From positions 1,922,001-1,986,000 of the forward strand of contig NZ_CP012996.1 of the NCBI RefSeq assembly GCF_001412655.1: a DNA stretch of 64,000 nucleotides, given 5' to 3'. This DNA comes from Pedobacter sp. PACM 27299 (lineage in GTDB: Bacteria; Bacteroidota; Bacteroidia; Sphingobacteriales; Sphingobacteriaceae). Position numbers and translations under genes: made by a program. Within the stretch, counting starts at the first letter, position 1. Every line of letters starts with the position of its first letter. The notes under the pieces were generated by a model, which was not told the origin of the DNA, did no database searches, and worked only from the letters and a program-made list of their open reading frames with translations. Below, piece by piece: positions 1-64,000 of the stretch.

Positions 1-93
1 GAAAAACAGCAAATAGCATCTTTACAAAAAGATTTGGATACTTTTAAAGAATTAACCTGCTCAACTGGATATAATAGTAAAACTGCTATTTAA
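1..93 (+). CDS. 3' end of an unidentified gene
   Basis: The window opens inside a reading frame that stays open from base 1 to a TAA at 91-93, giving about 30 residues rich in Lys, Gln and Asp that end in NSKTAI. The 12-base gap to the next start suggests it was co-transcribed with the short-chain dehydrogenase remnant that follows. Too little is left to assign a family. Confidence 0.5.
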   Translation, partial: EKQQIASLQKDLDTFKELTCSTGYNSKTAI

Positions 94-105
94 ACAAATA
101 GAGAT

Positions 106-372
106 ATGAATTTATCAGGAAAATTTGCACTTATTACGGGCGCATCAAGTGGAATTGGTAAAGGTATTGCAAAAGCTCTTGCACTGAAAGGAGTAAAATT
201 AGGCCTTGCTGCCAGAAGAACAGACAAATTGCAAGATGTTTTGACTGAAATAGAGGAGCAAGGTGGAGAAGCCTACATTATCAAAATGGATGTTGCAGAC
301 AAAGGGAGCGTTACAGAAGGGCTCGCTAAATTAAAAGAGCAGTTCGGATCAATTGATATTTTGGTAATATAA
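106..372 (+). pseudogene. Short-chain dehydrogenase/reductase, N-terminal fragment
   Basis: The 88 residues are the N-terminal half-Rossmann fold of an NAD(P)-dependent short-chain dehydrogenase: a TGASSGIGKGIA glycine-rich dinucleotide motif near residues 11-22, an AARR cofactor-specificity segment near residue 36, and DVAD near residue 62. The frame stops after DILVI, exactly where family members continue with the NNAG motif. The Ser/Tyr/Lys catalytic residues are therefore missing and an enzyme of about 250 residues has lost two thirds of its length. The sequence just downstream does not continue the fold in any frame, so this is a deletion or fusion scar, not a single frameshift. Confidence 0.8.
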
Positions 373-545
373 CTCGTCATTCTGGATTTAAGTGGTATAA
401 TTGTGCTGTTGAAAACAATCCATATCCACTAGGTTTTAACGAAATGAAAAAGGAGATTCAATCTGCGCAAGGCGATTCAACAATAAGCGATGCGGAGTTT
501 GGACATTTTGTATATATCATGATGTCACATTATTTTGAATGGTAA
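366..545 (+). pseudogene. Orphan C-terminal fragment fused to the dehydrogenase break
   Basis: From the break in the dehydrogenase another frame stays open for about 58 codons to the TAA at 543-545. It reads like real protein (NPYPLGFNEMKKEIQ, then FGHFVYIMMSHYFEW) but has no start codon at its beginning. I do not recognise the family. The most economical reading is a deletion that joined the front of one gene to the back of another. The following CPBP gene starts inside its last codons. Confidence 0.4.
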
Positions 546-1189
546 ATGAAGTAACTGCTATTATAGTAAATTTAATATTTGATTTTATAGTACTTCTGAT
601 TATTTTTAAGGTTATAAAACCTAAAAATTTTCAGAAGTATATTTATCCAATTAAACCTGATTTAACTATACTACTGTCAATAACAATTTACATTTTATCC
701 TTTTCTATATTTTTGTTTAGTCCACATATAAACTATTCCAAGCAGTATGATTGTTCAGAAGCGCTTACTTTTTTTATTAAATCCGTAATCATTGCACCAA
801 TCTTCGAAGAAATTCTTTTTAGAAAAGTTATTTTAAATGAAATATTAAAAACGAGCATCGGGAGATTAATTACCATTGTAGTTACATCGGTTCTATTTGC
901 CTCTTTCCACCTTATTTATATATATCCAGTTTTTAAAATATACTCTCTATTGGGTGTTTTTACATTTAGCCTTTTAGTTTCAGATTTATATATTAGAACT
1001 AATAATTTGAAATTAGTAATACTCATCCATGCAGCCAGCAATTTTATAGGATATTTTACACCAAAAATACTGTTCCAGAGCCAGGATTTCGACTCTCCAA
1101 CGAGAGTATGTGTGTTCATTTCAATAATTTTGGTTTTTGGCTTTCTGCACAAATTTGTAGTAGCTAAATATACTTGCAAAAATAATTGA
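539..1189 (+). CDS. CPBP family intramembrane metalloprotease
   Basis: A 216-residue membrane protein with about six hydrophobic segments. It carries the three signature motifs of CPBP (Abi/Rce1-like) intramembrane proteases in order: EEILFRK near residue 90, FASFHL near residue 120 and HAASNF near residue 163. The Glu and His residues bind the catalytic metal in this family. In bacteria such proteins act in peptide maturation, immunity to self-made bacteriocins or membrane-protein processing; nothing here identifies the substrate. The start ATG at 539 overlaps the end of the preceding gene fragment. The gene looks intact although both its neighbours are broken. Confidence 0.85.
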   Translation: MVNEVTAIIVNLIFDFIVLLIIFKVIKPKNFQKYIYPIKPDLTILLSITIYILSFSIFLFSPHINYSKQYDCSEALTFFIKSVIIAPIFEEILFRKVILNEILKTSIGRLITIVVTSVLFASFHLIYIYPVFKIYSLLGVFTFSLLVSDLYIRTNNLKLVILIHAASNFIGYFTPKILFQSQDFDSPTRVCVFISIILVFGFLHKFVVAKYTCKNN

Positions 1190-1310
1190 GAAATTACAGG
1201 ATATTCTCCTCAGCTCAAAAGAAACGGTGGCAATTTTGCCAAAAACTGACTGGGAAGTGCAAGAGGTAAGATCATATATTTACTCCTATTCAAAAGCGGA
1301 TCTATTGTAG
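1173..1310 (+). pseudogene. Possible gene remnant, C-terminal ~45 codons
   Basis: After the CPBP stop, another frame stays open to a TAG at 1308-1310 and reads as plausible protein (KLQDILLSSKETVAILPK, then DWEVQEVRSYIYSYSKADLL). It has no start codon and overlaps the protease end. It is probably the tail of a gene whose front was deleted. Family unknown. Confidence 0.25.
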
Positions 1311-1355
1311 GTGATGAAGTGAAGTTTTGAATTAAAATAATTTTAGAATATTAAC

Positions 1356-2417
1356 ATGAGCTTTCGCGAGAAAATATTATTCTTTTTTTAGTTTTTTGGG
1401 GCATTTAACGCACTCATATTAGGGGTTTATTTTATCTTCTTTACGGCTAAGAAACATTTGTCTAATTATCTTTTAGGAGCATTATTAGTGGTATTGAGTA
1501 TCAGGATCGGAAAATCGGTCGTCTATTTTTTTGACAGTAGTTTACCTCGGATTTACCTTCAACTTGGACTCACAGCGTGTCTTTTTATTGGTCCGTTTTT
1601 ATGTTTTTTCATCAAATCGGGAGCTAGAAAAATTAAAAGATTGCCAAGGGTGTGGTTATGGCAACTTGTAGGCTGGTTGGTACTCATTGTAGTAATCGGC
1701 ACTATTTATCCTTATGAACATTTTGCTTCTTTATGGTGGAACTACATCATTCCTCTCATTTACTTTCAATGGGCATTTATATTATTTTTTCAGGGTTTTT
1801 ATTGTTGCCAATAGTAAAAAGGTTATTCCATAAAGAAGAGCTAAAGACTTTTGAAAAGTGGATATTAACTATTTACTGTGGGGTCTTGGTACTTTTTGCC
1901 TCCTATGTTTGGGCAATCCTGAATATTACCAAGGGTAGCCATATAGGTGCGGCTGTATTCTTTTCTTTAATTCTTTATTTAGTAGTATTTACATTACTCT
2001 ACGGAAAGATAACAAACGATCTTTCTGCGTTCTCTGTTCAGAAATATGGTAAAAAAAAAGCCGGATGATGAAGAAGTGAAGCAAATCATCTCCAGGCTAA
2101 CCTAAGTAATGACTGAGAAGGAGCTTTTTAAAAATCCAAACCTGAAAGTATCAGATCTGGCCAAAGCGATTAACATTTCTAGCCATCAACTTTCGCAAAT
2201 TCTAAATGAAAGTATTGAGAAGAATTTTACGCTGTTTATTAACGAGTACCGAATAAATGAAGCTTGTAAACTATTATTAAGTAATACAAACCTTACTATT
2301 GAAGCGGTAGCAGATGAAGTGGGATTTAATACAAAATCTACTTTCTTTGCGGCGTTCAAAAAAAATAAGGGCGCAACGCCCAGTGTTTATCAGCAGTTAA
2401 ACACTCCAGATTTATAA
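1356..2417 (+). pseudogene. AraC-family regulator with N-terminal membrane domain, multiply disrupted
   Basis: Pieces in changing frames add up to one protein of about 350 residues: an ATG at 1356, an in-frame TAG at 1389-1391 in a T-rich run, then hydrophobic segments to about 1800, a frame change near 1790-1814, more hydrophobic segments to about 2040, another shift near the A9 run at 2049-2057 and a TAA just before 2109. The final 102 residues (2109-2417) are a complete AraC helix-turn-helix pair (VSDLAKAINISSHQLSQIL, and VADEVGFNTKSTFFAAFKK). Bacteroidota have many such regulators, with a sensor of about seven membrane helices fused to AraC. The isolated DNA-binding domain could still be made from the ATG at 2109, but the sensor is lost. 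Two lesions lie in homopolymers, so sequencing error is possible for those; the number of lesions favours real decay. Confidence 0.8.
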
Positions 2418-2515
2418 ATTCGTACTACTAGATTTAAATTACAGGACCCTGATCATAAAAGTACAGTGCAAATTTGAGCAACAAATAAAAATTTCAAAAT
2501 TATCAAAGCACTTTT

Positions 2516-4027
2516 ATGAAAAATGCAATCCTGACTATCATTGTAGTAGTCGCCTTTTTTTTCTCTGGATTTTCCCAAAATCAGCCGACTGAAAGGCAAT
2601 TAATAGAAAATACAATACAACGCTATTTCGATGGCTGGGCAACTGGAGATACGACTAAATTGGGCGGAGCAATGCATCCTTCTTGTTATTTAAAGAATTA
2701 TAACAATGGTAAATTTATCACATTTACCAGGAATCAGTATCTCAGCTTATTCAAACTTCATGAGCGTACTAAGAATTTAAAAACCAGTATAGTTGCTATC
2801 GATATTACCAACAATATGGGGAGTGCAAAAGTGGAAATTAGTACGGAAAGCGATCTGTTTACTGATTATTTCAATTTAATGAAAACCAATGAAGGTTGGT
2901 TTATTGCCGATAAAGTTTCGACGAGAACACCACATAAAGTCTTTAATGTAAATGCGATCCTTCCGAAAAAAGAAATCAATATAGAAGGTTTAAAACGCCC
3001 TTGGAGCATCGCTTTTATATCAGAAGATGAAGCGCTCATCTCTGAGAAAGAAGGCGATCTTGTAAAAATTAACCTTCTGACTAAAGTAAAGACTAGGATA
3101 CAAGGTTATCCAGCTGACCTAGATGATAGCATTACTGGCTTTGGAGACAATACAGGGAAATTCGAAGTTCTGTTAGACCCAGATTTTAAAACAAATAAAT
3201 ATGTTTACTTATCTTATGTTGCACTAGCGGATCATAATAGAACTACTAAAATTGTAAGAGCAGTTTTAGAAAATGAAACATTACAGCAAATTAAAGTGCT
3301 TTTTGTAGCAGAACCTTATACAAAAGAGCGGTATCATTATGGAGGTGGAATGGTTTTTGGCAAAGATGGTAAATTGTATTTTACTATCGGCGAAAGGTTA
3401 TTTTCTGAGCAAGATGAGCCTGTAATTCCTATCGCCCAGAATATTGAAGATAGAAGAGGAAAAATATATCGAATTAACCCTGACGGAACTATTCCAAAAG
3501 ACAATCCAGATTTTGGAAGCAAAGCAAGTCCAGGATTATATGCTCTAGGAATCAGGGCAGCACAAGGGATGACACTTGATACAACTACTAATAAAATCTG
3601 GTTTACAGAACATGGTACACATCAAGGGGACGAAATTAATGTGCTGAAAGCAAAAGCGAATTATGGTTGGCCTATGAAAACCACGGGGAAGTACCGTTTT
3701 GCAGAATTTGCACCAAAACCTATCCCCGATAATAAATATACAGACCCTGCATGGTCTTGGGTACAAACTGTAGCGCCTACCGGATTAGTTTTTTATTCTG
3801 GAAATGAGTTTGCAGCGTGGAAACGAAACTTAATTGTTGCAGGATTATCTAAAGGTAGCTTATGGCGCATGGTAATAGAAGGGGAAAACATAAAAAGCGC
3901 TGAAGAACTTTTTACAGATGAGAGAGTAAGAATACGAAAAGTGACGCAAAGTCCTATGGGTAAATTATACATCCTTACCGATGAACTGAATGGTAAGTTG
4001 ATAAGGATAAGAAATGCAGCTCTTTAA
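2516..4027 (+). CDS. Secreted PQQ-type sugar/sorbosone dehydrogenase with N-terminal lumazine-binding-like domain
   Basis: A 503-residue secreted protein. Residues 1-21 form a signal peptide ending FSGFSQ. Residues about 25-140 resemble the putative lumazine-binding (NTF2-like) domain (TERQLIENTIQRYFDGW at its start, WFIADKVS at its end). Residues about 150-500 form a beta-propeller of the soluble glucose/sorbosone dehydrogenase family: LKRPWSIAF, GGGMVFGKDGKLYFTIGER, GKIYRINPDGTIP, NKIWFTEHG, GDEINVLKAKANYGWP and a closing GKLIRI. Such proteins oxidise aldose sugars in the periplasm using PQQ. No PQQ biosynthesis genes are in the window. The two-domain arrangement is the unusual point. It is monocistronic, and the last intact gene before the integrated element. 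Confidence 0.85.
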   Translation: MKNAILTIIVVVAFFFSGFSQNQPTERQLIENTIQRYFDGWATGDTTKLGGAMHPSCYLKNYNNGKFITFTRNQYLSLFKLHERTKNLKTSIVAIDITNNMGSAKVEISTESDLFTDYFNLMKTNEGWFIADKVSTRTPHKVFNVNAILPKKEINIEGLKRPWSIAFISEDEALISEKEGDLVKINLLTKVKTRIQGYPADLDDSITGFGDNTGKFEVLLDPDFKTNKYVYLSYVALADHNRTTKIVRAVLENETLQQIKVLFVAEPYTKERYHYGGGMVFGKDGKLYFTIGERLFSEQDEPVIPIAQNIEDRRGKIYRINPDGTIPKDNPDFGSKASPGLYALGIRAAQGMTLDTTTNKIWFTEHGTHQGDEINVLKAKANYGWPMKTTGKYRFAEFAPKPIPDNKYTDPAWSWVQTVAPTGLVFYSGNEFAAWKRNLIVAGLSKGSLWRMVIEGENIKSAEELFTDERVRIRKVTQSPMGKLYILTDELNGKLIRIRNAAL

Positions 4028-4161
4028 GCGGAAGAGAATGAATGATCAAAGAAAACTTACACATAGTGAATTCGATGAGTAGTGTGAGTTTCCAAAACCA
4101 CTTACGGAATTGCTGGGCTACTGGATGAGAAACGGAGCATGTTTTGGATGCCTGTAAAATG

Positions 4162-4197
4162 AAAAAGGCTTGAAATCTTACGATTCCAGGCCTTTTT
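4162..4197. terminator. Terminator, probably the original one of the tRNA-Ser gene
   Basis: A near-perfect hairpin: AAAAAGGC is followed by a stem with one A/C mismatch, loop TTAC, and GGCCTTTTT. It resembles the hairpin at 28157-28192 in size and loop context (AAATC ... GATT). If the element at 4221-28228 were removed, this hairpin would lie just downstream of the tRNA-Ser 3' end, so it is probably that gene's ancestral terminator. Confidence 0.6.
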
Positions 4198-4220
4198 ATA
4201 TGGTTTTGATGACCATTTCA

Positions 4221-4236
4221 GCGGAGAGTGGGGGAT
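4221..4236. repeat. attL: 16-bp copy of the tRNA-Ser 3' end
   Basis: GCGGAGAGTGGGGGAT here is identical and in the same orientation to 28213-28228, which is the 3' end of the tRNA-Ser gene read on the + strand. Flanking bases differ on both sides. A direct repeat of a tRNA 3' end, with an integrase gene next to the intact tRNA, is the standard signature of site-specific integration. Confidence 0.75.
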
Positions 4237-4437
4237 CGGCCTAAACCAATTTTAAACACTCTTTAGCCCGTATTATATATCTTTTTTGTTTTGAGGGCAC
4301 CTAATTGGGGCACCATCAAAACAACACATATTCGCTATTCCTTGTTTATTCTAAAGTAGTAAAAAAAAAGCACATAATTAAATTTAATATTGCAATAAAT
4401 ATTATTGCAGAAACCAGAATTTGTTGGCCTATAGTAT

Positions 4438-4839
4438 TTAGCTTTTTTTTAATTCACCTAGTTTAGACATAAGTTCATTATCATTTTTTTTAGGGAAAAA
4501 CACCTCTATCCTGATTAAGGAATCTGTTGTTGTTTGTGGTAATTTAAAAGAACTCTCTGAGTATATTATCATATTTTTATTAAAAGTACAGGCTTTGGAA
4601 GAGTATAATTTATCTGAATCTAAAAACCTATGTTCTACGTCTGGAAGGTCATTTATATATTTTAATTTAGTTTCTAAATTACTTACTAAAAATTTATATA
4701 TAGAGACGGCGTTTTTGCAATTAGGTATATAATAGTTTATTGAATAATTGTTGTTTTGTAGATAATACCAAACATCAAATACAACCTCTACGCCGTAAAT
4801 TTTGTCTATAGGTATAGATAAATGGATATTCCGGAGCAT
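4438..4839 (-). pseudogene. C-terminal part of the RES-domain gene, separated by an IS21 insertion
   Basis: Apart from the IS-derived start, this frame (bases 4438-4822) is the separated 3' end of the RES-domain gene at 7363-8493. Removing the IS at 4823-7445 and one copy of the 8-bp duplication TAGATAAA joins the two parts in frame through NKYNIHLSIPIDKIYGVEVV. The restored coding length is 1425 bases, or 474 residues. The first four residues here (MLRN, up to the shared Asn) come from the IS end. The approximately 125 C-terminal residues lie beyond the RES fold and match no domain I recognise. Expression of this piece alone would need a promoter from the IS. Confidence 0.75.
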
Positions 4840-5041
4840 GTTGACCCCCCAGTATTGTTTTTATAACCGCATGATATCGTAACGCCATTTATTTGGTTTA
4901 CTGACATTCCGGCACATGCTGACCCCACCTGGCTTGTTAAAGATTTTGTAACGGAGCATGTTGACCCCTGCTGATTACGTTTAAACCGTATTCTGCTTGA
5001 GCATGCTGACCCCCTTCTTTAATTTGATTTGGCTTACTTAG

Positions 5042-6637
5042 GTGAATACACCCCACCTAACCAGAACGCTGATGGCCGGAAAAGCAAAAGCAATGAGTCA
5101 GATCAAACAACTTCTTCGCCTGCACGAGCAAGGCAATTCCATCAAGAGCATTGCCCGAAACCTGGGCATCAGCAAGAATACCGTTAAAGCCTACCTAGCC
5201 AAACTGTCTGTAGGGAAACTCGCAGTATCAGAGCTCCTGGATATGGATGATCCTATTCTTAAAGGCAATTTCCATGCTGGTAATCCTGCCTATAAGGACC
5301 CCAGGTTCGAACACATGAGCAAGAACCTCGAATATTATTCCAATGAACTTAAAGAAGTCGGCGTAAGCCGAACCCTCCTTTATGAAGAATATATTTCCGG
5401 CTACAAAGAAGGATACAGCTATTCCCAGTTCTGTTTCCACCTGCGACAGCAACTTATTGCACGCAGGCCCGGAATGAGACTGGAACATCTCGCCGGCGAT
5501 AAGTTATTTATAGATTTTGCGGGTAAGCCCATGCATTATATAGATCGTGGTACGGGTGAACTTATCCCATGCCAGATCTTTGTAGCGACACTTCCTTTCT
5601 CTGATTACTGTTTTGCCATGGCTGTTCGGAGCCAACGCGTGGATGATTTTTTATATGCACTTGAATGTTGCCTCCGTGAGATCGGTGGTGCTCCAGCGGT
5701 GTTAGTTCCCGATAATCTGAAATCAGCAGTGGTAAAAACTGATCGTTTTGAACCTGAGATCAACCGGGCGCTAGAAGACTTTGCAAACTATTACAGCATT
5801 ACCGTAATCCCCGCCAGGCCGAGAAAGCCAAAGGATAAGGCTTTGGTTGAAAACCAGGTCAAACTCGTCTATAACCGGGTTTATGCCCGTTTGCGTAACC
5901 GTCAGTTCTTTGATATTGAATCGCTGAACATCGCCATAAGGGAAAAGGTAAAAGCCCATAACCAGACCCGGATGCAGCAAAAGCCTTATTGCAGAGAGGA
6001 ACGTTTTCTGGCAGCCGAAAAGCATCTGCTGAAATCGCTGCCTTCTGAGGGCTTTGAGGTAAAGTACTATGCTGAGCCCAAGGTGGCTAATAATAACCAC
6101 ATTTACCTTGGAAAGGATAAGCATTATTATAGCGTTCCGTTTGCATTTGTTGGAACAAAAGTCCAGGTAATATATACCAGGAGTATGGTCAGGATCTATG
6201 CACGTGGCAAACAAATCGCCTTGCACATTAGAAATATGCACAGGGCTGGGTATTCAACACAGAAGGAGCATTTGAGTTCACACCACAGGCATTACTTGGA
6301 AAGAAGCCCGGAGTATTATATAGCAAGAGCAAAGGAAAAGTCACCAGAGCTCTATATGCTTACCCAGCTCATTTTTGGCCAACCGAGCCATCCTGAGCAG
6401 CTTTACAGAACCTGTGATGGTCTACTCAGACTACAGAAGACTGCTTTGCCCGATGCATTTGCAGCAGCATGTGAACTGGCAATCGAGTACCGGAACTTTT
6501 CCTACAGGTTTGTGGAACGGATACTTAAGAACAATATGACAAACCATCAGGATCTGGTAAAACCAGACCAATCTCTGCCCGAGCATCAGAACATTAGGGG
6601 AAGCGAATATTATTCACAATCAACACTTAAATTCTAA
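5042..6637 (+). CDS. istA: IS21 family transposase IstA
   Basis: A DDE transposase of up to 531 residues. The frame can begin at GTG 5042, but ATG 5072 (MAGKAKAMSQ) is the likelier start. An N-terminal helix-turn-helix (SIARNLGISKNTVKAYLAKL) should bind the terminal repeats. The integrase-like core begins near residue 150 (DKLFIDFAGK with the first Asp), continues with VPDNLKSAVV holding the second Asp near residue 228, and the Glu lies in KPKDKALVENQVKLVYNRVY. A C-terminal beta-domain follows (HYYSVPFAFVGTKVQV). It is followed by istB after three bases. No frameshift. Confidence 0.92.
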   Translation: MNTPHLTRTLMAGKAKAMSQIKQLLRLHEQGNSIKSIARNLGISKNTVKAYLAKLSVGKLAVSELLDMDDPILKGNFHAGNPAYKDPRFEHMSKNLEYYSNELKEVGVSRTLLYEEYISGYKEGYSYSQFCFHLRQQLIARRPGMRLEHLAGDKLFIDFAGKPMHYIDRGTGELIPCQIFVATLPFSDYCFAMAVRSQRVDDFLYALECCLREIGGAPAVLVPDNLKSAVVKTDRFEPEINRALEDFANYYSITVIPARPRKPKDKALVENQVKLVYNRVYARLRNRQFFDIESLNIAIREKVKAHNQTRMQQKPYCREERFLAAEKHLLKSLPSEGFEVKYYAEPKVANNNHIYLGKDKHYYSVPFAFVGTKVQVIYTRSMVRIYARGKQIALHIRNMHRAGYSTQKEHLSSHHRHYLERSPEYYIARAKEKSPELYMLTQLIFGQPSHPEQLYRTCDGLLRLQKTALPDAFAAACELAIEYRNFSYRFVERILKNNMTNHQDLVKPDQSLPEHQNIRGSEYYSQSTLKF

Positions 6638-6640
6638 AGA

Positions 6641-7357
6641 ATGAACATTGAAACACAGCTTAAACAGCTTCGTCTGCACGGAATGAACCGGAGCTGGCAG
6701 GCCTTAACAGAAACAAGAAAGCTCCATGAGCTTACCTTTAGCGAAGGAATGGAAGTTCTTCTGCAGGCCGAAAGCGATGACCGGGACGGCAAACGCTTTG
6801 AAAGACTACAGGCTAATGCCAACTTTCGCTACAGGGCATCAATAGAGGAACTGAATATGGAGACCGCAAGGGGGCTAGATAGGTCGCTTATTGCAAATTT
6901 TGCGACAGGCGAATACATTCCTAAAGGGGAAGCAATATTGGTATGCGGTTCTACTGGTACTGGAAAAAGTTTCCTGGCGTCAGCGCTGGGACATCAGGCA
7001 TGTACTCAGGGATACAGAGTGGCTTATTTTAATGTCCAAAAATTATTGCTGAAAACTAAAATGAGCCGTATTGATGGTACTGTATATAAGTTCTTCGAGA
7101 AAATATCAAAGGCCGAGTTGCTTATCCTTGATGATTTCGGACTGACCCATCTCGAACAGCAGCAGCGGATGGACATGATGGAGATTATAGAGGATCGCCA
7201 TGCATCAAGGGCTACCATAATTGCCAGCCAGTTACCAGTGGCGAAGTGGTATGATATCATCGGAGAAAATACAATTGCCGATGCACTTTTAGATCGTATG
7301 GTGCATACTTCATACAGAATTGAACTAAAAGGAGAAAGTCTAAGAAAAAAAAGGTAA
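6641..7357 (+). CDS. istB: IS21 family helper ATPase IstB
   Basis: 238 residues, typical length for IstB, an AAA+ ATPase related to DnaC that assists IstA in target choice and strand transfer. It has Walker A GSTGTGKS near residue 104, Walker B LLILDDFG near residue 165 and the IstB signature around DRMVHTSYRIELKGESLRKK at the C-terminus. It starts three bases after the istA stop, so translation is probably coupled. Confidence 0.93.
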   Translation: MNIETQLKQLRLHGMNRSWQALTETRKLHELTFSEGMEVLLQAESDDRDGKRFERLQANANFRYRASIEELNMETARGLDRSLIANFATGEYIPKGEAILVCGSTGTGKSFLASALGHQACTQGYRVAYFNVQKLLLKTKMSRIDGTVYKFFEKISKAELLILDDFGLTHLEQQQRMDMMEIIEDRHASRATIIASQLPVAKWYDIIGENTIADALLDRMVHTSYRIELKGESLRKKR

Positions 7358-7362
7358 AATTG

Positions 7363-8493
7363 TCATGCCATCAGATTCTGATGAGCCAAATCCCAGACGG
7401 GGTCAGTATGATGCATTACTGGGGTCAACATCACCATAATATCCATAGATAAATGAATATTATATTTGTTAAAGTAGGTTTTACTATATTCAAGTTTACG
7501 ATTTTGAGTGTCAAAGGCCCTTTTGAAACTTGTTTTTTTTTCTATTTTTTGCCCGATACATTTTTCATAGATTCTCTCACCATTAGGATCGATAGGGACT
7601 GACCTTCCATTCACTTCTATATATGACATTTTTCCATCAGGTATCGGATAACCTAAATGTCTGCCACTCCAAATTATACCGTTGTCACTATTCAATTCAT
7701 CTGAGGTATCGAGAAATTCATAAAAAATTCTTCCATTAGAAATACTGGTTATCTTTGAGTATGTGGTATACAACAATCGTAATCCAGAATTAACAAATGA
7801 AGGTTTTAGTGCAATATTATCTGCATTACCTTTAGCTGCCATTGAAGGATACGTTAATCCTTCAATGCATTCTCCATCCATTAAATGATTAGATATCGCT
7901 ATACTTATTTTATATAAATAAGTTTTATTTTCTGGTATTTCTCTTGTAAAAGCATCTGCTAAATAATCGTAAATGATTTGGTTAAGCTCTCCATATTTAG
8001 CAATTTCTTTTACAAAGGTATGAGCTGTAGGTAGATTTCTTTTTGAAGCAAGCCTTTGCTCTGTCTGCGATGTAAATCCAACATGACTCAATCTCATTTC
8101 TTTAGTAGTGATATATGCGCCTTCAACATAATACTGCCCATCCTTGACATGCAACTCATTAGTTGGGACTGAGCTTTCAATACTTCCATAAAATATTGGT
8201 TGCCCAATATCGTTGCATCTGCCATAATTTTTAGCAAATTCCGGAGTTGGATGAATAATTTCTTTAAGATGTGTTGGTTTACTTTGACAGATTCTTCCTC
8301 TAAAAATAATTGTATTAATTGGTGTTGGCGGCAATGTAATTATTAAATTTTCTATAATGGGCCACAGTGCTTCACTGATTTCTTGAATTGATGAAGATCC
8401 AAGATCTAGGGAGTTTACATTTGTTATAGCTAATAAGACATCTTCCTTTGTGGGGAATATTCGAGATTCTGTGGGTTTTGTTTGTGTGAACAT
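7363..8493 (-). pseudogene. RES-domain (NAD+-degrading type) protein, 5' part, cut by IS21
   Basis: The host-gene part is 7446-8493. Reading on to 7363 adds only IS sequence (VMLTPVMHHTDP and onward). Recognisable RES features are IIFRGR near residue 65, GRCNDIGQPIFYGSIESSVP near residue 90, and EGLTYPSMAAKGNADNIALK near residue 210, matching the conserved Arg, Gln-Pro-x-Phe-Tyr-Gly and Tyr-Pro-Ser segments of RES proteins. RES toxins of Res-Xre modules degrade NAD+; whether this larger protein does so is inferred. I prefer ATG 8493 (MFTQTKPTES) to the upstream TTG. The partner gene ends 62 bases upstream, so the two form an operon. The lost C-terminus is at 4438-4814. Confidence 0.75.
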
Positions 8494-8555
8494 GATTTTA
8501 GTCCTCAATATAGTTGTTTATAAATGTTTCTGCCGGTCCCATCCAGCCCCAAGTT

Positions 8556-10280
8556 TTAGAGAGCAGTTTTATAATCACCCATGTATGCACAGTACTTCAG
8601 GTTCCGTGCGATCACATCAAGATCATTGTGAATAATATCTGGAAAGTCGATGGTCAATTCACCGATTTGAAAATGCTGGACTTTGACCCTGCTTTCAGCT
8701 ATTACTACCAGTTCCTCCATATAACCGTTAATATCATTCTTCATATTACTGATTGTCATATCTGAGTTCTGGAGTTTTTTACCCAAAAGCCCAGTCATAA
8801 TACTATAGTTGAGAATTTGATGATTCCCATTCCATGCTTTCACAGATCCTGCACAATGCCTGACTAATATGATATTGATTGTCTTAATTGTATCGAGCCT
8901 AGTTCCAAAGGCCTGGTTAATATGTTGTAGTTTTTTTTCTTCTCCCATTTTTTCATACCGTTCTATCTGCTCGGCTGCCTCCAGAGTTCGTTTTTCTACA
9001 TTGGTGATAGTACGGTTACTGGACGGAGCCACAGTCGCTTTAATTTGAAAGACCAAGCAGGTCTTTTCAATTTCAGAGAGTACCATCAGATCGATTTCTC
9101 CTTCCGCATAGTGGATGTTTTTTTTTACTTTTAGTTCGGAAGAGAATTTGTTAAATAATCGTTCAGTTTGATTAATTAGTGTAGGTTCTAGGTATTTCGA
9201 AATATTGTCGTCAAACAATCTCTGGTTCTTTTCTTTCACCGAATAGAGGATGTTTTGAAAAGGGTGCATGTACCTAAGCGCATGAGGACTAAAAATCACT
9301 TTTGTCTTTGTGAGCACAAATGGAGGGAAATACCCATCTTTGCAAGCAGAATTGGATTCGTATTGTCTGTGCTCTGGCTGTTGGTGTATTGATATATAAT
9401 ACGAAAGGATTTTATCAAACGTGGTCATGGAAAGGTTGCTGATTAAGCACATCAAATCAAAAATGTAGTAATCTTCACAGCACACTGAGTTTCGAAGATA
9501 CATATCTTGATATGCTCTTGAATATGCTGTATCTGTTAAGGAAGCGGCCATCCAGAGTTTTCCGAGCTGAATCTGAAAATCTGAAAATGCTGTCAAAGTT
9601 GCTTTAAACTGGTCGTACTCTTTGTTGCTGAATCCTAAATGAGCTTCGATGGCCGGATCCGGCAAGACTTCTATACGTTGAGAAAGCCTAATGTGGTGAA
9701 GGAACAGCGATCTGATCCAATCAAAATCTGATTCTTCCATTTGATACTGATGCCGTTCAACTTTTTGCTTTAAATATGCTTTAAGCTTATCTGCATCCAA
9801 GAATGAGAGAGAAAGCTGCTGTGCTGTCGCACTAAGTATTTTGTCCTTTATCTCTGCATCTGCAAACTTTTCCTCTTTAAATATCAAACTAAAGTTCAAT
9901 TCGCCATTTTGGATCACATCAAAGATCTTTTTGTGGATCTGAGGCATAATCTGGCAGTAGTGCGCATATGCATATAGCGTGTTGATGTCTTCAGATAAAT
10001 CTGGGTCACCTTGCAGTTTTTCCATGCTTTCTTCCGTGCTCATTATCGGGACTTGCTTTGAATATTCGTTAATGATAGGGTATACATCGGCGAGGCGTCC
10101 TAGGTAGTCCATGGGGTTATCGGCAGTGGGGTTTGCATCAAGATATTCCACTTGATACAAAGCAAATGTTAAAATAGACTGAAAACTGTGTTTCCAGATA
10201 TTGAGATTAGGGATTATATTATCTATTGTGCTTTCCTCTTTTTTGAAAGCTTCTAGCATTTTTTGTTTTGTCGAGTTCAT
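8556..10280 (-). CDS. Uncharacterised protein with C-terminal PD-(D/E)XK-like nuclease motif
   Basis: 574 residues, no signal peptide or membrane segment. Most of it is helical and matches nothing I recognise. Around residues 393-416 it has GEIDLMVLS followed after about ten residues by LVFQIKAT, that is Asp397 ... Gln412-x-Lys414, the pattern of PD-(D/E)XK nucleases with Gln replacing the usual Glu. A downstream helix TLEAAEQIERYEKM is like the helix that packs on such cores. The gene is first in a two-gene operon with the RES-domain gene. A nuclease-like protein paired with an NAD+-degrading-type protein in a tRNA island suggests a two-gene defence module; this is inference. Upstream lies a non-coding kilobase. 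Confidence 0.6.
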   Translation of the reverse strand: MNSTKQKMLEAFKKEESTIDNIIPNLNIWKHSFQSILTFALYQVEYLDANPTADNPMDYLGRLADVYPIINEYSKQVPIMSTEESMEKLQGDPDLSEDINTLYAYAHYCQIMPQIHKKIFDVIQNGELNFSLIFKEEKFADAEIKDKILSATAQQLSLSFLDADKLKAYLKQKVERHQYQMEESDFDWIRSLFLHHIRLSQRIEVLPDPAIEAHLGFSNKEYDQFKATLTAFSDFQIQLGKLWMAASLTDTAYSRAYQDMYLRNSVCCEDYYIFDLMCLISNLSMTTFDKILSYYISIHQQPEHRQYESNSACKDGYFPPFVLTKTKVIFSPHALRYMHPFQNILYSVKEKNQRLFDDNISKYLEPTLINQTERLFNKFSSELKVKKNIHYAEGEIDLMVLSEIEKTCLVFQIKATVAPSSNRTITNVEKRTLEAAEQIERYEKMGEEKKLQHINQAFGTRLDTIKTINIILVRHCAGSVKAWNGNHQILNYSIMTGLLGKKLQNSDMTISNMKNDINGYMEELVVIAESRVKVQHFQIGELTIDFPDIIHNDLDVIARNLKYCAYMGDYKTAL

Positions 10281-10566
10281 TGGGGTTGGTTATGTTGGCA
10301 AAGATGCTAAGTTTTTTAAAACTAAGGGCATTACCCTTCGGGTCAGGCTTTCTGTTTCGATCTTGTGATATCAAACGGGTTTTCTCTGCAATCCTTAATG
10401 TGGCCATTTACTCTGGCTTGCCCTTCATCGGTCGTACAGAAAAAGGCGAGGAAGCGATGTTGATCTTCTAGCCTGCGAACGCATAATCAAGTGTTTAAGG
10501 TTTTGATAATCAGTAGTCTGCTGTGACAGGTGCTACTGCAATTATTCCCATGCGGGAAACATTTGA

Positions 10567-10580
10567 ATTGAACGTTCAAT
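10567..10580. promoter_or_regulatory. Perfect 14-bp palindrome
   Basis: ATTGAACGTTCAAT is self-complementary over 14 bases with no spacer, the form of a dimeric repressor site. It is about 290 bp upstream of the PD-(D/E)XK-like gene and 775 bp upstream of the SIR2 operon, so no target is clear. Confidence 0.3.
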
Positions 10581-11164
10581 TAGTGAATCCAAATCAAGCT
10601 GTGTTTGTTTCTCGGTTTTTGAAGTAAAAGGTAAGTGTACCCATTTTGATGAGTTAACCAAGCTCCACAGGATCCGTAGTGAATTTAGTAGAAAAATTGG
10701 TACTCTGATTAACCGTGGATTTAAAGTTATGCCAGTCATAATGGGTAGTCTACCGATCGGAAGCGGTCGCGTCAGTGGCTTATTTGATAATAATAACTGA
10801 AGGGTACAGGCGGACAATAGTTTAGAATAAGACTTGCACTCATTTTCCTGATTTGGGTTTAATGTTTAAATAGATCTTATTGTAATGCTTTTCACTTACT
10901 GGCAATTTTCAGACTCACTACGGTTTACCGTAAACAAAAAAAATAAAAACCCATTACCTTTAAAATCAAAGACCAAAACACCATGCGAATGATATATTTG
11001 ATGAATAAACCATTATTGTTGATTTTTTCTAATCAGTATTGTTTTTTTAATTAAATATTGGCAACTTTAAATTTAACTAAACTTATTGAGCTAAATAGTA
11101 TGTAAACTGAAAGCGCTACTCTTCATTGTTTTTAACCTAAAGTTATTAAATTTTATCCAAAAAA

Positions 11165-11192
11165 AAAGCTAAAGGCAAGCTCTTTTAGCTTT
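11165..11192. terminator. Hairpin upstream of the SIR2 operon
   Basis: A 9-bp perfect stem (AAAGCTAAA / TTTAGCTTT) with a 10-base loop, preceded by a run of A. On the - strand this gives a hairpin followed by U residues, so it could end transcription running leftward; on the + strand there is no T tail. Role unproven. Confidence 0.35.
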
Positions 11193-11355
11193 GTGCTACG
11201 GTTATAATCTTTGTGGATCGGTTTGAAGTCCGCTTGGCTTATTAAATGTATTTAAGTTTGTTAGGTGTAAAATATTCTGAGTAGAGAATATTATTAAACA
11301 AATTAATATCTATTGAAGAATCAAATAACAGAGAGAGTTTAAAATTAAGAAGATA

Positions 11356-12594
11356 ATGGTTACAACAACACATGACCCCTCAGAATACATTAGAGGTATT
11401 CAACAAATTCTTACTTCTGATAAGAAAAGGATCGGATTTTTGTTTGGTGCAGGGAGCTCCTTGGCAGTAAAAAATGGAAATAGTTTAACTGTTCCGGCAA
11501 TAGGAAAGATGACCAATGATATTGTTAAGTTAGTTGGAGAGGCATGCGCTGATTATGAAAAAGCGCTTGTGGAAATAAAGATTGAACTGGGGGAAAAAAA
11601 CTTTAATATTGAGACCATCTTATCAAATTTAGAACAGAAAGTAACATTCATTGGTGCTGGTAAATTAAATGGGCTTGAGAAAGGCAGCTTTGAAAGTCTT
11701 ATTACAGAAATTAAGAAGAATGTGCGCAAAATGGTTAGTGTACATAAGACCGCAGATTCAAAAATTGCATCTAACGCTATTGTAAAGGATCTCGTGCATA
11801 CGGATTTTGCGAATTGGATTGGTCAGGCAGAAAGAAAGCATCCAATAGAAATTTTTACTACGAACTATGATTTTCTCTTTGAACTCGGGCTGGAATGTAA
11901 GGAAATACCATATTACGATGGCTTTTGTGGTAGCTTAAGACCATTTTTTAACCCTGAATCTGTAGAAGATCTCTCTTTTTTGGCTAAACAAACTAAGCTA
12001 TGGAAAATACATGGATCACTTGGCTGGCATTTCGATAAGGATACTGGAAAAATTTTACGGGTTAATCCTGATGATAATGATATACTTATTTATCCGTCCA
12101 CTCTTAAGTACAAGGATTCAAAGAAGCAACCATACGAAAGTCTTTTAGATAGATTATCTAATTTCCTAAAACAAGATGATTCAATACTGATTACGTGTGG
12201 TTATTCTTGGGGTGATGAACACATCAATTCGCGTATTATTTCAGCACTTAAAACCAATACAACCTCACATGTTATCGGATTAATATTTGATAATTACGAA
12301 GTGTTAACCGCTGAAAGCAACGTTGTCAAATTGGGGCTTGATAATACTAAAATATCATTCTATGGTTCACGATCGGCAGTAATCGGATGTGCTCATGGAA
12401 ATTGGCTAATTAAGACAAAACCTCAGGTAAATGACAATGTAGAGCAATTCTTTATTGCAGATCCAGAAATAGAGGACGAGTGGGTGGGAAGTGGGGAATT
12501 TATCTTGCCAGATTTCGGTAAGCTAGTAAACTTCCTGAATTCAATGATTAACGACAACGAGATAAGGAGGCTTGGAATAAATGGCAAGAAATAA
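11356..12594 (+). CDS. SIR2-like NADase of a SIR2-HerA defence system
   Basis: 412 residues with a SIR2-type NAD+-binding core. FLFGAGSS near residues 29-35 is the glycine-rich loop (Gly31), FTTNYDFLFE carries Asn170 and Asp172, and LWKIHGSLGW carries the catalytic-type His219. ITCGYSWGDEHIN, near residue 280, is characteristic of the antiviral SIR2 family and not of protein deacetylases. In characterised SIR2-HerA systems the SIR2 subunit assembles with a HerA ATPase and depletes NAD+ on phage infection. Here the stop overlaps the start of HerA by 14 bases, so the two are translationally coupled. All motif residues are present and the gene looks functional. Confidence 0.88.
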   Translation: MVTTTHDPSEYIRGIQQILTSDKKRIGFLFGAGSSLAVKNGNSLTVPAIGKMTNDIVKLVGEACADYEKALVEIKIELGEKNFNIETILSNLEQKVTFIGAGKLNGLEKGSFESLITEIKKNVRKMVSVHKTADSKIASNAIVKDLVHTDFANWIGQAERKHPIEIFTTNYDFLFELGLECKEIPYYDGFCGSLRPFFNPESVEDLSFLAKQTKLWKIHGSLGWHFDKDTGKILRVNPDDNDILIYPSTLKYKDSKKQPYESLLDRLSNFLKQDDSILITCGYSWGDEHINSRIISALKTNTTSHVIGLIFDNYEVLTAESNVVKLGLDNTKISFYGSRSAVIGCAHGNWLIKTKPQVNDNVEQFFIADPEIEDEWVGSGEFILPDFGKLVNFLNSMINDNEIRRLGINGKK

Positions 12595-14362
12595 AATAAC
12601 AGAAATCGGTGAGATCGATAGTATAAGCGGGAATAGCATATCCGTGAAATTATTTGACAACATAAAATCCAATATGCCTATTATTGACGGTGTTGTTTAT
12701 CGTATAGGACAGATTGGATCTTTTGTAAGGATCCCCTTGGGATATGCAAACCTTTATGGTATTGTCACTCAGATTGGTGCAGGAGCAATTCCAGAAAGCT
12801 TAAAAGAAATATATGTCAAAGATTACAGTGCATTCCAGAATACAAGTTGGATAAACATTGTTCTCGCAGGAGAACAGGTCGGTAGAAAATTTGAGAGAGG
12901 TGTGACTCAGTATCCAACTACAGGTGATAAGGTTCATTTGGTGACCATTCAAGATTTGGATATTATATATGGCGGCTACGAGGATGTTAATTCTATTAAA
13001 ATAGGAAACATTAGTGTATCTGAAAGCTTAGAGGCTAGAATCGACTTAAATAAGCTGATATCGCGGCATTGTGCAATTGTCGGATCGACTGGTAGCGGAA
13101 AATCTAATGCTGTTTCGGTTTTACTTGAAGCAATAGCAAAGAGAAATTTTGAGAGTTCTAGAATTTTGGTAATAGATCCACATGGAGAATATAATGATGC
13201 CTTGGCTAAATATTCTAAGGTCATTGAGGTAAATCCGGTTGATGAAAAAAATAAACTCTACATACCATTTTGGGCGCTACAATTCAATGAACTAATGAGT
13301 ATATTTTCGGGTACTCTTTCTGATACCAATCGTGAATACGTTAGAGAGAAGGTGGTAGAGGCAAAGATAAAGAGTGCAGATGAGAACAAAATGGATATTT
13401 CAAAGGAGTCTATTACTGCTGATTCTCCCATTCCTTTTAGTCTTAAAAGACTATGGTTTGAATTGGACGACTTTGAAAGAAAAAATTTTGGTCTAGATCG
13501 CGTCACAGTTTCAGCAAAAATAGCTGAGGGAGAAATCGAGTCCTTAAAATCAAACCAATATCCTCCTGCGGGCTTGGGGAGCAGTCCTCCTTTCCTAAAT
13601 CCTAAGGCAAAAGGGTTATTGAACTTTTTGGATGGAATGCGAAACAAGCTCAACGACAGTAGCTACGGATTTTTGTTCGCTCCTGGTAAATTAAATCCGA
13701 ATGAAAATGGAATGATCGAAAAGGATATCGATACGTTATTTCTAGATTGGCTTGGTAACAAATTACCGATCACGATTTTAGATTTGTCTGGGATACCTAG
13801 TGAAATTATGACTTCAATATCAGGTACGTTACTAAAAATCATTTATGACGGGTTATTCTGGGGGGTCAATACCCAAGTCGGAGGTAAAAATCAACCATTA
13901 ATGATTGTACTTGAGGAAGCTCATAGTTACCTCAAATCAGGTGAACACTCCATTTCTTCTAGAACAGTACAAATGATTGCAAAAGAAGGCAGGAAATATG
14001 GCGTAGGCTTATTGCTAGTAACCCAACGCCCTTCTGAATTAGATGAAACTGTATTGAGCCAATGTGGTACTATGATCGCGTTGCGAATGAATAATGCAAA
14101 GGATCGTTCACACATTCGATCAGCGGTTCAGGATGAATTACAGAGTATGGTTGACCTCTTGCCAAGCCTTAGAACCGGAGAAGCTCTGATTTCTGGAGAG
14201 GCGGTGAAAATTCCCTCAAGGGTCAAATTCTTTAAAATCGCCCATGCACCGAAAAGTTCGGATCCAAAAGCTTCAGAACAATGGCTTACAACAATTGATG
14301 ACCCTGAGGAAGAATATAAAAAGCTATTAAAGGCTTGGAGAAACAAAAATTATAAGATATGA
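12581..14362 (+). CDS. HerA-type ATPase (DUF87) of a SIR2-HerA defence system
   Basis: 593 residues. The first ~130 form a beta-rich HAS-barrel (ITEIGEIDSISGNSISVKLF, FVRIPLGYANLYGIVTQIG). The FtsK/HerA-like motor domain has Walker A GSTGSGKS at residues 168-175 and a Walker B MIVLEEAHSYL with tandem Glu445-Glu446. Next come a sensor-like LLVTQRPSELDETVLSQCGT and the C-terminal SGEAVKIPSRVKFF segment typical of HerA. Family members form hexamers; defence HerA proteins scaffold and control the SIR2 or nuclease partner. The gene overlaps SIR2 by 14 bases and the following KTSC gene by 4, so the three form a tight operon. Confidence 0.9.
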   Translation: MARNKITEIGEIDSISGNSISVKLFDNIKSNMPIIDGVVYRIGQIGSFVRIPLGYANLYGIVTQIGAGAIPESLKEIYVKDYSAFQNTSWINIVLAGEQVGRKFERGVTQYPTTGDKVHLVTIQDLDIIYGGYEDVNSIKIGNISVSESLEARIDLNKLISRHCAIVGSTGSGKSNAVSVLLEAIAKRNFESSRILVIDPHGEYNDALAKYSKVIEVNPVDEKNKLYIPFWALQFNELMSIFSGTLSDTNREYVREKVVEAKIKSADENKMDISKESITADSPIPFSLKRLWFELDDFERKNFGLDRVTVSAKIAEGEIESLKSNQYPPAGLGSSPPFLNPKAKGLLNFLDGMRNKLNDSSYGFLFAPGKLNPNENGMIEKDIDTLFLDWLGNKLPITILDLSGIPSEIMTSISGTLLKIIYDGLFWGVNTQVGGKNQPLMIVLEEAHSYLKSGEHSISSRTVQMIAKEGRKYGVGLLLVTQRPSELDETVLSQCGTMIALRMNNAKDRSHIRSAVQDELQSMVDLLPSLRTGEALISGEAVKIPSRVKFFKIAHAPKSSDPKASEQWLTTIDDPEEEYKKLLKAWRNKNYKI

Positions 14363-14580
14363 ATTTACCAGAAATGACTTTTATCAATTCCTCGACGATT
14401 GAAAGCGTTGGTTATGATGAGCAAAATGAAGATGTATATGTAACCTTTCTAAAGGGCGGCCTATATGTATATAGGGGAGTTAACCAATTTGAGTTTGAAA
14501 ACCTACGGGACGCTCCCTCAGCGGGTTCTTATTTGCATAGGAACTATAAGAATGTTTATCCTTGTGAAAGAGTGGGCTAA
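14359..14580 (+). CDS. KTSC-domain small protein, third gene of the SIR2-HerA operon
   Basis: 73 residues that are almost wholly a KTSC domain: SSTIESVGYDEQNEDVYV, then LKGGLYVYRGV, a helix FENLRDAPSAGSYLHRNYKN, and a short tail. KTSC domains occur alone or fused to enzymes, including RNA- and nucleotide-related ones; they are thought to bind nucleic acid, without firm proof. The ATG overlaps the HerA stop (ATGA), which implies translational coupling and a role with the two defence proteins. SIR2-HerA is usually described as a two-gene system, so a coupled third member is worth noting. Confidence 0.75.
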   Translation: MNLPEMTFINSSTIESVGYDEQNEDVYVTFLKGGLYVYRGVNQFEFENLRDAPSAGSYLHRNYKNVYPCERVG

Positions 14581-14657
14581 ATTTAAACTTCTTTAGCTTT
14601 CGTGGAATTAGCCATCAGCAATTAAGTAAAAATAATGATATTAATTGGATTCAGGTT

Positions 14658-14685
14658 TTCGAGATGTTTCGCAGAGCATCTCGAA
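14658..14685. terminator. Hairpin after the SIR2-HerA-KTSC operon
   Basis: TTCGAGATG pairs with CATCTCGAA over nine perfect base pairs around a 10-base loop, 77 bases after the KTSC stop. No clear T-run follows, so it may slow or protect a transcript end and not be a strong intrinsic terminator. A weaker hairpin (ACGGTT ... AACCGT) follows near 14725-14750. Confidence 0.45.
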
Positions 14686-14796
14686 CTACTAGTTTCCGTG
14701 GATTCGTAATGAGGCGAGTTCCATAACGGTTGTTATCTTGATAACCGTATTTCAACATTAGAGTAGTTCAATTATAATACTGGTTAAAATTAATTA

Positions 14797-15762
14797 ATGA
14801 AGGAGTATTTTGGTAATAATGTAACCTGTATTTATCTCGATCAGTTTGCTGCAAGCAATTTATTCGATAACCCTCCAAATGATCTGTGGCTTAAAATCAG
14901 TCGGCTATTACTTAATAAACACCAGGATGGCAAAGTGATTTGTCCATTACCATTTGAACATTTACTTGAAACGGCAAATAAAATAAAGGAGAATGCTCTT
15001 CTAACTGATTCTCAATTTCACCGTCTATCTAATGGGTGGGCATTTTTACCAGAGGCCAATGCTGCGGCGAACTACATTACTTGTACCATACGCAAACTCC
15101 CAATTACGAAAACTACATTTTTCGGGCAATTACGTTATAGTAATACATTGGCTCAAAAGGGGGCGTATGATGGTTTCAGAGCTAAACATCAGCTTTTAGC
15201 TAGCCAAGTTTCAGAAATTGCTGCTGGGCAAAATGATCTTAGGAAAGTTTTAGCACAAAAGCGTTTTCCAAGGTCTGTTATGGAGCCAATGTTTCAAGCC
15301 TGTAAATTGATGCAGGTTCAGCCATTCTTGGACCGATTAGTAGAACTAATTAATAAAGGGCAGATCATTAGTCAAGGAGTTGATTTCGAGGGCAGTTCGG
15401 TTATTGTCTGGACTGATTTGTTGTTACAATTGCTTTTATGGGAGCATAAATTAGATTATAGTGAAGGGCATCAGTTACGGGATTTGATTTATCAAAGTGG
15501 CTTTGACTTGATTCCACCTCTGGACATTCGTGTAAGCCTTACAGCAAACCTAGCGATCGAACATAAAAAGGAAACCATTAATGACCAGATTGACATCATG
15601 CGGTTATCAGCTGGATTACCCGCATCTGATCTTTTATTCACGGACAAACAACGTAAATTCGAATTATTGCAAACTGGTCTAGCGGCTAAATATCAGACTG
15701 AGATTTTCAATGGCACAAATTCAAATCTTGAGCTTTTTTACGAACGTCTTCATCAACTGTAA
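14797..15762 (+). CDS. Hypothetical protein with PIN-like features
   Basis: 321 residues, soluble, no signal peptide. The N-terminus reads TCIYLDQFAASNLF, a beta strand ending in an acidic residue (Asp15) as in PIN-like nucleases. The C-terminal part reads NDQIDIMRLSAGLPASDLLF and then TDKQRKFELL, resembling the second and third acidic clusters of that fold (D ... D ... TD). A long helical insertion lies between. This suggests a large PIN-like endoribonuclease, but similarity is visible only in these segments. It is a separate unit: 216 bases follow the SIR2 operon and about 100 bases precede the next gene. The setting in a defence island supports an antiphage role only by association. Confidence 0.5.
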   Translation: MKEYFGNNVTCIYLDQFAASNLFDNPPNDLWLKISRLLLNKHQDGKVICPLPFEHLLETANKIKENALLTDSQFHRLSNGWAFLPEANAAANYITCTIRKLPITKTTFFGQLRYSNTLAQKGAYDGFRAKHQLLASQVSEIAAGQNDLRKVLAQKRFPRSVMEPMFQACKLMQVQPFLDRLVELINKGQIISQGVDFEGSSVIVWTDLLLQLLLWEHKLDYSEGHQLRDLIYQSGFDLIPPLDIRVSLTANLAIEHKKETINDQIDIMRLSAGLPASDLLFTDKQRKFELLQTGLAAKYQTEIFNGTNSNLELFYERLHQL

Positions 15763-15860
15763 TTCCATTTTTAAAACTTCTGATACTCATTTAAAAACTC
15801 GTAGTTTATTACAAAAAATAATTATTTTTTGTAAAGACCAATTTTAAAACATTTTTCATT

Positions 15861-16856
15861 ATGGAATTCAAGACCCGTACACTCTACCAACTCGCGACAT
15901 TGATATGCGGAGATATCAAAGAGAATAAAATATCACATTTTGTCTATCGAAGTAGTTTTTATCTTACTGAGTTTTTCGGGGATGCTGAGACTGATTTTGT
16001 ACATGATGGCAGTACTAGGCCAAAATGGGTTTCTGAAACACTCACTGAAATATTAAAAGAACCAAGTACGACCAATGATATGCCTTCGGATACATTTTGC
16101 AGAGTAATCCAAGTGCTTATGGACAAGGCTGATGCACATAATGAGGACAAAAACAGATTAAATGCTTTGGAGGAACTAAATACAGTACTTTCCAGAGATA
16201 ATTTTGAAGCTTTTTATGCTGATGACAACATATGTTACCTTAAGCATATTCCTTCACAAAAAGTTTTGAAGCCTTCAGCAAATCCACATCGTCCATTTAC
16301 AAACTCAGAAATAAAACGGAGAGAAGCGCTTGTTAATTATTTAGGGCAATGTTCAGAGGACGAACTCATTGAAGAGATTTTGTTGCCACTTTTCAGACAA
16401 CTGGGGTATTATAGAATTTCAATTGCTGGACATAAGGATAAATCACTTGAATATGGCAAGGATATTTGGATGAAATTTATGTTGCCTACTCAGCATTGGT
16501 TATATTTTGGCGTACAGGTGAAAAAGGGAAAACTAGATGCTTCTGGAATGACAAAAGGCAGTAATGCAAATGTAGCCGAAATACATAACCAAGCTTTGAT
16601 GATGTTGGCACACGAAATTTTTGATCCAGAAATAGGGAAGAATGTACTAGTGGATCATGCCTTTATTGTTGCCGGAGGAGAGATTACCAAGGCAGCAAAG
16701 AACTGGTTGGCTAATGTTTTGGATAAGTCGAAACGTAGTCAGATTTTATTTATGGAAAGGGACGATATTATAAATCAGTTTATAGTTAACAATTTACCGT
16801 TACCGAATTCAGCTTTACCTATCGAAATTAGCATTGATGATGATTTGCCGTTTTAA
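15861..16856 (+). CDS. AbiJ-like N-terminal domain fused to a PD-(D/E)XK nuclease-like domain
   Basis: 331 residues. Residues about 5-75 (TLYQLATLICGDIKE, FVYRSSFYLTEFFGDA, WVSETLTEIL) resemble the helical N-terminal domains found on AbiJ-type abortive-infection proteins. Residues about 155-310 look like a restriction-endonuclease fold: EEILLPLFRQLGY, LEYGKDIWM with Asp201, then YFGVQVKKGKLDA with Gln219-x-Lys221. That gives the D ... QxK pattern of PD-(D/E)XK enzymes. Together this suggests a single-protein abortive-infection effector with DNase activity. Homology to AbiJ is judged by eye. The gene stands 98 bases after the PIN-like gene on the same strand, so co-transcription is possible. 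Confidence 0.55.
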   Translation: MEFKTRTLYQLATLICGDIKENKISHFVYRSSFYLTEFFGDAETDFVHDGSTRPKWVSETLTEILKEPSTTNDMPSDTFCRVIQVLMDKADAHNEDKNRLNALEELNTVLSRDNFEAFYADDNICYLKHIPSQKVLKPSANPHRPFTNSEIKRREALVNYLGQCSEDELIEEILLPLFRQLGYYRISIAGHKDKSLEYGKDIWMKFMLPTQHWLYFGVQVKKGKLDASGMTKGSNANVAEIHNQALMMLAHEIFDPEIGKNVLVDHAFIVAGGEITKAAKNWLANVLDKSKRSQILFMERDDIINQFIVNNLPLPNSALPIEISIDDDLPF

Positions 16857-16913
16857 TTTTTCTAACGGTATATAATTAAAATTTGTAATTTCGGAATTAT
16901 TAAAATTTAAATC

Positions 16914-17216
16914 ATGAAATACGATCTAAACGATTTTATTGTAAAATATCAGGATGTAGATTTCATTACCCTGATAGTGCAAATTTCGAAAGAAGTTCAA
17001 CAATTGGATGCGAGTTATAAAAGATTGAATCGGAATGATGATGATAATGGATTAACTTACTATAGGGAATATGTTGGTGATTTTTTATTCTATTTGAATA
17101 CAGGAGTTGTTCCAGCGGGCATTCAGATAAATGGATTGCGGGAATTTCTCCCAATCATTGAAAATCTCGTCCATAAAGGTCAATTCAAACCAGAAGTTCT
17201 AAATTTGTTTAAATAG
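16914..17216 (+). CDS. Hypothetical 100-residue protein
   Basis: A small acidic soluble protein (LNDFIVKYQDVDFITLIVQI at its start, LREFLPIIENLVHKGQFKPE near its end). No motif I recognise. It begins 57 bases after the AbiJ-like nuclease gene on the same strand and could be its partner or control subunit. It ends just before the outer IS21 insertion. Confidence 0.55.
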   Translation: MKYDLNDFIVKYQDVDFITLIVQISKEVQQLDASYKRLNRNDDDNGLTYYREYVGDFLFYLNTGVVPAGIQINGLREFLPIIENLVHKGQFKPEVLNLFK

Positions 17217-17451
17217 AATTTAGTTATGATTAATGCTTTATGTGGATAAACCACACCAAAATGGCCCCTCTTCGCCACTCAAAAATGATTCCCTCTGCCA
17301 GAGCAAACTGATCCCTTTCCGCCAAATGAAAGTGCCCCCCTTTCGCCACAGCAAAGTGACCCCTTGAAAAGAATTTAAAGTATTGTACTGACGGGTTTCC
17401 CTGGACGGGGTTTTTGTTTAGCTTTTTGATGAACAAAAACCTGCGATTGCC

Positions 17452-17708
17452 ATGTCCAATAACCCGATCAAAATGAATAAATTACGACAGATTATCCGTC
17501 TTTATTGCCAGGGAACCGGCACCAAGACGATCCATGGAATGGTTGGTACTTCCCGTACCACCGTCAAGAAGTATGTGCATGTATGGCACAGACTGGGTAT
17601 TACCCATGATGAGTTCAATGAAAAGCGATAATGAACTATCCGTTCTTTTTACCACTCCAGCCGCTAAAACTATCAATAGTCCACGCATGCAGGAACTGGA
17701 GCTATTAC
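17452..17708 (+). pseudogene. istA: IstA of element no. 2, N-terminal fragment
   Basis: From the ATG at 17452 the product starts with a helix-turn-helix (KLRQIIRLYCQGTGTKTIHG, then TSRTTVKKYVHVW), typical of IstA. Near 17630 the frame stops (FNEKR) while the next frame continues the family pattern (SDNELSVLFTTPAAK, then PRMQELELLL), so there is a single-base frameshift. Element no. 3 interrupts it at 17709. The catalytic part follows at 22797. Confidence 0.75.
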
Positions 17709-17792
17709 TGGGTATTTCGGAGTGATGGTGCCAGTGATTTCGGTCAAACCGTGCCACTTAAAAGATCATACAATTATATAAAAAAGCTGGGA

Positions 17793-18125
17793 TTATTCCT
17801 TTTTCAATATTCCTTTTCTCATGGATTCACCTTTCAGGTCAATGCGGTGAGAGGAGTTTACAATCCGATCCAAGATGGCGTCTGCAATAGTTCCTTCACC
17901 ACCAATGATTTCGTACCAGGCCGATACCGGTATTTGGGAGGAGATTATAGTTGATCTTTTACCGTGCCGATCGTCTATAATATCCATCAGCGTTTCCCTG
18001 TCCTGATTATCGAAAGCTTGCAAGCCAAAGTCATCCAGTATTAGCAGATCCATTCTAGTTAGTTTTTCCAGCTCCTTGAGGTAGGTTCCGTCAACTTTTG
18101 TAAATAGCAAATTTACTTTCATCAA
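17793..18125 (-). pseudogene. istB: IstB of element no. 3, C-terminal fragment
   Basis: The host part is 17793-18098 and begins at KVDGTYLKELEKL; the first few residues come from element no. 4. It carries Walker B LLILDDFGLQ and the C-terminal DAILDRIVNSSHRIDLKGES of IstB. Removing element no. 4 and one copy of ACTTT joins it in frame to the N-terminal part at 20608-21044, giving 738 bases or 245 residues, normal for IstB. Confidence 0.85.
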
Positions 18126-18171
18126 TTTTTAGCAAAAGTAATCCGCCACTTTTGGACAAAAAATATACGTA

Positions 18172-18945
18172 TTAGACTGATTTGATTTCTTGTGTTTTCT
18201 CTGGGAATATAGTTTTTCTATTTTCCATTCTGTAACTGGTTCCCTTTAGTTTTACTACCTCACATCTATATAGCAGCCTGTCTAATAATGCGGTTGCCAA
18301 TACCTCATCTTCCAGGGTTTCAGCCCACTGTTTTGGAGATTTGTTTGTGGTTATAATAATTGAAGCCTGCTCATGTAAATGATTGATCATATTGAAGAAT
18401 GCTACGGCCTGTGCTTTATTGATTGGAAAAAGCATAATATCATCTATCGCCAATACATGCGCTTTTAAAAGACGGTTATATGCATTCATCGCTGACACAG
18501 TAATATCCTTCAACTTAAGAATGTTCGTTAACTCTTCCATACTCAGGAAGTATGCTCTATATCCGCCGATCAGTGCATCATGGATTAAACCTGCTGCTAG
18601 ATATGTTTTTCCGGTTCCACTAGGGCCCATCAATATGAGATTATAATTCTGCTCAAGCCACAACAATTCCCTCAACTGAGAAAGCTCTGCTTTTAGTATT
18701 CCATTTGAGACATTGAAGTCATAAACATCCAAATCATTGTGTTTGGGAAGTTTAGCTAGGCGGATTCTTCTTTCTAGATCTGCCGATTTACGATAGTTTA
18801 CCTCGGTAGCCAGTATTCCCATGATAAAGTCCATATAGGAAGGTTTATCAATTTGTGCCTGATGGATGATCTCTTCAGGGGCTTTCTTGAGATTCGTTAG
18901 CCGCAGTATTTCTGCATGCGCCTTAATTTGTTTGATTTGTTCCAT
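18172..18945 (-). CDS. istB: IS21 family helper ATPase IstB (element no. 4)
   Basis: 257 residues. An N-terminal helical region (MEQIKQIKAHAEILRLTN) is followed by the AAA+ core with Walker A GPSGTGKT near residue 112 and Walker B VLAIDDIMLF near residue 170, then TTNKSPKQWAETLED and the C-terminal ALLDRLLYRCEVVKLKGTSY typical of IstB. It lies just after istA on the - strand, as usual. The sequence is intact. Confidence 0.9.
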   Translation of the reverse strand: MEQIKQIKAHAEILRLTNLKKAPEEIIHQAQIDKPSYMDFIMGILATEVNYRKSADLERRIRLAKLPKHNDLDVYDFNVSNGILKAELSQLRELLWLEQNYNLILMGPSGTGKTYLAAGLIHDALIGGYRAYFLSMEELTNILKLKDITVSAMNAYNRLLKAHVLAIDDIMLFPINKAQAVAFFNMINHLHEQASIIITTNKSPKQWAETLEDEVLATALLDRLLYRCEVVKLKGTSYRMENRKTIFPEKTQEIKSV

Positions 18946-18947
18946 TG

Positions 18948-20518
18948 CTATTTAAGTATAGATTCGTAGTAGTTGATGTTACTGGTTTCAGGATTCATGC
19001 CCTGTTGCAAATGGTCAGGATCCATTCGAAGTGCCATATGAAGATAACCGGGCTCAAGGGGATCTAGTTTCTTTTGAAGGGTGATCACCTGTACAAACTC
19101 ATAGGCATTGTAGATCTTATTTTCCAGACAAATATCAAGGGTGGCAACCATGGATTGCGCTGAAGCATTTTTCAGGCTTTTATATATAACTTCAAACTGT
19201 CATGATAATAACGGGGTGTGTCCTGCTTTAAAAGAGATAGATAGATGGCCGCATTACTATGATTTAAAAGTGCCATAACCTCTGCTGTGGTCTGTTCCAC
19301 TTTTATAGCGCATGGTCTTCTGTGACTTTCTAAACGTACAAGGCAGCCTTTCTGCTGTGATATCATATGCTGGGCCAGCACTTGATTGGTATTACTATAA
19401 ATACACATACTGCTTCCTTTAATTTCCAGAAGGACTTTGGTGCCCTGTCCAGTATAGGTCCCTGATGGAAGGCTATAATAGTTGCCCCTATAAGTGATAC
19501 AGTTGTCTTTGCGAACAAAATACTCTGGTAGCATGGCCCTGGGCAAAGCTGGAGCAGTAGTATTTTGCTGCAGATATTGTTGTTCCAGGATCCATTCTTT
19601 GTGAGGAATTTTACCAGTACTACCATGTACTTTTCCATTACCACGCCGTTTCAACCATTCCAGAGCATCCTTTTGCAAAACCGGAATTGATTTATATAAC
19701 CTGCCCCGCAAAAAGTTATGCTTCACATATTTGACCACGTTCTCTATTTTTCCCTTAGACTCAGGATCAGCCTTACGACAAAAGACCGGTTCAAAGGGAT
19801 TGCTATCACAAAAGCTGCGAAATCCATCGGTCAGCAGAATATCGCCAAGATTTTCTTCCACGATAAAAACACGATCCTGATCATACAGGATCTTCTTTGG
19901 GATACCGCCAAAATACTCAAAGGCTAATTCATGTGCATAGATTGCAGTTGTGGTAGTAAAAGCATGACTCTGAAAGTAAACAAACTTCTGACGGGAGCGG
20001 CTCAGCACTATGGCAAAGAAATGTACTTTCATCTGATAACTCGTCTCGGTACGAAGAAATGCCTGACCAAAGTCTACCTGAGCCTCATCACCATATGGCG
20101 TCTCGGGAAGCTTTTCATAATCACGGGCATCCTTATCCTTGTATTTTGCCAATCCATGTTCCTGACGGATATTCTTCACAAAATTATAAATTGTCTTACT
20201 ATGCACCGCTGGAAGATCTCTATAGCGATCCATAAGACGATCTTCGATCTGTGCAGAAGAAAGGTAGGGCTGTAACTCAAGAGTCTCTTTTACAAAGTGA
20301 TAATACACCGACAGCTTCTTGGGTAGATTTCTTGGGCGGGAAATCCAGTCATGAAAACCCCTTTCTGACAGTGATCGATACTTACGGACTGTCCCGCGAT
20401 CCAAACCCGTTTCAACATGAATCTGACTTATATTTAAGCCTGATTCAAATAATTCTTTAACTTTATACCACATAAAAACTCTGTTTTTATTAAGAGGCCG
20501 ACATTGATTTTGTTTCAC
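18948..20518 (-). pseudogene. istA: IstA transposase of element no. 4, frameshifted near its C-terminus
   Basis: The first 448 codons (20518 to 19172) hold a helix-turn-helix (GLNISQIHVETGLDRGTVRK) and the DDE core (GDEAQVDFGQAF, PKKILYDQDRVFI, and the Glu in DPESKGKIENVVKYVK). The frame ends at YHDSLKLYIKA. A neighbouring frame continues the expected protein (after a shift near 19186: SLKNASAQSMVATLDICLE, then YNAYEFVQVITLQKKLD) to 18948. A single-base loss in the TATATA stretch explains this. The catalytic core is unaffected; loss of the tail may or may not inactivate it. Confidence 0.85.
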
Positions 20519-20549
20519 ACCAAAAGATGCGGCCTTTTTTCATTTTTAG

Positions 20550-21044
20550 CTAATCCACTGGTGGATTACTTTTGCGAAAAATTGATGGTACAAAGTTGCT
20601 ACTTACAACTTTGCTCAATTTCAGCTTTTTGATCAGTCTGGCAGTTACTGTATAGAGTGTTTTTACTCCAGTAAGACATCCCTGATGCCCAAGAGCCTGT
20701 GATAGATAGCTTTTGCCTGTGCCGGAAGCACCACATATAATGATGTTTTCCTTTCTCATTGTAAAGTCCAGTGTACCAAGTCGTGCGAACATGTTCTTGT
20801 CCAGATTTCTTTCACTGGAATAGTTTATATCGGCAAGACTGGCGTTCTGCCTAAAGTTTGCCAGTTTCAGTAACCGATCAATTTTGTTGTTCTCGCGGTC
20901 TTCCCACTGATGGTCGGTCAGTAGTGCCAGGTATTCGTCGCATGTGATGCCTTCGAACCTGTTTTCCTTTACATACTGTTGGTGTAATTGAGCCATCGCC
21001 CCAAGGCGCATGTTACGTAGTTTTTCAACTGTCTGATTATTCAT
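20550..21044 (-). pseudogene. istB: IstB of element no. 3, N-terminal fragment
   Basis: The host sequence is 20608-21044; the frame then runs into element no. 4 and stops at 20550. It contains MNNQTVEKLRNMRLGAMAQL, Walker A GASGTGKS near residue 110 and LIKKLKLSK at the break. The C-terminal half is at 17793-18093. The start is 21 bases after the end of istA of the same element. Confidence 0.85.
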
Positions 21045-21065
21045 TGTTGTGATTTTTGATTGTCT

Positions 21066-22619
21066 TTATTGGTAAGCGGAAGCACCGCGTATGTTGCTGT
21101 GAAGAGGGATATGTGGTTTTATGGATTCGGGCTGTTCATCAATAGCGGGCAGTCTGTCCATATTATTTTTCAGGATGTTCTTTACACGCAGATAAGAGCA
21201 ACTATCTGTAGCCAGAGCCCTTTTACAGGCATTATTGAGCCGCTCAGAGCCATAGGAACGGTTCAGATGAATAATGCCCAAAGAGCGCTTATAGCTTATT
21301 TCCGGGTAATCCTGCGAGGCCAGTACCTTTTCTATGCATGCCAAAACATATTCACCATGCGGCAATGCTTTTTTCCTGAAGAACTCAGGGCTCCAATCCG
21401 AGTAGATCTTATGTGTGCTGCTCAGATGATCTGTGATGGTGATATAGCTGCCCTTGTTCAGGTTGCGCTGATGCAGCGCAATCCTTTCATGGTTATAATA
21501 GATCTCAACACGGCTCCTGGTATAATGGATCATGGTCTCCTTGCCGATATACCGGTATGGAACACTATAGTAACACTTATCGGGAGAAAAATATGCGTAG
21601 CCCATCTTCTGCACCTTGGCCCTTTTATAGTCTTTCATTTCATAGGTACTGGACGGTAGCTCTTTGAGATACTGACGTTCAATACTCTGGAAGAGTTCAA
21701 TACGGCTAGATTCTTTTCGTTTGAACAAAAGCTTGTTGTAACACTCCAATAAGACAGCAATTTCCCTGTTAAGATCTTCCAGAGAAAAGAAGGTCATTTC
21801 CCGTAAAGGATAATAAATACGCTGGTAGACCAAATGCACCGCATTCTCAACCAGTGCCTTGTCCTGGGGAGCGTAACTGCGGGTGGGGTTGATGACACAA
21901 TTATAATGGCGGGCAAAGTCTTTAAAGCTACGGTTGATATCGGCTTCGTATTTACTCGATCTGTTAACTGCGGACTTTAGGTTATCCGATACAATCGCTT
22001 TAGGCGATCCGCCATAGAAACGTAAGGCATCAGCACAACACGACAGCATGTCCTCGCGTTTCTGACTCATACATGCCTGAACGTAAGTGTACTGGCTGCA
22101 GGGAAGTATGGCTACAAATACTTCCACGGGAACAATCTCTCCGGTCTGCTTATCGATGATCTGCAGCTTTTTACCGGCAAAGTCTATGAACATTTCTTCG
22201 CCAGCAAAGTGCTGAAGTTTCATTGACCCTTTTTCTTTAGGGTACTTGCGGCGGAAATGCTCAAGGAACTGTGTGTAACTATAAGGTTCTGCCGCCAGCT
22301 CAACATATTGCTGATAATGATACAAAAAGGTAAAACCCGGATGGTTCCGGGCCTTGTTTACACCCTCAAAATAAAGCATGAGCTCATTATGGCGAATGGT
22401 GTCCAGGGTCGTATGTGATGAGAACAGTTCGGATAAAGCAACTGTATCAAACCCCAGAAGCTCCTGACATGAATAGTCGCTACCAGCAAACAGTTGCATA
22501 TAGGTATTGACAGTGTTACGGGAAATACCGAGAACAGAACCTATTTTACGGTTACTGTAACCCTCCAGATGTAATGTGAGTATTTGTTTTAAGTCCATCG
22601 GATCAAGTTTGTTGGCCAT
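21066..22619 (-). CDS. istA: IS21 family transposase IstA (element no. 3)
   Basis: 517 residues, intact. N-terminal helix-turn-helix SNRKIGSVLGISRNTVNTYM, then the DDE core: MFIDFAGKKLQI (first Asp), VSDNLKSAVN (second Asp) and PQDKALVENAVHLVYQRIY (Glu), and a C-terminal HYYSVPYRYIG-type domain (CYYSVPYRYIGKETMIHY here). Since its istB is disrupted by element no. 4, this transposase alone is probably not enough for normal transposition. Confidence 0.92.
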   Translation of the reverse strand: MANKLDPMDLKQILTLHLEGYSNRKIGSVLGISRNTVNTYMQLFAGSDYSCQELLGFDTVALSELFSSHTTLDTIRHNELMLYFEGVNKARNHPGFTFLYHYQQYVELAAEPYSYTQFLEHFRRKYPKEKGSMKLQHFAGEEMFIDFAGKKLQIIDKQTGEIVPVEVFVAILPCSQYTYVQACMSQKREDMLSCCADALRFYGGSPKAIVSDNLKSAVNRSSKYEADINRSFKDFARHYNCVINPTRSYAPQDKALVENAVHLVYQRIYYPLREMTFFSLEDLNREIAVLLECYNKLLFKRKESSRIELFQSIERQYLKELPSSTYEMKDYKRAKVQKMGYAYFSPDKCYYSVPYRYIGKETMIHYTRSRVEIYYNHERIALHQRNLNKGSYITITDHLSSTHKIYSDWSPEFFRKKALPHGEYVLACIEKVLASQDYPEISYKRSLGIIHLNRSYGSERLNNACKRALATDSCSYLRVKNILKNNMDRLPAIDEQPESIKPHIPLHSNIRGASAYQ

Positions 22620-22796
22620 ATCGCTGTATTTAAAAGCGATAAGGTAATTCTTTCTTGATCTTTTTAAAGTGGCACAATTCGAACCGTAAAACGGATAGAT
22701 GGATAAAAACTAAACCACTAAAGTGGCATCATTTAAACCGTAATCGCTGGCACTAACAGACCGAAATAGCTGGCACTATTCGAACCGTAATATCCA

Positions 22797-23995
22797 ACGC
22801 CCGTTCCCGTTTCAATAATGCCATACATACCTACCTTCAGCTTTCCAAGCCGGTAATGCACATTGATCATAAGTCTGGTGACAAGATGTATATCGACTTT
22901 GCAGGAAGTAAACTACAGTTTCATCCGGCAGATGGGCACCAATGTGATGCAGAAATCTTTGTAGCCATTTTGGGTTGCAGCCAACTTACGTACGTGGAAG
23001 CCGTAGAAAGCCAGCGCAAAGAAGATCTGATCAAGGCCTGTGAGAATGCACTTCATTATTTCGGGGGCGTGCCGGCAGCCATAGTTCCTGACAACCTGCG
23101 TTCAGCGGTGACTAAAGGGAGCAAGTATGAGGCTGTGCTTAATGACGAATTTGCTGCCTTTGCTGAACATTATGCGGTTACGGTTATTCCGGCACGTGTT
23201 TATAAGCCACGAGATAAGGCTTTAGTTGAAGGAGCGGTTAAGTTGATCTACCGAAGTATCTATCAGCGATTAGAAGGTCGCAGGTTCAATGACCTGGAAT
23301 CATTGAATGCAGCCATACGCTCTGCACTGGAGATCCATAATAACAAACCTTTTTCAGGGCGTAGTTATTCCCGTTCTGAGCAGTTTGAGGAGATTGAGCG
23401 GGAAGCACTGAGGGTACTCAATCCTATCCGTTACGAAGTACACAAGCAAGTAATGGTAACAGTGATGAAGAACGGATATATTCGTCTGGGTGAAGATATT
23501 CACTATTACAGTGTGCCATATACCTACATCGGGAAGAAAGTAAAAGTACTCTATACTTCAGCGATAGTCCAGATCTATTATCACTATACTCAAATTGCAA
23601 CCCATAAACGCGATAGAGCCAGGTATCATTACACAACGAACAAAGATCATCTGGCCTCGCAGCATCGTTTTCTAACCGAATGGACACCAGAAAAGTTTAT
23701 TCAGGAAGCCGAACAGATCCATGAAGATGTGGCCCGCTACATATCTCAGGTCCTGGAAAATAAATCCTATCCTGAACAAGCTTACAAATCATGTTCAGGT
23801 ATATTGAGCTTTGCCAGACGCGTTGGACCTGAGCGTTTGGCTAATGCCTGCCGCTGGGCCGACAATCTTAGTCAGTACAATTATCCCGTTATTGAAGAGA
23901 TACTGAGAAAACAACTGGACCAATTGCAGCCTGAAGGCGAACAAGTAGCTATTCCTTCGCATAAAAACATAAGAGGCAAAGAATATTACCAATAA
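22797..23995 (+). pseudogene. istA: IstA of element no. 2, catalytic fragment
   Basis: Coding sense resumes right at 22797 (ARSRFNNAIHTYLQLSKPVM) and runs without a break to 23995. It has the whole DDE core: DKMYIDFAGSKLQF, VPDNLRSAVT and PRDKALVEGAVKLIYRSIY, then HYYSVPYTYIGKKVKVLY. An internal ATG at 22856 could start a 379-residue core without the DNA-binding domain. Compared with relatives in this window about 30 residues are missing between this part and 17708. Confidence 0.85.
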
Positions 23996-24018
23996 CAACC
24001 CCTAAACCATAAAAGACA

Positions 24019-24765
24019 ATGAATAATGAAACATTAGACAAAATGCGTCAGCTCCGTCTGTACGGGATGTATGATGCCTTTAAAACCAATTTGGAGACTT
24101 CAGTGAAAGACGCTCTTACTGCGGATCAATTTGTTTCGCTACTGGTGGCCAGTGAATGGGATGACCGGCGAAACCGATCTGTCGAAAGGGCAATCAGGAC
24201 CGCTATTTTCCGTTATAAAGCTTCGTTAGAGCAGGTGGACTACTCTTTTGACCGTGGCCTGGATAAGAACGAGGTCCACAGGCTAGCAGGGCTCGACTTT
24301 ACCAAGGAACGCAAAGATCTGTTCATCACCGGTTCCACTGGAACCGGTAAAAGCTATCTGGCAACGGCTCTCGGGTACCACGCCTGCCAGAGTGGTTACA
24401 AAGTGATGTATGTCAATACGGCTAAACTTATGGGCCAGTTAAAACTTGCTAAAGCAAAAGGGACCATGCTTGCAGAACTCAAACGGATAGAGCGTTTAGA
24501 TATGCTAATCCTGGATGACTTTGGCTTACAGCCATTTGACCCTCAGTCCAGGCTCGCTCTTCTTGATATCATTGAAGATCGGCACCAAAAAAGGTCCACA
24601 GTGATCACATCGCAGATTCCGGTGAAAGAATGGTATGACATTATCGGCGAAAAAACAATCGCTGATGCAGTTCTTGATCGTATCGTTCATCACTCATTAA
24701 GGATCGAATTGTTTGGAGAATCACTAAGGAGAAAAAAATCTAAAACGGAAAATGTATTTTTGTAA
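24019..24765 (+). CDS. istB: IS21 family helper ATPase IstB (element no. 2)
   Basis: 248 residues, intact IstB with Walker A GSTGTGKS near residue 107, Walker B MLILDDFGLQ near residue 170, and the C-terminal DAVLDRIVHHSLRIELFGES. It starts 23 bases after the istA stop. It belongs to the outer, dead element, so it could only help in trans. Confidence 0.9.
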   Translation: MNNETLDKMRQLRLYGMYDAFKTNLETSVKDALTADQFVSLLVASEWDDRRNRSVERAIRTAIFRYKASLEQVDYSFDRGLDKNEVHRLAGLDFTKERKDLFITGSTGTGKSYLATALGYHACQSGYKVMYVNTAKLMGQLKLAKAKGTMLAELKRIERLDMLILDDFGLQPFDPQSRLALLDIIEDRHQKRSTVITSQIPVKEWYDIIGEKTIADAVLDRIVHHSLRIELFGESLRRKKSKTENVFL

Positions 24766-24864
24766 AAACAATAGTTGTTAATCAGGACAAAAAACATCCG
24801 TCTAGGAAGCTCGTTTGTACAACAACTTTTAGTTCTTTTCATACCTCAACTCTGAGGGGACAGT

Positions 24865-25374
24865 TTACTGTGGCGAATGGGGGTCAGTTTCATTGGTATA
24901 TCCATCCGGTTTATAGAAATAAGAATATGGCGCTTTTAGCCCAACGTTCATTCCCCATCTGTCGTTGATGATGTTAAGGTATTTGCTTTTACCAGTTTTG
25001 GGATGAAAGAAATCCGGCCAGTAAAACTCTTTAAAATCACATTCTCCGCTATGGTTCATTAAATCCTGTAAGGCGTAATAAGCATAACGGCTGAGATAAC
25101 TTTCGCTGGTGTCTACACTACAGCCGACCAGTAGTTCAGTTGGTTTGACCTGTAGATACACCATTTCTTCTTTCTCCTCCCCAAGCGTAATCCCAATAGT
25201 GAGGATCTCGCTCTGAAAGGAGATTTTCCTTTGTTTGATATACAGAAATGGCTTTCTGGTTCTCCTAAATGCAGAGTGCCTGTTTAAAGTTTCCAGACTG
25301 AGTATTACAGTCCCTTTTTCCAGCGGAAGATGAAAAAAGTCGATGCCATGAGGCAGTAATTGTTGCGTTTCCAT
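24865..25374 (-). pseudogene. Hypothetical protein truncated by the right end of IS21 no. 2
   Basis: Codons from METQQLLPHGIDFFHLPLE to about YSYFYKPD (24905-25374, 156 residues) are host sequence; the last 13 codons are IS-derived. No known domain is visible; it looks like a soluble alpha/beta protein. If the IS nest is removed without a target duplication, the frame would stop after three more codons, so nearly the whole protein may be present. That reconstruction is weak because no duplication was found. Upstream is a long non-coding stretch with inverted repeats. Confidence 0.45.
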
Positions 25375-25380
25375 ATGATC

Positions 25381-25610
25381 TCATTTTAATTGATTTAACT
25401 TTTAAAATGAGTCTTGGTTGCTGGAGATTGATACATTTGGGATCTGCCAACCGTGGCAATTAAAGTTTCTGAGGCCTTATGTTAACACGGAATTACAGCA
25501 GATCCCAAATCTATCTCGATACACAAATATAGCATATCTACACATAGATTATGGGTTAGTCTGCTGTCTTGCGTTAACGGCCTCAGAATGCTTGCCGCAA
25601 GACTCTTTGT
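25381..25610. other. Non-coding region with interleaved inverted repeats
   Basis: Three perfect inverted pairs are visible: TCATTTTAA with TTAAAATGA (25381-25389 / 25402-25410), ATTTGGGATCTGC with its complement (25435-25447 / 25498-25510), and TCTGAGGCC plus GTTAAC (25468-25486) with GTTAACGGCCTCAGA (25573-25587). A small TGCCA/TGGCA hairpin lies within. The second and third pairs interleave, which in RNA would be a pseudoknot. It could be a structured RNA, a recombination or replication site, or decayed repeats. No gene is evident from 25375 to 25773. Confidence 0.4.
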
Positions 25611-25773
25611 AATACAAAATATTTGTTTCTCTTATCTATTTGTTATTCATGTAGATAGTTGTTTAGTTAAATGTAAGAATTATAATTATAACCTCCAAAT
25701 ATTTATGGTTAAACCATTTTATTATGGAGGTTTAAGATGGTTGATTATCCATATCGTTTAAGAAAATTTGTAA

Positions 25774-26139
25774 ATGAATAATTCAATCGGCGAATACCTT
25801 AGGTTAAAGTTAAGGAGTAGGAACATTTCAAATAAAGAAGCAGGGGCTTCAATTGGTCTATCTGAGTCAGCCTTTGAAAAAGTTTTAATGCAGGATGATA
25901 TTTATGCTTCGAGACTAGTTAAGTTATCTGAGCTTCTAAAAGAGAACCTTTTAGAATATTACTATAAAATCGAGCCGATCAAATCACTGATTCTAGTGGA
26001 AAAGAATGAGCATAAATCCGCTTTACGCAATCTTAGCGATAAGATTGAATTGCAAAAGCAGGTGATTGATAGCAAGGAAGAGTTATTGATGACGCAACGT
26101 AAATATATTCTGGAATTGGAGACTCGTCTTAAAAAATAA
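25774..26139 (+). CDS. Small protein with HTH-like N-terminus and coiled-coil C-terminus
   Basis: 121 residues. Residues 1-60 (IGEYLRLKLRSRNISNKEAG, then IGLSESAFEKVL) resemble a Cro/CI-type helix-turn-helix, and residues about 70-121 form a charged coiled coil (LSDKIELQKQVIDSKEELLM). Such short regulators are frequent in Bacteroidota mobile elements. It is followed after 17 bases by another small gene, so the two likely form an operon. Target unknown. Confidence 0.6.
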   Translation: MNNSIGEYLRLKLRSRNISNKEAGASIGLSESAFEKVLMQDDIYASRLVKLSELLKENLLEYYYKIEPIKSLILVEKNEHKSALRNLSDKIELQKQVIDSKEELLMTQRKYILELETRLKK

Positions 26140-26156
26140 AACTTGTTACTGGTAAA

Positions 26157-26501
26157 ATGAAAGAAAAAGAAGAAAACTGTTTACGGGTAGCCGAATTTAA
26201 ATTGTGGTTGGAATTTGAAGAAGTTGACCCTGGTTCATGGGACATAGAAAATGATTTTGCAAATATTCATGTTGACACTGCCGATGGTAGACATTACGGA
26301 ATAAATGTTTGGACTTTTAAGTTTTTTGAGACTTCAATAGCCCATGTCATAAATGAAAAAAGTAACTTAAATGGCCGTTATGTTATTCCTCCTGATTTAT
26401 TTGTTAGAGAGTTGACAAGGGAGTGCATTCATGAGACTATAAGCGACCTGCTTAAGATAGGTGATCTAGATAAAGTTTTAAATCCAAGTGTTTTAAGTTA
26501 G
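26157..26501 (+). CDS. Hypothetical 114-residue protein
   Basis: A soluble acidic protein (LRVAEFKLWLEFEEVDPGSW, then VDTADGRHYGINVWTFKFFE and a Tyr-Val-Ile-Pro-Pro turn). No family recognised. It starts 17 bases after the HTH-like gene on the same strand, near the integrase. The gene layout resembles immunity or accessory genes of islands, but nothing in the sequence proves a function. Confidence 0.55.
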   Translation: MKEKEENCLRVAEFKLWLEFEEVDPGSWDIENDFANIHVDTADGRHYGINVWTFKFFETSIAHVINEKSNLNGRYVIPPDLFVRELTRECIHETISDLLKIGDLDKVLNPSVLS

Positions 26502-26650
26502 AAGGAAAATAGCAGATGAAACAGACTTGGTCGAATTTGATTAAGTTTATGTGGAATCAGCGGGTTGGATTTATCTATGTTAAAAGGTGACAATAATAAT
26601 TAAGCTTTACTGGGGATTCAGTAGAGGATGTAATAATCCAGAAAATAAGA

Positions 26651-26684
26651 AAAGCGGAAATGATCCTCCGATCATTCCCGCTTT
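26651..26684. terminator. Bidirectional terminator between cargo and integrase
   Basis: AAAGCGG continues into a 15-bp stem with one A/C mismatch around loop CTCC, closing with CCCGCTTT. A- and T-rich ends on both sides fit termination from the small genes on the left and from the integrase, whose stop is 61 bases to the right. Confidence 0.75.
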
Positions 26685-26744
26685 AAATTAACGCTCTCGT
26701 ATATAAAGACGCTTATAGCCCATTTATATTGTGTGGTCGCTAAA

Positions 26745-27962
26745 TTAATTCATCAAAACCTTCTTTAATAAGGCCATATCTTTTCCAATTTTTATATCCA
26801 GCGTTTTTGCATAATGTTGTGTGGTTTGGATATTCGTATGTCCCAGCATTTTCGAAACGCTTTCAATTGGAACGCCATTAAGTAGAGTTACTGTAGTCGC
26901 GAAAGTATGTCTGGCAATGTGAAAAGTTATCGGTTTATTGATGCCACAGAAATCAGCGATCTCTTTCAAATAGCTGTTTGTTTTTTGATTGCTCAAGACT
27001 GGAAGGGCTACCCTCATATTTAAACACACTTTATTTTTAGCATAACGATTGAGTATTTCTCCTGCCGTAGGTAGTAAGGGAATGCGGGAAGGAACATTCG
27101 TTTTCTGCCTTTTTATGGAGATCCAGTTTTCACCGTCTACCCCAATTACAATATTACTGCTGTTTAACTGCTTTACATCAATGTAGGAGAGTCCGGTGTA
27201 ACAACAGAATAGAAATACATCTTTGACCTGTTCCAGTCGCTCAGTAGCCATTTTCTTATTGGTAATGGCCAGTAATTCTTCTTCGGTTAAATGCACGCGA
27301 TCTAACTTTTTAATGGTGTGTTTGTAGTTTAGCAGGGGATTGGCGGTAAGGTGACCATTGGATAACGCAATACGAATGATTTTTCCGAAGTTCTTTAAAT
27401 ACTTTACCGCAGAATTATTTGCGCATTTACGGACTGAGCGCAGATAATAATCATACTCGGCTATAAATTCATGATTCACCATGGCAAGCTCAGCATCATC
27501 AATTTTATACTTCCAGTTCAGGAACTCAATGGTGTGCTTTAAAGAGGTACGGTATCTTTCCATTGTTCCTTTACTAAATTCAGTGCCTACCAAAGACTCC
27601 ATCTTTTTGTTATGCTCCTTGAATACTTCTAACAAAGTAGGGCGGTCTTTATCTTTCCCAAGAAATCTATCACGTAGAATATGAGCAGTGATCTTTTGGT
27701 TTTCTTTGGTGAGTTGGGAATGTGCTTCGTGGATCTTGACCTGTAAATCGTCTAGATAGAAGTTGAATGACTTAACCGATTCTTTGTAGCCTTTGGCTCT
27801 TCCTAACCTTGGATTCCATTGTAGTGGATCAATGGATCTACCAGTAGTTACCTCAGACCTTGTTCCGTCAATAGTGATTCTTAGATAGATAGGGGAAATC
27901 GCGCCAATTTGATAGTTTTTCTGTTTCTTCATGTAGAAGAGTAGGCTGAAATTAGTTTTCAT
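26745..27962 (-). CDS. Tyrosine recombinase / integrase (IntDOT-like)
   Basis: About 405 residues from ATG 27962 (MKTNFSLLFYMKKQ); a longer frame to 27989 is less likely. Order: an arm-binding N-terminal domain (GAISPIYLRITIDGTRSEVT), a SAM-like core-binding domain (LLEVFKEHNKKMESLVG, near residue 115) and the catalytic domain. There, FCCYTGLSYIDVKQL has Ser where most members have the first catalytic Arg. The same substitution is known in IntDOT of CTnDOT. HIARHTFATT supplies His and Arg, MLGHTNIQTT the second His, and HYAKTLD the Tyr nucleophile. It lies next to the tRNA-Ser gene, whose 3' end is repeated at 4221. Confidence 0.92.
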   Translation of the reverse strand: MKTNFSLLFYMKKQKNYQIGAISPIYLRITIDGTRSEVTTGRSIDPLQWNPRLGRAKGYKESVKSFNFYLDDLQVKIHEAHSQLTKENQKITAHILRDRFLGKDKDRPTLLEVFKEHNKKMESLVGTEFSKGTMERYRTSLKHTIEFLNWKYKIDDAELAMVNHEFIAEYDYYLRSVRKCANNSAVKYLKNFGKIIRIALSNGHLTANPLLNYKHTIKKLDRVHLTEEELLAITNKKMATERLEQVKDVFLFCCYTGLSYIDVKQLNSSNIVIGVDGENWISIKRQKTNVPSRIPLLPTAGEILNRYAKNKVCLNMRVALPVLSNQKTNSYLKEIADFCGINKPITFHIARHTFATTVTLLNGVPIESVSKMLGHTNIQTTQHYAKTLDIKIGKDMALLKKVLMN

Positions 27963-28020
27963 AATGTTGCACATTAAAAAGTTAAACAAATTTAGCTTTG
28001 CTACTACTGCTAGTCAAGAT

Positions 28021-28104
28021 GTTGAAATTTTCAACCTGTTCATTATCAATGAAATAAGGTCTATTCGGTGAGTACCTAAAAATACCTTCAACTACTCACC
28101 GAAT
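28021..28104. promoter_or_regulatory. Inverted repeats between integrase and att site
   Basis: GTTGAAA-T-TTTCAAC (28021-28035) is a 15-base palindrome, and ATTCGGTGAGTA (28063-28074) is matched exactly by TACTCACCGAAT (28093-28104). A partial direct copy, GACTCACCAAT, follows at 28105-28115. Repeats between an integrase gene and its att site are typical positions for arm-type integrase sites or for repression of int by its own product. Confidence 0.45.
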
Positions 28105-28156
28105 GACTCACCAATTATATGAGAATTGATGCTTTATTTGGCTTTGGTTTTAAATG

Positions 28157-28192
28157 AAAAAACCTGCAAATCGTATGATTTGCAGGTTTTTT
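28157..28192. terminator. Perfect hairpin terminator on the element side of tRNA-Ser
   Basis: AAAAAACCTGCAAATC pairs without mismatch with GATTTGCAGGTTTTTT around loop GTAT. It lies 21 bases beyond the tRNA 3' end, so it terminates the tRNA transcript in the present arrangement, replacing the chromosomal hairpin now stranded at 4162-4197. Confidence 0.8.
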
Positions 28193-28212
28193 CGAAATCT
28201 AGTCACCTAGTT

Positions 28213-28228
28213 GCGGAGAGTGGGGGAT
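28213..28228. repeat. attR: 16-bp repeat at the tRNA-Ser 3' end
   Basis: GCGGAGAGTGGGGGAT, identical to 4221-4236. It covers the discriminator base, the 3' acceptor strand and part of the T-arm of the tRNA-Ser gene, so integration rebuilt a full tRNA. Confidence 0.75.
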
Positions 28229-28300
28229 TCGAACCCGCGGACCCTTTGACAAGTCAACAGTTTTCAAGACTGCCGCAATCGACCACTCTGCCAACTCTCC
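28214..28300 (-). tRNA. tRNA-Ser (anticodon TGA)
   Basis: 87 bases on the - strand. The acceptor stem GGAGAGT pairs with ACTCTCC, with discriminator G and no encoded CCA. The anticodon loop reads CTTGAAA with TGA in the middle. A long variable arm (TGTTGACTTGTCAAAGGG region) is as expected for class II tRNA-Ser, and the T-loop is GTTCGAATC. It is the integration target of the 24-kb element. Confidence 0.95.
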
Positions 28301-28641
28301 GGCGCAAAAGTACAAATCTTAACTGGTTTTCCAAATTTAGATTGAAATATTTTTAACTTTTTTCAAAAACGTTGATTTAATGTATGTAAAGACCTATTCT
28401 AGGTACATTTTTATTTTTTCAACCCAAATTAAGAATAAGATTTCTACCTGTTTTAACAGGCTAACCTTTCTATTTTGATCGTATTTCCTTCAATTCCTAC
28501 TAAAAAATTCAGCAAACCACCTAGGAAAACGAGGTGATTACCTGTCTTATTTGCCCCCTCATTATGTCGTTTTTGCACTACTACAAATTCTATTTTCCGA
28601 TATAACTTTGAATTAGTAAATTTAACTTAATCCCTAATGCT
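28301..28641. other. Non-coding stretch between tRNA-Ser and the VOC pseudogene
   Basis: AT-rich and without a gene. It should contain the tRNA promoter in the first 60 bases. TAACTTTG at 28603-28610 fits the Bacteroidota -7 box TAnnTTTG and may be the promoter of the following broken gene; no well-spaced -33 TTTG accompanies it. Confidence 0.4.
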
Positions 28642-29151
28642 ATGATAAACAAGCTAATTAATCAAAGGATTACTGCAAACTTATGGTTTGACAGAAACGT
28701 GTAAGAAGCGATCAATTTCTACACCTCAATATTTAAGAACTCAAGCATCGAAGGAATGACTCAGTATACAAAAGAAGGGTTTGAAGTACATCAAATGCCG
28801 GAAGGTATTGTGATGAACATCGTATTTGAACTTGATGGGCAAGAGTTTCTAGCTTTAAACGGAGGCCCTATGTTCAAATTCAATGAAGCCGTTTCATTTG
28901 CGGTCAACTGTTCCGATCAAGATGAAATCGACTATTACTGGGATAAACTTGCGGCAGGTGGAGATCCGAAGGCGCAAGTCTGCGGTTGGTTAAAAGATCA
29001 ATTTGGACTTTCCTGGCAAATTGTACCAACGATTTTGTCAGAACTGCTCAAAGACACAGATCAAAAGAAAACCAGCAGGGTAATGGCGGCAATGATGCAA
29101 ATGAAAAAGATCGATCTCAGTTTGCTGGAAAAAGCTTTTGCTCAGCCATAA
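28642..29151 (+). pseudogene. VOC-family (PhnB-like) protein with a nonsense codon
   Basis: From ATG 28642 the frame reads MINKLINQRITANLWFDRNV, then TAA (28702-28704), then continues in the same frame as EAINFYTSIFKNSSIEGMTQ to a normal end at 29151. Relatives have an acidic or small residue where the stop stands. The protein is a vicinal-oxygen-chelate fold of the PhnB / 3-demethylubiquinone-methyltransferase-like group (LNGGPMFKFNEAVSF, WLKDQFGLSWQIVP). Translation restarting at 28756 would lack the first beta-alpha unit. One point mutation, not a homopolymer slip, so the loss is probably real. Confidence 0.8.
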
Positions 29152-29246
29152 AAGCTTTCGCCAACTCATGAAAACAATAGAAAATTCATGAAACAATAGA
29201 AAAACAGTCAATCTAATTATAAACCAAAAAACACAATTTTAAACCA

Positions 29247-29624
29247 ATGAAAAGGAACAAAATAATCTTCTGGACGGCCACCATTCTTATCTTTTTATTT
29301 GAAGGAGTAATGCCAGCATTCACGTCTCAAACTGAAATGGCAAAAGAGGGTATCCGACACCTGGGCTATCCCGAATATTTCGGCATTGCACTCACTGTTT
29401 TTAAAGTACTGGGCGCAATTATTTTGATTGTCCCTAAAGCACCAAAGCGGATTAAGGAATGGGCTTATGCAGGTTTTGGTTTTGATTTTATTTTCGCCTC
29501 AATCAGTCACTGGGCAGTGGATGGCTTCGGAATGGAAGCGATATTCCCTTGGATCGTTTTTGCGGTTCTGGCGGTATCTTACGTATATTATCATAAACTT
29601 TCCGATGCAAATGCGATAAGATAA
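29247..29624 (+). CDS. DoxX-like membrane protein
   Basis: 125 residues with four predicted membrane helices, matching the DoxX_2-type family: IIFWTATILIFLFEGVMPAF, LGYPEYFGIALTVFKVLGA, IKEWAYAGFGFDFIFASISH and a last helix AIFPWIVFAVLAVSYVYYH. Function in the family is poorly defined (redox or membrane-stress roles are proposed). It follows the VOC pseudogene by 95 bases; VOC and DoxX genes often sit together in Bacteroidota. A strong terminator follows. Confidence 0.85.
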   Translation: MKRNKIIFWTATILIFLFEGVMPAFTSQTEMAKEGIRHLGYPEYFGIALTVFKVLGAIILIVPKAPKRIKEWAYAGFGFDFIFASISHWAVDGFGMEAIFPWIVFAVLAVSYVYYHKLSDANAIR

Positions 29625-29654
29625 AATACAGCGGCTAAAAACCTCTTTAATGAA

Positions 29655-29680
29655 CAATGCCCAGCTGATGCTGGGCATTG
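29655..29680. terminator. Terminator after the DoxX-like gene
   Basis: CAATGCCCAGC pairs perfectly with GCTGGGCATTG around loop TGAT, followed by TCTTATGTTTT. Thirty bases after the stop codon. Confidence 0.8.
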
Positions 29681-29726
29681 TCTTATGTTTTAAGAAGTAT
29701 TGTGCCTTATTAAAAATGCTGCAATA

Positions 29727-29972
29727 TTATTTCTTATTGTTCTCCAAATAAGTCTCCAAAATGCTTTTTAGATAAAGCTCAGGTTTAGGCATGATGATCA
29801 CTGTACCAGGCTCTTTATCTTGAGAATGCTTGATGTAATTCGCTTTGATCTTTCCCCATTCTTTCGAATAAAGCTGGATAAAAGTATCTACAAATTGTTT
29901 ATCAGTATAATCTTTTGGAAGCTTACTTAATATAACTTCAATTTTCTCTTCTTTTCTATGTAATACTGCCAT
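29727..29972 (-). CDS. Hypothetical 81-residue protein
   Basis: A basic soluble protein (VILSKLPKDYTDKQFVDTF, LYSKEWGKIKANYIKH, and PKPELYLKSILETYL). No family recognised, though the even alternation of charged and hydrophobic residues fits a real helical protein. It stands alone between the DoxX terminator and the DUF6266 gene. Confidence 0.6.
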   Translation of the reverse strand: MAVLHRKEEKIEVILSKLPKDYTDKQFVDTFIQLYSKEWGKIKANYIKHSQDKEPGTVIIMPKPELYLKSILETYLENNKK

Positions 29973-30161
29973 GGTAATTTCTTGATATTTTCTCTGGCAA
30001 AGCTATGAAACAAATCCGAGTTAAGGCTTATGATTCTTCAGGATAAGTGTGGCATTAATTATTTTTAGGATAAAATGGTTTTATTTAGATATAATATGGC
30101 CATATCGGATTAAATTTGAACCCAGATCAATGTCATTGATAAAAAAAGGCGACTTTTAGGG

Positions 30162-30995
30162 CTAGCCAGGTTTTCCTGGTAGGTGTTCCAGTTTGTTTTT
30201 GAGTACCTTATATTCTTTTTCCAGGTATTTAAAGGCCTTCGTATCCTGCGGCATGCCATAGTTTTCTTTCAATTGACTTAAATAACTGCTGGCCACCTGA
30301 TCAAACCTTGTTTTTACCTGCTGATATTGCTGTTTTGCTTTCTTTTCTTCCGCATTTTCAGAGATACCATTTAAATTACCCAGGTAAACACTGTCGGACA
30401 CCATTGCTCCATCCGCTGAAATAAATGAAATGTAAGGCTCAATTTGCTGAGTTAATTCTTTGTCAGATAGTGGGATAAAACATTTTCCTTCAGATCTTCT
30501 GGCAATGTTCAGATACTGTCGGCCTCTTTCTATTTCCGGAAAGCAAATCATCATCATCACACTGTCGTTACCAGCTAATTCCTCCTCCTGTTGGGGATCC
30601 CAGCTGATTTCCAAACCATTTTCCACTTTCATGATTTTTAAATCTTTAGTTTCAGGCATGGCACCCTGACTCGGCATCACTTTACTGTAATCCACTTGAA
30701 TATTAGGGTATTCACCCTTTAAAGCCTGTTTTTTATGGTAGGACGTAGCTAGATTATGGGCATTATGAACGGTACCTCTAGCCTGTAAACCGTAACCAAG
30801 TTTTATGAAACTACCCATGGTGCTGAGCAATTTGGTAGTCAGGGCCATTGCCTGATAGTTGGCCAGTTGAAGGGTGCTTGGTTTTCCTTTTTTACCGATT
30901 AGACGTACTACCGGCTGCCCATTGAGCATATAAAAAACAAGGTTGCCGACTTTTCCATTTAAGTGGCCCTGAGGGCCGTTTGAAGCGATTGCCAT
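30162..30995 (-). CDS. DUF6266 family protein
   Basis: 277 residues with the conserved N-terminus of this Bacteroidota family (GPQGHLNGKVGNLVFYMLNG, then RLIGKKGKPSTLQLANYQAM) and the C-terminal two-sheet region (KVENGLEISWDPQQ, VYLGNLNG). There is no signal peptide. The start lacks upstream coding overlap; about 460 bp of non-coding DNA precede it. Function is unknown. Confidence 0.8.
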   Translation of the reverse strand: MAIASNGPQGHLNGKVGNLVFYMLNGQPVVRLIGKKGKPSTLQLANYQAMALTTKLLSTMGSFIKLGYGLQARGTVHNAHNLATSYHKKQALKGEYPNIQVDYSKVMPSQGAMPETKDLKIMKVENGLEISWDPQQEEELAGNDSVMMMICFPEIERGRQYLNIARRSEGKCFIPLSDKELTQQIEPYISFISADGAMVSDSVYLGNLNGISENAEEKKAKQQYQQVKTRFDQVASSYLSQLKENYGMPQDTKAFKYLEKEYKVLKNKLEHLPGKPG

Positions 30996-31458
30996 AGTAG
31001 AGAGGGTAAGGGTTTGGTAATGAGAGAACTATTGTGTGGTGTGATTAAGTTGAAGGTAAGTATAATGTTCGGGTATTACCGTAATGAAGTTTTTATTTTA
31101 ATAAGCCTCAAAACCTATTTGTAAAGTAGTCCTGCCTCCTTTGATAGGGCTATAGGTACTATTAGGCCCTATCAACCTCCAAGTAATATGCTTATAAAAT
31201 CCTGACAAATAAGGCTTCAATACGGACGAAGTACGGACATGCCGATTCCGTTCCTGAGCGGTAGCTTAGGAAGGATAGGGAAGACGGGCGCAGTTATCCT
31301 AAAAATATTATCAGTTTAAGGAAGGGGGAAGCCAATTATAGCAAGAAATGCGAGTTGTAAAAAGAAGATCAGAAAATGTTTCGAAAGAACTGGCCGGAAT
31401 CTGGAATGGAATACAAATGCTAAAAATGGAAGGTACTTAAATCAATAGCCTAGCTTTA
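30996..31458. other. Intergenic region with an inverted repeat
   Basis: No gene found. TTGATAGGGC (31141-31150) is matched by GCCCTATCAA (31166-31175) around a 15-base loop; it could be a terminator-like hairpin or a regulator site, but there is no T-run. The stretch contains the presumed promoter of the DUF6266 gene. Confidence 0.4.
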
Positions 31459-31641
31459 CTATTTGTTAGGTTTTGTTCCTGGTTTTTCAGGATGTAAAAA
31501 CTTATCTGTTTCAGCTCTCAATTCGTCTAACCGATGATTGACAAGCTCGGTCTTTTTTTTAAGCTCAGCAGTATGCGCTGCTAGATTTTTGGTGATTTCT
31601 GCACTGCTTTGTGCAGCATCTTTTTTGTTTGATTGATCCAT
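31459..31641 (-). CDS. Hypothetical 60-residue coiled-coil protein
   Basis: A very polar, Lys/Glu-rich helix (ITKNLAAHTAELKKKTELVN, HRLDELRAETDKFL) with a Pro/Lys tail. No family recognised. The ATG lies in a sensible position, 107 bases after the DUF1622 gene on the same strand. Confidence 0.5.
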   Translation of the reverse strand: MDQSNKKDAAQSSAEITKNLAAHTAELKKKTELVNHRLDELRAETDKFLHPEKPGTKPNK

Positions 31642-31748
31642 GACGATTGGAATTAATACTTAAATATACTAGAAAAAATAATCCTTGATATTAAAAGCAG
31701 ATTAAATTTTTCTACTTAAACCAATTAGGAGTGTGGTCGTTTTTCTTC

Positions 31749-32120
31749 TTACATCTCTCTTTTTTTTAGAGGTAGTTTTTCATGTTTACTGTCCGTCTTT
31801 AAGTCGTCGATTTCTTTGTTTAGAAAATAAGATAAACCCGTTCTAATCACTACAGTGCCCGCTAAGATCCCTAAATCCTGAAAGGAGGGATTAACGATGG
31901 TGTCTATAATGTCTGAGGCAATTAGAAACTCTAAACCTAACAGCAAATAATAGCCGACCTCAATTTTAATCTGAACTGTTCTTTGTAAGGAGAAGCCTTT
32001 ACCCAATCGATTTAACTCATTCTTTATAAAATGATAGAGTCCGATTGCTGCACCGTAACAGATAATACCAATACTGATATAACTGATGATATGAGAGGTA
32101 TAGATCAGTATATCATGCAT
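31749..32120 (-). CDS. DUF1622 family membrane protein
   Basis: 123 residues with three hydrophobic helices. The characteristic family segment is present: GYYLLLGLEFLIASDIIDTI, then ILAGTVVIRTGLSYFLNKEI. An N-terminal helix (ISYISIGIICYGAAIGLYHF) precedes it. Role unknown; inner-membrane location is expected. Confidence 0.85.
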   Translation of the reverse strand: MHDILIYTSHIISYISIGIICYGAAIGLYHFIKNELNRLGKGFSLQRTVQIKIEVGYYLLLGLEFLIASDIIDTIVNPSFQDLGILAGTVVIRTGLSYFLNKEIDDLKTDSKHEKLPLKKREM

Positions 32121-32192
32121 AGCTGATTACAATGTATTTGAAAACGTAATGAATTAACCCCCTGTTTATTACAGGAAGTTACGAAACTTATA

Positions 32193-32400
32193 TCAATTTT
32201 TTAAATCCTTTTTAATTTCTTTCCTGAACTTGTAATCCTGTGGCGATATGCCCATGATTTTGATGAAAATTCTGAAAAAATATTCTGGATCATTATGGCC
32301 TCAACCACATTTAACCGCACAGAATAATGATGGATTTTGTCCTTTAATACTTGCTTTCGCATTCTCAACAGAACGCACTGTGATCGTTGTTTTTACACAA
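32193..32400 (-). pseudogene. AraC-family regulator remnant (C-terminal helix-turn-helix)
   Basis: On the - strand the stretch reads CAVKCG, a TGA, then GHNDPEYFFRIFIKIMGISP and QDYKFRKEIKKD before the real stop at 32193-32195. This is the second helix-turn-helix of an AraC regulator with one nonsense codon (TGA near 32310) and a frame change just upstream. Nothing recognisable of the rest of the gene remains. It lies directly upstream of the first GH2 gene, so it may be a lost local regulator. Confidence 0.7.
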
Positions 32401-32508
32401 TATTGAAGCTTTTGACGCATAAAGGTGAACCATAAGATTGTCCATTACCCATAGATTGTTGTTTTTAACACAGACATTCTTTAGCTAACTTGCGTTAAAC
32501 CACAACAA

Positions 32509-34602
32509 ATGAATACCTTGAATTTTAATCATAAACTTACTGCAGCGTTTGTTTTCCTCCTATGGATACAAGTGGGGCAGGCGCAGGGGCAGTCCCGACA
32601 GTCCCCATTTCCCGAAAACATGATCCAAAATACCATTCAAAACAGCACTAAAAATAGCCGTTCAAATGGGTTGAAAAAGGTGGGAATAGGCGGACAGTCT
32701 ATCATTTCTCTGAACGGAAATTGGGAATTCAAACAAGGGAATAAACGAAGCGACATTGCTGTTCCCGGTGAATGGGCCATGCAGGGATTTGAGGTCAGTG
32801 CCGGAGAAATTGTCACCTATATTAAAAAGATAAATATACCTGCAGATTGGCAAGGGAAGCGTGTTAAAATCCGTTTTGATGGCCTGAGTTCGCACGCTGT
32901 ACTGCGCATCAATCAGCAGAAAATAGCTGAACATGAAGGGAGTTTTGTTCCTTTTGAAGCAGACCTCAGCAACCAGTTAAAGCCAGGTGAAAATATACTG
33001 GAAGTTGAAGTTTCAGCTTTGACAATCAGTGATATTTTAGCTTGTACCTCCCAATATGCCGCGCATACTGTTGGCGGTATCCTGCGCAACGTAACCTTGT
33101 TAGCCCTTCCCGAAATGAATATTGCTGACCTTAGAATTGAGACAGATTTCGACCCGAAATATAAAAATGCGCTGCTCAAAATCAATGCGAAAGTAGTAAA
33201 TGAAGCCGCTGCTCCTTTAGATGGAATTTTTTCTCTTCGTTATACTTTAGCTGATCAGAAAGGAAAAACTGTTTTGCAAAAAAAAATCACATTAAATGCC
33301 CTGGCTCCAGGAAAAGACCTGATTTCTAAACAAGAGTTTAAGGTGCTGCAGCCCCAGCATTGGAATTCTGATATCCCTTACTTATATCGTTTACATACAG
33401 AACTGCTGCAGGATGGAAAAACTATTCAGAAAAATCAGCAGCGTGTTGGTTTTCGGGAAATTGCCATCCGTGGAAATGAACTGCTCGTCAATGGTAAGGC
33501 TGTGAAATTGCGGGGCGTAAACCGGCATAGCGTACATCCGCTAACCGGAAGAAGTATCTCTAAAGATTTAGAATATCAGGATGCCAAACTGTTCATGGAA
33601 GCCAACTGTAATTTTATCAGAACTTCTCATTATCCACCTTCAGAAGAGTTCCTGGAAGCCTGCGATGAATTAGGTCTTTTTGTTGAAAATGAATCTTCTT
33701 TAACTTGGATCAATCACCATGCTTCGCCGATTTGGAAAACCTGGGATTATAAAGATGAAAAGTTTTTGTCAGTGATGATGAATGCGAATCTGGAGAAAAT
33801 GCAGGCTGCCATCAACCATCCTTCAGTCATTATCTGGTCGCTGGGCAATGAATCCAACTGGAGTCCTTTATGGCAAAAAGTGCAGGATGCAGTAAAAGTA
33901 TTTGACCCAAGCAGACCTACTGCTTTCCACGACCAATGTTGGGGAGGGTTTAACAATCTAGGAAGCAAGGCTGATATTGCCAACTATCACTACCCCGCGG
34001 CGAATGGGCCTGCCGCAACAGATACCATGAGCCGGCCTACTTTGTTTGGCGAGTATGCCCATCTGAGTACTTATAACCGCAGAGAGTTATTGACAGACCC
34101 AGGTGTTCGAACGGCTTATCAATTGCCGCTGGTCAGTATGTACGATTCTGTTTATCAGCATAAAGGTAACCTTGGAGCTGCCATTTGGAGTGGAATAGAT
34201 GATACTTTTCATCTTCCTGATGGAAGGATTGTAGGCTATGGACCATGGGGGGCATTAGATGGCTGGAGAAGACCGAAACCTGAATATTGGGGAATGAGAA
34301 AAGCCTATGCACCCATCCAGGTTAAAAATCCAGAATCCCCGAAAATAAAGAACGGTAATTTGATATTATCAATTGAAAATCGCTACGATTTTATCAGCTT
34401 AAATCAGGTGGAAATCGAAGCCTTGGTAGATGGGAAACGGGTGCAAGTAAACGGAGACCTAGCACCACGCAGTCAGGGGGAAATTAAAATTCCTGTTCAG
34501 AAAAACACTAAAGAGGTTTATATTTCATTTACAGCGCCAAGAGGTTTTGTACTCAACGAAGAGCGGATTTTAATAGAAAAAAACAAGTTCCGAATTCTTT
34601 AA
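32509..34602 (+). CDS. GH2 beta-galactosidase (LacZ type), large part
   Basis: 697 residues, exported (signal peptide to about residue 25, VGQAQG). Order: sugar-binding jelly roll (about 60-205, PGEWAMQGFEVSAG), immunoglobulin-like domain (about 208-320), and TIM barrel from FREIAIRGNELLVNGKAVKL. RGVNRHSVHPLTG and NFIRTSHYPPSEEFLEACDE are LacZ signatures. The acid/base is Glu448 (SLGNESNW), the nucleophile Glu515 (LFGEYAHL). The domain after the barrel is included, but the LacZ fifth domain is in another frame (34614-35508). A shift at the A7 run at 34577-34583 would join them to about 1000 residues, the usual LacZ length. As it stands the active site is complete, but the C-terminal domain is detached. 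Confidence 0.85.
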   Translation: MNTLNFNHKLTAAFVFLLWIQVGQAQGQSRQSPFPENMIQNTIQNSTKNSRSNGLKKVGIGGQSIISLNGNWEFKQGNKRSDIAVPGEWAMQGFEVSAGEIVTYIKKINIPADWQGKRVKIRFDGLSSHAVLRINQQKIAEHEGSFVPFEADLSNQLKPGENILEVEVSALTISDILACTSQYAAHTVGGILRNVTLLALPEMNIADLRIETDFDPKYKNALLKINAKVVNEAAAPLDGIFSLRYTLADQKGKTVLQKKITLNALAPGKDLISKQEFKVLQPQHWNSDIPYLYRLHTELLQDGKTIQKNQQRVGFREIAIRGNELLVNGKAVKLRGVNRHSVHPLTGRSISKDLEYQDAKLFMEANCNFIRTSHYPPSEEFLEACDELGLFVENESSLTWINHHASPIWKTWDYKDEKFLSVMMNANLEKMQAAINHPSVIIWSLGNESNWSPLWQKVQDAVKVFDPSRPTAFHDQCWGGFNNLGSKADIANYHYPAANGPAATDTMSRPTLFGEYAHLSTYNRRELLTDPGVRTAYQLPLVSMYDSVYQHKGNLGAAIWSGIDDTFHLPDGRIVGYGPWGALDGWRRPKPEYWGMRKAYAPIQVKNPESPKIKNGNLILSIENRYDFISLNQVEIEALVDGKRVQVNGDLAPRSQGEIKIPVQKNTKEVYISFTAPRGFVLNEERILIEKNKFRIL

Positions 34603-34613
34603 CAAGTTCAGCG

Positions 34614-35508
34614 ATGACCACTAACCTCAAATCTATGCCAGATTTGAAAATGGAAGAGAATGATGCGGCTTACCGAATTCAGCATGGATCGCTGACTTAT
34701 CTTTTGAATAAAACGACTGGAATACTCACTTCAGTAGAAAACAATGGAAAAAAAGTGCTTAAACAAGGACCTGTATTCTGTTATGTTGCTATGAATAGTG
34801 AGGATGGGGGTAAGCCTAATGTGGCCGGCGAAACTTATCAGAATAATATCTACCCGATAAAAAACTATCCGCTATACACTTTATTTGTTAAAGAGCTATT
34901 GATGAAAAGTACGGATAGCGGGCTGGTATTTACGATGAATACGACTTATACCAATGCCAATGGGAGGATTCGTTACCTCTTTAGAAAAGATGGAAAAGTG
35001 CAGCTGGACTATGAAATTCAAATGGACAAATCAATGAAGACAGGTCCTTATCAATATGGTATGCTATTTCAGCTACCCCCGCAGTTATGAAACTTTAAAA
35101 TGGAAACGAAAAGGAGATTTTACGGTTTACAACGATCAGGATGTCAGTAGAAATGAGGGCGTCGCTAGTTTAAATGCGAAGTGGTTTCCTGGACTAGAAG
35201 AGTTTGGTAAAGTACCTTCAGGCTCCTGGAAAGATGATGCAAATGAAATGGGGTCCAATGATTTTCGGTCTACAAAGGCTCATATTTTATACGCAGAATT
35301 ACTGGATAAAGCAGGTAATGGTTTACAGGTCAATTCCAATGCAAAACAATCGTCCAGAGCCTGGCTGCAGGATGGCAGCATTCAGTTTTTAGTGGCTGAT
35401 TATAGCAATGGCGGATCTGAACCTTTTTATGCTTCCCCTTTTGACCAGGGAAGAATAGATGGAACCAGTGCAAAGCTAAAAGGCAGTTTACAGTTTGAAT
35501 TAAAGTAG
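34614..35508 (+). pseudogene. LacZ-type beta-galactosidase C-terminal (small-chain) domain, frameshifted
   Basis: Two frames together encode the fifth (Bgal_small) domain of LacZ-type enzymes: 34614-35080 (AYRIQHGSLTYLLNKTTGIL, SGLVFTMNTTYT) and, in another frame, about 35080-35508 (PRSYETLKWKRKGDFTVYND, GSNDFRSTKAHILYAEL). The switch is at a run of five C (35076-35080); removing one C restores the reading QLPRSYETLK. The domain follows the large part by 11 bases and, in its own frame, is open further back into it (to a TAG at 34574-34576). One original gene with two homopolymer shifts is therefore likeliest. A genuine two-subunit LacL/LacM-like enzyme is the alternative for the first break only. 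Confidence 0.75.
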
Positions 35509-35685
35509 TCAATCATAAAATAGTCCATTAAAATAAAGGTTATATCCATTTAAGATTGCCGGGGCTTCGTTTAAGTTTGTGTCCGCTGAAGATCCAATTT
35601 TAAAGTCTGATTTGAATCGGATCTTCAGCCTATAAACCTGGCGCTCCCTGATAGGAATTGCCAGTAGACACGAAAATGAAAAGGA

Positions 35686-38600
35686 ATGAAAATTAGATTT
35701 TTAGCATGGTTAGGAATGCTGCTTTTATTTGCCAATAAGAACTTTGCACAAGAACAACTGTGTTTGGCAGGAACATGGAATTTTCAACTGGATGCAGCGA
35801 ATCTTGGTGAAAAAAACAAATGGTTTGATCAAGAGTTGAAAGAAACAATTGCGCTTCCCGGAACCACAGATGAGGCAAAAAAAGGGACGAAAACACAAGG
35901 TGCAGATTATGGAATTCTTTCCAGAGCCTATAAATATATTGGGCCAGCATGGTATAGCAGGACAATTACGATCCCGGCAAACTGGAAAAACAAAGAGATT
36001 TCCCTATTCCTGGAAAGGGTGATGTGGGAGTCTAAAGTTTGGATTGATGGTCGGTTAATGACTATACAGGATGGTTTAGGCGTTCCTCACCTGCATACTT
36101 TGGGTAAACTCAGCCCTGGAAAACACAGGTTAACCATTCGCATCAATAATGATCTAATTCATAATATCGGGGATAAAGGCCATGCTTATACGGAATACAC
36201 ACAAAGTATCTGGAATGGGGCAGTAGGTAAGATACAGTTACAGGCAACTGCAAGTACGGCAATTGAAGATTTGCAAGTGTACCCTAATGCGGAAAAACAA
36301 CAATTGAAACTGCTGATAACACTGAAAAATCCGGTTCGCATGAAAGTCAATTACCGCATTGTGGACTTACAGACAAATGAAACAATTTTCAATAAGACGG
36401 AGGGTTTGCTGGCAAAGAAATCGCAAAGTCAGGAATCAGAACGCAGGGAGGATAAGGATCAGGTTTTAAACCTGGATTTCCCGATTAAATTGTGGGATGA
36501 GTTTACACCGAACCGTTACCGGGTAGTGGTAAAGCTTGAAAATAATGAAGAGACCTCCGCAGATTTTGGTTTTAGAAGCATCGGACATAGCCAGTCAAAA
36601 GTACTGATCAACAACGCCCCTGTGTTTATGCGCGGTAACCTGGATTGTGTACATTTTCCATTAACCGGATATCCTTCCTGTGATGTCAAAGAATGGGAGC
36701 GGATCTTTAGAATTTACAAATCTTACGGGTTAAACCATGTACGTTTTCATTCCTGGTGTCCACCAGAAGCAGCTTTTGAAGCAGCAGACAAGTTAGGAAT
36801 CTACATTCAGGCTGAAGCCATCTGGATTGATTGGTGGATGACAGACCCGCCAAAGGACAGACCGGATATGCTGACCAAAGGATTGCCTCCGGGCTTAGGG
36901 CAAAATCCTTCCGCAGATCAATACACCCAGCAGGAGCTGGAGCGCATGCTCAAAGCTTATGGAAACCACCCTTCATTTACTATGATGTGCATCGGCAATG
37001 AACTTGGAAATTCCGACTTCAACGTGATGGCCAAATGGATTGAAAAATTAAAGCTGAAAGACAATAGAAGGTTATATGCCGTATCTACCGCAAGAAAAAT
37101 TATGCCGGTCGACGATTATTCTGCCACACATAATATTCCAAATGTAGGCAGTACCTACGGCTTGCAAGGTGGAAGAAGCGATTATGACCTGGAGAAAAAC
37201 TATTCGAAAAGTAACATCCCCATTTTTGCACATGAAGTAGGACAATTTCCTGTCTATCCTTTATGGTCGGAGATTGATAAATATACCGGTGTTTTAAAAG
37301 CTCGAAATCTGGAGGTCTGCAGGGCATCAGCCATTGCTAACGGACTGGAAAATAAAGATGCGGCCTTTCATCAGGCTAGTGGAACGCTTCAAAAGATTTT
37401 GTATAAGAGTTTAATTGAAAATTTTTACCGTACTCCTTCCAGCGGAGGATTCCAAATGCTGAGCATGCAGGATTATCAAGGACAGGGGGAAGCTTTAGTG
37501 GGATGGCTGGATGCTTTTTATGACGATAAAGGAACCACAGATACCACCTATTTCAAACAGTATAACAATGAAGTGGTGACTTTGGCAAGAATAAAGAAGT
37601 TTGTATGGGAAAATACAGAAACTTTTAGCGCAGGATTAGAAATTGCAAATTATGGAAGAGGAGACTTGAATACTGGTTTAGAATGGAAAATGGTTGCTGA
37701 AGATCAGCAGGTATTAGGCCAAGGAAAAATTCCTACTTTAGCAGTGAAAAGAGGGGAAGTAAAAAATTTCGGAAATATAGAATTAGGATTGGGGAAAATC
37801 AGGGCAGCTACAAAAGCAAAACTAATGATCAGTTTGCCTGGCACTAATTTCCGAAATGAATGGGACCTTTGGATTTACAATGATTCAGTAATTTACAACG
37901 ATTTATTAAATAGTACTTCAAATACAGTAGGAAGATCAGTTGGAAAATCGGCTGGAATACCAGCTGGAAATGAAAACAATGTTTCGAAAAGTACGAAGGC
38001 TTTAAAAAATTACAAGGTACTCGAAACCACTGTGCTGGATCAAAATGCACTAGAAGCACTACAAAAAGGTAAAACGGTATTGCTTTATGCGGCAAACTTA
38101 GGAACTGCTGAGGTATCCAGACCTTTGTTCTTCAGTCCTTTATTTTGGTCCAATGTTTTCTTCCCCGGACAGGAGAATACCACGCTTGGTGCTTTGATCA
38201 ACGATCAACATCCTGCATTAGCAGATTTTCCAACAGGATCATTTACGGATTGGCAATGGGAATCCATCAGTAAAGGAAGGTCTTTCAAAATGAAAGACTG
38301 GCCGTCAAACCTGGAACCGATAGTACAGCCAATCAGTGATTTCCATCTGAATGAAAAATTGGCGGCAATCTTTGAATGTAAAGTAGGAAAAGGGAAGCTG
38401 CTGGTTTGTGGCTATGATATCGATCCCTCGAAGCAGCAGGGAACCAAACAAAATCCAGTAGCCAAACAGTTAAGGTACAGTTTGCTCAAATACATGGGGA
38501 CGCCAGCATTTGATCCTCAGGTTGATGTGGATACCAGCCAATTAAAGAAAAGTTTTCCTTTCATTAAGGAGGCCGCATCGGGAGTGCCTGCGGAATTTTC

Positions 38601-38991
38601 AACAGCTTTACTTTATGTGAAAACTGGGGATAAGGCTCCGGTATTGAAACGAAGTACTAGTTATAAAATGACTGGCGAAGAAGGGATCTGGGAATGGGAT
38701 GGAAAATATGCCTGGTATGGAAAAAACATGGAAATCACGATTAACCCACCTCAAGGTGTAATTGGGGAACTGTACCTGCATTTTGAAGATTGGAATAATG
38801 AATCCAGGTCTGCGAAAATATGGATGGATGGCAGGGAATTTATGACCGGTACACTCGACAAAAAAGGAAAATGGATCAAGCTTTTTGTGATGCGGGAAGA
38901 TACCAATGACGGGAAATTGCAAGTCAAAATTGAGTCGATGGCTGGTAGTAACGCCATGGTTTCAGAAGTCGTATTTGTTGAACAGAAATAG
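35686..38991 (+). CDS. Large secreted GH2 family glycoside hydrolase
   Basis: 1101 residues with signal peptide (residues 1-21, ending NKNFAQ). The N-terminal sugar-binding domain (LAGTWNFQLDAANLGEKNKW, IALPGTTDEAKKG) is followed by an Ig-like domain and the TIM barrel (NNAPVFMRGNLDCVHFPLTG, YGLNHVRFHSWCPPEAAFEA). The likely acid/base is Glu439 in CIGNELGNSD and the nucleophile Glu517 in FAHEVGQFP. After residue 680 come all-beta domains. Members of this GH2 group act as beta-galactosidases or beta-glucuronidases on plant or host glycans; specificity cannot be read from sequence. It starts 177 bases after the LacZ-type gene and may share its control. Confidence 0.88.
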   Translation: MKIRFLAWLGMLLLFANKNFAQEQLCLAGTWNFQLDAANLGEKNKWFDQELKETIALPGTTDEAKKGTKTQGADYGILSRAYKYIGPAWYSRTITIPANWKNKEISLFLERVMWESKVWIDGRLMTIQDGLGVPHLHTLGKLSPGKHRLTIRINNDLIHNIGDKGHAYTEYTQSIWNGAVGKIQLQATASTAIEDLQVYPNAEKQQLKLLITLKNPVRMKVNYRIVDLQTNETIFNKTEGLLAKKSQSQESERREDKDQVLNLDFPIKLWDEFTPNRYRVVVKLENNEETSADFGFRSIGHSQSKVLINNAPVFMRGNLDCVHFPLTGYPSCDVKEWERIFRIYKSYGLNHVRFHSWCPPEAAFEAADKLGIYIQAEAIWIDWWMTDPPKDRPDMLTKGLPPGLGQNPSADQYTQQELERMLKAYGNHPSFTMMCIGNELGNSDFNVMAKWIEKLKLKDNRRLYAVSTARKIMPVDDYSATHNIPNVGSTYGLQGGRSDYDLEKNYSKSNIPIFAHEVGQFPVYPLWSEIDKYTGVLKARNLEVCRASAIANGLENKDAAFHQASGTLQKILYKSLIENFYRTPSSGGFQMLSMQDYQGQGEALVGWLDAFYDDKGTTDTTYFKQYNNEVVTLARIKKFVWENTETFSAGLEIANYGRGDLNTGLEWKMVAEDQQVLGQGKIPTLAVKRGEVKNFGNIELGLGKIRAATKAKLMISLPGTNFRNEWDLWIYNDSVIYNDLLNSTSNTVGRSVGKSAGIPAGNENNVSKSTKALKNYKVLETTVLDQNALEALQKGKTVLLYAANLGTAEVSRPLFFSPLFWSNVFFPGQENTTLGALINDQHPALADFPTGSFTDWQWESISKGRSFKMKDWPSNLEPIVQPISDFHLNEKLAAIFECKVGKGKLLVCGYDIDPSKQQGTKQNPVAKQLRYSLLKYMGTPAFDPQVDVDTSQLKKSFPFIKEAASGVPAEFSTALLYVKTGDKAPVLKRSTSYKMTGEEGIWEWDGKYAWYGKNMEITINPPQGVIGELYLHFEDWNNESRSAKIWMDGREFMTGTLDKKGKWIKLFVMREDTNDGKLQVKIESMAGSNAMVSEVVFVEQK

Positions 38992-39153
38992 AATCTGAGC
39001 AGAACACAAATAGAACTTGGACACAACAGGATAACCGGATCAGCAAAATAGAGATAATGGGAATAAAAACACCGAAACAAACAGATTGTGGTACAGTAGT
39101 TGCTCCTTTAGAATTATACAAATTAAGTTGTACTGTAACGAATATATAAGATT

Positions 39154-39996
39154 ATGAGATTACCTATTGTACCATCCTTGTTGATCGCTGTGGCTTTATT
39201 AGGCCAGGGTTGTGTGAGTAATAAAAAATTCGCGGACCTGCAGTCTAGTTATACGCAGTTACAAGAAAAAAACCAGGGTGTGAATCAGCAGCTTGCCAGT
39301 TCAAACACTCGAGTGAAAAGTTTGGAAGAACAAATTGCTGCACAGCAGGAAAATGTAAAAGCCCTGCAAATCGCATTGAATAAATGCTTGAATTCCAGCA
39401 GCCAGGGAAATACAAATATTTCTAAACTTGTAGATGAGATCAATGTCGCCAATAAATATATTCAGCATTTAGTAAACACTAAAAATACCAGTGATTCCCT
39501 GAACCTGGTATTGACCACCAATCTGACCCGTTCATTGAGCAGGGAAGAAATGAGTGATGTCGATATTAAAGTACTAAAAGGGGTAGTTTACATCTCGCTA
39601 TCGGATCAAATGTTATACAAATCAGGAAGCTATGAAATTTCTGATCAGGCAGGAGTAACCTTAAGTAAAATCGCTAAAATCATTAAAGATTACCAGAGTT
39701 ATGATGTATTAATTGAAGGAAATACGGACAATGTGCCTATTTCACAAGTCAATATTCGGAACAACTGGGATTTAAGTACGTTGAGAGCTTCTTCTGTCGT
39801 TCAATCTTTACAGAACAATTACGGTGTAATTCCTAAAAGATTAACCGCTGCAGGTAGAGGGGAATATAACCCGATTGCCAGCAACGATACCGAAGCAGGA
39901 AGAGCAAAAAACAGACGTACAGAAATTATCATCACCCCTAAACTGGATCAGTTTATGGAATTGATTGGAAAAGCCCCGGAACAAGCAAAAGAATAG
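39154..39996 (+). CDS. OmpA-family lipoprotein
   Basis: 280 residues. Lipoprotein signal peptide with the acylated Cys in LLGQGCVSNKK (near residue 20), a coiled coil (residues 30-75, QLASSNTRVKSLEEQIAAQQ), and a C-terminal OmpA-like peptidoglycan-binding domain (VLIEGNTDNVPISQ, LRASSVVQSL, RLTAAGRGEYNPIASND, KNRRTEIIITP). It should anchor the outer membrane to peptidoglycan. Independent of the polysaccharide genes; followed by a strong terminator. Confidence 0.9.
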   Translation: MRLPIVPSLLIAVALLGQGCVSNKKFADLQSSYTQLQEKNQGVNQQLASSNTRVKSLEEQIAAQQENVKALQIALNKCLNSSSQGNTNISKLVDEINVANKYIQHLVNTKNTSDSLNLVLTTNLTRSLSREEMSDVDIKVLKGVVYISLSDQMLYKSGSYEISDQAGVTLSKIAKIIKDYQSYDVLIEGNTDNVPISQVNIRNNWDLSTLRASSVVQSLQNNYGVIPKRLTAAGRGEYNPIASNDTEAGRAKNRRTEIIITPKLDQFMELIGKAPEQAKE

Positions 39997-40019
39997 TTTA
40001 TTAAAACAACACGTTAAAC

Positions 40020-40055
40020 AAAACGCCCTGCTCATATTCATGTTCAGGGCGTTTT
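40020..40055. terminator. Terminator between convergent OmpA and VOC genes
   Basis: AAAACGCCCTG pairs perfectly with CAGGGCGTTTT around a 14-base loop. Symmetrical A and T tails serve both the + strand OmpA gene and the - strand VOC gene. Confidence 0.8.
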
Positions 40056-40072
40056 GTTATGATTACAATAGC

Positions 40073-40915
40073 TTAAGCATTTTCCAGATCAGCGATAATC
40101 AGCTTTTTCATGCCCATTACGGCTTGCATTACCCGCTGGCCACGCTCCGGATCACTGATCAGTTTACCGATTATTTTAGGCACGATCTGCCAGCTGATGC
40201 CGTATTTATCGGTCAGCCAGCCACACATCACCTCAGATCCTCCATGAGCAGTGAGCTGATTCCAGTAATGGTCGATTTCATCTTGTGTTTCACATTCAAC
40301 CACCAAAGAGATCGCATCATTAAAACCGAAACCATGTTCAGCGGAACTGTCCATCGCCATGGCTACATAACCATTCAGTTTAAACTGTGCATGTTTCACA
40401 AAATCGGTACGGTCGCCTTCTCCTTCTGTGTATTTCAACACCCCTTCAATGTCAGAATTTGGGAATATAGAAGTGTAAAAACGCAATGCAGTTTCTGCCT
40501 GACCGGCCTTATCGCCAGTAAACATTAAAGTCGGACAGAATTTTTGAGAGGAATCCTGTTTTGTTCCAGTATACAATTGCCAGGAAATGCCATATTTATC
40601 TTGTATCCAGCCATATTTTGGACTCCATGGATAGCTGTCTAAGGCCATCATGACCTTTCCGCCATCTTGTAAATTATTCCAGCATTTTTCGGTTTCTTCT
40701 GCGTTTTCACACATCACCATAAATGAAATGGAAGGATTTGGATTAGAGGAGGGCCCTTCATTGAGCAACAAAAACTTTTGTCCGCTCATTTGTATTTCTA
40801 TTACATAAGGATTGGAGATGCCGGTTTTACTCCCTCCAAACGTCTGGGTATAAAATTCGGCGGCCTCGCTGATCTTTCCCCTGATGGTTAAACAAGGATA
40901 AAAGAAGTTTTTCAT
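40073..40915 (-). CDS. Two-domain VOC (PhnB / 3-demethylubiquinone-methyltransferase-like) protein
   Basis: 280 residues with two tandem vicinal-oxygen-chelate units: residues 1-125 (FFYPCLTIRGKISEAAEFYT, ISFMVMCENAEETEKCWNNL, YGWIQDKYGISWQLY) and 126-280 (PTLMFTGDKAGQAETALRFY, EIDHYWNQLTAHGG, CGWLTDKYGISWQIVP). The second unit is closely similar in pattern to the broken VOC gene at 28642-29151. Biochemical role of this group is largely unknown despite its name. Cytosolic, single gene. Confidence 0.88.
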   Translation of the reverse strand: MKNFFYPCLTIRGKISEAAEFYTQTFGGSKTGISNPYVIEIQMSGQKFLLLNEGPSSNPNPSISFMVMCENAEETEKCWNNLQDGGKVMMALDSYPWSPKYGWIQDKYGISWQLYTGTKQDSSQKFCPTLMFTGDKAGQAETALRFYTSIFPNSDIEGVLKYTEGEGDRTDFVKHAQFKLNGYVAMAMDSSAEHGFGFNDAISLVVECETQDEIDHYWNQLTAHGGSEVMCGWLTDKYGISWQIVPKIIGKLISDPERGQRVMQAVMGMKKLIIADLENA

Positions 40916-41124
40916 ATCGATTGATTTTTAGGGTTTTATAAAAACTAATTTATGGTTTTATAAGCTCTAAGTTACTGAATCTTCTAGCAGCAAGGGTAGG
41001 GGGTAAAAGACATTTAAGGGGGGAGCTTGCGACAAGTACAGAATAGAAAGTTGATGAGCAGGTGGTTACCCTGGGCCGGGTATATTTCCTTCCGATCCCA
41101 GGGGTTACTATCTGACTTTACAGT

Positions 41125-42417
41125 TTAAGTAGTCGCTGGATTGATGGCCAACTGGTATTTTTCTTCATCAAATTCTTTCTCACTTTTAGCGATTACTACT
41201 ACGGCAATGCCATTGCCGATCAGGTTGGTGATCGATCTGGCTTCCGACATAAACCGATCTACACCCAGTAAGATGGCCACGTTTTCTATGGGCATGATGT
41301 TTAAGGAAACCAGTGTAGAGCTGAGTACGATGAAACCACTTCCGGTGACGCCGGCAGCACCTTTGGAAGTCACCATTAAAATTCCCATTGCTGCGATCTG
41401 CTCTGCGATGCCCAGCTCTATTTTGAAAGCCTGGGTCAGGAAGATCAATGCAATGGAAAGGTAGATAGAAGTACCATCCAGGTTAAAAGAATAGCCGGTA
41501 GGAATCACCAATCCGACGACAGATTTGGAACAGCCAAAACGCTCCATCTTTTGGATCATACTTGGCAATACCGACTCGGAAGAGGAGGTACCCAATACCA
41601 CCAGGATCTCCTGACGGATGTATTTCAGGTATTGCCACAGACTAAATTTATAGAGGTAACAGATGAAATTGAGCACCACAAAAATAAACAGGATGCAGGT
41701 GATGTAAACCACCAGCATCACTTTTCCCATCGGGATCAATGTAGAAAGACCATAGTTGCCAATGGTGAAGGCCATTCCTCCAAAAGCCCCGATGGGTGCC
41801 AGTTTCATCACAAATTTCATCATGTTGAAAATGATCTGGGAGAGGTTTTCAAAAGCGATAATCGTATGTCTTCCGGCCTGGCCCATTTTGCTCAGGGCAA
41901 AGCCGAATAGTATGGCAAAAAACAGGATTTGCAGGATATCGCCTTTGGCAAAGGATTCAAAAATATTAGGGGTAATGATGTGGCTGAGGAAATCCATCCA
42001 ACTCACATCGGCTGGGGCAACGGCTGCCGCTGCATTGGCAGCAGCAGGACTACCGGGAGCGATCACTGCGGTAGCGGTACTTGGATGCTTAACTACAGGA
42101 TTTAGTCCATCGCCAGGTCTCATTAAGTTGGCAGTCACCAGGCCGATAAAAATGGCCACTGTGGTAATCAATTCGAAGTAAAGCAATGCTTTTCCTCCAA
42201 CGCGACCCACTTTTTTCATGTCGCCCATTTTAGCAATGCCGAGTACAATGGTGAAGAAAATAATAGGGGCGATCAGCATGCTGATCATATTGATGAATGT
42301 CTTGCTGATGAGTTTGGCTGTATTCGCAAATGTGGGGAAGAACATCCCTACCAGGATGCCAAAAATGATTGCAATAATCACCTGAAAGGTCAGGTGTCTG
42401 GAGATGTTCTTCATCAT
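41125..42417 (-). CDS. dctA: Dicarboxylate:cation symporter (DctA/GltP family)
   Basis: 430 residues with the full sodium/dicarboxylate symporter fold. ISMLIAPIIFFTIVLGIAKM belongs to the early helices, VLGTSSSESVLPSMIQKMER is the serine-rich re-entrant hairpin, and VIPTGYSFNLDGTSIYLSIA carries the substrate and cation-binding residues. MVTSKGAAGVTGSGFIVLSS is the second hairpin. The pattern is close to DctA of proteobacteria, which imports succinate, fumarate and malate. There is an Ala-rich insertion near residues 115-135. It lies downstream of the polysaccharide operon but behind a terminator-like hairpin, so it may be a separate unit. Confidence 0.9.
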   Translation of the reverse strand: MMKNISRHLTFQVIIAIIFGILVGMFFPTFANTAKLISKTFINMISMLIAPIIFFTIVLGIAKMGDMKKVGRVGGKALLYFELITTVAIFIGLVTANLMRPGDGLNPVVKHPSTATAVIAPGSPAAANAAAAVAPADVSWMDFLSHIITPNIFESFAKGDILQILFFAILFGFALSKMGQAGRHTIIAFENLSQIIFNMMKFVMKLAPIGAFGGMAFTIGNYGLSTLIPMGKVMLVVYITCILFIFVVLNFICYLYKFSLWQYLKYIRQEILVVLGTSSSESVLPSMIQKMERFGCSKSVVGLVIPTGYSFNLDGTSIYLSIALIFLTQAFKIELGIAEQIAAMGILMVTSKGAAGVTGSGFIVLSSTLVSLNIMPIENVAILLGVDRFMSEARSITNLIGNGIAVVVIAKSEKEFDEEKYQLAINPATT

Positions 42418-42447
42418 GTTGTAGCTGGTTTTTATATTTGGTTAAAA

Positions 42448-42485
42448 AAAGGCGCCGAATCCTCTAATATAGGATACCGGCACCT
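42448..42485 (-). terminator. Terminator after the PIG-L gene
   Basis: An imperfect hairpin, AAGGTGCCGG on the - strand pairing with CGGCGCCTT, extended by ATCCT/AGGAT, and followed on the - strand by a T-run (the AAAAAAA near 42443 on +). It is 20 bases beyond the PIG-L stop and ends the long - strand operon. Confidence 0.65.
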
Positions 42486-42504
42486 TAAATGGAGGTAGAA
42501 TATT

Positions 42505-44997
42505 TTATTGTCCCAAAGAAATCAGGTTGGTGAACAGGCGATAAGCACCCGGTACACCTGCAGGAAGCTGCCTGAACCAGGAAATTCCGGTATAAACAAA
42601 GTTTCCTTTTCCATATTTCGCGACTAAAATACTGCTGTTTTTAGGACTTTCTCCCGGATCATTAATAGAGATCAGTGCTTCATATTCCTTTGCCCATTCG
42701 CTAGGGAAGTATAAACCACGTTCCTGAACCCAGCCATCAAAATCAGCATTGGTAATTTTATTAGGCTTTTGGAAAGCGGCATGCTCAGGGAGTAATACGC
42801 GTACTTCGGCTCCTTCCACAGTGACCCTATCGGTGGATAATTTCATCGGGTAGGGGCCAGGATTGGCTTTTAATCCAGCATTGGTATTGTATTGAATCAA
42901 TACATTTCCTCCGTTTTTCACGTAATCCATCAGGCGGTCATGGTAAAAGTTAATGCGGTCTAAGGTATTGTAAGCTCTGATTCCTACAATTACGGCATCA
43001 AATTTCTCCAGGTTTTCTGAGTTGATGTCTGCATCTTTCAATAAAGTCACATCGTAACCGATCTGCTGCAGGGATCGAGGTACTTCATCACCTGCTCCAG
43101 GCAGGTAGCCAATGCGTTTCCCTTTCACATTCAGGTCTAACTTTACTGCTTTTGCCAAGGCTACCGGGAACAGTACCTGCTCAGGAATGTGCTGGTAATT
43201 GATCACACTGATTCCTTTATTATAGGTTTTGTTGTCCAGATTAACGATGGCCTGGATTTCTGCAATATTGGAATTCGCTGGTGGGGTGACCATAAACTTT
43301 GCAGTCTGTTCTGCTTTTTCTTTCTCGATATCGAAAGGAACGGATGCCGGGCTCACCTTCCATCCTTCAGGAAGTTTCAATGATACTTCACCTTTGATGT
43401 TTGCTTTACCAGCTTTGAGAAACACGTTTACTTGTTTGGCTTCAGGGCCATTGAACATGTATACGTTTTCGGCAATATTGGCGAATACCGGCGGACTCAC
43501 CGACAGGGGCTGGTATAATTCGCCGTATACCAGGTCGTTGTGTTTATAAACTACAGGAACAGTAAATTTAAAGGGTTGTCCGCCGATAGTAAGGTTGACC
43601 GCTACTTCTGCCGCAGGAGTATTTTCCGGTAAGCCAACATCTGATTGTTTTAAGATGTCAAACATACCCAGCGTATCTGCTTTCTGCAGCCAGTAAGGCT
43701 GAGAAAAAGCCAGATCTGCCGGAACGATGAGTTGTTTTTTATACTTCTGACCTGCGGAATTGGCCAGTCCGTTATTGATAGTGGAATCATTTTTCTGGTA
43801 AGGGAAATGGATGGAAGTGATCTTTACGGCAATTGGAGATCTGTTGATCACTTCTGTTTGTACTTCTAGTTTTCCTCCAGGTACCACTGCAAAATTACCG
43901 GCAGTGGCTTCAATGTATAGTCCGGTGGCGCTGCGGATCACTTCTTGAAGCTCTTCTAATTTCTGGGTTTTCCAGAAAGAATCCGGTAATTTCTGTAGTT
44001 CCGCTCTCGCAGTTAATAGGAGAGGGACTACTGCAGATGGATTTGCGGCGTTATAAGTGGCAATGGCTTTGGTAATGGCTTCCTGAACTTTTGCACTGTT
44101 TGGTACCCTGGTCCAGGTCGTGTTGATGTCTTCGAAAAGGTCTGCTTTTGCAGCTGGCCCCATGGTGTGCTGGAAATAATCGAAGTTGCTGCCGCGGGTG
44201 CCTGTGGAACCAAATCCCTGGCTTTTGTGCATGCTGCGGCTTTCCGCAGAGATCTCGCCATAAGATTTCCCGAGTAAAGGGTTGAATACCCCAACATCTA
44301 CTTTAACGAGAGAAGACGCAATCTTGTCGAATGCAGCAGGATCTTTGAAGGCCCAGGAGCTGATGTTCCATACCAGGCGTTTGGCTTGCCATGGCTGTAC
44401 ATATTTCAGCTGCTCAGGAAAGCGTTTCGGATCGGCAGCTGCCACAAAAGCATCTTCTGCTAAAATAGAAGAGGCGCTGTGCTGACCATGACCTGCGCGG
44501 GAATCTTTAGGAAATCTGGTGATGATCACATCTGGTTTGAAATTACGGATCACCCATACCACATCGGCAAGGAGTTTTTCACGGTCCCAGATGCTGAATA
44601 CTTCTTCCGGGTTTTTCGAGAAGCCGAAGTCGTTGGCCCTGGTGAAAAACTGGTGGCCGCCATCTGTTCTTCTGGCTTGCAGTAATTCCTGAGTACGGAT
44701 TACGCCCAGGCGTTCCCGGATTTCGGGGCCGATCAGGTTCTGTCCGCCATCCCCGCGGGTTAGGGACAGGTAGCCGGTATGGTACAATTTCTGGTTGGCC
44801 AGGTAGGCGATCAGGGTGGTGTTTTCATCATCCGGATGTGCGGCAAGGTATAACACATTACCTAATTTGTTGAGCTTTTTTAAGTCCTGCAGGATTTTTC
44901 CAGAGGCAGGTTTTGGTGGCTGCTGCTGTGCATTGGCGTTCATGCCAAGGCATACCGATAGCAAAGAAAGGATAAATACGGAGTTCATCTTTTTCAT
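42505..44997 (-). CDS. Secreted PIG-L (LmbE-like) family deacetylase, large form
   Basis: 830 residues with signal peptide (ending MNANAQ). The catalytic domain is residues about 40-300: LYLAAHPDDENTTLIAYLAN with the metal-binding His-Pro-Asp-Asp motif, LTRGDGGQN, LGVIRTQELLQARR and GHGQHSASS with the second His. The long remainder holds beta-sandwich domains (VVPGGKLEVQTEVINRSP) and a GATase/ThuA-like region (RIGYLPGAGDEVPRSLQQIG, YDAVIVGIRAYNT-type sequence). PIG-L enzymes remove N-acetyl groups from GlcNAc-containing glycans. It is the last gene of the susCD operon (67 bases after susD), implying an acetamido sugar or acetylated substrate. Confidence 0.87.
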   Translation of the reverse strand: MKKMNSVFILSLLSVCLGMNANAQQQPPKPASGKILQDLKKLNKLGNVLYLAAHPDDENTTLIAYLANQKLYHTGYLSLTRGDGGQNLIGPEIRERLGVIRTQELLQARRTDGGHQFFTRANDFGFSKNPEEVFSIWDREKLLADVVWVIRNFKPDVIITRFPKDSRAGHGQHSASSILAEDAFVAAADPKRFPEQLKYVQPWQAKRLVWNISSWAFKDPAAFDKIASSLVKVDVGVFNPLLGKSYGEISAESRSMHKSQGFGSTGTRGSNFDYFQHTMGPAAKADLFEDINTTWTRVPNSAKVQEAITKAIATYNAANPSAVVPLLLTARAELQKLPDSFWKTQKLEELQEVIRSATGLYIEATAGNFAVVPGGKLEVQTEVINRSPIAVKITSIHFPYQKNDSTINNGLANSAGQKYKKQLIVPADLAFSQPYWLQKADTLGMFDILKQSDVGLPENTPAAEVAVNLTIGGQPFKFTVPVVYKHNDLVYGELYQPLSVSPPVFANIAENVYMFNGPEAKQVNVFLKAGKANIKGEVSLKLPEGWKVSPASVPFDIEKEKAEQTAKFMVTPPANSNIAEIQAIVNLDNKTYNKGISVINYQHIPEQVLFPVALAKAVKLDLNVKGKRIGYLPGAGDEVPRSLQQIGYDVTLLKDADINSENLEKFDAVIVGIRAYNTLDRINFYHDRLMDYVKNGGNVLIQYNTNAGLKANPGPYPMKLSTDRVTVEGAEVRVLLPEHAAFQKPNKITNADFDGWVQERGLYFPSEWAKEYEALISINDPGESPKNSSILVAKYGKGNFVYTGISWFRQLPAGVPGAYRLFTNLISLGQ

Positions 44998-45064
44998 ACG
45001 TTGTATTTTTTAACAGGTCGCCATTGTAAAGCGGGCGACCTGTGGTTTGCTGGTTATAAACTCT

Positions 45065-46438
45065 TTAGATTGGATTCTGGCTGTAGGTGTTGTTGATGTC
45101 CAGTTCACGCTGAGGAATCAGGAAAAGCAATCTTGGTGTTTTTCCTTGTGCTTTCATCACTTCAGCAGCCTTACCAAAACGCAGTAAATCCGGCCATCTG
45201 TGGTTTTCAAAAGCAAGCTCTACTCGTCTTTCTTTGAGTAATTTCTCGGCGAAAGTACCTGGGGTACTGCTGTCAATTCTATTCAATCCGGCACGGAACC
45301 TCACTTCATAGATCAGGTCGTAGGCTTCGGTGCCTTCTCCCAAAGCTTCTGCCAGCATCAGCAAGGCATCTGCATAACGCAGTACCACGAAATTATAATC
45401 CGCATCACCTTCATTATAGGCAGTAGTCGTGCCATATTTAAGGATAAAACGTCCTGCATTTAATGGCCCGTTGATCGGGTTCATAGAGATGGCAAAACGT
45501 TTGTCGTTCGGCTCATAAGCAGCCTGCATTTCTGCGGTAGGTCTGTTTTTGTAAGCACCGGTGCTTTGGATCATTAAGGGAGAGAAAGCATTGGTAAAGG
45601 CATTTCCGGTATTGGTACCACCACCTTTGTACTGCACTTCAAAGATGGATTCTACATTGTTTTTATTGGCAATTCCCCAAAGCTTGTCGTAAGTAGGAAC
45701 TAGGGTGTAACCGTAAGTTTTAACCCTTCTCAATGGTGCAACAGCCGAAGCTTTATCGCCCATGGTCAGGTAAATTTTACCCATTAATGTGGCTGCGGCT
45801 CCTTTAGTTGCTCTGCCCACATTGATGCCGGTATATTTTACATCTAAGAAACCTTCGGCGGTGGCCAGGTCGGCAACTAACTGTTTATATACTTCGCTAG
45901 CTGGCAATTGAGGATAGGATTTACCTTCTTCTACGGTAATTTCTTTGAGTACCAATGGGATTCTTCCGAAGTTCAGGGCAAGGTTATAATAAAACAGGGA
46001 GCGTAGGAATAAAGCTTCTCCTTTCACTCTGTTTTTTAAGGCTGGATCCATTGGTACTTCTTCAATTCTGCTCAATACGATGTTACATCTGCTGATGCCT
46101 ACATAAGTATCCAGGTAGGAAGAGGTGACCAATTCGGCTGTTGCCGCATTTTCATTGAAGTTGTCAATGGCATTCAGGTCTGCACCCAATCCGGTATTAT
46201 CGGCACCGCCATCGGTATTATCGGAACGCATTTCGTTCAGGATCCAGTAACTTTGGTTGTAAGCACCGTTCATCTGCAGCGCTTTATAAGCTGCGTTTAC
46301 GGCGATCACCATATCGTCACTGGTTTTATAGAAGGCATTTACGTTACGCTGAGAAATCGGGTTCAGGTCGGTAAACTCTTTGCCACAAGAGCTGAGTATT
46401 CCGGCAGAGATCAGGATATATATTAATTTCTTTTTCAT
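45065..46438 (-). CDS. SusD/RagB family outer-membrane lipoprotein
   Basis: 457 residues. Lipoprotein signal with Cys in AGILSSCGKEFTDLNP (residue 18), typical SusD start (NPISQRNVNAFYKTSDDMVI), the tetratricopeptide-like helices (GEALFLRSLFYYNLALNFGR) and the C-terminal YADALLMLAEALGEG and ERRVELAFENHRWPDLLRFG signatures. SusD caps the SusC channel and binds glycan at the cell surface. It starts 27 bases after the susC stop; the two form a complex. Confidence 0.94.
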   Translation of the reverse strand: MKKKLIYILISAGILSSCGKEFTDLNPISQRNVNAFYKTSDDMVIAVNAAYKALQMNGAYNQSYWILNEMRSDNTDGGADNTGLGADLNAIDNFNENAATAELVTSSYLDTYVGISRCNIVLSRIEEVPMDPALKNRVKGEALFLRSLFYYNLALNFGRIPLVLKEITVEEGKSYPQLPASEVYKQLVADLATAEGFLDVKYTGINVGRATKGAAATLMGKIYLTMGDKASAVAPLRRVKTYGYTLVPTYDKLWGIANKNNVESIFEVQYKGGGTNTGNAFTNAFSPLMIQSTGAYKNRPTAEMQAAYEPNDKRFAISMNPINGPLNAGRFILKYGTTTAYNEGDADYNFVVLRYADALLMLAEALGEGTEAYDLIYEVRFRAGLNRIDSSTPGTFAEKLLKERRVELAFENHRWPDLLRFGKAAEVMKAQGKTPRLLFLIPQRELDINNTYSQNPI

Positions 46439-46465
46439 TTTTTCTGGTTTTTAGGTTTAAGAACA

Positions 46466-49400
46466 CTACTTAAATGAGGCATTAATACCAAAAGTGAAAT
46501 TTCTTGATAACGGATAGGCGCCATAATCTTCACCCTGTACACCGCTTGAAGTAGATTGATTATTTACCTCAGGGTTGTAGCCGATATAATCGGTTTTGGT
46601 GAATAGGTTGGTTCCAGAAGTATATACACGGAATGAAGAGAAATATTTCCCTACCCATTTGGCAGGTAGGGTATAGGCGATGGTTACATTTCTAAGGCGG
46701 ATGTAAGAGGCATCTTCTACCTGATAAGTGGAAGGTCTGTTGTTAAATCCGTGTAAATCGCCTAGCCGGTCTGCACGTGGTGTTTTACCATCTCCAGGTT
46801 GATCTGGGGAAAGCCATCTGTTTTTCAGCACGGAGTAAGAGTTGGTATTGGCTTCACCATTGGCCAGGTGTCTTCTGGTTAAGTTCAAGACTTGTGAACC
46901 TTCTACACCCTGGATCAGGAAGCTCAATTCTATGCCTTTATAGCCTAGTCTGTTGGTAATACCATAGGTGTAATCAGGCTGATAGTTGCCGATAACCGTA
47001 CGGTCGTTGGCATCAATAACGCCGTCACCATTTACATCTTTGAACATGAAATCTCCAGGTGCCGCTTTTGCTGCCAATTTATCTTTAGGGGCGCTGTTGA
47101 TCTCTGCCTGACTTTGGTAGATCCCTTCTACCACATAACCGTAATAGCTGCCGATTGGGTCGCCGATGCGGGTAATGTGACGGATACCAGCACCACCAGT
47201 GCTTAGAATTGGATCGCCGGAAGCGCCCAATTTCAATACTTTGTTTTTGTTGGTAGAGAAGTTCATATCGGTGCTCCAGGTGAAGCTGCCTACTAAATTC
47301 TGAGTAGAAAGGGAAGCTTCAAAACCTTTGTTTTCTACCTCACCGATGTTCATTAGCGGGTTAGAGTTCCCGTAACCTACTACTGCAGGCACTTGTACAT
47401 TCAGGAGCAGGTTAGAAGTTTTCTTATTGTACCAATCTAGGGATGCAAAGATCCTGTTGCTCAGGAAGCTCATGTCCAGACCGATATCTACCTGTGTATT
47501 TTTCTCCCAGGTCAGGTTTGGATTGCTTGGGGTAGAAGGGGCGATCCCGTTGGTCACGACATTGCCAAATACATAATTATATGGGCTCAATAGTCCTACA
47601 GCGGCATAGTTTGGGATCAGGAAGTTTCCTGTTTTACCCCAGCTTCCGCGCAGTTTAAAGTCGCTGATCCATTTGATATTTTTCATGAATGCTTCATCAG
47701 ACATTCTCCATCCGGCAGAGAAGGAAGGGAAATAACCGACTTTATTGCCCTCACCAAAACGGGAAGCACGGTCAGAACGGATGGTCGCGGTCAATAGGTA
47801 ACGGTCCATAAACGCATAGTTTACCCTACCCAGGTAGGATACCAGCGACCATTCTTCTTCGGTTGCGGTACCACCGGTAACTTGTCCGCCGCTCACGGTT
47901 TGTACTAAATCGTCAGGGAAGTTTTCTGCTTGTACCTGATTGTTTCTGATCTTGTCTTTCTGTGCGGTATATCCGGCAAGTGCAGAGATGCTGTGTACCC
48001 CAAATACCTTGTTGTAAGTTAGGAGGTTTTCTGAAAGCCAGTTGGTTTCCAGTGAAGAGTTAGACTGTCCATAAGGCACACCTACAGTTGCTGCACGGTC
48101 GATAAATGCCTTTTCTCTGTAATATTTTCTATTGTAGTTGTTAATGTCTGTACCGATCATGAACTTGTATTTCAGACCATCCAGAAAGGTATATTCTGCA
48201 TAGGCGCTGGCAAAGCTTCTGAACTGCGAAAGGTCGTCATGGATGTATTTTACTACCGCCAGCGGGTTACTGGAAGCGGTCATATTGGTACCGGTTCCAT
48301 TTTCTGTGTTCAGGTGACTCTGGTTATTGCTTTGGTTAATCGTACCATTTGGCAGGTAAGGGCTTACTGTTGGCGAATGTACCAGGGCGGTGTAAACTGC
48401 TCCTGGAGGATCTGCGAAATAAGGGGCACTGGTAGATCCTTTGGCCTGATCTGTAAATGAAGGATTCACAATGGCACCGATACGCAGGTTTTTAACCGGA
48501 TCAGATTCGATGTTGATGCGGAAGGTATAACGTTTAAATCCGGTTTTATCGATGATACCACCTTGATTGAAATAGTTACCAGAGATGTAATAGCCTAGTT
48601 TTTCTGCTCCACCAGAAAGGGATAGGTTATAGGACTGGATGTTGGAATTTTTGAACAGCACATCCTGCCAGTCGGTGTCTACACCTGTTGGATTGATAAA
48701 ATCATTAGGCAGGTAATAACTGGTATTGGTACTTCTGGTGTAACGTACTGAATTGGGGTCGTTGATGCTGGCATTCGGGAAATCCTGCAGGTAGGCATTG
48801 TTCTTCGCGTTCAGCACATACTCGCTGAGCTCTTTTGAGTTCATCAGGTCTACCTTGTTGGCCAGGGTTTGGATGCCATAATAGGAGTCGAAATTGACTG
48901 AAGTAGTACCGTCTCTTTTTCCTTTTTTAGTGGTGATGATGATGACTCCGTTTGAACCTCTGGAACCATAAATGGCGGCAGCGGCAGCGTCTTTTAAGAC
49001 CTCTACGGATTGAATATCTCCCGGGCTGATGGTTCCCAGCGGGTTTGCCGGAGCGGGGCGGAAGGCTACCGTTCTTTTAGAAACATCGCCCTGAGTGGCA
49101 GATTCTACGTTTTTAGAGATGGGGAAACCATCTACTACATATAAGGGTTCGTTACCAGCGGAGATAGAACCGACACCACGCACACGAATGGTGGTTGCGG
49201 CACCTGGTTCGCCACTTGGCTCTTGTACCTGTACCCCTGCGATCTGGCCTTGAATGGCATTCTCGAAGCTGGTTACCGGAATATCCTTGATGCTTTTTGC
49301 ACTGATAGAAGCAATAGAACCAGTTAAGTTTCTTTTTTGCTGTGTACCGTATCCCACACCTACTACTACAATTTCATCTAGTTTCTGCTGGTCAGGCATT

Positions 49401-50062
49401 AAATCTACATTGATGACTGTAGAAGAACCGATGGCCACTTCCTTCGTGATGTAACTGATATAAGAGAATACAAGGATACCTTTTTCAGGAACTTTAATGG
49501 TGTATTTTCCGTTGGAATTGGTGCTGGTGGTAATGTTTTTCCCTTTCAATTTAATGGAAACGCCAGGCAGTATCTCCCCATTGCTGCCATCGGCCACTTT
49601 ACCAGTGATGGTCAACTCTCTATAGACTTCGCTCAGGTTATTGGCGTTTTCTGCTGGTGTCGGTTCGGTACTGCCTTTTTCCTTTGGGCTGTTCTGACGG
49701 TGATCTGCAGAAGTTTTTGAATCTTTGAAATTGATCACATAAAACTGTTCGCTAATCTTTTTATAGTTAATATTTACCGGAGAAAGCATATTGGTCAATG
49801 CCGTTTCAATACTTTCATGTTGTGGTTTTTCTTTAGTTTGAACAAGTATATTCTCGGCCAGCTTGCTGTCGAACATAATGGATACTTTGTGTATTTTTTC
49901 GAGTCCTTTCAATGCATCTTTGAGGGGCATCAATTGACGCATGGCCTCTGAAGGCGTGGTGGTAGCACTTTCCGGCACAAATGCGAAGGACTGCACACGA
50001 CTAAATACCATCGATGCGCTACCGATCACGAGGATCAGCAGCAAGTGTAGAATTTTTACCAT
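46466..50062 (-). CDS. SusC/RagA TonB-dependent transporter with N-terminal signalling (STN) domain
   Basis: 1198 residues. Order: signal peptide (1-26), a secretin/TonB N-terminal domain (about 45-110, PLKDALKGLEKIHKVSIMFD), a carboxypeptidase-regulatory-like domain (about 150-230, LPGVSIKLKGKNITTSTNSN), plug (about 235-380, VVVGVGYGTQQKRNLTGSIA; IRVRGVGSISAGNEPLYVVD) and a beta-barrel ending FTFGINASFK. The STN domain marks transporters that signal to a FecR-type anti-sigma factor, and fecR is the gene just upstream (38 bases). With SusD it should import oligosaccharides using TonB energy. Confidence 0.94.
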   Translation of the reverse strand: MVKILHLLLILVIGSASMVFSRVQSFAFVPESATTTPSEAMRQLMPLKDALKGLEKIHKVSIMFDSKLAENILVQTKEKPQHESIETALTNMLSPVNINYKKISEQFYVINFKDSKTSADHRQNSPKEKGSTEPTPAENANNLSEVYRELTITGKVADGSNGEILPGVSIKLKGKNITTSTNSNGKYTIKVPEKGILVFSYISYITKEVAIGSSTVINVDLMPDQQKLDEIVVVGVGYGTQQKRNLTGSIASISAKSIKDIPVTSFENAIQGQIAGVQVQEPSGEPGAATTIRVRGVGSISAGNEPLYVVDGFPISKNVESATQGDVSKRTVAFRPAPANPLGTISPGDIQSVEVLKDAAAAAIYGSRGSNGVIIITTKKGKRDGTTSVNFDSYYGIQTLANKVDLMNSKELSEYVLNAKNNAYLQDFPNASINDPNSVRYTRSTNTSYYLPNDFINPTGVDTDWQDVLFKNSNIQSYNLSLSGGAEKLGYYISGNYFNQGGIIDKTGFKRYTFRINIESDPVKNLRIGAIVNPSFTDQAKGSTSAPYFADPPGAVYTALVHSPTVSPYLPNGTINQSNNQSHLNTENGTGTNMTASSNPLAVVKYIHDDLSQFRSFASAYAEYTFLDGLKYKFMIGTDINNYNRKYYREKAFIDRAATVGVPYGQSNSSLETNWLSENLLTYNKVFGVHSISALAGYTAQKDKIRNNQVQAENFPDDLVQTVSGGQVTGGTATEEEWSLVSYLGRVNYAFMDRYLLTATIRSDRASRFGEGNKVGYFPSFSAGWRMSDEAFMKNIKWISDFKLRGSWGKTGNFLIPNYAAVGLLSPYNYVFGNVVTNGIAPSTPSNPNLTWEKNTQVDIGLDMSFLSNRIFASLDWYNKKTSNLLLNVQVPAVVGYGNSNPLMNIGEVENKGFEASLSTQNLVGSFTWSTDMNFSTNKNKVLKLGASGDPILSTGGAGIRHITRIGDPIGSYYGYVVEGIYQSQAEINSAPKDKLAAKAAPGDFMFKDVNGDGVIDANDRTVIGNYQPDYTYGITNRLGYKGIELSFLIQGVEGSQVLNLTRRHLANGEANTNSYSVLKNRWLSPDQPGDGKTPRADRLGDLHGFNNRPSTYQVEDASYIRLRNVTIAYTLPAKWVGKYFSSFRVYTSGTNLFTKTDYIGYNPEVNNQSTSSGVQGEDYGAYPLSRNFTFGINASFK

Positions 50063-50100
50063 GGTTTGGTTGGTTTAGTTGATAAAATTAGTTAGTTGAC

Positions 50101-50952
50101 TCAGGGGGTATTCGTAACAATAAGCGTATCTCCTTTTTTAGTGAAATTGATATTAAATGTTTCTGATAATGCATGAATCAGGGAATTGATGTTGGTAGTT
50201 GGTGCAGATCCGGACAAGTTCATGTCCAGCATTTTAGGATCTTCCACCAGGATTTCCAGTCCATAGGTGTTGTGCAGGGTGTTGAGTACTTCTTTCAATG
50301 GTGTTTTATCGAACACCAGGCGGTCGGTTTTCCAGGACGAATAAATCGCTGGATCTACCATACGTTTGGTATAAGATTTTTCCTTGCTTTGGTACTCTAC
50401 GAGGTCGCCGGGCTTCATTTGAATGATATTGGTTTTGTGGTCCTGTCCCTCCATACGGAAGTCGATTTTTCCGGAATTCAGCACCACCCGGGTATCGTGG
50501 TTTCTGGCGCTGATGTTAAATTCAGTACCCAATACTTCAACTGATAGCTGGTCAGGCATTTTTACAAAAAACTTTTGATGGGAGCGTGTGTGTTTTACCG
50601 AGAAGTACGCTTCCCCATCTACCTTTACTTCCCGATCCCCATTGCCGGACCAGTTTTTACGATAGCTCAGCTGACTATTTCCATTCAAGGTCACGACAGA
50701 ACTGTCGGGAAGAACAACACGTAAGGTTTGTCCATACTTGGTGAGGTGATGGATTTCTGCGTTTTGTTCTTTCAAAAACCATACGCCGATGGTGGTCACC
50801 AGGATCAGCATTGCTGCAGCAGCGATGATCTGTTTATTGAACCAGGGCTTTAGTTTTCTTACCGGCGTTTCTTGATCGTCCAGCATGGGAGCTAGCTTTT
50901 CCCATGCTGCATCGATTCGTTCCAAGTCGTTTTTGAAGGTTTTTTTAGTCAT
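50101..50952 (-). CDS. FecR family anti-sigma factor
   Basis: 283 residues: a cytoplasmic N-terminus (residues 1-40, LERIDAAWEKLAPMLDD), one membrane helix (about 48-64, IIAAAAMLILVTTIGVWFL), a FecR periplasmic domain (YGQTLRVVLPDSSVVTLNGN, VDGEAYFSVKH, VEVLGTEFNISA) and the C-terminal DUF4974/STN-like domain (FDKTPLKEVLNTLHNTYGLE). It should hold or activate the sigma factor encoded at 56204-56758 according to the state of SusC. Unusually it is separated from that sigma gene by three metabolic genes. A promoter-like box lies 33 bases before its start. Confidence 0.92.
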   Translation of the reverse strand: MTKKTFKNDLERIDAAWEKLAPMLDDQETPVRKLKPWFNKQIIAAAAMLILVTTIGVWFLKEQNAEIHHLTKYGQTLRVVLPDSSVVTLNGNSQLSYRKNWSGNGDREVKVDGEAYFSVKHTRSHQKFFVKMPDQLSVEVLGTEFNISARNHDTRVVLNSGKIDFRMEGQDHKTNIIQMKPGDLVEYQSKEKSYTKRMVDPAIYSSWKTDRLVFDKTPLKEVLNTLHNTYGLEILVEDPKMLDMNLSGSAPTTNINSLIHALSETFNINFTKKGDTLIVTNTP

Positions 50953-50984
50953 TTTGTGTGGAGATGATGTGTTATTTTATGCTA

Positions 50985-51010
50985 AGACGCTGTGCTTTTG
51001 GTTTTGTACT
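50985..51010 (-). promoter_or_regulatory. Putative ECF-sigma promoter upstream of fecR-susCD
   Basis: On the - strand the site begins AGTACAAAAC and ends CGTCT; GTAC and CGTCT are 16 bases apart, the spacing of -35 and -10 boxes. It matches the site at 53780-53805 at 20 of 26 positions. Its edge is 33 bases before the fecR start, a fitting leader length. A CGTC-type -10 is common for ECF sigma factors. Confidence 0.55.
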
Positions 51011-51022
51011 GTATAATTGTGA

Positions 51023-53674
51023 TTATTTTTTTATTGACTTCTGCGGTTCTTCATTTCTTAACCAGTAGAGCAGGTATGGAACATTGTAAGCATGTGTCCA
51101 GCCGAATACCCGAAGGCCGTTTCTGACATCCCATTCTGCATATTCTTTTTCGGGATCCTGAGGGAAGTGGCTTACTTTTAACAGGGTTTCTGCGAGTTGT
51201 TTCTGTGTGGCATTATTGTCGAACTTAACATTGGTCTGGTCTGTTTTTAGTACTGCCGCACGTTCCAGTGCCCTGTTCAGGAAACTTTGATCTCGGGTGA
51301 ATTCATAACCGATCAGTAAGCTGTGGATAGAAGATAGGTAGGATTCCATAAAGTAGGCGATCGGCTCATTGTCTCTTACCGAACGGGCATGGGTAATGAG
51401 TGCCTGTTTTATTTTTTCATCGCGGGTGATCCGGTAATATTTGCTGAGCCCTTGTGAGGCATATACCTGAGAATAACCATAACGGTCTACCACCAGACTG
51501 CTATTTTGCTCAGTTCCGTTTTGCAGGTCTAACATGTGTTTGATGCGGTCTTTCAGATCGGTCAGGTAGATTTCATCTTTGGTGGCATCGTATACTTCGG
51601 TCATGTTCCATACGGATAGATATAGACGGCGTCCCATCAGGTCATGATCTCCCCAGATGCGTTTCACATAAGTATCTGCAGTTTGACGCGCGATTTCTAA
51701 ACCTCTGTGGTCTCCGGTCAAGTAGTAATCTGCGAGCCATCCCTGTACCCATACGTGTGCGCTCAGTACTGCCGACCAATGCTGATCGCCATGTCTTTTT
51801 CCGATGCCGAGGTAAGGAGTAGTGTTATCTGGTGCTTCTTTGCTTTGCAGGTAATCGAGAACAGGGTTGGTATCTCCATGGTATACTGGTTTTTTAGGCC
51901 AGTGAATATTGTCTACATCCATGGTATGTCTGCTCATCGCCTGTGCGGCATTGTAAAGTTTCGGATCTCCGGTTCTCATGAATTGCATCCATAACATATA
52001 GTCTTGTGCAGGTTCGTTGTTTGCCCACATTTCCCATTTATTGGCGATGTAGTAGTTTTTAAAGTCGCCATGCTCGAACATGCCATACCATGGTGCCCAG
52101 TTTTGGTTGAAAAGCATCCAGTCGAATTTATAGTCCATTCCACGCTCAAACTCAGAAAAGGTCGTGTTGTGAGGGGAGAAGGAACCGAAAACTTTCGATA
52201 CGGCATAGGCTTGCGGAGCGGCATGTGCTACTGGCGGATCCAGGAAATAATTCAATGATTTTTGAATGGAGGGGGTACTTACGCTGGCTTCATGGAAGTA
52301 ATAAACCAGTTCGCTGGTTTTAGCCAGTCCTTGTGCGAAATTCCCTAATATACCATCATCAGGAGCGTTAGTATCCCTTGCGAAGCTCATTGGCCCTGCT
52401 TGCGGCGACCATAAATAGGCGGTAGTGAGCTGCTGATCAGCGATGATATTCAGTTCTTTTGGGTATTCTTCAAAGAAGTGTTTGATGCCGATGGCAATGC
52501 CCCATTTTTTGTCGCTGATGTCCATCCAGCCACTGGCTTTGGCGGTTTTCAGCTGCTCCTTATTGTCGGTGGTTAGACTGGCAGAGAAGCCTTCCATTCT
52601 TTTGGTATTTGTGGATTCCGGCACCGGAGCTACTTTATTTGGTTTCGGCCCGGTTTGGAATAGTGAGGTTTTCTGTGTTCCATTTCCGGAGAATTCATAT
52701 ACTTTTTCTGCTGGGTTTTCCCACCATTTACCATCTTTATAACCTACTTTGTAGGAGATGGCACCGTTTAGTTTGTAATGGAGGGAGAAGCCTGTTCCTG
52801 CAATCTGGTCGTTTGGTTTAGACCAGCCTTTATCGCTGCTTTCTTCTTCCGAAAGTATGTCTTTACTTTGCGTAGCAATCCTGGCATGCTCTCCTTTTTT
52901 AATTTCATGCTGATCCGGGACGCCGGTGTAGACAAAGGTATGGAGTACTTTAACATAGGATTTTCCGGCATATACGTGGACTCTGAGCACGAATGGCGCA
53001 GGATTGTTGTCTTTTCTCTCATAGCGGTATTCTCCTTCAAGTCTGATGATGCCATGCAAAGAGCCGGAGCCTTTTTCGATGACGCTTCTGGTGATGATGG
53101 CTTTGGACTTGTCTATTCCTGCCTGATCTAAAAGATCGAGGAAGGAACCTCTGTCTTTCGCGCCTTCGGCGATGATGTCTGAGGCACTGAACCCGTTTTT
53201 ATCGGTATTCAGCTGTACCGTTTCAAAGAAACCTCCATTGTCTTTCTTGATTTTGAAGTTCAATGGGCCGGTGCTGACTTCCGTATAGCTGCCCATGGGC
53301 TGCACATTTCTGATCACTACACGATCGCCTTTAAAGGTTTCTCTTTTGACATCGCTGCCATATTCCAGGGTGTAATTGTCGTTGGCATCGGTAAAGAAAA
53401 ATACCCAGATCCATTTGATGCTGTTGTTAATGGGCATCCAGTTGTTGACTTCCGTGATTTGGGAAGGGATTTCCTTGCCTTGTTTATTGAGCAGTCGGAC
53501 ATGGTCCGGAGAATACAGGGCACCGATGGGAATGGGTATACCCATGGTAATGGGAGCACCTTCCTGGTGCTTTTCAACTTTTAGCGGAATTCGTTCTGCT
53601 GCAATTGCAGTGAATTGAACCAGGAGGAGCAAGGATAAGGTAAGGAAGGTTTGGCTTAGCTTTTTCATTGGCAT
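51023..53674 (-). CDS. PcRGLX/YetA-like protein (putative exo-rhamnogalacturonan lyase family)
   Basis: 883 residues with signal peptide (MKKLSQTFLTLSLLLLVQFT ... AIAA). The N-terminal RIFT-barrel region (IPLKVEKHQEGAPITMGIPI, PIGALYSPDHVRLLNKQGKE) and central beta-sandwich (WSPQAGPMSF) match the family that includes PcRGLX exo-rhamnogalacturonan lyase and YetA. The C-terminal half is an alpha/alpha barrel (QHWSAVLSAHVWVQGWLADY, YDATKDEIYLTDLKDRIKHM). The enzyme should act in the periplasm or at the surface on acidic oligosaccharides; activity on rhamnogalacturonan is not assured. It heads the part of the cluster that continues with fecR, 70 bases downstream, and has its own promoter-like box. 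Confidence 0.75.
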   Translation of the reverse strand: MPMKKLSQTFLTLSLLLLVQFTAIAAERIPLKVEKHQEGAPITMGIPIPIGALYSPDHVRLLNKQGKEIPSQITEVNNWMPINNSIKWIWVFFFTDANDNYTLEYGSDVKRETFKGDRVVIRNVQPMGSYTEVSTGPLNFKIKKDNGGFFETVQLNTDKNGFSASDIIAEGAKDRGSFLDLLDQAGIDKSKAIITRSVIEKGSGSLHGIIRLEGEYRYERKDNNPAPFVLRVHVYAGKSYVKVLHTFVYTGVPDQHEIKKGEHARIATQSKDILSEEESSDKGWSKPNDQIAGTGFSLHYKLNGAISYKVGYKDGKWWENPAEKVYEFSGNGTQKTSLFQTGPKPNKVAPVPESTNTKRMEGFSASLTTDNKEQLKTAKASGWMDISDKKWGIAIGIKHFFEEYPKELNIIADQQLTTAYLWSPQAGPMSFARDTNAPDDGILGNFAQGLAKTSELVYYFHEASVSTPSIQKSLNYFLDPPVAHAAPQAYAVSKVFGSFSPHNTTFSEFERGMDYKFDWMLFNQNWAPWYGMFEHGDFKNYYIANKWEMWANNEPAQDYMLWMQFMRTGDPKLYNAAQAMSRHTMDVDNIHWPKKPVYHGDTNPVLDYLQSKEAPDNTTPYLGIGKRHGDQHWSAVLSAHVWVQGWLADYYLTGDHRGLEIARQTADTYVKRIWGDHDLMGRRLYLSVWNMTEVYDATKDEIYLTDLKDRIKHMLDLQNGTEQNSSLVVDRYGYSQVYASQGLSKYYRITRDEKIKQALITHARSVRDNEPIAYFMESYLSSIHSLLIGYEFTRDQSFLNRALERAAVLKTDQTNVKFDNNATQKQLAETLLKVSHFPQDPEKEYAEWDVRNGLRVFGWTHAYNVPYLLYWLRNEEPQKSIKK

Positions 53675-54023
53675 ATTGGTTTTTATCGGTTTTAGGCTAT
53701 CCTAAGTTTATGGCATACGTTTTAAGTAATGGACAAGACTTAGGTTGGTGCTAGCTGTGGATAGGTTTGTTTCCTGATAAGACGGGGCGGTTTTGATTTT
53801 GTACTGCTTTTATTTGATTTTTCTTGCAGACCGGGATTTATGCCGGGGATAAGTTCGATGTTATGATCATCTGATTGAGCGGGATAAAATGTTATTATTT
53901 ATGGTGGTTATTCTATGGGGGGACTTACCTGCAGAGGCTTATTGAAAAGAGTGGAGATGATCAAAGCGGAGGGATTCCTTAAAAAGAACCCTTCGCTTTG
54001 GTATTCATAGAATGTTTTATTTT
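53675..54023. other. Intergenic region upstream of the PcRGLX-like gene
   Basis: 349 bases without a gene. It holds the promoter-like box at 53780-53805, which leaves a leader of about 100 bases. A stretch near 53965-54005 (AGCGGAGGGATTCC / AACCCTTCGCTTTG) could form the terminator of the ROK gene. Confidence 0.5.
53780..53805 (-). promoter_or_regulatory. Putative ECF-sigma promoter upstream of the PcRGLX-like gene
   Basis: The same 26-base pattern: begins AGTACAAAATCAAAACCG and ends CCCCGTCT on the - strand, with GTAC and CGTCT 16 bases apart. It is 106 bases upstream of the start codon. It differs from the site at 56149-56174 at only two positions. Confidence 0.6.
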
Positions 54024-54866
54024 CTAGTTAAAATATAATGCGGCAGCGCCGAGAATGGCAATGTTGTCTATTTCTGAAGGGGTAATCTGGATGTTTTTGA
54101 TCACTGGCTGATAAGGAAAGTCCTGTAATTCTGTCCATAAGGTAGCGCGGAAAAATGGGAATGCTTTGCTTACTGAACCGCCCATGACGATTATTTCCGG
54201 ATCTACGGCATAGAGAATGGTTTTTATGAGCAAGCTGAGGTGTTTTCCATATTCCTGGAAAATTTGTAATGCGGCAAGTTCTCCACTGGCTGCTCTTTTA
54301 TATACTTCCTCACCAGAGCTTTGGTGGAAATGGCTGAAGAAATTGCCGCTGCAGTAGAACTCGTAGTTGTGATCCAGGTAGGGGATCATTCCGAATTCAC
54401 CGGCACCGCAGTTGCGGCCTTCATAAAGTTTGCCCTCACAGATCAGGCCTGCGGCTACACCAGTACCGAGAATGAGACCGGTCAGGTTGTTTTTTTTCTT
54501 GCCCATGCCGTAATGCCATTCTCCGGCAGCGAAGCAATTGGCATCGTTGTTCATCAGGACGGGGATCTGGAAATGATTTTCCAGAATAGATTTCAGGGGC
54601 ACTGCTTTCCAGGAAGGGATGTTTTGTACATCGTAAACAATGCCTTCTTTGGTATCCAGGATACCCGGAACACCAATTCCAATGGCTTCTACTTTAGGGT
54701 TTATGACCTTGCTGATCGAGTCGATCACCTGTTTGATGACGATGGATTCATCGCTTTTGGATTGGATCCGATCGCTGTCGATTTTAGTTATTTCTTGTCC
54801 GCTTACCAATCCGGAGCGCACATTGGTGCCTCCAAGATCTACGCCAACCAGCATCTTATTGTTCAT
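54024..54866 (-). CDS. ROK family sugar kinase without the zinc motif
   Basis: 280 residues. VGVDLGGTNVRSGLV is the ATP-binding phosphate-1 motif, IGVGVPG-type IGIGVPGILD follows, NNDANCFAAGEW has the catalytic Asp, and LTGLILGTGVAAGLICEGKL the phosphate-2 motif. In most ROK proteins GEIGH and CxCGxxGCxE bind zinc. Here the first reads GEFGM and the second YEFYCSGNFF, so the zinc ligands are gone. It probably phosphorylates the monosaccharide brought in by the permease. Its start overlaps the permease stop by 11 bases, so they are translationally coupled. Confidence 0.87.
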   Translation of the reverse strand: MNNKMLVGVDLGGTNVRSGLVSGQEITKIDSDRIQSKSDESIVIKQVIDSISKVINPKVEAIGIGVPGILDTKEGIVYDVQNIPSWKAVPLKSILENHFQIPVLMNNDANCFAAGEWHYGMGKKKNNLTGLILGTGVAAGLICEGKLYEGRNCGAGEFGMIPYLDHNYEFYCSGNFFSHFHQSSGEEVYKRAASGELAALQIFQEYGKHLSLLIKTILYAVDPEIIVMGGSVSKAFPFFRATLWTELQDFPYQPVIKNIQITPSEIDNIAILGAAALYFN

Positions 54867-56124
54867 CAGTTAAGGTTTTCTTTTTTCTAAGGGTGATTGT
54901 TTCATTTTGTACCAGTGGTTTTGCCCAAAAGCCAAGGCTTAATATATAACCGAGCATCAGAAATATAAACACCATTCCGGTTTTTAGTGAGGTCATATCT
55001 CCAATCCAGCCGATAATCAATGGGAGGACTGCTCCGCCGCAAATTCCGGTGATGAGGATACCGGACAGGGCACCATGGTGCTTGTCCATAGAGTTGAGTG
55101 CCAGTGAAATGATGATTGACCACATGACCGAGGCAAAGAAGCCGATCATCGGGAAAGCCCAGATGGCGATTGCCGCAGAACCAAATAGTGCAAAGGCCAG
55201 ACTAAGGATTGCTGCTGCAGTAAATAATACCAGGACTTTTTTGCTGTCCATGAATTTCAGGAGCAATAAACCGAGCAAGGTACCGATGGTGAGCATACCC
55301 CAAAACCAGGATACGGCGGTTGCACCCCCGGTTTTTGGATCTATTTGATGGTAAGTATTTAGAAATTCCGACATCCAGTTGGCCACACCTTGTTCCAATC
55401 CTACGTAACAGAAAATAGCCAGGAAGTAAAGTCCAACTGTTGGATTTTTTAGGAGTGCGATATTGGTTTCCATTCCGCCCACCTTTTCATCTCCTTTCAG
55501 TTCTACTTTGGGGATTTTTATAAAAGCGATCACGATCACCATGAGAATAGAAACGATACCGAAGATCCAGTATAGAGAGATCCATGGTAGTGCTGCCGGC
55601 ACGATCGATTCAAAAAAAGCGATGATGGGACTGGAATCACCTTCGGGCTTTCCAATATTGAGTACGAGATAGGAGTAGACTAAAGGGCTTAAAAAAGAAG
55701 CGAGGCCAAAAAAGAATTGGGCTAGGACAGAGTTGAAAGCGAAGTGTTCTTCGCCTCCGGCCACGCGAAGCAATGGGTTGATGGCTACCTGCAGCATGGC
55801 CATACCTGCACCGATTAGGAAAAGGGAACACATGTAGCTGAAATAGCCCGGAGTAAACACAAAAAGCATGGCGCCTAAAAAGGAAATAAAGAAGGCCGCT
55901 GACATCACTTTTTTCTCTCCGTATTTTTCAACAAGGATTCCTGAAGGAATAGACATGACACCGTAAGCGATAAAAAAAGCAAAGGGGAGTAAGGCTACAG
56001 TAGTAAGGCTCAAAGAAAAGCTCCTGATGATATCAGGAACCAATGGTCCGATGATATTGGTTAAAAATGAGATGACAAAGAATGTCAGTAAAATGAGTCC
56101 TAGTACAAAGTAGTTTCTTTTCAT
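54856..56124 (-). CDS. MFS sugar permease (FucP/FHS type)
   Basis: 422 residues with 12 membrane helices. The opening (FFVISFLTNIIGPLVPDIIR) and the loop IPSGILVEKYGEKKVMSAAF are typical of fucose/glucose:H+ symporters of the FHS family; AGMAMLQVAINPLLRVAGGE contains the family's helix-4 signature. It lies in the inner membrane and imports monosaccharide for the overlapping ROK kinase gene. The start is 25 bases downstream of a promoter-like box. Confidence 0.9.
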   Translation of the reverse strand: MKRNYFVLGLILLTFFVISFLTNIIGPLVPDIIRSFSLSLTTVALLPFAFFIAYGVMSIPSGILVEKYGEKKVMSAAFFISFLGAMLFVFTPGYFSYMCSLFLIGAGMAMLQVAINPLLRVAGGEEHFAFNSVLAQFFFGLASFLSPLVYSYLVLNIGKPEGDSSPIIAFFESIVPAALPWISLYWIFGIVSILMVIVIAFIKIPKVELKGDEKVGGMETNIALLKNPTVGLYFLAIFCYVGLEQGVANWMSEFLNTYHQIDPKTGGATAVSWFWGMLTIGTLLGLLLLKFMDSKKVLVLFTAAAILSLAFALFGSAAIAIWAFPMIGFFASVMWSIIISLALNSMDKHHGALSGILITGICGGAVLPLIIGWIGDMTSLKTGMVFIFLMLGYILSLGFWAKPLVQNETITLRKKKTLTDEQ

Positions 56125-56148
56125 TGGTTCATCGGTTTATGAAGATAG

Positions 56149-56174
56149 AGACGGGGCGATGTTGATTTTGTACT
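56149..56174 (-). promoter_or_regulatory. Putative ECF-sigma promoter upstream of the permease gene
   Basis: Begins AGTACAAAATCAACATCG and ends CCCCGTCT on the - strand, GTAC and CGTCT 16 bases apart, 25 bases before the permease start. It sits in the 79-base gap between the sigma gene and the permease gene, so the permease-kinase pair can be transcribed separately from the sigma gene and under its control. Confidence 0.6.
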
Positions 56175-56203
56175 AGGTTTTTTTGATAAATACTATTAAA
56201 AGG

Positions 56204-56758
56204 CTATCCAGACCTGGAAGCGATGTTTTTGCGGAGTATTTTTATGCCTTCATGCACGCAGTTGCGAATCGCCTGATATTTTATGGGAAGAATTTCTGCG
56301 ATTTGTTTATAGGAAAGGCCCTCAAAATAATGGAGCAGCATGACTTGCCGCTGTCTTTTTGTGAGGTGTTTTAATGCCTGATGTAAATGTTGGTTTACTG
56401 CTGTCTGATTCTGCTCCTGAATAATGGTTTCTTCAATACTGCTTTCTTCCTGCGGATGGTCTAACTCGGCAAGGTTAATCTCTCTTCTAGATTTTTTTAT
56501 CGCTTCAAATAATAGTCGGATATAGGCACGATAGAGGTAGCTTTTTACAGAACTGATGTCTCCCAGGTTTTCCCTGTTTTTCCAAAGTTTTAAGAACAGA
56601 TCCTGGAGACAATCTTCAGCAAGGTCGGTATCGGCAGAGGTTTTTACGCCGTACTTGTAAAGCAGCATGTAGTATTTGTAATAGATCGCTTTGAATGCGT
56701 CCTTATCGCCGGATTTGAAGCTGTCCCAAAGCTCCGATTCAGAAATTTTATCATGCAT
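56204..56758 (-). CDS. ECF sigma factor (Bacteroidota sigma-70 family)
   Basis: 184 residues. Region 2 contains DLAEDCLQDLFLKLWKNREN (-10 recognition and core binding) and region 4 contains LTKRQRQVMLLHYFEGLSYK and QIAEILPIKYQAIRNCVHEG (-35 helix-turn-helix). The size and the pattern fit the FecI-like group that works with FecR and STN-bearing SusC proteins. It is the first gene of the - strand cluster, but three metabolic genes separate it from fecR. Confidence 0.92.
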   Translation of the reverse strand: MHDKISESELWDSFKSGDKDAFKAIYYKYYMLLYKYGVKTSADTDLAEDCLQDLFLKLWKNRENLGDISSVKSYLYRAYIRLLFEAIKKSRREINLAELDHPQEESSIEETIIQEQNQTAVNQHLHQALKHLTKRQRQVMLLHYFEGLSYKQIAEILPIKYQAIRNCVHEGIKILRKNIASRSG

Positions 56759-57156
56759 ACCCCTATGTTTACAAGAATTGAACTAAACGAAAGAAATGTT
56801 AATGTATTAATAATATTTTGTAAGTTCATACAACATTTTGAAAATGAGGACTTAGGTTAGCCTTTGATAGTTAGTTGTTTATGGGGCTTTTTTTATAGGA
56901 TTATATCGTTTTAATGGTCTAAAACGATTAATTCAAATTATTTTCTATCGCTATATTTCAGTTGAAAAAATAATTAATTGTCATCTCTATTTTACTCGAA
57001 ATTGGAGTGTTTCCCCTTTGGTTTTTCCCGAAAATTAAGGATGTGGCCAGTAGAGGAGGAAGTGCAGGTTTGTTTTTTTTCTCCCCGTTCTTCATCAGGA
57101 TCCTAAGCTGATTTAGATTTGTTCAGTAGGTTTATTTTGTATATTTAAAGCGGAAA
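56759..57156. promoter_or_regulatory. Divergent control region between sigma factor and hybrid regulator
   Basis: No gene. An inverted repeat ATCGTTTTA / TAAAACGAT (56905-56913 and 56920-56928, 6-base spacer) lies near the middle and could be an operator for either side. The 26-base GTAC ... CGTCT site found elsewhere in the cluster is absent here, so the sigma gene does not seem to use its own promoter type. Confidence 0.45.
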
Positions 57157-60100
57157 ATGACTAAACTGACTCACCAAAATATACTGGCAAAACGAGTATT
57201 ACTGACCATCATACTCAATTGCTTTTTCTTACTTTCTTTCGCCCAATTGTCCTTTGATCATTTGTCGGTAACGAATGGATTATCTCAAAGTACAGTATTG
57301 TCGATTTGTAAAGACAGCAGGGGATACCTATGGTTTGGTACCCGGGATTGTCTGAACCGTTACGATGGCAGAGGGGTTAAAATTTACCGCAGCAATCCTG
57401 ATGATCCTGCCAGTATTAGCTCGGAGGATTATATCTATGCCTTATTATCAGATAAAAAGCAAAACCTGTGGATCGGTACTCAAAACGGATTAAACAGGTA
57501 CATTCCAGAAAAAGATGCCTTTGAGCGCATTCCTTTTGATCCTAAAAATCCGAATAGCATTAGTGATAAAATTATACTTTCCATGCTTGCGGATCGTAAA
57601 GGCCGGGTATGGTTTGGTACAAATACCGGTTTGAGTATGCTGGAAGATCCTGCCTCCAGGAAGTTTAAGAAGTTTTACCAGAAAGATGGGCTGGCAGGAA
57701 ATTCTGTCTATACTGTTTTTGAGGACAGAAAGGGGGATATTTGGATAGGGACTACAGAAGGGCTTAGCAGAATGAGCTGGGAAAAGGGCAGGTATGTGTT
57801 TACAAATTTCCGTCATCACCCAGCCTCGCCCCAAAGCATCAGTGGGAATTTTATCAGAACCATTGCTCAGGATCAGCTGGGTAGAATCTGGATAGGAACT
57901 GATGCGGATGGCTTGAACTTGTTTGTTCCGGAAACACAGTCTTTTATCCGTTTTAAATACCAGGCAGGCAATCCTTATGGGATCAGCAATAACATCATCC
58001 GTAAAATCAGCGTCAACAAAAATGGAGATTTATGGGTAGCAACGATGAACGGGCTCAATATTATAGACCCGCATACGCTACGCTTTACCAATTATAAACA
58101 TGATGCCGATCAGCGCAAAAGTTTAAGCGACAACTCCATTAAAGAGATTTATGAGGACAATCAGGGTTCTGTATGGATAGGTACCATGTTTGGCGGTGTC
58201 AATGTAACGCATAGCAATACCATTCCTTTTGACGTTTATAAATACAATAAGTATCGTAACAGTATCAGCAGTGATATCATTAGTGTGATTGCAGGAGATG
58301 AAAAACAGCACCTCTGGATTGGAACGGAGGGCCAGGGACTGAATTATTTCAATACTCAGACCGGTGTATTTAAGAAGTACCAGAATGATCCGGCAGACCC
58401 GGGAAGTTTAAGCAACAATACCATAAAGGCGATATTTAAAGATAGTAAGAATCGCATTTGGATAGGGCTTTTTCAAGGTGGATTGGAGCTTTTTAATCCG
58501 GCTACAGGTAAGTTTAAACATTATCGCCATGATCCCGCTAATCCTAATTCATTGAGTTATGGTTATGTGAGCAGCATTACGGAAAATCCGGATGGACATT
58601 TATTGGTGGGTACCTCCTCAAAAGGATTGAATGTGTTTGATCCCGAGCAGGAAAGATTTACACTGATCAATGAGCTGCCAAGTTCGGGACTTCGACTGAG
58701 TAGTGGTTACATTCGTTTTGCCTATACCGACTCTAAGAAAAACCTTTGGGTAGGTACGCCAAGAGGTCTTAACCTGTTAAATTATAAGCATTCAGCTTTT
58801 AAGTATTTTTTCAAAAGCAAGGACAAAGACAGCTTAAAATCCAACCAGATCAATTGTGTAAAAGAAGACCAGCAGCATAACATCTGGGTAGGTTCCTTAA
58901 GGGGTGGATTGAGCCTTTATCATCCTAAAACCAATACTTTTACCACCTATACCAAGGAGGATGGTTTGGCTAGCGACAATATCATTGATATTTTGGAAGA
59001 CAATGAGGGGAATTTATGGCTGAGTACCGACCGTGGCCTGACCAAATTTGATAAAGCAAGGAAGTCTTTTAAAAATTATAACATTAGCGATGGACTGCCA
59101 GCCAATGAATTCAATGTGAATTCTGCTTATAAGGATGAACATGGAAAACTGTATTTCGGAAGCTATAATGGCCTGGTGGCATTTACTCCCAGAGATATCA
59201 AAGAAAATACGACCGTCCCAAAAATCGTGTTTTCCGGCTTAAAGTTATTCAATAAACCCGTTGCTATTGACGGTCCCGATCAATTACTGAAAGCGGACAT
59301 CAGCTTTACCAGGGAGATTACCTTTTCTGCAGGACAAAATATTTTTACCATAGATTTCCTGGCGCTGAATTATATCCAGCCTCAGCGGAATCAATATGCC
59401 TATAAACTGGAAGGATTTGAAAAGGACTGGAACTACGTGAATATACCTTCTGCAACTTACACCAACTTGCCGGCAGGAAAATACAGGTTTTTAGTCAAAG
59501 GGAGCAATAATGACGGCCTTTGGAATGAAGTTCCGGCAAGTATGGAAATTCGTATTTTACCGCCATTATGGCAAACCTGGTGGGCTTACCTGGGTTATGC
59601 GATTGCAGCAGCAGCCTTGCTTTATTTTGTGCTGCGCTTTACCCGCAGACAGCAAAGGTTAGAATCCGAGTTGTATTATGAGCAGCTGAATAATGAAAGG
59701 CAGGAAGAGCTGTACCAGATGAAGCTGGATTTCTTTACCCGTATCTCTCATGAAATCCGTACGCCGCTAACCCTCATTTTTGCGCCGCTTCAAAAACTGC
59801 TCAAGCTGACCACAGAAAATCATACCGTTCATCAGCCATTGCTGGGTGTAAAGAAAAATACAGACAGACTGCTTCGGCTGATCAGCGAATTGCTGGACTT
59901 TAGAAAGATCGAAACTGGAAATACCAGACTTCAGGTTTCTTCCCATGAACTGGTTGCTTTTTGCCGCAGCATTTATGAAACCTACTCCCATCTGGCTGAG
60001 CTTAAAAACATCGACTATAGTTTCAGCAGCAATGTGTCCGAAGTTCAACTTTATTTTGACGCTGGTCAGCTAGAAAAGGTGTTTTATAATATTCTTTCCA

Positions 60101-61341
60101 ATGCCTTTAAATATACTCCTGATGGGGGTGAAATTAGTTTTTCCATCAATCTGGATAAGGATCAGGTAAAGGTGGTTATCGCGGATACGGGAGTTGGGAT
60201 ACCTGCTGAATTGCAGGATAAAATCTTCGGTAATTTTTACCAGGTAAAATCTAAAAATATTGCTGCGGAAGGCTGGGGAATCGGTCTGGCCCTGGTTAAA
60301 AATATTGTTGAACTGCATAAAGGCGAAATTTCAGTTTCCAGTACAGCTGCGGTGGAAGGGAAAGATGGAGGAACCGTGCTGACGGTAGGCTTATGGTTAG
60401 GGAAATCACATTTCAAGGAAGAAGAAATCAGCGATCTGGAGCCCTTGGCAAAAACGATGTCTGAACCGCAGGAATCAGTAGGAGTGCTAACTGAATCAGC
60501 AGCAGCGGGCACTGGATCAGAAGAAGAGCCAACCGGATCAGCGGATCAATTGGCTGCGGAAACAGCGCTTCAAGCTGAGGAAAAGAAGTACAGCATTCTG
60601 GTAGTCGAAGACAATGATGAATTGAGGGGATTTATTGTGCAGTCGCTGCAGTCCCTTTATCATATTTTAGAAGCAGTGAATGGAGTGGAAGGATGGGAGA
60701 TGGCCACTACGCATCTTCCCGATCTGATCATTAGTGATGTGACCATGCCGGAAATGAATGGCCTCGAACTTTGTCAGCGGTTAAAAAAAGAAGAGCGGAC
60801 GAATCACATTCCGGTGATCATGCTCACAGCTATGGCCTCGGAGCTGCATCTGGTAAATGGTCTTGAGGCAGGAGCAAATGTTTACATGACCAAACCTTTT
60901 AGTATACAGGTTCTGGAATTGAGTATCCGAAATATTTTACAGGGACGGGAGGAGTTAAAGCAGAAATACCTGCGTCAGTTAATGCTGACCCCAAAACTAC
61001 CGGAAACGGAATCTCCTGAAGGAAAGTTTCTAAATAAGCTGATGCAGCTGATGGAAGAAAATATGGAAGATCCTGAATTCAATGTGGGCGGTTTGGTTGA
61101 ACATATTGGAATGAGCCAGACGGTACTTTATAAAAAGATCAAGGCCATCACGGGTTTATCGATCACTGATTTCATCAAATCCCAGCGGCTAAAAAGAGCC
61201 GCCCAATTATTGTCGGAGGGCAAACTGAATGTTTCTGAAGTGGCTTATGCGGTTGGTTTTAATGACCGGAAGTATTTCAGTAAGGAGTTTCGTAAGCAAT
61301 TTGGACTGGCTCCATCAGACTATGTTCAAAAAACAGATTAG
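57157..61341 (+). CDS. Hybrid two-component system regulator (HTCS)
   Basis: 1394 residues, sensor and response regulator in one chain. Signal peptide to about residue 29; two seven-bladed propellers of reg_prop repeats (about 30-700, repeated LWIGT / VWFGTNTGL blades); Y_Y_Y domain (about 720-785, NQYAYKLEGFEKDWNYVNIP); membrane helix (about 808-830, WWAYLGYAIAAAALLYFVLR). In the cytoplasm: HisKA with His865 (ISHEIRTPL), HATPase (NAFKYTPDGGEISFS, VGIPAELQDKIFGNFYQ, GWGIGLALVKN), receiver with Asp1194 (IISDVTMPEMNG), and AraC-type DNA binding (VGGLVEHIGMSQTVLYKKIK, VSEVAYAVGFNDRKYFSKEF). HTCS proteins sense a glycan fragment in the periplasm and switch on the linked genes. Confidence 0.95.
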   Translation: MTKLTHQNILAKRVLLTIILNCFFLLSFAQLSFDHLSVTNGLSQSTVLSICKDSRGYLWFGTRDCLNRYDGRGVKIYRSNPDDPASISSEDYIYALLSDKKQNLWIGTQNGLNRYIPEKDAFERIPFDPKNPNSISDKIILSMLADRKGRVWFGTNTGLSMLEDPASRKFKKFYQKDGLAGNSVYTVFEDRKGDIWIGTTEGLSRMSWEKGRYVFTNFRHHPASPQSISGNFIRTIAQDQLGRIWIGTDADGLNLFVPETQSFIRFKYQAGNPYGISNNIIRKISVNKNGDLWVATMNGLNIIDPHTLRFTNYKHDADQRKSLSDNSIKEIYEDNQGSVWIGTMFGGVNVTHSNTIPFDVYKYNKYRNSISSDIISVIAGDEKQHLWIGTEGQGLNYFNTQTGVFKKYQNDPADPGSLSNNTIKAIFKDSKNRIWIGLFQGGLELFNPATGKFKHYRHDPANPNSLSYGYVSSITENPDGHLLVGTSSKGLNVFDPEQERFTLINELPSSGLRLSSGYIRFAYTDSKKNLWVGTPRGLNLLNYKHSAFKYFFKSKDKDSLKSNQINCVKEDQQHNIWVGSLRGGLSLYHPKTNTFTTYTKEDGLASDNIIDILEDNEGNLWLSTDRGLTKFDKARKSFKNYNISDGLPANEFNVNSAYKDEHGKLYFGSYNGLVAFTPRDIKENTTVPKIVFSGLKLFNKPVAIDGPDQLLKADISFTREITFSAGQNIFTIDFLALNYIQPQRNQYAYKLEGFEKDWNYVNIPSATYTNLPAGKYRFLVKGSNNDGLWNEVPASMEIRILPPLWQTWWAYLGYAIAAAALLYFVLRFTRRQQRLESELYYEQLNNERQEELYQMKLDFFTRISHEIRTPLTLIFAPLQKLLKLTTENHTVHQPLLGVKKNTDRLLRLISELLDFRKIETGNTRLQVSSHELVAFCRSIYETYSHLAELKNIDYSFSSNVSEVQLYFDAGQLEKVFYNILSNAFKYTPDGGEISFSINLDKDQVKVVIADTGVGIPAELQDKIFGNFYQVKSKNIAAEGWGIGLALVKNIVELHKGEISVSSTAAVEGKDGGTVLTVGLWLGKSHFKEEEISDLEPLAKTMSEPQESVGVLTESAAAGTGSEEEPTGSADQLAAETALQAEEKKYSILVVEDNDELRGFIVQSLQSLYHILEAVNGVEGWEMATTHLPDLIISDVTMPEMNGLELCQRLKKEERTNHIPVIMLTAMASELHLVNGLEAGANVYMTKPFSIQVLELSIRNILQGREELKQKYLRQLMLTPKLPETESPEGKFLNKLMQLMEENMEDPEFNVGGLVEHIGMSQTVLYKKIKAITGLSITDFIKSQRLKRAAQLLSEGKLNVSEVAYAVGFNDRKYFSKEFRKQFGLAPSDYVQKTD

Positions 61342-61457
61342 TGCCCCCTTTTGAACTGATTTGTCGCCCTTATTTCCTGGATTAAAAACGAATATTTGAA
61401 TCCTGTAGGATCAATATTTAAATCCTATTGGAACCAAATATCCCTAAAAGACCAGGT

Positions 61458-64000
61458 ATGAACCGTTTGTTTCTCGTTTTATTATTTATTTGCTCCCAGA
61501 CCATGGGCAGTTCTGCGCAAACGCAAATTGACGTTTGTGAATGCAGCGTTCCAAAAAATTGGACTGCTGTGAATGGCAGGTTATCGATGAGCAGCAATCA
61601 TTTTAAATTAGGGAAGCAATCTATAAAATGGGACTGGAATCGGGCTGGAAAAAGCATGCTGACGATTTCTGATGAAGGTCTTAAGGCGGTGGCAGGAAAT
61701 CCGAGAAGTACTTTCGCGGTCTGGATTTATAATGAAAAACCACTGAATGACCAGCTGGTATTCAAATTCGGAACAAGTGGTAATACGATGAGCAGTTTTA
61801 ACTTTAAGCTTAATTTCAAAGGCTGGAGAACTGCCTGGGTCATGTATCACAGAGATATGGCTGGGAAACCAGCTGCAGAAATGAATCAGCTGAGCATATC
61901 GGCTCCTGCCAGCTTGAATAAGGGCAGCCTTTTTATTGATCAGCTCATCATTGCTGCGAGCATAAATCCACGTTCCCCGATGCGGGATGAGCAAGTACCA
62001 TTTGTTAATCCAGACGGAGATAAAGCGGCCAATGCCCATTGGACCTCCTTATATACCTTTAATAGCATGCCGCAATATTTGCCATTACCAGGGAAGCTGG
62101 GTGCGAGTGTTCAGGTAGAGCTTGACCAGATCCGCAAAAGGTATCAGGAGCAGCTGCTGCTGCCTGCAGGGAAAACTTCGGCAAAAAATACTTTAACTGA
62201 ATTGGAGAAAGCGTATGCCTATTGGAACATCAGCCGCGCTGGAGGAAGCATTAGTGGCCGCCCGGTATTTTCCACCAATGATGTGGAGCTGGTTTCTTTT
62301 TCTCCGGATGAAAAACTTAAGGAGATCAACCGTTTATCTGGCATCAAGCGCTATACCCAATTGATGCTTCAGATTGCTCAGGCTTATCATGCTCCTGGTT
62401 TTGTGAATGATCAACAAAGACTGGGACAAATATTTATAGATCTTCTGGATCACCTGGAAGATCAGGGATGGGCCTATGGCAGCGGGATGGGGGCATTGCA
62501 CCATCTTGGCTATAACCTTGCAAGTTATTATCCAGCTTGTTTACTGATGAAAGACCTGATTAAGCAGCAAAGTAAGCTGGACCGGACTTTTAAAAGTATG
62601 GCTTGGTTTAGTGGTTTAGGACGTAGCTTACAGCAACCTGATCAGTTGCCGGCCTCAAATATTGACGTATTTAATACTTTACTGGGCGGGATGTTAGCTT
62701 CGATTTTAATCCTGGATGATCGTCCAGAAAAATTGCAGTATCTCCAGAGTTATTCTAAATGGCTTTCCAAAAATATAACACCAGATCACACGATTGAAGG
62801 CGCTTTTAAACCTGATGGTGCCGTTTTTCACCATGGCAATATTTACCCGGCTTATGGTATTGGCGGTTATGCCGGAATCGCACCGATCCTTTATGTCCTG
62901 AGTGGTACCTCTTTTCGGGTAGAACCCGCTGCCCATGAAAGTTTAAGGCATAGTTTGCTGATGATGCATTATTATACCCATCCGTACCAATGGCCGTTGA
63001 GCGTTTCCGGACGCCATCCAACAGGCAGCGGACGCATTGCAGATGTGGCTTATGCCTATATGGCGATGTCAGGTTCGTCTGATGGACAGTTGAAAACAGA
63101 TACCTTAATGGCATCGATTTACCTGATGCTGAACAAGGGGAAACAGAACAAATGGACGACTGCTTTTAAGAATAGTCAGATTCAGCCGATAGGGTATACC
63201 AGCGGTCATTGGAACCTTAATTACGGTTTGTTTGATCTTCATCGCCGCGAGGATTGGCTGCTCAGCTTGCGCGGACATAACAGATATTTTGTAAGTCATG
63301 AGTCGTATCCCGGGGCCAATGTATATGGGAGATACCTGGGCTATGGCCATCTGGAGGTCTTATTTCCGGAGACTAAAACAGATGAGGGCAGTAATTTTAG
63401 AGATGAGGGCTGGGACTGGAACAACATTCCGGGAGCCACAACCCTTCATCTTCCTCTAGCGCAGCTGAAGGCCAACATCATCAATGCAGATGACGATAGC
63501 GGCATAGAAGAAATGCTGATTTCTGACGAGCCTTTCGCTGGTGGTACCAACTTTGAGAAAAATGGATTGTTCGCCATGAAAGTTCATGGCCATGATAAAT
63601 ATGATATGGGCAGCTTCAGGGCTTCGAAATCCTGGTTTATGTTTGATGACCTGGTGATTAGTTTAGGTTCCGGAATTAAAAATACACGGGCTGATTCTCC
63701 CACAGAAACTACCTTGTTCCAGAATTACCTGAATGATCCTGCAGCGGTGATCCAGCTGGATGGAAAGGAGATCAGCGCATTTCCTTACACTAGTAAGGGG
63801 AATGCCGGGAAAGTTTTAACCCTGATGGACAACCGCAGCATTGGGTATTATATTCCTGATGGAGGAAATGCGGTGTTCAGTAAGTCTTTACAGGTTTCCA
63901 GGGATCAGAAAGATAGTCGGGCAACGAGCGGTAATTTTGCAAAGCTGGTTTTGCAGCATGGAAATGCGCCTGCAAATGCAGGATATCAGTATGCCATGCT
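61458..64000 (+). CDS. PL8-type (chondroitinase family) polysaccharide lyase, partial
   Basis: The frame is open from ATG 61458 to the window end (847 codons) without a stop. Signal peptide 1-20 (LFLVLLFICSQTMGSSAQ). An N-terminal jelly-roll carbohydrate-binding domain (about 25-165, MSSNHFKLGKQSIKWDWNRA) is followed by an alpha/alpha toroid (about 180-560, GSGMGALHHLGYNLASYYPA; NIDVFNTLLGGML) with FHHGNIYPAYGIGGYAG, the likely catalytic His459 and Tyr pair, and RHPTGSGRIADVA. The central beta-sandwich then begins (YFVSHESYPGANVYGRYLGY). This order is that of chondroitin/hyaluronan lyases of PL8. It lies 116 bases after the hybrid regulator on the same strand. Xanthan-type specificity is the main alternative. 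Confidence 0.85.
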   Translation, partial: MNRLFLVLLFICSQTMGSSAQTQIDVCECSVPKNWTAVNGRLSMSSNHFKLGKQSIKWDWNRAGKSMLTISDEGLKAVAGNPRSTFAVWIYNEKPLNDQLVFKFGTSGNTMSSFNFKLNFKGWRTAWVMYHRDMAGKPAAEMNQLSISAPASLNKGSLFIDQLIIAASINPRSPMRDEQVPFVNPDGDKAANAHWTSLYTFNSMPQYLPLPGKLGASVQVELDQIRKRYQEQLLLPAGKTSAKNTLTELEKAYAYWNISRAGGSISGRPVFSTNDVELVSFSPDEKLKEINRLSGIKRYTQLMLQIAQAYHAPGFVNDQQRLGQIFIDLLDHLEDQGWAYGSGMGALHHLGYNLASYYPACLLMKDLIKQQSKLDRTFKSMAWFSGLGRSLQQPDQLPASNIDVFNTLLGGMLASILILDDRPEKLQYLQSYSKWLSKNITPDHTIEGAFKPDGAVFHHGNIYPAYGIGGYAGIAPILYVLSGTSFRVEPAAHESLRHSLLMMHYYTHPYQWPLSVSGRHPTGSGRIADVAYAYMAMSGSSDGQLKTDTLMASIYLMLNKGKQNKWTTAFKNSQIQPIGYTSGHWNLNYGLFDLHRREDWLLSLRGHNRYFVSHESYPGANVYGRYLGYGHLEVLFPETKTDEGSNFRDEGWDWNNIPGATTLHLPLAQLKANIINADDDSGIEEMLISDEPFAGGTNFEKNGLFAMKVHGHDKYDMGSFRASKSWFMFDDLVISLGSGIKNTRADSPTETTLFQNYLNDPAAVIQLDGKEISAFPYTSKGNAGKVLTLMDNRSIGYYIPDGGNAVFSKSLQVSRDQKDSRATSGNFAKLVLQHGNAPANAGYQYAM

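Follow-up and report, generated by a model that had tools for sequence, protein, structure and literature searches.

Three matching sites in a Pedobacter polysaccharide utilisation locus as proposed promoters of an adjacent FecI-like ECF sigma factor

The polysaccharide utilisation locus and its three sites

We analysed a 64,000-nucleotide stretch of the genome of the soil bacterium Pedobacter sp. PACM 27299, referred to below as the window. It holds an array of minus-strand genes in the order sigma factor, site 1, MFS permease, ROK kinase, site 2, PcRGLX-like protein, site 3, FecR, SusC, SusD, PIG-L deacetylase and SDF symporter, and a regulator gene that diverges from them. The features, from the divergent gene downward, are as follows.

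57157..61341, plus strand: hybrid two-component regulator (HTCS), divergent
56204..56758, minus strand: ECF sigma factor, 184 aa (Pfam Sigma70_r2 at residues 28-92, Sigma70_r4_2 at residues 125-172)
56149..56174, minus strand: site 1, proposed ECF promoter of the MFS-ROK unit; -35-like GTACAAAA at 56173-56166, -10-like CGTCT at 56153-56149
54856..56124, minus strand: MFS sugar permease (Pfam; nearest NCBIfam models GluP and FucP, both below cut-off)
54024..54866, minus strand: ROK-family sugar kinase, whose gene overlaps that of the MFS permease by 11 bp (Pfam, NCBIfam)
53780..53805, minus strand: site 2, proposed ECF promoter of the PcRGLX-like gene; GTACAAAA at 53804-53797, CGTCT at 53784-53780
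51023..53674, minus strand: PcRGLX-like protein, 883 aa (Pfam PcRGLX_2nd, PcRGLX_3rd)
50985..51010, minus strand: site 3, proposed ECF promoter of fecR-susC-susD; GTACAAAA at 51009-51002, CGTCT at 50989-50985
50101..50952, minus strand: FecR-type anti-sigma/sigma regulator (FecR 55.6 bits, FecR_C 51.5 bits, above cut-offs)
46466..50062, minus strand: SusC/RagA TonB-dependent transporter (NCBIfam TIGR04056), predicted N-terminal signalling domain at about residues 43-112
45065..46438, minus strand: SusD-like glycan-binding lipoprotein (Pfam)
42505..44997, minus strand: PIG-L family deacetylase with an NPCBM-associated domain, next in the array (Pfam)
41125..42417, minus strand: SDF-family (sodium:dicarboxylate) symporter

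The sigma factor consists of regions 2 and 4 only (Pfam), which places it in the ECF class (group IV); its match to NCBIfam TIGR02985 reached 101 bits, under the cut-off of 126.4. The FecR-domain regulator is encoded with the sigma factor here and in the same cluster at five orthologous loci, and fecR is kept apart from its sigma gene by three genes. The adjoining susC-susD pair together with the carbohydrate genes identifies the cluster as a polysaccharide utilisation locus (PUL). The PcRGLX-like protein, for which no NCBIfam family was found, is probably a polysaccharide-acting enzyme; together with the ROK kinase and the PIG-L deacetylase it does not settle the identity of the glycan. Beyond the HTCS gene lies a polysaccharide lyase family 8 gene (61428-63998, plus strand), preceded by none of the three sites.

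SusC gave no Pfam STN match, and a sequence search of solved structures with its N-terminus returned two matches, both with E above 1. A structure model of the N-terminus (from five sequences) had a mean pLDDT of 68.7, with 50 of 127 residues at 90 or above. In the VIA comparison its best matches were FpvA (10.3), PupA (9.9), FecA (9.3) and PupB (8.5), and the same comparison also returned a methylesterase, BT1017, at 9.4 and, at up to 8.0, N0 domains of secretins. Foldseek listed none at E 0.001 or better, its top match being FecA at 0.0029. On the basis of the model, SusC is predicted to be a transporter carrying an N-terminal signalling domain of the FecA/FpvA type.

Reading of the sequence confirmed the coordinates and the minus strand that the preliminary description had given for the three sites. 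Of the 26 positions, 2 differ between sites 1 and 2, 6 between sites 1 and 3 and 5 between sites 2 and 3, in agreement with the earlier statement that the first two differ at two positions and that the third matches at 20 of 26. GTAC and CGTCT are 16 bp apart at all three sites. The end of the site lies 24 bp before the MFS start codon (site 1), 105 bp before that of the PcRGLX-like gene (site 2) and 32 bp before that of fecR (site 3); the 25, 106 and 33 bp reported previously differ from these values by the way of counting only. The window held no fourth copy, as had been claimed, the next best match having 11 of the 13 fixed bases, and the bare form GTAC-N16-CGTCT occurs one extra time, at 17525. 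The two blocks lie at one distance near 16 bp, in the sense orientation and 5' of genes, which is the geometry of an ECF-type promoter. The early hallmark of such promoters, as given in the available part of PMC8103513, is a -35 with AAC and a -10 with CGT; the -10 block CGTCT fits this hallmark, and the -35 block is GTAC, with TAC replacing AAC.

Conservation and distribution of the sites

A search of one genome per species revealed five loci with a sigma factor 61-97% identical to that of the window: L095 (Pedobacter polysacchareus), L096 (Pedobacter sp. N36a), L097 (P. caeni), L098 (a Sphingobacteriaceae metagenome-assembled genome) and L099 (Daejeonella oryzae). Across 399 genomes of the family, a single sigma ortholog turned up beyond the genus, that of Daejeonella. 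The genes for sigma, MFS, ROK, PcRGLX and FecR occur in the same order in all five loci. SusC comes next after FecR in L095-L098 (within the fetched stretch), and in Daejeonella a 1199-aa ORF directly follows FecR. By eye, an ORF similar to the PIG-L deacetylase is also next in Daejeonella, with an SDF-like ORF after it.

The comparison of orthologous clusters, which the preliminary description had proposed as a check, placed the sites in the same gaps: a site was present in 17 of the 18 corresponding gaps over six clusters (the window, four genus genomes and Daejeonella oryzae). The exact site stands in the MFS and PcRGLX gaps of L095, L096, L097 and L098 and in the fecR gap of L095-L097, while no recognisable site was seen in the fecR gap of L098. 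In L099 the form is GTACA-N15-CGTCT in the MFS gap and GTACA-N15-TGTCT in the PcRGLX and fecR gaps. All 17 sites fit GTAC-N16-[C/T]GTCT, a pattern that itself fixes the distance, other distances having been scanned in L098 only. The 13 fixed bases are unchanged between the window and L095-L098, although in L098 the 12-bp spacer is 33% and the flanks are 43% identical; for L099 the identities to the window sites are 79% (fixed bases), 25% (spacer) and 46% (flanks). The bare form GTAC-N17-GTCT arose in at most 0.2% of 2000 dinucleotide shuffles per gap and had no antisense copy in the 18 gaps. These bases behave like a bipartite signal, in which the fixed blocks are kept and the surroundings diverge.

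AGTACA-N15-YGTCT has three copies in the whole Daejeonella genome, every one in the cluster, and the reversed control has two, so that the count is near chance but the placement is not. Between PcRGLX and fecR this cluster has two further genes, a small PIG-L-like ORF and another PcRGLX-like gene, whose product is 51% identical to the window's protein (L226, L099). The third site stayed with fecR, and the bare form was found nowhere else in the scanned stretches. L099 also has a second, weaker candidate with two mismatches at 10578, where it falls within the end of the sigma ORF; we gave preference to the GTAC form at 10672.

The sigma gene itself was not preceded by a site in any of the six clusters, as the preliminary description had predicted in leaving this gene outside the regulon. 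The housekeeping -7 box TAnnTTTG was likewise absent from the 400 bp upstream of the sigma gene in all six. In the window (about 56770-56840, minus strand) a block around GAACTTACAAAATATTATTAATACATTAACATTTCTTTCG upstream of the sigma gene is kept in L095, in L096 and, in altered form, in L097, as judged by eye. This block is distinct from the motif of the cluster and may be an element that controls the sigma gene itself.

We then counted the sites genome-wide. The exact form GTACAAAA-N12-CGTCT occurs three times in the 6,147,290-bp genome, each time at one of the reported sites, against 0.26 expected from the base composition of 413 kb of the same genome, window included; the reversed control pattern has one exact match. 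With one mismatch allowed there were 8 more matches, compared with 14 for the reversed control at up to one mismatch, and 1 of the 8 falls in the sigma-fecR gap of a sibling system, L223. At three mismatches the window gave 11 matches against 6.3 expected, which is near chance, and such looser patterns, near or below control in window and genome, were dropped. A genome-wide matrix scan, another check proposed earlier, brought out no copies beyond the cluster that approached the three sites: with a 14-site matrix these scored 29.6-31.7 bits and the next best 11.6 bits among the 150 of 3533 first-look candidates that were scored, and it is the gap rather than the score that is informative, the matrix having been trained on the three sites too. 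Over six genomes no non-cluster match exceeded 15.0 bits (150 of 1876-4419 candidates scored per genome). The Daejeonella sites came from the shorter form, not from the matrix; a matrix from the other sites missed them (best there 11.5 bits, elsewhere in the genome), and weaker regulon members could escape in the same way.

The signal is the exact form together with its clustering within 5.2 kb and its conservation. We consider it exceedingly improbable that the repeats are products of chance, or copies of a mobile or duplicated segment. The counts at three mismatches, near or below control, are what chance would give, but the exact matches are packed in 5.2 kb, their positions are kept in six clusters and the surroundings of the fixed bases have diverged.

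The candidate reader of the sites

A sigma ortholog (at least 61% identity) was present in 5 of 145 genus genomes, the other listed matches at E 1e-30 or better being paralogs of at most 38% identity. The five sigma-bearing genomes have 3, 3, 3, 4 and 2 exact sites, and 14 of these 15 are in the cluster; the remaining one, a fourth exact site in P. caeni, falls within an ORF of 176 aa, and we regarded it as chance. The other 140 genomes have 13 exact sites in 13 genomes, one each, of which seven are inside ORFs of at least 120 aa, five are at one place between the same two ORFs and one is elsewhere. The shared place is seen in L124, L125, L126, L127 and L139, in genomes without a sigma ortholog, where the exact match is GTACAAAATTACGAAATATTCGTCT; it is probably unrelated. 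Over all 145 genomes the pattern has 28 matches and the reversed control 29, the control never exceeding 2 per genome. The total counts are no higher than control, and it is the clustering that differs. A PcRGLX ortholog was found in the same 5 of 145 genomes, and the co-occurrence therefore supports the cluster as a unit, not the sigma factor alone. The region 4 motif GLSYKQI.E..P.KYQAIRN is common to all six sigma orthologs, L098 being only 61% identical, and a stretch in region 2 is as conserved as the region 4 motif.

We asked whether the divergent HTCS (57157-61341) could read the sites. HTCSs control many polysaccharide clusters, according to the available text of PMC11501099, and this one adjoins the sigma gene in the window and in L095. 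The sites persist, however, where the HTCS is a remnant, distant or weakly matched: it is a 148-residue remnant in G128, a 71% identical ortholog about 500 kb away in G064, and a best match of 38% identity in G239, while only partial matches near 30% were listed in G138 (genome 83% complete). The HTCS was rejected as the site reader, a role that we regard as very improbable. In L096 (9145-9603) the hybrid two-component gene survives as an N-terminal ORF of only 152 codons; an ORF of 814 aa lies beside it.

Alternatively, the sites could be operators of a conventional transcription factor, a repressor or activator encoded elsewhere, with the promoters lying at other positions. Operators also can be short, conserved and cluster-specific, and GTAC is palindromic. 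A pair of dissimilar blocks that keep one distance and one orientation around a free spacer is, on the other hand, promoter-like; the sites stand 24-105 bp before the starts, and ECF-like -10 boxes occur at the corresponding place in sibling sigma-fecR gaps. No common upstream regulator stood out by eye in the ORF lists of L096-L099, a result qualified by a 358-aa ORF with a weak kinase match upstream in L099. We consider the operator reading unlikely.

An ECF-sigma regulon is favoured instead, supported by the fixed-base conservation, the concentration of the sites, the ECF-like geometry, the region 4 helix and the exclusion of the HTCS. The three sites are very probably promoters of the adjacent FecI-like ECF sigma factor, as far as sequence comparison can tell, and we infer that it is this sigma factor that reads them. 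The preliminary description had put everything downstream of the sigma gene under its control. The ECF-sigma part of that proposal is strengthened by the conservation of the sites and their concentration with sigma clusters, and "everything downstream" would be better put as three transcription units: MFS-ROK, PcRGLX and fecR-susC-susD, the last of which may also take in PIG-L and the SDF symporter.

Signalling and feedback would, as we infer, proceed as follows. The sigma factor would be produced from its own, different promoter and kept inactive by FecR in the inner membrane. When SusC binds and imports the glycan, its N-terminal signalling domain would touch the periplasmic part of FecR, and this contact would free the sigma factor. 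RNA polymerase carrying the sigma factor would then recognise the three sites as promoters, with GTACA(AAA) as the -35 element for region 4 and CGTCT as the -10 element for region 2, and would start transcription from three points. The MFS permease and ROK kinase would serve uptake and phosphorylation, the PcRGLX-like enzyme breakdown, and fecR-susC-susD more sensing and import. With fecR inside the regulon and the sigma gene outside it, the loop would add anti-sigma and receptor but no extra sigma.

Systems of this kind are known; the comparisons that follow rest on the available portions of the cited papers. The FecI-FecR-FecA system of E. coli likewise has an ECF sigma, a FecR, a TonB-dependent transporter with an N-terminal signalling domain and a sigma gene that is not autoregulated (PMC9249621). 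The cluster described here differs from it in its substrate, presumably a glycan, in the separation of the sigma gene from fecR, in the site that fecR itself has, and in its three target sites, whereas FecI is described at the fecA promoter. In HasI-HasS-HasR, hasI is not autoregulated either and the loop has the same topology, HasI expression in a fur mutant raising hasS 40-fold (PMC9249621); that system serves haem uptake and has no polysaccharide genes. In Bacteroides PULs (BT1877-BT1876-BT1875, PUL24) the SusC-like protein is thought to signal via the anti-sigma to a cluster-borne ECF sigma, as here, but those accounts, in their available parts, assign no promoter sequence (PMC11501099, PMC3878776). 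SigH-1 and SigW-1 of B. thetaiotaomicron are ECF sigmas of the same phylum with proposed promoters, and SigW-1 drives part of a PUL; a non-canonical -30/-10 motif is said to be what these promoters resemble, the motif for SigW-1 was not significant and SigW-1, unlike the sigma factor here, is encoded away from its PUL (PMC12596196). Motif SM6 of Flavobacterium psychrophilum differs in serving T9SS and other genes scattered genome-wide rather than a private PUL regulon.

In the open-access literature that we searched, we found no published promoter of a PUL-type FecI/FecR sigma. PUL sigmas are many in Bacteroidota, and the promoters that they target have been described as difficult to predict or as largely unknown (PMC3878776 and a 2020 paper, each as far as available). 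In 2013 predicting them was called a challenge requiring start-site data (PMC3878776), and according to the available part of the 2020 paper no motif was known for any B. thetaiotaomicron ECF, though there was one for EcfO of B. fragilis; partial progress has recently been made in B. thetaiotaomicron (PMC12596196, available part). What is new here is a defined private promoter with a predicted regulon. Promoter, regulon and sigma can be named together from sequence, with the sharp prediction of three sites per genome.

Sibling sigma-fecR systems

FecR loci number 48 in the genome. With the focal locus handled separately and five others excluded for want of an adjoining sigma, 42 sigma-fecR gaps were compared. 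Among these, 3 match GTAC-N16-CGTCT with at most one mismatch; shuffled gaps give 0.37 on average, and the opposite strand gives no match. Allowing two mismatches removes the surplus (4 against 3.8). L188 (GTAC, CGGCT) and L223 (GTAA, CGTCT) are conserved in P. caeni, and the third near-match, L214, has no P. caeni partner. A -35 common to all siblings was considered and found not to be general (20 loci by eye, 42 gaps by count).

From G064 and G128 we fetched 126 FecR loci, 114 of them with an adjoining sigma, and paired the gaps of the genome itself with those of P. caeni by reciprocal best sigma, which gave 23 pairs (including L197 and L207, which lack a real gap). YGTCT was conserved on the sense strand in 7 of the 23 pairs and on the antisense strand in none. 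The class [CT]GT[CA][CT] gave 11 and 0, a count that is descriptive, the class having been picked after the alignments were viewed. By eye, many pairs have a second conserved block upstream that differs from system to system; in L178, L179, L180, L186, L187, L193, L223 and their P. caeni partners the downstream block is YGTCT and the upstream blocks differ. The conserved sequences in these seven gaps are likely to be promoters private to the PUL sigmas of the sibling systems. Eight sibling promoters were sought again in their own loci of 9.5-11 kb, and each had one copy, the next best matches agreeing at 16-20 of 24-35 fixed bases.

Seen against these siblings, the focal cluster resembles the common arrangement, with its promoter spread to three units. 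More broadly, we see about an even chance that each Pedobacter PUL sigma has a private promoter, made of a -10 [CT]GT[CA][CT] and a sigma-specific -35 and readable by comparative genomics, usually as one sigma-fecR copy and here as three. If so, a genome with 48 FecR domains would hold dozens of largely insulated sigma channels, and the sigma-to-promoter code could be read in bulk. The comparison of sibling loci suggests that the approach can be applied at scale; the specificity of sigmas for their promoters in the phylum would then be directly testable.

One further sibling gap was followed by eye in four genomes (L174-L177). In L174 it has GTAA, 16 bp and CTAATAG, that is, the geometry of the focal sites with a different -10-like block, and similar blocks are seen in the other three.
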